In this document: positions 1 to 22,509 of the stretch, piece after piece
Layout: every line of letters starts with the position of its first letter
How positions within the stretch are numbered: position 1 is the first letter of the stretch
Assembly: GCA_031265345.1 (NCBI GenBank)
Contig: JAISCU010000418.1
Location: 1-22,509 of the forward strand
Length of the DNA stretch: 22,509 bases
Direction: 5' to 3'
Source of the DNA: Bifidobacteriaceae bacterium
GTDB taxonomy: Bacteria > Actinomycetota > Actinomycetes > Actinomycetales > WQXJ01
Notes under the pieces: generated by a model
Database searches by the model: none
Told to the model about the DNA's origin: nothing
What the model saw: only the letters and a program-made list of their open reading frames with translations
Translations under genes and position numbers: made by a program

Positions 1-41
1 GGGCCGGGTTGGGAACCAGCCGGGCCGGGTTGGGAACCAGC
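1..41. repeat. 21-bp tandem direct repeat, two copies
   Basis: Two adjacent copies of a 21-base unit beginning GGGCCGGGTTGGGAACCAGC occupy 1-21 and 22-41 (the last base differs). A looser GGxCCGGxTCGGGxCCGG pattern continues to about 80. In the frame of the downstream alkyltransferase the repeat would encode GRVGNQP twice, so it may be either coding or promoter-proximal low-complexity DNA. Confidence 0.85.
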
Positions 42-628
42 AAAGTCCGGTTCGGGACCGGACGGGCCGGATCGGGGCCGGGTGCGTCAGCCGGGCGGTC
101 GGTTCGCCGATCGGCGACCTGACCGTGGCCGTGGCGGACGGCAAGGTCGTTCGGCTGCTGCTTCCCACGGAGACGCCGGTGGAGGATTCAGCAGCGGGCG
201 GGGCTGGCACGGGGGAGGGGCTTGCCCGGAGCTCGGGGAGTGCCGAGGGGAGCGCCGCTGACCGTGAGCTCCTCGACCGAGCCGCGACCCAGTTGGACGA
301 ATACTTCGCTGGCCGGCGCTGGCGCTTCGATCTTCCGTTGTCGCTGGACGGCACGGTGTTCCAGCGGGCCGTCTGGGCCGCGCTGCGGCAGATCCCCTAC
401 GGTCAGACCGCTTCCTATGGCGACATCGCCGCGCGGGTCGGCAACCCGAAGGCCGTGCGGGCTGTCGGCGGCGCCAACAACCGCAATCCGGTGGCGATCA
501 TCGTGCCATGCCACCGGGTGATCGGCCACGGTGGCAGCCTGGTCGGTTACGGCGGTGGCCTGGACACCAAGCGTTGGCTGCTGGACCATGAGCGACTCTA
601 TGCATGGACGCCCGGTCTGTTGGGTTGA
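2..628 (+). CDS. ogt: O6-alkylguanine-DNA alkyltransferase (5' end not resolved)
   Basis: Methylated-DNA--protein-cysteine methyltransferase, which repairs O6-alkylguanine by irreversible transfer of the alkyl group to its own cysteine. The sequence shows the hallmark PCHRVIG with the acceptor Cys encoded at 509-511, the upstream FQRAVWAALRQIPYGQTASYGDIA helix-turn-helix region, the NRNP stretch before the active site, and the C-terminal GYGGGLDTKRWLL. A GTG at 125 gives 167 residues. However, the conserved N-terminal strand motif SPIGDL is encoded just upstream (104-121) in the same frame, and that frame has no stop and no ATG/GTG/TTG back to base 2. The true start is therefore outside the window, or the N-terminus has been altered. 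An Ala/Gly/Ser-rich insert (about residues 20-46 from the GTG) separates the N-terminal and catalytic domains. Family assignment is firm; the start is not. Confidence 0.9.
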   Translation, partial: GRVGNQPGRVGNQQSPVRDRTGRIGAGCVSRAVGSPIGDLTVAVADGKVVRLLLPTETPVEDSAAGGAGTGEGLARSSGSAEGSAADRELLDRAATQLDEYFAGRRWRFDLPLSLDGTVFQRAVWAALRQIPYGQTASYGDIAARVGNPKAVRAVGGANNRNPVAIIVPCHRVIGHGGSLVGYGGGLDTKRWLLDHERLYAWTPGLLG

Positions 629-675
629 CCAACGGCGGGGCGATCGACTTGCTCGCGGTCGGCACGGCCCCCGCA

Positions 676-1113
676 TCACTGCAAGTGGCCCAATTGATCG
701 TCCAGTTCGCGCAGCTCTTCGAACGCTTTCAATTGTTTGGCTAGGCGCTGGCGCCTCTGTTCCGCGACGTCGCTCGTCTTCACGCGGTGATGGGTCCCGA
801 CAAGGCGGGCGTCGATCTGGCCGGACCGGATCATCCGGACCAGCGTGGGCCGGGTGACCCCCAGTTGGCGCGCGGCCTCGCTGGTCGTGAGTTCTTCCGG
901 CATCGGCTCGATGGTGACCGCGGTGCCCGAGGCGATGGACGCCACCACCCGCGCGAGGAGCCCCGAGAGCTCCGCCGGGAGCGGCTCGGGACCGCTCGGC
1001 CCCTCCACCAGCAGCGCACGGGCCTCGGCTCCGATTCGTTTGGCCTGCTCCTGCTCCTCCGGAGCGGCGGCGAGCGCCAGCCTGGCCGGGTTCGGATCAA
1101 GTGTCATTGCCAT
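676..1113 (-). CDS. Excisionase/antitoxin-type HTH DNA-binding protein
   Basis: A 145-residue protein whose second half carries a MerR/excisionase-like helix-turn-helix (about residues 75-116: LTTSEAARQLGVTRPTLVRM, then SGQIDARLVGTHHRVKTSDV). It ends in a charged helical tail (RRQRLAKQLKAFEELRELD). This layout is typical of antitoxins partnered with PIN-domain toxins and of small autoregulators. No toxin gene follows: downstream on this strand is the convergent ogt. The ATG at 1113 is chosen because AGAGGAG lies 6 nt upstream on the minus strand; a longer open frame to 1164 would start in the promoter. DNA binding is well supported; an antitoxin role is inference. Confidence 0.75.
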   Translation of the reverse strand: MAMTLDPNPARLALAAAPEEQEQAKRIGAEARALLVEGPSGPEPLPAELSGLLARVVASIASGTAVTIEPMPEELTTSEAARQLGVTRPTLVRMIRSGQIDARLVGTHHRVKTSDVAEQRRQRLAKQLKAFEELRELDDQLGHLQ

Positions 1114-1139
1114 GAAGCGCTCCTCTCGGCTCCTGTTCT

Positions 1140-1176
1140 GATATAAGCGTAAGCACGTCCACAAACAAGCGCAAGC
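1140..1176 (-). promoter_or_regulatory. Promoter with two direct-repeat operator boxes for the HTH gene
   Basis: On the minus strand, TTGTTT (1163-1168) and TATATC (1140-1145) are separated by 17 bp and resemble sigma-A -35 and -10 boxes upstream of the HTH gene. On the plus strand AAGCGTAAGC (1145-1154) and AAGCGCAAGC (1167-1176) form a direct repeat with 9 of 10 bases identical, 22 bp apart (about two helical turns), overlapping both promoter boxes. This suggests autorepression. Confidence 0.55.
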
Positions 1177-1546
1177 GATTCAGGCAAATCCCTTCCCGCC
1201 GTGCTTGCCCATCCCGTGCCGAGGAGCGTGGCTACCCGACCGCTGGGGCGTCCCCACGAACCTCAAAGATGGAACCGGGCAGATCTCGGTCATATCGGCA
1301 GGTGCCTACTTATGGGCCACGGTCCGAAAGTGGAAACTGGGCCGGTCTCGGCGAATGAGACGCGGGCGCGCGACCTAGAGGCGATGAGATGCTCCGCGTC
1401 GGAACCGTGCATGCCAGCCTTGTCTCGGCATCAGCCGGGGCATCCATCTCGTGGCCAGGCTCATGGCCGCACTGATCCGAATGTCGGCGCGGTCAGAGCC
1501 GCCAATGTGTTGCTGAAGAACACTCGGTCCAGTCTTATCGGTCCCA
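1177..1546. other. Intergenic region without a recognisable gene
   Basis: About 370 bases lie between the HTH promoter and the transporter promoter. The plus-strand frame from 1201 to 1605 has no recognisable domain and no good ribosome-binding site, and it runs through the downstream promoter, so it is not called. No tRNA or strong terminator was seen. Confidence 0.6.
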
Positions 1547-1575
1547 TTGACGGCCTATCATGTCGCGAGTATGCT
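1547..1575 (+). promoter_or_regulatory. Sigma-A-type promoter of the sugar-acid operon
   Basis: TTGACG (1547-1552) and TATGCT (1570-1575) are separated by exactly 17 bp, close to consensus -35 and -10 hexamers. Transcription would start near 1582, inside the putative operator that follows, leaving a ~65-nt leader before the binding-protein start codon. Confidence 0.65.
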
Positions 1576-1609
1576 CATGTTTGTAAACGCCATTCAGCTA
1601 TGTGAATGG
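1576..1609 (+). promoter_or_regulatory. Putative operator: CATGTTTGTAAAC box plus inverted repeat
   Basis: Immediately after the -10 box lies CATGTTTGTAAAC (1576-1588), whose GTTT-GT-AAAC core is self-complementary. Next comes the inverted repeat CCATTCA (1590-1596) / TGAATGG (1603-1609) with a 6-bp spacer. A near copy of the first box (CACGTTTGTGAAC on the minus strand) lies upstream of iclR at 7939-7951, so IclR is the likely ligand. The position over the start site suggests repression. Confidence 0.55.
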
Positions 1610-1648
1610 TCGATCTCCAAACGAAGCTGTTTTACGGGAGGTTTGAGC

Positions 1649-2923
1649 ATGAAGGATAAGTCCAGGAAAGAAGTTGGCCCGAGCATGCGCAGGTGGTGTG
1701 CGGTTCTGGGCGCGGCGACTCTGACGGCCGGCGTGGCCGCAGCCTGTTCGGGCGACGACGATACTGCGACCCAGCAAAGCGGAACGGTGACTCTGACCTT
1801 CGCCGCATCGGTATTTGGCGATCCAGGACAGGGCGACGTCTATCGTGCGATGCTCGAGGACTTCAACGACACCCATGAGAACATCCAGGTCGCGACTGCT
1901 GCCATACCTTTCGAGCGTCTCGCCCCGACGGTGACGACGCAAATGGCCGGAGGGAGGGGCCCCGACCTCATCAGGTTTGATATCAACGACTTCTATCAGA
2001 TCGCGCAGGACGGCCTGGTGGCGGATCTCACCGAGATCGACGCCCAGGCACTCGGGCTCGACCCGGCATCCGATGAACTCTGCTTGTTCGATTCGAAGCG
2101 ATACTGCGTGGTCTTCCAAACTGCTGCTCACGCACTCATCTACAACAAGGATCTCGTGGCCGAGCCGCCGACCAATTTCGATGAGTTCATCGCGGCCGCG
2201 GAGGGAGCGACGAGCGGGGATGTCTACGGTTTCGCCTTCCGCACCTCGCTGGCGGAAGAACCTGGCGTCTGGGGCGACCTGTGGAACTGGGCAGTGGGCT
2301 ACGGCGGTCAGTTCTCCCAGGACGGGGTGCTCACCCTGAATGATCCGGGCATAGTGGAGGGCGCGGAGGCGTTCAAAGAGATGTACGACTCCGGGGCCAT
2401 CCCGAAGGGGACCACCGCTTCGGAGTACCGGGCCATGTTCGGCGAGGGAAAGCTGGCTATGGAAATCGACTCTGCATCGCTAGTCGGGCTACTGCTGGGA
2501 ATGGACCCTGAATTGAATCTGGGTGCCGTGCCGAATCCGTTCCCGGTACGGAATCAGAATGAAGTCTTCGCAGTGCTGGCAGTGAACGCGGCCAGTCCCA
2601 ATGTGGCGGCAGCCCAAGAATTCGTGGAGTGGTGGCTGCAGGAATCCAATCAAACGATTGTCCAGGGTGCCGTCGTGGCGGGAGCTGCGGCCATTCCCGC
2701 TGTGCGCAGCCCGGAAGACTTGGCCGAGCACCCGTATTATGAGGTGTTCGACGAGCTGGTCGCGACGTCCAAGCCGGGAATCGTGGTCGGGTTCGAGGTC
2801 GAAACGCCCACCATCCGCAAGATCGTGGTCGAGGAGTTCGTGGCCGCGCTGGAAGCTGACGGGGACATGCGAGCGGCCTTCGACCGGGCTCAGCAGCGGG
2901 CTGAGGACGAGCTGGGCCTGTAG
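1649..2923 (+). CDS. Lipoprotein sugar-binding protein of ABC importer (family 1)
   Basis: A 424-residue extracellular solute-binding lipoprotein that would capture the sugar or sugar acid and deliver it to the two permeases encoded just downstream. It starts with a basic n-region (MRRW), a hydrophobic stretch (VLGAATLTAGVAAA) and a lipobox cysteine at residue 33, followed by an acidic/Thr linker. The mature part has family-1 features such as TLTFAASVFGDPGQGD, a GRGPDLIRFDINDFYQIA motif and ALIYNKDLVAEPPTNFDEF. The ATG at 1649 is chosen because GGGAGG lies 7 nt upstream; an in-frame start at 1547 would lie in the promoter. First gene of the operon. Substrate specificity cannot be read from the sequence; the downstream enzymes point to a hexuronate, aldonate or uronate-containing saccharide. 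Confidence 0.92.
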   Translation: MKDKSRKEVGPSMRRWCAVLGAATLTAGVAAACSGDDDTATQQSGTVTLTFAASVFGDPGQGDVYRAMLEDFNDTHENIQVATAAIPFERLAPTVTTQMAGGRGPDLIRFDINDFYQIAQDGLVADLTEIDAQALGLDPASDELCLFDSKRYCVVFQTAAHALIYNKDLVAEPPTNFDEFIAAAEGATSGDVYGFAFRTSLAEEPGVWGDLWNWAVGYGGQFSQDGVLTLNDPGIVEGAEAFKEMYDSGAIPKGTTASEYRAMFGEGKLAMEIDSASLVGLLLGMDPELNLGAVPNPFPVRNQNEVFAVLAVNAASPNVAAAQEFVEWWLQESNQTIVQGAVVAGAAAIPAVRSPEDLAEHPYYEVFDELVATSKPGIVVGFEVETPTIRKIVVEEFVAALEADGDMRAAFDRAQQRAEDELGL

Positions 2924-2945
2924 GAACCACTCTTCTCACGCGACT

Positions 2946-2972
2946 GTCGCCGAAGCCTCATCTCCCGGCGAC
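2946..2972 (+). promoter_or_regulatory. Intercistronic hairpin after the binding-protein gene
   Basis: GTCGCCG (2946-2952) pairs perfectly with CGGCGAC (2966-2972) across a 13-nt loop, within the 108-bp gap between binding-protein and permease genes. It has no T-tract. Such hairpins often stabilise the upstream message so that binding protein exceeds permease; that role here is inference. Confidence 0.45.
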
Positions 2973-3031
2973 GGACCCTGCGCCCAGTTACCCCTCAAGA
3001 GAACCCAACACGGATGAGGTGATCCTCGAGC

Positions 3032-3970
3032 ATGGCCCCAAGTATGGTGGCGAGCCGACGGGCTCGGTGGACCTTCCGCAAAAGGGCCACGGGACCTCGT
3101 TGGACGCCGTACATCTTTTTGGCGCCAGCCGCACTGTACATCATCGTCCTGCAGCTCTTCCCGCTGCTATATGAGATCAGGCTCAGCTTCACCCAGACCT
3201 CGCTGACCAGGCCGAACGACGGCAAATGGGTGGGACTAACCAATTTCGCTCGACTGTTCCAGTCGGAGGGCTTCCGTCAGACTCTGGGAGTTACGGGGAT
3301 CTATGTGGCGGCTTGCGTGGTCGGAGCCGTGGGGGTGGGGCTCGCCGTGGCCCTCTTGCTTGACGGCAACTACCGCGGACGCGGCGTCGCGAGGGCACTG
3401 GTTACGGTGCCTTGGGCGGCCCCGGGCGTGGCGGTTGCGCTCATCGTGACGTGGATGTTCAACGGTCAGTACGGCATCGCGACGCGAGCGATGAAGGGGC
3501 TGGGCCTGATCGCCGAGAACGGCGTTGTCATGCAGGATAAGACGTGGGCGTTGCCCGTGATTCTTCTGGTGACGACATGGCAGATCTTCCCGTTCGATGC
3601 CGTCGTCCTGCTGTCGGCGCTTCAGGCAGTTCCCGGAGAGTTGCGCGAGGCGGTTAGAGTCGACGGCGGCAGTTCGTTGTGGGGGTTCAGGGCGGCGGTC
3701 TGGCCTTCCATCAGATCCACAGTCGGTCTGCTGGCGCTGCTGAACGCGATCTGGGCGGTGAGACGCTTCGACCTCATCTGGATAACCACCCGCGGCGGAC
3801 CGTCCGGCCGAACTAAGACCCTCGTCATTGATCTTTATGACAACGCGTTCATGCGCGGTGAACTCGGATCGGCTGCCGCCGTCGGTGTGGTGGGTATCGT
3901 GATCTCACTGCTCTTGATCGGGGCGAGCCGCCTCGTGACGCAAGCTGCGGAGCGAGGTGATGCTCCGTGA
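3032..3970 (+). CDS. Sugar ABC transporter permease, MalF/UgpA type
   Basis: A 312-residue inner-membrane permease. The first transmembrane segment is about residues 27-48 (YIFLAPAALYIIVLQLFPLL), preceded by a basic cytoplasmic N-terminus. Further hydrophobic segments lie around 90-110, 126-142, 174-190, 230-245 and 285-302. The cytoplasmic EAA loop that docks the ATPase is visible as ELREAVRVDGGSSLWGF at about 203-219, ending in WPSI instead of the usual LPxL. GAGGTG about 10 nt upstream supports the ATG at 3032; an in-frame ATG at 3044 is an alternative. Its stop overlaps the next permease start (GTGA), so the two are translationally coupled. Confidence 0.93.
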   Translation: MAPSMVASRRARWTFRKRATGPRWTPYIFLAPAALYIIVLQLFPLLYEIRLSFTQTSLTRPNDGKWVGLTNFARLFQSEGFRQTLGVTGIYVAACVVGAVGVGLAVALLLDGNYRGRGVARALVTVPWAAPGVAVALIVTWMFNGQYGIATRAMKGLGLIAENGVVMQDKTWALPVILLVTTWQIFPFDAVVLLSALQAVPGELREAVRVDGGSSLWGFRAAVWPSIRSTVGLLALLNAIWAVRRFDLIWITTRGGPSGRTKTLVIDLYDNAFMRGELGSAAAVGVVGIVISLLLIGASRLVTQAAERGDAP

Positions 3971-4800
3971 AGCGACGGCTTCGGATCGGCATGAGCGCCA
4001 GGGTGATCGGGTTGCTGGTGGTCTTGGGCTTGGCCGTGTTCCCTATCTACTGGATGTTGGTGACCGCGACAACGCCGAATTCTCGTCTCTTTAGCCCTCA
4101 GATCGCCATGTTCCCAGACGTGGGAGAGTTCTCGGTATTCGGCGACACGTTCGCGGACAAGGGAGTGATGCGTTGGCTGATGAATTCGGCGATCGTCGCG
4201 GTGGGGACCGCGATGCTCGCCCTGGTACTGGCGATTCCATTAGGTTACGCGCTGTCCCGATTCACCTTCGCTGGGAAATCGGCGACAAGTGTTGCGCTAC
4301 TGATGACGCAAATGCTGCCCGAGGCGCTGCTGGTCGTCCCTCTTTTCGGGATCTTCCGAGACATCAACCTCTTGGACAGCCGGGTCGGCCTGATGGTCGT
4401 CAATGCCGCGTTCGTTCTTCCGGTGGTGTGTCTACTGATCAAGAACGGCATCGACGGACTTCCACGCGAACTCGACGAGGCCGCAAGGGTCGATGGTTGC
4501 GGCCCGTGGCGCACGTTGGCCCGGATCCATCTTCCGCTGATCGCCCCGACGATCGCCGCTGCGGCGGTAATCGCTTTTTTTCACGGCTGGAACGAGTTCG
4601 TGTTCGCAGTTACCTTCATCTTCACGGACGACAAATTCCCCGCTTCGGTGGGGATCGCGAACTTCGTCGGCGAGCAGGCCACATCTGTGCATGCGATGAT
4701 GTCAGCCGCGTTGATGTACACGATTCCGGCGGTAGTGTTCTACCTGCTGGTTCAGCGCTACGTAGTGACCGGCATGACGGCCGGGAGCGTGAAAGGATAG
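3967..4800 (+). CDS. Sugar ABC transporter permease, MalG type
   Basis: A 277-residue partner permease. It has an N-terminal transmembrane segment (about 13-33, ending FPIYWMLVTAT, typical of MalG-like proteins), further hydrophobic segments, and the EAA loop ELDEAARVDGCGPWRTLARI at about 168-187 followed by HLPLIAP. It starts at GTG 3967, overlapping the preceding stop by 4 bp, with GAGGTG upstream. No ATP-binding subunit is encoded in the locus, so the pair probably uses a shared MsiK-like ATPase encoded elsewhere, as is known for many actinobacterial family-1 sugar importers. Confidence 0.93.
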   Translation: MKRRLRIGMSARVIGLLVVLGLAVFPIYWMLVTATTPNSRLFSPQIAMFPDVGEFSVFGDTFADKGVMRWLMNSAIVAVGTAMLALVLAIPLGYALSRFTFAGKSATSVALLMTQMLPEALLVVPLFGIFRDINLLDSRVGLMVVNAAFVLPVVCLLIKNGIDGLPRELDEAARVDGCGPWRTLARIHLPLIAPTIAAAAVIAFFHGWNEFVFAVTFIFTDDKFPASVGIANFVGEQATSVHAMMSAALMYTIPAVVFYLLVQRYVVTGMTAGSVKG

Positions 4801-4803
4801 CGA

Positions 4804-6000
4804 ATGCGCATAACGGACATTCGATTTGCGTTGTTGGGCGAGTCGCCTATAGTGCGGGTGATCAGCGATGAGGGTGTAGACGGATTCTCCCAGATGGAGC
4901 CGACCAAGGCGTTTCTGCGCGGGATCATGCCTGTCTACCGGGACCAGCTGATTGGCGCGGACCCGACGAACGTGGCGGGGTGCATACGCAAAGTGCGGCG
5001 TCTCGGCGGTTTCAAGCCATGGGGCGCGGTCGTCTCGGCGATTGAGATCGCTCTGTGGGACCTCGCTGGCAAGGCGGCGGGGCTGCCCGTTCACCAGTTA
5101 CTCGGGGGGCGCTTACGCGACCGTGTGAGGGTCTACGATGGCGGTCGCCGCTGGGTGACCGACGAAGACACTCCGGAGGCTTTTGCCAAATCGGTCAGGA
5201 TCATGGCCGAGGCCGAAGAGGGCTTCACGATCGTGAAGGAAACGGGAGGTTACCACGGGCCGCAAGCCCGCGACTTCGCGGCCAGAGGGCTCGCCGGTAA
5301 TCGTCCGCCTGGTCCGTGGTGGCCGGATCGTGGCCCGGTCGGCGAGCGAGCCATAGCCCACGTGGTGGACTGCGTAACGGCGATGAAGGAGGCGCTCGGC
5401 GACCGTGTCGCCTTGGCTTTGGACCTGGGCCCGGGTTGGATGCTGTCCGACGCGATCAGAGTTCTTAGGGCGCTGGAGCGATTCAATCTGCTCTGGGCTG
5501 AGGATCTCATCACCGGCGACTACGTGCCGTGGAACGATGTGGGGCAATATCGCGAGCTCACCACGTCGACGACGACGCCGGTGCACACGGGCGAGCAGAT
5601 CTACCTGCGCGACAATTTCGTCGAGTTGATCGAGCGCCAGGCCGTTCGCGTCATAGGCCCCGACCCGGCCGATGTCGGTGGACTGGCCGAATTGAAATGG
5701 ATCGCAGAATTTGCGGATCTCCACGGGATCATGGTGGCGCCTCATGGCTTCTGGAACGGGCTCCTGGGGCTTGCCGCGCACGTGCAACTCGCAGCGACGT
5801 TGCCGGACAACTTCATCGCTTTCGAGTATCCGGTGCCGTCCGAAGACTGGTGGTACGACCTTCTGGACGGATTGCCGAATCCCCTGGTCGTGGACGGTTT
5901 CATCCAGGTGTGGCAGGGACCGGGCCTTGGTGTGCGGATAGATCCAGAGGTGGCTGCTGTCCACTTGGCTCCTGGCGATGGTGGCTTCTTCGACCCGTGA
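4804..6000 (+). CDS. Enolase-superfamily (mandelate racemase-like) sugar-acid dehydratase
   Basis: A 398-residue protein of the mandelate racemase/muconate lactonizing group. It has an N-terminal capping domain with the typical SAIEIALWDLAGKAAGLPVHQLLGG, then a barrel. The metal ligands are recognisable as D207 (ALALDLGPG), E233 (LLWAEDL) and E264 (HTGEQ). A catalytic dyad is suggested by D290 (GPDPADVGGL) and H314 (VAPHGFW). At the end of the second barrel strand, where members usually show K-x-K, only one lysine (K145 in FTIVKETGG) is present. The context of KDG kinase and KDPG aldolase suggests it dehydrates an aldonate or hexarate to a 2-keto-3-deoxy acid. Its start lies 3 nt after the permease stop, with AAAGGAT upstream. 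Family is secure; substrate is unknown. Confidence 0.85.
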   Translation: MRITDIRFALLGESPIVRVISDEGVDGFSQMEPTKAFLRGIMPVYRDQLIGADPTNVAGCIRKVRRLGGFKPWGAVVSAIEIALWDLAGKAAGLPVHQLLGGRLRDRVRVYDGGRRWVTDEDTPEAFAKSVRIMAEAEEGFTIVKETGGYHGPQARDFAARGLAGNRPPGPWWPDRGPVGERAIAHVVDCVTAMKEALGDRVALALDLGPGWMLSDAIRVLRALERFNLLWAEDLITGDYVPWNDVGQYRELTTSTTTPVHTGEQIYLRDNFVELIERQAVRVIGPDPADVGGLAELKWIAEFADLHGIMVAPHGFWNGLLGLAAHVQLAATLPDNFIAFEYPVPSEDWWYDLLDGLPNPLVVDGFIQVWQGPGLGVRIDPEVAAVHLAPGDGGFFDP

Positions 6001-6047
6001 GCCTGCGGTGGCGAACCATGACCTGACTCCCATAGAAAGGAACCCAA

Positions 6048-7091
6048 ATGACCCAGACAGTCAAAGCCCTGGTCACGCGCGGCCCCGGCCAGTCATTCTG
6101 CCTTGAAGAAATAGAACGTCGCGATCCGAGGCCACATGACGTGGTGATCGCCGTTGAGTACTCAGGGATCTGTCATTCAGACATCCATACGGCCAGAGCT
6201 GAATGGGGAGAGACCATATTTCCGCTCGTACCTGGGCACGAAATCGCCGGGACGGTGGTGAGCGTTGGCGACGATGCCACCAAACACTCAGTTGGCGAGA
6301 AAGTGGGAGTAGGCTGTTTCGTCGATTCATGCCGCGAATGCTCGTTCTGCAAGGCTGGTCAAGAGCAGCATTGCGCGCGGGGCACAGTATTCACTTACAA
6401 TTCCCTTGGTTACGATGGCGAACCCACTCTCGGCGGATATTCCAAAGTGATAGTGGTCGACGAGGACTATGTGCTGAAATTGCCGGAGGGAATCGACCTT
6501 GCTCGTTCAGCACCCCTTCTCTGCGCCGGAATCACGCTCTACGCGCCACTCAAGGAATGGGGAGCCTGCCCCGGGACCAGAGTTGGGATCGTTGGAATGG
6601 GCGGTCTTGGTCACATGGGCGTCCAGATCGCCCGTGCGATGGGCGCTGATGTCACTGTACTCAGCCGGGGCCTGTCGAAGAAGGAAGACGGTCTCCGATT
6701 CGGTGCGGCCGATTATCGCGCCACCACTGACCCGCGCACATTTGAGGAACTCGCGGGGAGTTTCGACCTGCTGGTGTGTACGATCAGTGCGCAAGTGGAC
6801 GTGGACGCCCTCCTCGGACTTGTCAAGACAGGCGGGACGATGGTGTTTGTCGGGATGCCGCCTGGGAAGCAGGGTTTCAGTATCTCAGCTATGACCACAG
6901 GCAGGCGAAGAATGGCTGGATCTTTGATCGGAGGGATAGCCCTGACGCAAGAAATGCTCGATTTCTGCGCTGCCCACAAAGCGCTCCCGATGATCGAGGT
7001 GGTCAGTGCGGACCGTGTGGGTGAGACCTATGACAGAGTGGTGGCCGGCGACGTCCACTACCGGGCAGTGATCGATGTGGGGACGCTCTGA
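6048..7091 (+). CDS. Zinc-dependent alcohol dehydrogenase (YahK/CAD-like)
   Basis: A 347-residue medium-chain dehydrogenase. Catalytic-zinc ligands are visible as C42 (GICHSD), H64-E65 (GHE) and C159 (LLCAG). The structural zinc has C95, C98, C101 and C109 in the CRECSFCKAGQEQHC block. The Rossmann fold has GMGGLGHMGVQIA (about 183-195). Ser-Arg at 206-207 after the second strand (VLSRGLSKK) favours NADP(H). The nearest type is the cinnamyl-alcohol/aldehyde reductase group. In this operon it may interconvert an aldehyde and alcohol of a sugar-acid intermediate, which is inference. GAAAGGA precedes the ATG. Its 3' end overlaps the convergent iclR by 34 bp. Codon use is visibly less GC-biased than in gatCAB. 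Confidence 0.88.
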   Translation: MTQTVKALVTRGPGQSFCLEEIERRDPRPHDVVIAVEYSGICHSDIHTARAEWGETIFPLVPGHEIAGTVVSVGDDATKHSVGEKVGVGCFVDSCRECSFCKAGQEQHCARGTVFTYNSLGYDGEPTLGGYSKVIVVDEDYVLKLPEGIDLARSAPLLCAGITLYAPLKEWGACPGTRVGIVGMGGLGHMGVQIARAMGADVTVLSRGLSKKEDGLRFGAADYRATTDPRTFEELAGSFDLLVCTISAQVDVDALLGLVKTGGTMVFVGMPPGKQGFSISAMTTGRRRMAGSLIGGIALTQEMLDFCAAHKALPMIEVVSADRVGETYDRVVAGDVHYRAVIDVGTL

Positions 7092-7900
7092 CTATGGGGA
7101 GCGTGCGACAGGAGGCCGTCGACCTTGGTTGCCGCGTCGTTCAGCGCGGCAAGAACTGTGTTCATCCGATCAGGCGTGAGACGGACTTTGGGCACAGCGC
7201 AACTGATTGCGGTGAAGTCTGCTGTGTGCGCCCCGAGCGCGATGGCCATGCAACAGATGCCTTCGGTGTTCTCTTCATTGTCCACCGCGTAGCCCCGTTC
7301 GCGGGTCTTCGCGAGGTCCTCGATAAGCCGTTTCCGCGAAGTGATCGTACTCGGCGTGAGGGGCGCAAGCGCCTCGGGCAAGCGTGCCAGGACCTCGGCG
7401 TCGGACAGCCGCGCCAACTCTGCCTTACCGAGGGCGGTTGCGTGCGCCGGCAGCCGCCTCCCAACCGCGGAGTAGAGCCTGAGCGCGTGCCTCGACTCGC
7501 GCTTCGCGAGATAAACGATTTCGTCTCCGTCGAGACGGCCCAGGTGGATCGTCTCTCCCGTGACTTCGGCGGCCTTGTCGAGAGCAGCCTTGGACAGCGA
7601 CACGACGAGGTCGCGGTCGAGGAACGACATCGAGACCACGGCGCTCTTGAGGCCCAGGCCGAAACGGGTTCCGGACGAGTCGGTAGACAACCAGGACGCG
7701 TCTGCCATGGTGTGGATCAGGCCGTGAAGCGAACTTTTCGGGATACCGAGGACGCGCGACATCTGGGCGATGGACATCGGTTGGTCATTGGCGGACAGCA
7801 GTTCCAGGACTTGGAGGGTGCGCAGGCTGGACTTGACGCTGGATGCCGACGAACTGCCCGAGCCACGCTCTCCAGCATCTCGGAAATCGGCGATAGTCAA
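7058..7900 (-). CDS. IclR-family transcriptional regulator
   Basis: A 280-residue regulator with an N-terminal winged helix (about residues 22-85: SSLRTLQVLELLSANDQPMS, then SRVLGIPKSSLHGLIHTM). The C-terminal IclR effector domain carries GRRLPAHATALGKAELA and RERGYAVDNEENTEGICCMAI. IclR relatives commonly control uronate, KDG and aromatic catabolism and sense a pathway intermediate. The gene lies leftward inside the catabolic locus, divergent from eda, as expected for a local regulator. The only plausible start is TTG at 7900: the frame upstream has no ATG or GTG before a stop. Likely operators are upstream of this gene and at the transporter promoter. Confidence 0.93.
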   Translation of the reverse strand: MTIADFRDAGERGSGSSSASSVKSSLRTLQVLELLSANDQPMSIAQMSRVLGIPKSSLHGLIHTMADASWLSTDSSGTRFGLGLKSAVVSMSFLDRDLVVSLSKAALDKAAEVTGETIHLGRLDGDEIVYLAKRESRHALRLYSAVGRRLPAHATALGKAELARLSDAEVLARLPEALAPLTPSTITSRKRLIEDLAKTRERGYAVDNEENTEGICCMAIALGAHTADFTAISCAVPKVRLTPDRMNTVLAALNDAATKVDGLLSHAPHSQSVPTSITAR

Positions 7901-7938
7901 TCCAGCAACCCCATTAACGTTGGACGATACAAGTCAGT

Positions 7939-7965
7939 GTTCACAAACGTGAATGTGACTAGTCA
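7939..7965. promoter_or_regulatory. Putative IclR operator in the iclR-eda divergent region
   Basis: TTCAC (7940-7944) and GTGAA (7949-7953) form an inverted repeat around AAAC. On the minus strand the sequence reads CACGTTTGTGAAC (7939-7951), matching 11 of 13 bases of the box at the transporter promoter (1576-1588). An adjacent perfect 10-bp palindrome TGACTAGTCA covers 7956-7965. On the minus strand, TATCGT lies 18 bp from TTCACG and could be the iclR -10, which would place the box in the promoter spacer. Confidence 0.55.
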
Positions 7966-8139
7966 GCTTATCGCGCATCGCTCTCGCGGGTCCAGCCGAA
8001 CACCGATATGGGCTCCACGGTGCCAGGCAGAGTTCTTTCGCACGGTGGACTGGAGCAGCCTGACTGGCCTGCGCGGCGCGGCAGGCCGGCCTGTCCTTGG
8101 GCTAAGAATGACCTTCGCCGCAGGCAGGGAGACAGGACC

Positions 8140-8769
8140 ATGAGCGCGCAAGGATTCTGGGGCAGGCACCGCGTCATCCCTTTGGTCGTGATGGACAGGG
8201 CGGAAGACGCGACCCCCACAGCTGAGGCCTTGGCCGAAGGGGGACTGCCGATCATCGAAGTGGCGTACCGCACGCCGAAGGCACAAGCCGTGGTACGACG
8301 ACTTGCGCGAATGCCCGGCTTGGTGGTGGGAGCGGGCACAGTGGTGAACGAAGCACAGGCTGAGGGCGCGGTCGACGCTGGGGCCCAGTTCTTGGTGTCT
8401 CCTGGCTTCGCCGAGTGGATGCAGCGGGTGCCGGAGCGCCTGGGCGTTCCTCTGCTGCCTGGCGTCGCCACCCCGGGCGAGACCATGCGGGCGTATGATG
8501 CGGGCTTCGACACAATGAAGCTGTTCCCAGCTTCCGTGCTGGGCGGCGTTGACGCGGTCAGCGCGCTGGCATCCGCCTTCCCTGGAGCCCGATTCATACC
8601 CACGGGTGGTGTGACCGCCGCCAATGCGGTTGACTATCTCAACTTGCCCGAGGTAGCTGCCGTCGGCGGCTCGTGGATCGCCCCGAAACCCCTCATTTCG
8701 GCAGGCGACTTCGCGCAGATCACCCAATTGGCTCGCGAAGCGATCGAATTAAGCGAGGTCGGTCGATGA
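8140..8769 (+). CDS. eda: KDPG aldolase (2-dehydro-3-deoxy-phosphogluconate aldolase)
   Basis: A 209-residue class I aldolase that splits 2-keto-3-deoxy-6-phosphogluconate into pyruvate and glyceraldehyde-3-phosphate. Visible signatures are the catalytic glutamate E40 in LPIIEVAYRTP, GAGTV (65-69), the Schiff-base lysine K127 in TMKLFPAS, and the phosphate-binding PTGGVTAANAVDYL. The length matches Eda. The ATG at 8140 is preferred (AGGGAGACAGGA just upstream); an in-frame ATG at 8008 would add an unrelated basic segment. Its stop overlaps the kinase start (ATGA), and it heads the second, rightward half of the catabolic locus. Confidence 0.94.
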   Translation: MSAQGFWGRHRVIPLVVMDRAEDATPTAEALAEGGLPIIEVAYRTPKAQAVVRRLARMPGLVVGAGTVVNEAQAEGAVDAGAQFLVSPGFAEWMQRVPERLGVPLLPGVATPGETMRAYDAGFDTMKLFPASVLGGVDAVSALASAFPGARFIPTGGVTAANAVDYLNLPEVAAVGGSWIAPKPLISAGDFAQITQLAREAIELSEVGR

Positions 8770-9869
8770 CGGACGCCCCTGCGCCATCGATCAAGGCAGC
8801 GGCCCACTGTGGCTTGGATTTGGTCGCTCTGGGCGAAGTGATGCTTCGGCTGGATCCTGGGGCCACCAGAATTCGATCCGCAAGACGATTCGAAGTCTGG
8901 GAAGGGGGCGGCGAATACAACGTGGCACGCGCCCTGAGCCGCTGCTTCGGGCTACGAACGGGTGTAGTCACCGCGTTAGCCGATAACGAGATCGGCCAGC
9001 TGATCAAGGGCCTGATGCTGGCGGGAGGTGTCGACTTGTCCGCCGTCGTATGGGCGCGAGAAGCCCACGACGGTCGGGCGCTGCGCAACGGCCTGAACTT
9101 CACGGAACGTGGCTTCGGCGTCCGCGGAGCCCTCGGAGTGTCCGACCGGTCGGGCTCGGCAGCGGCCGCCATGACCGCGGCCGATGTGGACTGGGGCCGC
9201 CTGTTCGCCCTCCGCGGTGTGCGGTGGCTTCATACCGGCGGCATTTTTGCGGCGATATCGGAATCGGCGTCCGATGTCGTCCGTGCCGCGGTTGCGGCTG
9301 CGCACGAGACGGGGACAGTGGTCTCATACGATTTGAATTTCAGGCCCTCTCTGTGGCGGGACCAGGGCCGAGCGCTGGAAGTCAATTCCGCCCTCGTTGG
9401 CCAAGTCGATGTCCTGCTGGGCAACGAGGAAGACTTCACGGCCTGCCTGGGATTGGACGTTGCGGGCGTCCCGGACGATTTGAGCACGCTCAACCCAGCG
9501 GCGTACAGGCAGATGATCGAGTTGGCAGCCGACCGATACCCGAATCTCTCGTTGATCGCAACGACCCTGCGGTCGGTGAGGTCCGCGAGCCGAAATGATT
9601 GGGGGGCGGTGGCATGGAGTCGAGCGGAGGGGTTCGTCGAGGCTACATCCCGGCCGGATCTGGAGATCCTGGACCGCGTGGGTGGGGGAGACTCGTTTGC
9701 ATCGGGCCTAATCTATGGACTTATGGCGGGAATGCCCTTGCGTGAGGCCATCGAGGTCGGTGCTGCCCATGGCGCTCTAGCGATGACCACGCCGGGGGAT
9801 GCGTCAATGGCAGACAAAGAAGAGGTGCTTCGGTTGGCGGCGGGCGGCGGCGCTCGGGTCAGGCGATGA
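8766..9869 (+). CDS. kdgK: 2-keto-3-deoxygluconate kinase (PfkB family)
   Basis: A 367-residue ribokinase-family sugar kinase that would phosphorylate KDG to KDPG, the substrate of the aldolase encoded just upstream. It shows the N-terminal LVALGEVMLRLDPG, a sugar-binding WEGGGEYNVARALSR segment, VVSYDLNFRPSLW (a form frequent in KDG kinases), LLGNEEDF, and the PfkB signature VGGGDSFASGL with the catalytic base D309. It starts at ATG 8766, overlapping the eda stop by 4 bp. It is slightly longer than many KdgK proteins (about 310-350 residues), partly through the N-terminus. Specificity for KDG is inferred from the gene neighbours. Confidence 0.88.
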   Translation: MTDAPAPSIKAAAHCGLDLVALGEVMLRLDPGATRIRSARRFEVWEGGGEYNVARALSRCFGLRTGVVTALADNEIGQLIKGLMLAGGVDLSAVVWAREAHDGRALRNGLNFTERGFGVRGALGVSDRSGSAAAAMTAADVDWGRLFALRGVRWLHTGGIFAAISESASDVVRAAVAAAHETGTVVSYDLNFRPSLWRDQGRALEVNSALVGQVDVLLGNEEDFTACLGLDVAGVPDDLSTLNPAAYRQMIELAADRYPNLSLIATTLRSVRSASRNDWGAVAWSRAEGFVEATSRPDLEILDRVGGGDSFASGLIYGLMAGMPLREAIEVGAAHGALAMTTPGDASMADKEEVLRLAAGGGARVRR

Positions 9870-9915
9870 GCGGTGCCAGACTGGCCTTCGCGGCCTGCAG
9901 GAGGGGAACGGCAAG

Positions 9916-10986
9916 ATGAGAGTTGGACTGGGGATCCCGGGGCCATGGACTAATCGTGAGACTCTCCGATTCGCCCGGCAGATCGGTGCCACGGAAATGG
10001 TGGCGCACTTCGCGTCTGATCGTGGCGCGCAGGTCGCCTCGCACGGATTCTCCGGCGTCGAGCACTCCCGCGAGGGGGATCCGCGCTTCTCCTACAAGCA
10101 TTTCATGGGAGTCAAAGCCCTTGCGGCTGGAGAAGGGCTCGATCTCGTCGCCGTCGAGAACTTCACCGGTGCTGACTGGTCTGACGTGCTCTTGGACGGA
10201 CCTGACCGCGACCGGCAAGTGGATCGACTGCGGCGGATCGTCCGTGACATGGGACGGGCCGGCATCGAGATGCTTGGGTACAACTTCTCGCTTGCGGGTG
10301 TATGGGGACGAGAGTTGCGTCCGGAGGCCCGTGGTAGGGCGATGACCGCCGTCTTCGACCGGCCCGATGAATCGCCGATCCCTCGAGGCATGGTCTGGAA
10401 CCAGGTCGTCGACCGAGCCCTGTACGAGCGATCTACGCCAGATGGTGCAATTGACGCGGTCACTCAGGATCAACTCTGGAACCGCTTGGGCCGGTTCCTC
10501 GACGATTTGTTGCCAGTCGCGGAAGAAGCCGGCGTGGTCATGGCGCTGCACCCCGATGACCCGCCGACTGCGACGCTGAGAGGCACGCCGCGTCTGGTCT
10601 ACCGAGCGGAACTCTACGATCGCGTGCTGGCAGCCAGCCCGATTGCGAACAATGCCCTTGAATTCTGCGTAGGCTCCCTGGCGGAAATGCCTGACCAGGA
10701 TATCTACAGCGTCGTGGCGCACTTCGCCGCCACGGGGCGGATCGCGTATGTCCATCTGCGCAACGTGTCGGGCCGGGTGCCGACATACAGAGAGACCTTT
10801 GTCGATGACGGCGACGTCGACTTGCAGCGCGTTCTGAGGATCCTTGCGGATTCGGGTTTCCAGGGTGTGGTGGTGCCCGACCATGCTCCGTACCCGACGT
10901 GCGAGGCGCCCTGGCATGCCGGCATGGCCTATGCGGTGGGATGGATCAGAGCATCGCTTCGGGCGATCGGGGAACTGGAGGATTGA
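9916..10986 (+). CDS. uxuA: D-mannonate dehydratase
   Basis: A 356-residue UxuA-type TIM-barrel enzyme that dehydrates D-mannonate to KDG, the last step of the glucuronate branch before KdgK. Diagnostic stretches are HPDDPP (212-217) followed by LRGTPRLVY, LEFCVGS (249-255), AYVHLRNV (277-284) with a metal-binding His, and VVVPDHAPYP near the C-terminus. The start at ATG 9916 has AGGAGGGG upstream; the gap after kdgK is 46 bp. Its presence implies that mannonate, usually derived from fructuronate, is an intermediate of the pathway. Confidence 0.93.
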   Translation: MRVGLGIPGPWTNRETLRFARQIGATEMVAHFASDRGAQVASHGFSGVEHSREGDPRFSYKHFMGVKALAAGEGLDLVAVENFTGADWSDVLLDGPDRDRQVDRLRRIVRDMGRAGIEMLGYNFSLAGVWGRELRPEARGRAMTAVFDRPDESPIPRGMVWNQVVDRALYERSTPDGAIDAVTQDQLWNRLGRFLDDLLPVAEEAGVVMALHPDDPPTATLRGTPRLVYRAELYDRVLAASPIANNALEFCVGSLAEMPDQDIYSVVAHFAATGRIAYVHLRNVSGRVPTYRETFVDDGDVDLQRVLRILADSGFQGVVVPDHAPYPTCEAPWHAGMAYAVGWIRASLRAIGELED

Positions 10987-11143
10987 ACCGCGCCTGGTGT
11001 CGCATCGCGAAAAGCGGAGCAGAATCGCGTGTCTTCGCGTGCTGCCAGGGCAGACGTGATCGTAGAGAAGAGATCATGCATGAGTCCACGATGTCGGGAT
11101 GGCCCTGCGGCGGGTCGCCTGCAAACCATGAAAGGTGTCGGAA

Positions 11144-11908
11144 ATGAACCAGTCTCCCTTCTCCCTGGAGGGCAAAACAGCGCTCGTGACGGGAGGAAAT
11201 CGCGGGCTGGGCGAGGCGGAGGCGATCGGCCTGGCTCGCGCCGGTGCCAAGGTTGCCATAGCGGGGCGCGATGCGACCGTGACGGCAGCTACTGTTGAGC
11301 GGGCGGCGGCAGATGGTACGGCGCTCATTCCGATCCGGGCCGACCTGACTGTCAGGTCGCAGATCGAGGCGATGATCGCAGAGGCCGCAGACCGTCTGGG
11401 CGGCATCGACGTGCTTGTCAACAACGCGGGAGTGTGTTATCAGCGGCCGTCGTTCGAGGTTCCGGACGCGGAGTGGGACGATGTGCTAGCCGTCAATCTG
11501 ACAGCGGTATTCCGCACCTGCGTCGAGGCGGCGCGCCTGATGGCAGCCACCGGAGGCGGGGCAATCGTCAACATCGGCTCGATGTCCGGCATGATTGTCA
11601 ACCGACCGCAGTGGCAGCCGGCCTACAACGCTTCGAAGGCGGCGGTCCATCACTTGACTCGGTCGCTGGCGGTGGAATGGGCGCCGCACGGAATAAGGGT
11701 GAATGCAGTGGCTCCGGGATATGCGCGGACCGACATGACACCGATCAACCGGCCCGAGTTCAAGCAGCGCTGGGTCGATGACGTGCCGATGCGCCGTCCG
11801 GCCGAACCCGCAGAGATTGCCCCGGCAGTGGTCTTCTTGGCGTCGGAAGCGGCCTCGTTCGTGACGGGCTCAGTGCTCCTGATAGACGGCGGCTACACCG
11901 CAGTGTGA
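11144..11908 (+). CDS. Short-chain dehydrogenase/reductase
   Basis: A 254-residue classical SDR. It has the cofactor motif TGGNRGLG (16-23), NNAG (93-96), a catalytic Ser in NIGSMSG and Y161-x-x-x-K165 (YNASK), then VAPGYARTDM and a C-terminal FVTGSVLLIDGGYTAV. R42 after the second strand suggests NADP(H). Coming directly after uxuA, it is a candidate fructuronate reductase or gluconate/keto-acid reductase supplying mannonate; that is inference. The ATG at 11144 is preferred because AAAGG lies 8 nt upstream; GTG 11135 would be too close to that site. A 157-bp gap separates it from uxuA, so it may have some independent expression. Confidence 0.88.
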   Translation: MNQSPFSLEGKTALVTGGNRGLGEAEAIGLARAGAKVAIAGRDATVTAATVERAAADGTALIPIRADLTVRSQIEAMIAEAADRLGGIDVLVNNAGVCYQRPSFEVPDAEWDDVLAVNLTAVFRTCVEAARLMAATGGGAIVNIGSMSGMIVNRPQWQPAYNASKAAVHHLTRSLAVEWAPHGIRVNAVAPGYARTDMTPINRPEFKQRWVDDVPMRRPAEPAEIAPAVVFLASEAASFVTGSVLLIDGGYTAV

Positions 11909-12003
11909 CGAAACCGCTGCCACGCCGACCCCGTGCCCACCCAAACCTGCCCACGCCGGACCCCACTAGACGGCATCGGCCACCCGGAACAACCCCAAGG
12001 CCA

Positions 12004-12009
12004 TAAACT
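12004..12009 (+). promoter_or_regulatory. -10 box of a probably leaderless gatC mRNA
   Basis: TAAACT (TANNNT) ends 7 nt before the gatC ATG and no Shine-Dalgarno sequence is present. In actinobacteria this spacing places transcription initiation at the start codon itself. No convincing -35 is seen. Confidence 0.55.
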
Positions 12010-12016
12010 GGCCTGT

Positions 12017-12316
12017 ATGCCTGCAATCTCACGCGAGGAAGTGGCGCGCGTCGCCGCCCTGGCCCGCATCTCGCTGGAGGGGTCCGAGCTGGACCGTCTG
12101 GCCAGCCAGCTCGACACGATAGTCGAGGCGGTCCGGACGGTCAGCGAGGCCGCCGGGGGCGATGTCCCTGCCACGTCCCATCCGATTCCGCTAGTCAACG
12201 TCTTCCGCCCGGACGTGGTGCATCCGTCCCTGACCGTGGATGAAGCCCTCCAGTCCGCCCCGGCACGGGAGGCCGACCAGTTCAGAGTGCCGCGAATCCT
12301 GGGGGAGGAGCCATGA
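12017..12316 (+). CDS. gatC: Asp/Glu-tRNA amidotransferase subunit C
   Basis: A 99-residue GatC, the small subunit that wraps between GatA and GatB and stabilises the glutaminyl/asparaginyl-tRNA amidotransferase. It starts [20 protein letters not shown], the family signature, and has the typical central [12 protein letters not shown] segment before a short C-terminal tail (DQFRVPRIL). It is the first gene of gatCAB, with ATGA overlap to gatA. The enzyme converts mischarged Glu-tRNA(Gln) or Asp-tRNA(Asn) to the amidated form. Confidence 0.95.
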
Positions 12317-13926
12317 GCACTTCCATGAGCGACGTCCAAGGCCGAGCCAGCCTCACCCGCCTCAGCGCCGCCGAGGCAGCGACACTCCTGGCCAGCCGCG
12401 AAATCTCGTCGGTCGAGTTGACGCAGGCCCACCTCGACCGGATCGAACAAGTCGACGGCGCCGTCCACGCCTTCCTCCAGACCCTCCCCGAGGTCGCCCT
12501 CGCGGAAGCACAGGCCGCCGATGCCGCCCGCTCGTCCGGGGAGGACCTCCCCGAGTTGGCCGGCGTGCCGATAGCAGTCAAGGACGTGCTGGCCACAAAG
12601 GGATTGAGGACCACTTGCGGTTCGAGGATCCTCCAGAACTGGATCCCGGCCTACGACGCGACGGTGGTCAAGAAACTCCGCGAGGCCCGCTTGCCGGTCC
12701 TCGGCAAGACCAACATGGACGAGTTCGCGATGGGCTCGTCGACGGAGCATTCGGCCTACGGCCCGACCCGCAACCCATGGGATCTGGACCGCATCCCGGG
12801 TGGCTCGGGCGGCGGCTCGGCGGCAGCCGTGGGGGCGTTCGAGGCGCCGCTGGCGATCGGCTCGGACACCGGCGGCTCGATCCGCCAACCGGCCTCCGTC
12901 ACCGGGACCGTCGGAGTCAAGCCCACCTACGGCGGCGTCAGCCGGTACGGGCTGGTGGCGATGGCCTCGTCGCTGGACCAGGTCGGCCCCGTCGCGCGGA
13001 ACGTGCTCGACGCGGCCCTGTTGCACGCCCTGATCGCGGGACACGACCCCAAGGACATGACCTCCCTGAACGAGCCCGTCCCCCCCGTAGTCCAAGCCGC
13101 CCGGCAGGGGCTCGCCGGTGACCTGCGGGGCCTGCGGATCGGCATCGTCCAAGAGCTTGGCGGCAAGGGCTACCAACAAGGCGTGCTGGACCGTTTCGGG
13201 GAGGCGCTGGAGCTGCTGGAAGGGCTCGGCGCGTCGGTGCGCGAAGTCTCCTGCCCTTCCTTCCGTTACGCGCTGGCCGCGTATTACCTGATCATGCCCT
13301 CGGAAGCGTCCTCGAACCTGGCCCGGTTCGACGCCATGCGCTACGGGCTCCGGGTCATCCCCGAGTCGGGCCCGGTGACCGTCGAATCGGTCATGGGGGC
13401 GACCCGCGAGGTCGGCTTCGGGCCGGAGGTCAAGCGGCGCGTGATCCTGGGCACCTACGCGCTCTCGGCCGGCTACTACGACGCCTACTACGGCAGCGCT
13501 CAGAAGGTCCGCACGCTCGTCCAGCGCGACTTCGAGAACGCCTGGGAGGACGTCGACGTGGTCGTCAGCCCAACCTGCCCGACCACCGCGTTCAAGCTTG
13601 GCGAGCGCCTGGACGACCCCCTCGCCATGTACCTGGCGGACATCGCCACCATCCCCGCCAACCTGGCCGGCGTCCCCGGCATCTCGGTTCCCTCGGGCCT
13701 GGCGGAGGACGGGCTCCCTGCCGGGTTCCAGGTGGTCGCCCCGGCCCGTGCGGACGCCTTCCTGTACCGGGTCGGCGGGGCTTTGGAGGCCGCGCTGACT
13801 GCGAGATGGGGCGGCCCGTTGCTGGACCGCGCGCCGGACGTCCCGGTCGGCTTGGCCCGTCAGTCGGACCACTTGGACGATGCCGCCGTCCCGGTTCCCG
13901 CCGCGTCTGAAGGAGGCGTCAGATGA
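12313..13926 (+). CDS. gatA: Asp/Glu-tRNA amidotransferase subunit A
   Basis: A 537-residue amidase-family subunit that releases ammonia from glutamine. The Ser-cisSer-Lys triad is visible: K90 (PIAVKDVL), S165 ([11 protein letters not shown]) and S189 ([12 protein letters not shown]). Other family marks are [20 protein letters not shown] and [14 protein letters not shown]. The C-terminal ~25 residues after the amidase fold (from about [10 protein letters not shown]) are a variable tail. It starts at ATG 12313 overlapping gatC; an ATG at 12325 is a possible alternative. Its stop overlaps the gatB start by 4 bp. The third-position GC is very high, typical of a core gene here. Confidence 0.96.
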
Positions 13927-15440
13927 GCGAGTTGCTCGGCTTCGACGAGGCCATGGAACGGTTCGACCCGGTCATGGGGATCGAGATTCACGTCGAACTG
14001 AACACGAAGACGAAGATGTTCTGCTCCTGCGCCAACCGCTTCGGCGCCCCGCCCAACAGCCAGGTCTGCCCGGTCTGCCTGGGCCTGCCGGGAGCCATGC
14101 CCGCGGTCAACCATAAGGCGGTCGAATCCGCCATCCGCCTGGGCTTGGCGCTCAATTGCGAGATCGCCGAGCGCTGCACCTTCGCGCGCAAGAACTACTT
14201 CTATCCGGACGTGTCGAAGGACTACCAGATCTCGCAGTACGAGGACCCGATCGACCACGACGGCTTCTTGGATGTCGAACTGGGCGACGGGTCGGTGTTC
14301 CGCGTCGGGATCGAACGCGCGCACATGGAGGAGGACGCCGCCAAGAACACCCATGTCGGCGGTTCGACCGGCCGTATCCAAGGGGCTGATTACACGCTGG
14401 TGGACTACAACCGGGGCGGCACGCCGCTGGTCGAGATCGTCACCCGGCCCATCGAGGGCGCGGGCGCGCGGGCGCCAGAACTGGCCCGCGCCTATGTCGC
14501 GGCGGTGCGCGAAGTGGTGATAGCCCTAGGCGTCTCCGACGCCCGCATGGACCAAGGCTCGATCCGGGCGGACGTGAACCTGTCCCTGCGCCCGCGCGTC
14601 CCCGACGCCGCGGAGCAGGCCGCCGTCCCGTTCGGCAAGCGATCGGAGACCAAGAACGTCAACTCTCTGCGGGCCATCGAGAAGGCCATCCGCTACGAGG
14701 TCCGGCGTCAGGGGGCGTTGCTGACGGCTGGGCTCCCCGTTGTCCAGGAGACGCGCCACTGGCACGAGGACACCGAATCGACCAGTCCCGGACGCTCCAA
14801 GGAGCAGGCCGAGGACTACCGCTATTTCCCCGAACCCGACCTGCTGCCGATCGAGCCTTCACGGGCCTGGGTGTCCGAATTGCGCCGTACTCTGCCGGAG
14901 CCCCCGGCCGAGCGACGGGCCCGCCTGCAGGCCGAATGGGGCTTCACCGACCTGGAGCTGCGGGACGCGGTCAACGCCGGCGCCCTCGACCTGATCGCCG
15001 CCACTGTGGCTGCGGGCTCGTCGCCCGCGGGGGCCCGCAAATGGTGGCTGGGGGAGTTGGCCCGGATCGCCAACGAGCGTGGCGTGGAGTTGGGCGAACT
15101 GCCGGTCTCGCCCGGGGACGTCGCCTCGTTGGAGACGCTGATCCAGTCGGGCCGGATCAACGACAAGTTGGCCCGGCAGGTTCTGGAGGGCGTTTTGGCT
15201 GGTGAAGGCACCCCGGATCAGGTGTTGGCCGCCCGTGGTCTTGAGATCGTGTCCGATGACGCCGCCCTGCTCGAGGCCGTCGACGCGGCTTTGGCCGCCC
15301 AACCGGATATCGCCGCGAAGATCCGTGCCGGCAAAGTCCAGGCGGCTGGGGCCATTGTCGGAGCGGTCATGAGAGCCACCCGTGGCCAGGCCGACGCGGC
15401 CCGCGTACGCGAGTTGATCCTGGAGCGAGTCGAGGGCTGA
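13923..15440 (+). CDS. gatB: Asp/Glu-tRNA amidotransferase subunit B
   Basis: A 505-residue GatB, which phosphorylates the misacylated tRNA carboxylate and transfers ammonia from GatA. It shows the signature [18 protein letters not shown], with a Cys set at 34, 36, 49 and 52 ([12 protein letters not shown]) consistent with a zinc site, and [18 protein letters not shown]. Further on are [14 protein letters not shown] and [13 protein letters not shown]. The last ~150 residues form the tRNA-binding YqeY-like tail domain ([20 protein letters not shown]). No gene in the window continues the operon. Confidence 0.97.
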
Positions 15441-15482
15441 GTACGGCCTGCGGGAGGGCGAATCTGGACTTTGACGCGTTCG

Positions 15483-15526
15483 GGGGACAGGAGCGGCCCG
15501 CGCGGTGTCCCCAAAACGAGTTTTGG
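15483..15526. terminator. Two adjacent hairpins after gatB (possible terminator)
   Basis: GGGGACA (15483-15489) pairs with TGTCCCC (15506-15512) across 16 nt. The last CC then starts a second perfect palindrome, CCAAAACGAGTTTTGG (15511-15526), able to form a 6-bp stem with a CGAG loop. No T-run follows. The two stems share two bases, so they may be alternatives. They sit between gatB and vapB and could end gatCAB transcription, or be a diverged repeat element like the ones near 22160 and 22314. Confidence 0.4.
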
Positions 15527-15602
15527 TCCCACTTCGGTTGGACGGACTCCCGCGTCGGGGCGATCGAGGGGCATCCCACCGGCTTGTCATAATCAATTCA
15601 GG

Positions 15603-15608
15603 TACAAT
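15603..15608 (+). promoter_or_regulatory. -10 box of a probably leaderless vapB mRNA
   Basis: TACAAT lies exactly 7 nt before the vapB ATG, the same arrangement as at gatC, and no Shine-Dalgarno sequence is present. A TTGTCA further upstream (from about 15584) is too close to be a standard -35. Confidence 0.55.
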
Positions 15609-15615
15609 TGCCCGC

Positions 15616-15876
15616 ATGGGTAGGAGAACCTCGACGGCGACTATTACCGTGTCAATGCCTAACGACGTGCTCGACTCGATGCGGGAGGTGGCCGGTCCCC
15701 GCGGGGTCTCGGCATTCGTCACCGAGTCGGTTCAGGATCGCTTGCGCAGGCAAAGGCTGGCGGAGATCGGCGCCGAGGTCGAAGCCGCCAGTGGCCCGTT
15801 CACCGCGGAAGAGCGCGAATGGGCCAGCCGCGTCTTGCGTGGTGAGGATTTGACTGAACCAGTCCTAAAACCGTGA
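15616..15876 (+). CDS. vapB: VapB-like antitoxin
   Basis: An 86-residue small protein with an N-terminal ribbon-helix-helix-like segment (TSTATITVSMPNDVLDSMRE, then GVSAFVTESVQDRL) and an acidic C-terminal half (AEEREWASRVLRGEDLTEP) suited to binding and neutralising the toxin encoded next. Such antitoxins dimerise, bind their own promoter and are degraded under stress. The ATG at 15616 is preferred to the longer frame from 15505, which reads through the hairpin region. The stop overlaps the toxin's start by 4 bp (GTGA). Confidence 0.82.
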   Translation: MGRRTSTATITVSMPNDVLDSMREVAGPRGVSAFVTESVQDRLRRQRLAEIGAEVEAASGPFTAEEREWASRVLRGEDLTEPVLKP

Positions 15877-16274
15877 GCGCGCCCGCCGCCACAATCCTGC
15901 TGGACTCGCAAGGCCTGGCGCTCGCCTTGCAGGGCGACCGAAGGATAGCGGTGCTGTTGAAGCAGGCCGACCTGGACGGAGCAACCGTCCATGTGTCCGC
16001 TCTGACGATTGCGGAGGCGGCCCACGGCCGCACTGACCTGAGGCGTCTCGACTGGATACTGTCCGGCTTTCTGGTCGAAGGAGTGCGTCCGACAGATGGC
16101 AAAGAGGCCGTCCGACTTATGCGTGAGCGCGGCGGTCTGGCGGGCCATTCCCACGCGATTGATGCCCTCGTGGCCGTTTTGGCGTCGCGGCTTCCGCTCC
16201 CCGTCCTGGTCGTGACCTCCGACCCCGAGGACTGGCGTCGTCTGGCGCCGCAAGTCAGAATCATCAAAGTGTGA
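15873..16274 (+). CDS. vapC: PIN-domain toxin, VapC-like ribonuclease
   Basis: A 133-residue PIN-domain protein. The four acidic residues of the Mg-dependent RNase site are in place: D11 (ILLDSQGL), E48 (TIAEAAHG), D97 (HAIDALVA) and D117 (VVTSDPEDW). The length is typical of VapC, so it appears intact. It starts at GTG 15873 overlapping vapB, so the two are translationally coupled. VapC toxins cleave tRNA or rRNA; the target here cannot be told. The first repeated lipoprotein leader begins 16 bp after the stop. Confidence 0.87.
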   Translation: MSAPAATILLDSQGLALALQGDRRIAVLLKQADLDGATVHVSALTIAEAAHGRTDLRRLDWILSGFLVEGVRPTDGKEAVRLMRERGGLAGHSHAIDALVAVLASRLPLPVLVVTSDPEDWRRLAPQVRIIKV

Positions 16275-16290
16275 TCTCGGAGCGGCCCTT

Positions 16291-16422
16291 CGCCCATATT
16301 GTCTGCTCCGAGCAGACCGCGACGGTCGTCTTCAGGATCACGCTGACCCGTGAGAGAGATCGCGGTCGGGCCGCGATCAGGCGAAGGGTCCGCAGCAGGC
16401 ACCCCAAAGAAAGGATCGCGAG
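16291..16422 (+). promoter_or_regulatory. Repeated lipoprotein leader, copy A
   Basis: This 132-bp region before the first lipoprotein gene is a paralogue of 17426-17560. Box 1 (16291-16317) is CGCCCATATT followed by the palindrome GTCTGCTC-C-GAGCAGAC (16301-16317). TATTGT within it resembles a -10 box. Box 2 (16373-16419) begins GCGATC and ends GATCGC, which can pair; it holds GGTCCGCA, AGGCACCCC and the ribosome-binding site AAAGAAAGG. Between the boxes are 55 diverged bases. The paired ends of box 2 would enclose the ribosome-binding site next to the ATG at 16423, so translational control is possible. It matches no riboswitch family that I recognise. Confidence 0.6.
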
Positions 16423-16788
16423 ATGAAGACTCTCAGACGAATGACTGTCACAGTCGCAGTGACGGCGGCGGCCTTGACGGCGACGCTGGTTGGCTGCTCG
16501 GAGGCTGGTGGCGACGCTGGCGCAACTGCGGCGTATGCCTTCAACAACGACTTCGAGCCGGGTTACAAGGCTTTCCGTTACCGGCAAGTGCTGATTGAGA
16601 TCGACCCCGAACTGACAATGTATGCATATCAGAACGACAGGTGGAACCTACTCAGGACGCAAGAAGACCTTGATGCCCGCCAAGGCTACCTTGGTGACGA
16701 TTCCAGTGCGCTACTCATGCTGGTTGAGGACGCGGACGCTCCTCTGTTGTCTCTTGAAGTGTCCGGATCGCCGAGAGGTGTCGCTTAG
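16423..16788 (+). CDS. Small secreted lipoprotein, unknown function (A)
   Basis: A 121-residue lipoprotein. It has a basic start (MKTLRRM), a hydrophobic stretch and a clear lipobox LVGC with Cys25, followed by a Gly/Ala linker. The mature part (about residues 34-121) is rich in Tyr, Asp and Leu (FEPGYKAFRYRQVLIEIDPE) with no recognised domain. AAAGAAAGG lies about 8 nt before the ATG and belongs to the leader shared with the other lipoprotein gene at 17561. The two proteins share the MKxLxRM start but no obvious similarity after the signal. The 3' end faces yoeB, 25 bp away. Confidence 0.8.
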   Translation: MKTLRRMTVTVAVTAAALTATLVGCSEAGGDAGATAAYAFNNDFEPGYKAFRYRQVLIEIDPELTMYAYQNDRWNLLRTQEDLDARQGYLGDDSSALLMLVEDADAPLLSLEVSGSPRGVA

Positions 16789-16813
16789 GGCGCGGGGCCC
16801 GAGGCGCTCACGC

Positions 16814-17086
16814 TCAAGGGCGTTCGTAATGTGTCCAAGCGGAGTAGATCGTGACGATTCGCGCTTCCGTGTCCACCCGGTACACCACCCGGTGCTGATG
16901 GTTCAACCGGCGCGAGTAGAAGCCCTGCGAATGCGGCCGCAGCTTCTCGAATTTGTCGGTCGGGCGGAAAGGGTCCGCCTTGAGCGTGTCCACGATCGCC
17001 AGGAATCGTGCTTGGAGGCGTGAAGCCTTGAGTCTCCGCAGATCACCCTTGGCGCTGTTCTTGATTTGGACGCGCCAAAGACTCAC
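16814..17086 (-). CDS. yoeB: YoeB-type mRNA interferase toxin
   Basis: A 90-residue RelE/YoeB-superfamily toxin, a ribosome-dependent mRNA endonuclease. The C-terminal catalytic region is characteristic: FYSRRLNHQHRVVYRVD followed by IVTIYSAWTHYERP. The basic and His residues and the terminal His-Tyr correspond to the YoeB active site. The N-terminal WRVQIKNSAKGDLRRLKAS is also typical. It starts at GTG 17086, overlapping the yefM stop by 4 bp (GTGA). Its length and motifs suggest an intact toxin. Confidence 0.9.
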   Translation of the reverse strand: MSLWRVQIKNSAKGDLRRLKASRLQARFLAIVDTLKADPFRPTDKFEKLRPHSQGFYSRRLNHQHRVVYRVDTEARIVTIYSAWTHYERP

Positions 17087-17343
17087 AGTGAATCCCAGTC
17101 GATGTCGTCGATGTCAGTGACGCCGCTGGAGTCGGCGGCGCGTTCGCGCACCCGCTCCAGGGTGCCGGTGGTCTCGAGGTAGAGGGTCTCTTGAATGGAG
17201 GCCCAGTCCTCGGCGGCGATCACCACGGCGCCAGGGGCACCGCTGGCTGGTCTTATCTCCACCGGTTGACGCTGTTCGTTGACTTGGCGAAGAATCTCGA
17301 ACCAATGGGAGCGCGCGGCCGATGGCGTGTATACGACTGTCAT
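17083..17343 (-). CDS. yefM: YefM-type antitoxin
   Basis: An 86-residue Phd/YefM antitoxin. The N-terminal DNA-binding half reads VVYTPSAARSHWFEILRQVN, followed by QPVEIRPASGAPGAVVIAAE and WASIQETLYL. The acidic C-terminus (SSGVTDIDDIDWDSL) would wrap the toxin. The ATG at 17343 is preferred, with TAAGG 6 nt upstream; a longer frame to 17382 would start inside the operator. It precedes yoeB with 4-bp overlap. Autoregulation is supported by the TGTACA operator just upstream. Confidence 0.9.
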   Translation of the reverse strand: MTVVYTPSAARSHWFEILRQVNEQRQPVEIRPASGAPGAVVIAAEDWASIQETLYLETTGTLERVRERAADSSGVTDIDDIDWDSL

Positions 17344-17369
17344 GATGAGCCTTAGCTGCTCGTGGGATA

Positions 17370-17388
17370 TGTACAGCACCACTGTACA
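17370..17388 (-). promoter_or_regulatory. YefM operator with paired TGTACA cores
   Basis: TGTACAG (17370-17376) and CTGTACA (17382-17388) form a perfect inverted repeat with 5-bp spacer; each contains the palindromic hexamer TGTACA, with centres 13 bp apart. The operator of the E. coli yefM-yoeB system also uses two TGTACA-core palindromes at close spacing. The site lies 27 bp upstream of the yefM ATG and overlaps a possible -10 (TACATA on the minus strand). Confidence 0.8.
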
Positions 17389-17425
17389 GGGAAGGCGCGG
17401 GCTCCGCGCTTCCAGTTTGGGTCGG

Positions 17426-17560
17426 CGCCCATATTGTCTGCTCCCAGCAGACCCAGGCGACCGTGGCCCAGAGTAACGTGCGGACTGAGAATTGGGACCG
17501 CGTTCCCTGGGCGATCAGGCGAACGGTCCGCAATAGGCACCCCAAAGAAAGGATCGCACG
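17426..17560 (+). promoter_or_regulatory. Repeated lipoprotein leader, copy B
   Basis: Paralogue of the leader at 16291-16422. CGCCCATATT is identical; the palindrome is GTCTGCT-CCC-AGCAGAC (17436-17452). Box 2 (17511-17557) differs from copy A at only 3 of 47 positions and keeps the GCGATC/GATCGC pairing ends and the AAAGAAAGG ribosome-binding site. The segment between boxes is 58 bp, 3 longer than in copy A, and largely diverged. It leads directly to the GTG at 17561. Confidence 0.6.
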
Positions 17561-18019
17561 GTGAAGGCATTAGGCAGAATGGGAATTCTGGGCGCCGCGC
17601 TGGCATTGGCGTTGACATTGGCCAGTTGCTCAGGTGGAGACTCGAGCGCCGGGATTGGCCGGGGCATGGAGACGGATAACCCCAGCGACGTGTTGAGCGA
17701 AGTCATCGATCGCTATACAGCTGGCGACGACTACATGTCCCTCTTCGGCAGCGATGTCGATGAATCAGCCACGAAGGTCGCGGTGGCGCAGTGGCAGGAG
17801 GACGGCGGGCGCATTTTCGCGGTGATCCAGAGCGGCGCGGAGGTGTTCGAGACGTTGACGGGCGACAAGCCCAAAGTCGGCAAAGGCGAGACTCTGCTCG
17901 GGTTCTACGTGGGCACGGAACAAGGATTCGAGGAGATCAAGGGCCACGGTTACGCGCTCGTGTCGGAAGGCGACCCCGGCAAGTACTACGTCGCTGAGTT
18001 TGGCTACGGGACTCTGTAG
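17561..18019 (+). CDS. Small secreted lipoprotein, unknown function (B)
   Basis: A 152-residue lipoprotein starting at GTG 17561, with MKALGRM, a hydrophobic stretch and lipobox LASC (Cys23), then a Ser/Gly/Asp linker. The mature domain (about 40-152) begins DVLSEVIDRYTAGDDYMSLF and contains AVAQWQEDGGRIFAVIQSG and GETLLGFYVGTEQGFEEIKG. It looks like a compact alpha/beta fold, but no family is recognised. AAAGAAAGG in the shared leader is the ribosome-binding site. It is divergent from yefM-yoeB, whose operator lies 170 bp upstream. Confidence 0.8.
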   Translation: MKALGRMGILGAALALALTLASCSGGDSSAGIGRGMETDNPSDVLSEVIDRYTAGDDYMSLFGSDVDESATKVAVAQWQEDGGRIFAVIQSGAEVFETLTGDKPKVGKGETLLGFYVGTEQGFEEIKGHGYALVSEGDPGKYYVAEFGYGTL

Positions 18020-18088
18020 CGCCGACCGCGCGCCGCAACATCGTCTTCGTGGCCTTGGCTCCAACGACGAATTCCCGGGACGCGACCA

Positions 18089-18094
18089 TAGAAT
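18089..18094 (+). promoter_or_regulatory. -10 box of a probably leaderless DUF3039 mRNA
   Basis: TAGAAT (TANNNT) lies 6 nt before the GTG at 18101 and there is no Shine-Dalgarno sequence, as at gatC and vapB. Confidence 0.45.
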
Positions 18095-18100
18095 GGGTTG

Positions 18101-18451
18101 GTGACTCGAAGCCTGAACGAACCATACAGCGCGCCGCAAACCCCAGGGGCGCCTGCCGCACCAAATGGACCCGCAGGCCCGTCAGCTGGCACCGAACTGC
18201 TGGAGCGCGAGGAGACGCGCCTCGATCCGGGCGACCACGAGCGCTTCGCCCACTACGTCCGCAAGGACAAGATCGCCGCTTCGGCGGTCAGCGGCAAACC
18301 GGTGGTAGCCCTTTGCGGCAAGGTCTGGGTGCCGGGACGCGACCCGTCGAAGTACCCGATCTGCCCCGCCTGCAAAGCGATCTACGAATCGCTGATGGGC
18401 GGCGGTCCCGCAGGCGGACCGGTTGGTCCCGGCACGCCAGGGTCGGACTGA
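18101..18451 (+). CDS. DUF3039-family protein
   Basis: A 116-residue protein of a conserved actinobacterial family of unknown function. After a Pro/Ala-rich start (residues 10-30) comes the conserved core TELLEREETRLDPGDHERFAHYV, then KPVVALCGKVWVPGRDPSKY and PICPACKAIYESL. C72, C88, C91 and H51 could bind a metal. The C-terminus is a Gly/Pro tail. GTG 18101 is chosen over TTG 18098 because it sits at leaderless spacing from TAGAAT. Its last 70 bp overlap the 3' end of the convergent DUF4430 gene. Confidence 0.88.
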   Translation: MTRSLNEPYSAPQTPGAPAAPNGPAGPSAGTELLEREETRLDPGDHERFAHYVRKDKIAASAVSGKPVVALCGKVWVPGRDPSKYPICPACKAIYESLMGGGPAGGPVGPGTPGSD

Positions 18452-19458
18452 GCCAGGCGGCGCGAGCGTCGGTGCACCAGCCCAAGCGCGGCCATGATGG
18501 CCACACTCCCACCGACGATGCCGCCCAACGCGACCGCCTGCGGACGCCCGGTTCGCTCGCCCAGGGCCCCAGGCCGCCGTCGATCATGGCCGACTAAGCC
18601 GGTAGCCCCAGGTGACCCAGGCCCGGCCGCTTCGCCGGTCGCGGCACCGCCAGTCTCATCGTCTGTCCCGTCGGGTCCGGTCGGATCGGCGGCCTGGTCC
18701 AACAGGCCAGCTTCCGTGTCGCCATCCAGGCCGCCGATGCCGCCGCCCGAGTCGGCGCCGCCGTCAGCCCCGCTTTGGTCCGGCTCTGCGCCCGATCCGC
18801 TCGAACCGCCTGCGCCGCCGGAGCCGTCACGGCCCCCGCCTGCATCGCCGCCCTGTCCGCTGCCGGCCGCACCGCCACCGTCAGCCCCCGCAGCGGCATT
18901 GCCATTGCGCCCATCGCTGCCTGCGCCTGAGCCGTTGCCGCCAGCAGGTGGCACAGGAGCGGGCGCGGCGACCTTGGCCGGGGCGAAGCGGGGCGCGGGA
19001 GCGTTGGCGCCGCCCAGGTTGAACGACCAACCCTCGAAGCCACCGGCCTTGACGCGATGCTGGCCGGCGCCTGAAGTCGAATAGGTCCAACTGCCGCCAT
19101 TGTCGGCGTACCAATACGACCAGTACGCGTTCGACGGCGGGGTGTTCTCGCAGGTCTCCTGGTAATCGCCGGACGGCAGGGACAGGACCTCCGACGCGCT
19201 CGGTCGCCCGTTCAAGCGGCAGACGAAGGCGTCGCCATCGTGCGCCGTGCCCTGGGTGGAGGCCCCGATCGCGCTGAGGGCCGAGCGCCCATTCGCGCCG
19301 CTGCCCAGGCCGAGCGCGCAAGTCGCCTGCGTGCCGCCGCCGAGCCCCTGGTAGTCGATCACCACCGTGACGCCATCGGGCTCGGCGGTGGTGCAGGCAC
19401 CGGAGTGGTTCTCGCTCGGCGCCAGCACCACCAGGGCGGCGGCCAGTAGGCCGATCAC
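18382..19458 (-). CDS. Membrane-anchored DUF4430 surface protein
   Basis: A 358-residue exported protein. From GTG 19458 it has a hydrophobic signal segment (VIGLLAAALVVLAP), then a DUF4430-like domain (about 29-155: GVTVVIDYQGLGGGTQATC, then SNAYWSYWYADNGGSWTYST and EGWSFNLGG). A very long Gly/Ala/Asp/Ser-rich linker (about 165-295) leads to a C-terminal transmembrane segment (VALGGIVGGSVAIMAALGLV) and a basic tail (HRRSRR). There is no LPxTG motif, so anchoring would be by the membrane helix. The start lies 2 nt after the stop of the upstream sortase-anchored gene, so both share the riboswitch-controlled message. DUF4430 resembles the C-terminal domain of transcobalamin, so corrinoid binding is plausible; not proven. 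The start is uncertain. Confidence 0.75.
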   Translation of the reverse strand: MIGLLAAALVVLAPSENHSGACTTAEPDGVTVVIDYQGLGGGTQATCALGLGSGANGRSALSAIGASTQGTAHDGDAFVCRLNGRPSASEVLSLPSGDYQETCENTPPSNAYWSYWYADNGGSWTYSTSGAGQHRVKAGGFEGWSFNLGGANAPAPRFAPAKVAAPAPVPPAGGNGSGAGSDGRNGNAAAGADGGGAAGSGQGGDAGGGRDGSGGAGGSSGSGAEPDQSGADGGADSGGGIGGLDGDTEAGLLDQAADPTGPDGTDDETGGAATGEAAGPGSPGATGLVGHDRRRPGALGERTGRPQAVALGGIVGGSVAIMAALGLVHRRSRRLAQSDPGVPGPTGPPAGPPPISDS

Positions 19459-19460
19459 CG

Positions 19461-21278
19461 TCAGGAGGCCGAACCGCTCACGCGGACAATGGCGCGCCGC
19501 CGGTGGGCCACCAGGATCGCGCCAACCGCCACCGCGAGGACCGCCATCGCGGACAGCCCAATCGAGACAGCGGTGCCCGTGATCGGCAGCGCAGCGGACG
19601 TGGGGGAGCCGCTGCCAGTGGGCGTGATCGCAGACGATCCGCTCGAACCGCTGGTCGGTTGGGCGCAAGTGACCGAGGGCAACGCGGCGGCGGCACCGTC
19701 GAAGGTCAAAGCGGCTAGTCCGGGCGCACCCAGGGCGAAGACCGCCTGGGCGGTGGCGCGCCGGAACTGGTCGGTGTTGACCTCGTCCAGACCTAGTTCC
19801 ACCGCCTCGTCGAGTCCGGTCTGGTCGAAGGCGATGGCCCCGACAGCTGGCTCGGTCAGCACGGAGCCGGGAACGGTCAGCGTGGCACAGGTGATCTGCA
19901 AGCCGCCGACGTAGCCAGCGGCCGCGGATTCGACCGTGTCATAGCCTCCGACCAGCGCCAACGTGCCAGCAGCCAGTCCGGTGGTGTTGGCGTTGGCGCC
20001 GCCGAAGCTGGACGGGAAGCCGCCGTCGGCCTCTTGTTTGGCCGCCAACCATCCGGCAGCGCTGGACACCGACTGATCCGAGGCCGCCAAGCCACCGGCG
20101 ACCAGACCTTGGATCGCCAGCGCGGTCGCGTCCGGATCGGGCGAGCCACAGCCGGGCGACCAGCCGAACGAGCCGAAGGCCGGGTCGGTCTGGTCGGCGC
20201 ACTGCTGAGACCGCAGCCAAGACAACGCGGCGGGCGGCACTCCGCCGTCCGTCCGCGACAGCGCGATCAGCGCGATGGCGTGGCTGAAGGCGGTGTCGCC
20301 GCTGCCGAAGGACCCGTCCGCGCCGAGCACGCCGCGCAGGTCGGCCACCAGGTTCCGGGCCCCGCCGCCCACGCCGCCCGAGGGCAAGGCCGCCGGGTCC
20401 AGCCCCGCCACTTGCAACGCCAGAGTCAATTTGGCCACAGCGGGCCACTTGCTGGCGATATCCCCGGGCGCGCCGACATAGGCCTCGCCGGAGGCGTACA
20501 GCTTGGCGGCCGTCGCCGCGCCTTGATCGGCCCCGACTCCGGTGGCGGCCAGCGCGAACAGCGCGTCGATGGTCAAACCCCAATCGGTCGAGCCGTTCAG
20601 CGCCAGCACGCCGCCAGAGGCGGCCAATTGACCGCCGATCCAGGCCGCGGCCTGCGTCGCGGAGCCCACACCGGGCGTGGTGCGGGCCGGGGGAGCGACC
20701 GAGCCGGTGCCTTGGCGGGCCAGCACGTCGGCCAGCGGCAACTGTGGTCCGCACGCCACCGGATCGGTGCAGGACCACGAGTCGAACAGGCGGAAGAAGT
20801 AGGCCTCGTCCGTCTCCACCGGACCGCCGTCGCCGCCCACCATGGCCATCTGCCAATCGGTCGCGGCGGGTCCTCCGGGATAACCGTCGGCGGTGGATGT
20901 GAACAACCCCCACCAGCCCTGGTCCCCAAGCGTGGAGGCGTCCACGCCGTCGATCTCGGTGATGAACGCCCCGGAGGCGCCGAAGCCGAAACCGGCGGCC
21001 TCGTAGGCGTCGCGAACCGATCCGGCGGCATCGGGCGCGCAACGCATGTCCACCTGCTCGCGGACGGGCGCGAAGTCGACCACGACGGTCACCCCCTGTC
21101 CGGGAAGGCACGCGGCGCCCGTGACTGCGGCACCACCAACGGCGGCGCTGTCGGCGGGAACTGTGCGCGCGGCATCGGCGGTGATGGGCGCGGCGGCGGC
21201 GGGCACTGCCCACACGCCCGACGCGGCCACGATTAACCCGGCGGCCACAGCCGCTGCGGGACGAGCGATTGCACTCAA
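19461..21278 (-). CDS. Sortase-anchored transcobalamin-like surface protein
   Basis: A 605-residue cell-wall protein. It has a signal peptide (about 1-31), then a DUF4430-like domain (about 58-170: GVTVVVDFAPVREQVDMRC, GSVRDAYEAAGFGFG, WWGLFTSTADG, TDEAYFFRLFDSW). Next come alpha-helical repeats of the terpene-cyclase/prenyltransferase type (about 200-490; for example AAAWIGGQLAASGGVLA, SHAIALIALSRTDGG, ATALAIQGLVAGGLA, SSAAGWLAAKQEADGGFPSS). The end is LPITG (564-568), a hydrophobic helix and HRRR, a sortase signal. A DUF4430 domain with an alpha/alpha barrel is the architecture of vertebrate transcobalamin and intrinsic factor in reversed order. The cobalamin riboswitch just upstream strongly supports a corrinoid-capture role. 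The start TTG 21278 is chosen because GAGG lies 6 nt upstream and a good signal peptide follows. Confidence 0.85.
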   Translation of the reverse strand: MSAIARPAAAVAAGLIVAASGVWAVPAAAAPITADAARTVPADSAAVGGAAVTGAACLPGQGVTVVVDFAPVREQVDMRCAPDAAGSVRDAYEAAGFGFGASGAFITEIDGVDASTLGDQGWWGLFTSTADGYPGGPAATDWQMAMVGGDGGPVETDEAYFFRLFDSWSCTDPVACGPQLPLADVLARQGTGSVAPPARTTPGVGSATQAAAWIGGQLAASGGVLALNGSTDWGLTIDALFALAATGVGADQGAATAAKLYASGEAYVGAPGDIASKWPAVAKLTLALQVAGLDPAALPSGGVGGGARNLVADLRGVLGADGSFGSGDTAFSHAIALIALSRTDGGVPPAALSWLRSQQCADQTDPAFGSFGWSPGCGSPDPDATALAIQGLVAGGLAASDQSVSSAAGWLAAKQEADGGFPSSFGGANANTTGLAAGTLALVGGYDTVESAAAGYVGGLQITCATLTVPGSVLTEPAVGAIAFDQTGLDEAVELGLDEVNTDQFRRATAQAVFALGAPGLAALTFDGAAAALPSVTCAQPTSGSSGSSAITPTGSGSPTSAALPITGTAVSIGLSAMAVLAVAVGAILVAHRRRAIVRVSGSAS

Positions 21279-21380
21279 GATGAGCCTCGATTCGGCTAAG
21301 CGATCCGGAAAGGAACGCCGCGCGGGCCGGGCCCGGAACTCCGGCGCTCCTCCGCAGACCTCGGCGGATGGAAACGCTGC

Positions 21381-21470
21381 GGCTCCGTGGCAGTGTTCGG
21401 GCTCATCGCGTTCGCGATCCACCGTTGCGGGTCAGCGCCGGGTTTCGACCGGCTTCCCTGCCTCGGAGCC
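21381..21470 (-). ncRNA. Cobalamin riboswitch (compact form)
   Basis: On the minus strand, closing stem GGCTCCG (21464-21470) pairs with CGGAGCC (21381-21387). Inside are the conserved blocks of the B12 aptamer: GGGAAGCCGG (21449-21458), a GCCGG/CCGGC hairpin, GCTGACCCGCAACGGT (21421-21436) and GAGCCCGAACACTGCC (21389-21404, equivalent to the AAGCCCGAAGACCTGCC box of btuB). The usual large variable arm is replaced by a short hairpin, ATCGCG-AA-CGCGAT (21405-21418). A ~100-nt GC-rich expression platform follows (21279-21380) before the TTG start of the surface-protein gene. Expected action is repression when cobalamin is abundant. Confidence 0.88.
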
Positions 21471-21668
21471 AAGTGTTGAGTTGTACCCAGTCAGGTTAGC
21501 GCAATGCGCCGCTTGGTCGTCCCGGCCTTCAACGTCGGCCCCGCGCTCGGGCGGGTTCGGGAACTTGACGATGCGGGCGCGGCCTCGCGGCCAGGCCCGG
21601 TTTGACCGATGGGGGCACCGCATGATCGACTGGACACGGCTGTGAGTGATTGGGACGGCAGGGGGACG

Positions 21669-22133
21669 ATGGCAGGGATCCGGCAGGCGTTGATCGCCTC
21701 AAAGGCGGTCGCGTGCCTGCTCGGTGGTTTGTTGGCGGTCGCTGCGGCTGTCCTGTTGGCGGGCTGCGGGGATGGGTCGGCGGCGGGGTCCAGTTCGAGC
21801 ATCGTCGCCACCGTCGCTCCGAGCGGGTCGGAGGCGTCATCGGGGGCGGTGGGCTCGACTGGTCGCGACGACCTCGACCATGAGAAAGAGGTCGCCTGGA
21901 CCCGCTACGAGATCGTGTCCGATCAGGAGATCCGGGTGTTCTTCTGGAACGGCGACGATCGCTGCTATGGGGCGCGCGCGGAAGTCGAAGAAGACGCTGA
22001 TTCCGTTCGCGTGAGCGTCTTCACCGGCACGATCCCCGGCGCTCCTGCCGAATGCATCCTGGTAGCGCGGGAGGATTCCCTGGTCGTGTCGACGGAGGAA
22101 CCGGTCGGCTCCCGATCCGTGGTCGGGCTTTAG
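21669..22133 (+). CDS. Small secreted lipoprotein, unknown function (C)
   Basis: A 154-residue lipoprotein with a long hydrophobic signal (AVACLLGGLLAVAAAVLL) and lipobox LAGC (Cys33), followed by a Ser/Gly-rich linker to about residue 72. The small mature domain contains WTRYEIVSDQEIRVFFWNGD, CYGARAEVEEDADSVRVSVF and AECILVAREDSLVV. Two cysteines in the mature domain (in DRCYG and AECIL) could form a disulphide. No family is recognised. The ATG at 21669 has AGGGGG nearby. The repeated leader of lipoproteins A and B is not present here. Confidence 0.75.
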   Translation: MAGIRQALIASKAVACLLGGLLAVAAAVLLAGCGDGSAAGSSSSIVATVAPSGSEASSGAVGSTGRDDLDHEKEVAWTRYEIVSDQEIRVFFWNGDDRCYGARAEVEEDADSVRVSVFTGTIPGAPAECILVAREDSLVVSTEEPVGSRSVVGL

Positions 22134-22150
22134 CCCACGCCTCCTGTAGA

Positions 22151-22183
22151 ACCAGAGTTGGGGACTGTCCCCATCTCTGGTTT
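22151..22183. repeat. REP-like hairpin, copy 1
   Basis: Near-perfect inverted repeat: AACCAGAG (22151-22158) pairs with CTCTGGTT (22176-22183) and GGGGAC (22161-22166) with GTCCCC (22168-22173) around a single central T. It lies 17 bp after lipoprotein C. It has no T-run, so it is read as a repeat element more than a terminator. The core recurs in opposite orientation at 22308-22320. Confidence 0.7.
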
Positions 22184-22299
22184 GGCCTCGCGAAGCGCGC
22201 TGGTAGGTCGCAAAACTGTCCAAGGGCCCAGGATGGACGATGCCGCTTGGTCGGCTCTGCGTGTCCCAACCGGGTCGCGCTGGTCGGGGCCGGGCACCG

Positions 22300-22328
22300 A
22301 CCGAAATGGGGACAGTCCCCATTTTGGT
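22300..22328. repeat. REP-like hairpin, copy 2 (inverted)
   Basis: ACCGAAAT (22300-22307) pairs with ATTTTGGT (22321-22328), one G-T wobble, and GGGGAC (22308-22313) with GTCCCC (22315-22320) around a central A. The core is the reverse complement of copy 1, so the two hairpins form an inverted pair about 150 bp apart. Confidence 0.7.
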
Positions 22329-22345
22329 TGAGAATCGTTCCCAGT

Positions 22346-22381
22346 TGTCCGCAAGTGGCTGGATGTCCGCAACTGGCTGGA
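22346..22381. repeat. 18-bp tandem duplication
   Basis: TGTCCGCAAGTGGCTGGA (22346-22363) is followed directly by TGTCCGCAACTGGCTGGA (22364-22381), 17 of 18 identical. No gene is recognised across it. Confidence 0.8.
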
Positions 22382-22414
22382 ACTGGGTGGCGCCGCCATG
22401 CCAAGTCTCACTAA

Positions 22415-22496
22415 CTTGTGGGCGGTTGTGTCTCGGAAACTCGGAGACGGTTGTGTCTCAGATCTTGTGGACGGTTGTGTCTCAACACTCGTGGAC
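22415..22496. repeat. Tandem 24-25-bp repeats at right edge
   Basis: The element CGGTTGTGTCTC recurs at 22423, 22448 and 22472 (periods 25 and 24), with surrounding CTTGTGG(G/A)C partly conserved. A truncated fourth unit starts CTCGTGGAC at about 22488. On the minus strand the unit reads TGAGACACAACCGTCCACAAG. It could be the end of an insertion sequence or a repeated protein-binding site continuing outside the window; no transposase is visible here. Confidence 0.75.
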
Positions 22497-22509
22497 ACTT
22501 CCGCGGGCG

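Follow-up and report, generated by a model that had tools for sequence, protein, structure and literature searches.

The window analysed here, a stretch of 22,509 nucleotides from a contig assigned to a Bifidobacteriaceae bacterium, contains two small lipoprotein genes that are each preceded by a copy of the same leader (Table 1). Both leaders share one architecture, in which a first conserved box (box 1) is followed by a diverged middle, a second conserved box (box 2), three bases and the start codon, ATG at 16423 in the first unit and GTG at 17561 in the second. The two copies (16291-16422 and 17426-17560) lie in tandem, in the same orientation and 1,135 nt apart, and alignment confirmed the positions that a preliminary description of this DNA had given for them.

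Table 1. Features of the two units and of the genes between them
Feature	Position	Strand	Description
Box 1, copy 1	16291..16318	+	CGCCCA; -10-like TATTGT (16297-16302); palindrome GTCTGCTC-C-GAGCAGAC (16301-16317); 27/28 identical to copy 2
Diverged middle, copy 1	16319..16372	+	54 nt; 28/54 identical to copy 2
Box 2, copy 1	16373..16419	+	ends GCGATC/GATCGC; SD-like AGAAAGGA at 16408-16415; 44/47 identical to copy 2
Lipoprotein 1	16423..16788	+	121 aa from ATG behind SD; lipobox LVGC, by eye; orphan
yoeB-like toxin	16814-17086	-	between the units; TIGR02116, E 7.5e-23; Pfam
yefM/phd-like antitoxin	17083-17343 (or from GTG 17382)	-	between the units; TIGR01552, E 5.1e-7; Pfam
Box 1, copy 2	17426..17453	+	palindrome GTCTGCT-CCC-AGCAGAC (17436-17452)
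Diverged middle, copy 2	17454..17510	+	57 nt
Box 2, copy 2	17511..17557	+	SD-like AGAAAGGA at 17546-17553
Lipoprotein 2	17561..18019	+	152 aa from GTG behind SD; lipobox LASC, by eye; orphan

The near-identity of box 1, palindrome included, was borne out by the alignment (27/28), as was that of a 47-nt box with only three differences (44/47). The stretch between the boxes is indeed diverged (28/54, with one 3-nt gap), although it measures 54 and 57 nt and not the 55 and 58 bp given earlier. Box 2 stops 3 nt short of the start codon, at an equal distance in both copies. Searched with three mismatches allowed, the window contains a 22-nt segment of box 2 twice and a 23-nt box 1 pattern also twice, against none in 100 shuffles. 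A profile made from the two copies recovers, as it must, both sites (E 3.7e-44 and 4.6e-42); it detected no third copy in the window, the next match having an E-value of 0.79. The DNA 5' of box 1 is unrelated between the copies (P 0.87 over 100 nt).

A yoeB-yefM module occupies the space between the units, on the opposite strand. Two TGTACA cores upstream of yefM (17370-17388) are operator-like; their spacing is 13 bp centre to centre, compared with the 12 bp reported for yefM-yoeB and axe-txe. The first unit is preceded by a PIN-domain (VapC-like) gene (E 3e-4, slightly below the Pfam cut-off), which together with the small gene upstream of it, for which no Pfam family match was obtained, is perhaps a second toxin-antitoxin pair (15616-16274). 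A DUF3039 gene lies 3' of the second unit.

Conservation of the two boxes

The boxes are identical at 71/75 positions, compared with 28/54 in the middle (Fisher P 1.6e-8). If the middle is taken as a measure of neutral divergence, the probability of the observed identity is 5.5e-10 for box 2 and 2.8e-7 for box 1. All these values are too small, as the borders of the boxes were drawn from the same alignment that was tested, but the contrast is large despite such after-the-fact borders, and it lends support to the earlier proposal that the boxes are constrained parts of one cis-regulatory unit. The middle itself could be aligned better than shuffled sequences (P 0.007) with its single gap, as expected from an old duplication. 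Its homology is likely but uncertain, since 35 of 3,093 other positions in the window match it as well as copy 2 does. From the divergence of the middle relative to the boxes it appears that the duplication is probably old, and that the boxes have been either constrained or homogenised piecemeal. The preliminary description had also considered a simple recent tandem duplication; this does not agree with the divergence of the middle, the signal peptides and the mature proteins, and the duplication is probably not recent.

Piecemeal homogenisation would imply gene conversion between the copies. Their tandem arrangement, 1,135 nt apart, would favour such an exchange, but conversion must then have hit two short tracts (28 and 47 nt) and yet have spared the 54 nt between them. 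We consider this highly improbable, with the proviso that two sequences and no orthologue do not separate selection from partial gene conversion with certainty.

None of the six reading frames accounts for the conservation (P at least 0.14). A short peptide encoded by the conserved stretch might be suspected from the fact that both copies can be read through in sense frame +1 and in antisense frames 0 and 2, and that the sole gap measures 3 nt. For copy 1, the peptide of frame +1 (from GTG 16271) moreover has a weak Pfam match to Adcy_cons_dom (E 0.018, below the cut-off), and in both copies frame +1 terminates in a TGA that overlaps the start codon. However, the substitutions favour none of these frames (P 0.46 for +1, 0.14 and 0.86 for the antisense frames), a common start codon is absent from frame +1 by inspection, and the TGA overlap arises from any ATG or GTG before AAG. 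A coding role for the conserved stretch therefore seems hardly credible.

The lipoproteins and their signal peptides

A search of 5.8 billion protein sequences, which depends on shared 5-residue words, returned a single match for lipoprotein 1, the window's own entry. For lipoprotein 2 it returned the window's own entry (146 aa) and a 117-aa entry, 100% identical, on a contig of 6,157 bases. Neither protein matched a Pfam family, and NCBIfam matches to OppC and beta-lactamase, far under the cut-offs, were not considered credible. Structure predictions from the single sequences reached mean pLDDT values of 49.9 and 40.8, a low confidence that leaves the models too poor to compare. The database entries of both lipoproteins begin six codons downstream of the starts in Table 1, at an ATG 25 nt from the SD. 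We prefer the earlier starts because these lie 7 nt behind an SD-like sequence. In copy 2 a TAG in the lipoprotein frame (frame 0) lies inside box 2, so that the start of lipoprotein 2 cannot be 5' of this TAG.

The two lipoproteins had been described as otherwise dissimilar. This holds for their mature parts, which do not outscore shuffled sequences (P 0.65), but not for the first ~60 nt of the coding sequence, and the full-length proteins do outscore shuffles (P 0.0025). Over these 60 nt of signal-peptide DNA 32 positions are identical. Four lipoprotein-like starts of the window were compared, and the five other pairs that they form agree at 16-25 positions; with 75 nt taken instead, the contrast narrows to 34 versus at most 32. 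One unit of control region and signal peptide thus precedes two mature proteins without remaining likeness, if any ever existed.

Such a pattern could also result from the capture of a secretion cassette, whereby promoter, 5'UTR and signal peptide recombined onto an unrelated coding sequence, the two proteins then not being drifting paralogues. The similarity ends near the lipobox, the mature parts are without any, both proteins are orphans, and one account describes the evolution of the Borrelia erp genes in these terms (PMC10016077). No sharp junction can be drawn here, however, because the signal-peptide DNA is itself far less conserved than the boxes, and fast drift of paralogues would look alike. 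We regard cassette capture as unlikely.

The closest parallel in arrangement is that of the erp (ospE/ospF/elp) genes of Borrelia. According to two papers, these share an "upstream homology box", a conserved promoter/operator and leader in front of lipoproteins with differing exposed parts, and they occur in many copies, on cp32 prophage plasmids and with conserved leader polypeptides (PMC10016077, PMC7002432). The likeness to the present locus, the same leader ahead of lipoproteins with different mature parts, is one of arrangement and not of kinship, and it presupposes a promoter role for box 1, which we infer. A relation in sequence is not expected, and unlike the erp genes the present units form two tandem copies in an actinobacterial contig, with a signal peptide less conserved than the boxes. 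In the vlp families of Mycoplasma, too, a conserved 5' region is found before variable lipoproteins, with phase-variable promoter tracts and conserved signal peptides, neither of which was seen here. An inverted repeat (16306-16334 versus 16475-16503, 72% complementary) connects the palindrome region with the signal-peptide DNA of the first unit.

Candidate control elements in the leaders

The hexamer TATTGT of box 1 is invariant between the copies and would fit a -10 element. The palindrome starts in its last two bases and would then cover the start site of transcription; its single change between the copies adjoins the centre and keeps the 7-3-7 symmetry. Repressors often bind over the end of a promoter or the start site, and the position of the palindrome over the putative -10 end and the presumed start site suggests that a repressor-type protein probably controls both genes jointly. 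The window has five perfect 7-3-7 palindromes, the two box 1 copies included; the symmetry alone is only mildly unusual. A conserved -35-like hexamer is absent upstream of box 1 when the two copies are compared, and a consensus promoter scan reported nothing at box 1. A weak terminator-like site (17418-17431) overlaps box 1 of copy 2 only (2 sites in the region versus 1.7 expected).

Box 2 includes, 7 nt from the start codon, the SD-like AGAAAGGA, which we take to pair with the actinobacterial 16S 3' end. The ends of the box, GCGATC and GATCGC, pair over 6 bp and coincide exactly with the borders of the conserved run; such ends were found in 18 of the 22,463 47-mers of the window. The preliminary description had these ends enclosing the ribosome-binding site. 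They do pair and the SD does lie inside box 2, but the closing stem takes only the last two bases of the SD, one further base being engaged in a lone predicted pair.

This geometry raises the question whether box 2 is a small undescribed riboswitch-like cis-regulatory RNA, with a 6-bp closing stem, an internal loop (AGGCGAA / CCAAAGAAAG), an inner hairpin and the SD built in, in which a bound small molecule or protein would stabilise the closing stem and lower the translation of both lipoproteins. The coincidence of the conserved run with the arms of a perfect inverted repeat agrees with such a function, as do the fold of box 2 alone (z -2.74 in copy 1 and -1.40 in copy 2) and the position of two of its three changes in the predicted apical loop. 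The third change, on the other hand, disrupts the outer base pair of the inner hairpin, and none of the three, in this comparison of two sequences, is compensatory. The fold of the whole leaders, from palindrome centre to start codon, is unremarkable (z -1.26 and -0.56), and the reverse strand of box 2 gives nearly equal energies (z -2.05 and -0.59).

The closing stem was predicted at a probability of 0.94-1.00 in copy 1 for transcripts that begin at the palindrome centre (12 models per copy), but at just 0.00-0.39 in copy 2 for the same starts. Over 28 models per copy the values spanned 0.00-1.00 (copy 1) and 0.00-0.99 (copy 2), and the probability of this stem thus depends on the transcript ends chosen. 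The SD was unpaired at 0.62 or more in 56/56 transcript models (37 C), and at 0.66-0.77 for starts at the palindrome centre. A cmscan of the whole window against the 4,227 families of Rfam 15 gave no match at gathering score; seven permissive matches, far under the gathering scores, were discarded. Riboswitches and thermometers of Rfam 15 are the kind to which a structured leader with the SD inside it would belong; the present leader differs from them in its lack of a gathering-score match and in an SD without anti-SD pairing.

In RNA thermometers of the ROSE and fourU types the SD is paired to an anti-SD strand at low temperature. The mostly unpaired SD argues against a thermometer that masks it, and the suggestion that the leader might be one, made from the sequence at first sight, finds no support in the models at 37 C. 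The evidence for an RNA switch is thin, and we see a riboswitch-like box 2 as a possibility of rather low probability. A still bolder proposal would make box 2 a new compact class of regulatory RNA, 47 nt long and with the SD inside its closing structure, that controls small lipoproteins of uncultured bacteria related to Bifidobacteriaceae. Box 1 would then act separately, as an operator at the level of transcription, and both genes would be under two layers of control. This is more doubtful again, but if true it would matter more than a unit of co-regulation. The left arm of box 2 in copy 1 is also contested by an alternative hairpin, GATCGCGG/CCGCGATC (16358-16378), to which one model gives a probability of 0.04; by eye this hairpin is not retained in copy 2.

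Origin of the arrangement and the rest of the window

The leader had further been proposed to spread as a mobile cassette, i.e. as an element that inserts ahead of genes. The presence of two copies, with toxin-antitoxin genes close by, might be read in this way. However, both copies are adjacent, in the same orientation and at an equal distance from the start codon, the window holds no third one, and in the repeat list for 15500-18800 no inverted repeat of at least 12 nt joins the two ends of a unit. The exact 18-mer GGCACCCCAAAGAAAGGA of box 2 had three matches in 84,980 species genomes (Rhizobacter, Thiodiazotropha and Flavobacteriales records), and in viral contigs neither of two patterns from box 2 nor one of box 1 that includes the palindrome had a match; both searches used exact patterns and are blind to diverged copies in relatives. 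The three genomic matches lie inside long ORFs (513 or 656, 295 and 798 aa), with no other leader sequence in the surrounding 251-401 bases, and were rejected as leader copies. The bare palindrome was found in 13 stretches of viral contigs, which we take to be chance matches. With both leaders as query, nine plasmid records were retrieved in which the matches cover at most 5% of the query; with the leader of copy 1, two records of one phage were retrieved (14% covered, E 0.2). A narrow search of the literature on shared leaders and RNA motifs found no account of the present leader. The idea of a mobile leader is not supported by these data and appears highly improbable.

The explanation that we favour, at a probability of roughly 0.6, starts from an old tandem duplication in which promoter/operator, 5'UTR and signal peptide were copied as one unit. 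Both genes would since have remained under shared control, exerted through an operator box and an initiation box. An ancestral unit of this composition would have been duplicated in tandem in an actinobacterium, whereupon the downstream parts either diverged beyond recognition or were replaced. The yoeB-yefM module would have come to sit between the units; its location between the two copies makes an insertion after the duplication probable. Purifying selection would meanwhile have retained the two control boxes. Box 1 would correspond to the -10 element (TATTGT), with its end and the presumed start site under the 7-3-7 palindrome, and box 2 to the translation initiation region, composed of the strong SD and the ~35 nt upstream of it, which probably form a small stem-loop that sets the efficiency of translation or the stability of the mRNA. 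It speaks against this duplication and common control that box 2 exceeds the length needed for an SD.

If the leader is a real unit of co-regulation, two orphan lipoproteins in an uncultured actinobacterium would be linked to a common signal. The leader would in addition serve as a natural comparison, where the functional parts of a promoter and of a 5'UTR stand out by what selection has preserved.

With respect to the organism, the best match of the GatB encoded in the window is an entry labelled Bifidobacteriaceae bacterium (87% identity, among the best 120 of 7,999); the closest MAGs of the Bifidobacteriaceae label share 82-87% identity with this GatB. The region 1685-11908 has the appearance of a sugar-acid catabolic cluster, with genes for a solute-binding protein, an enolase-superfamily enzyme, a zinc alcohol dehydrogenase, an IclR regulator, a KDPG aldolase, a PfkB kinase, a UxuA-like dehydratase and a short-chain dehydrogenase. 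Two proteins encoded at 3032-4800 resemble ABC permeases by eye. On the reverse strand, at 18385-21422, two long ORFs were found that look secreted by eye and have no Pfam match at E 0.001; we presume that they may resemble DUF4430 proteins. Finally, imperfect tandem repeats of ~24 bp that contain GGTTGTGTCTC are located at 22405-22493.
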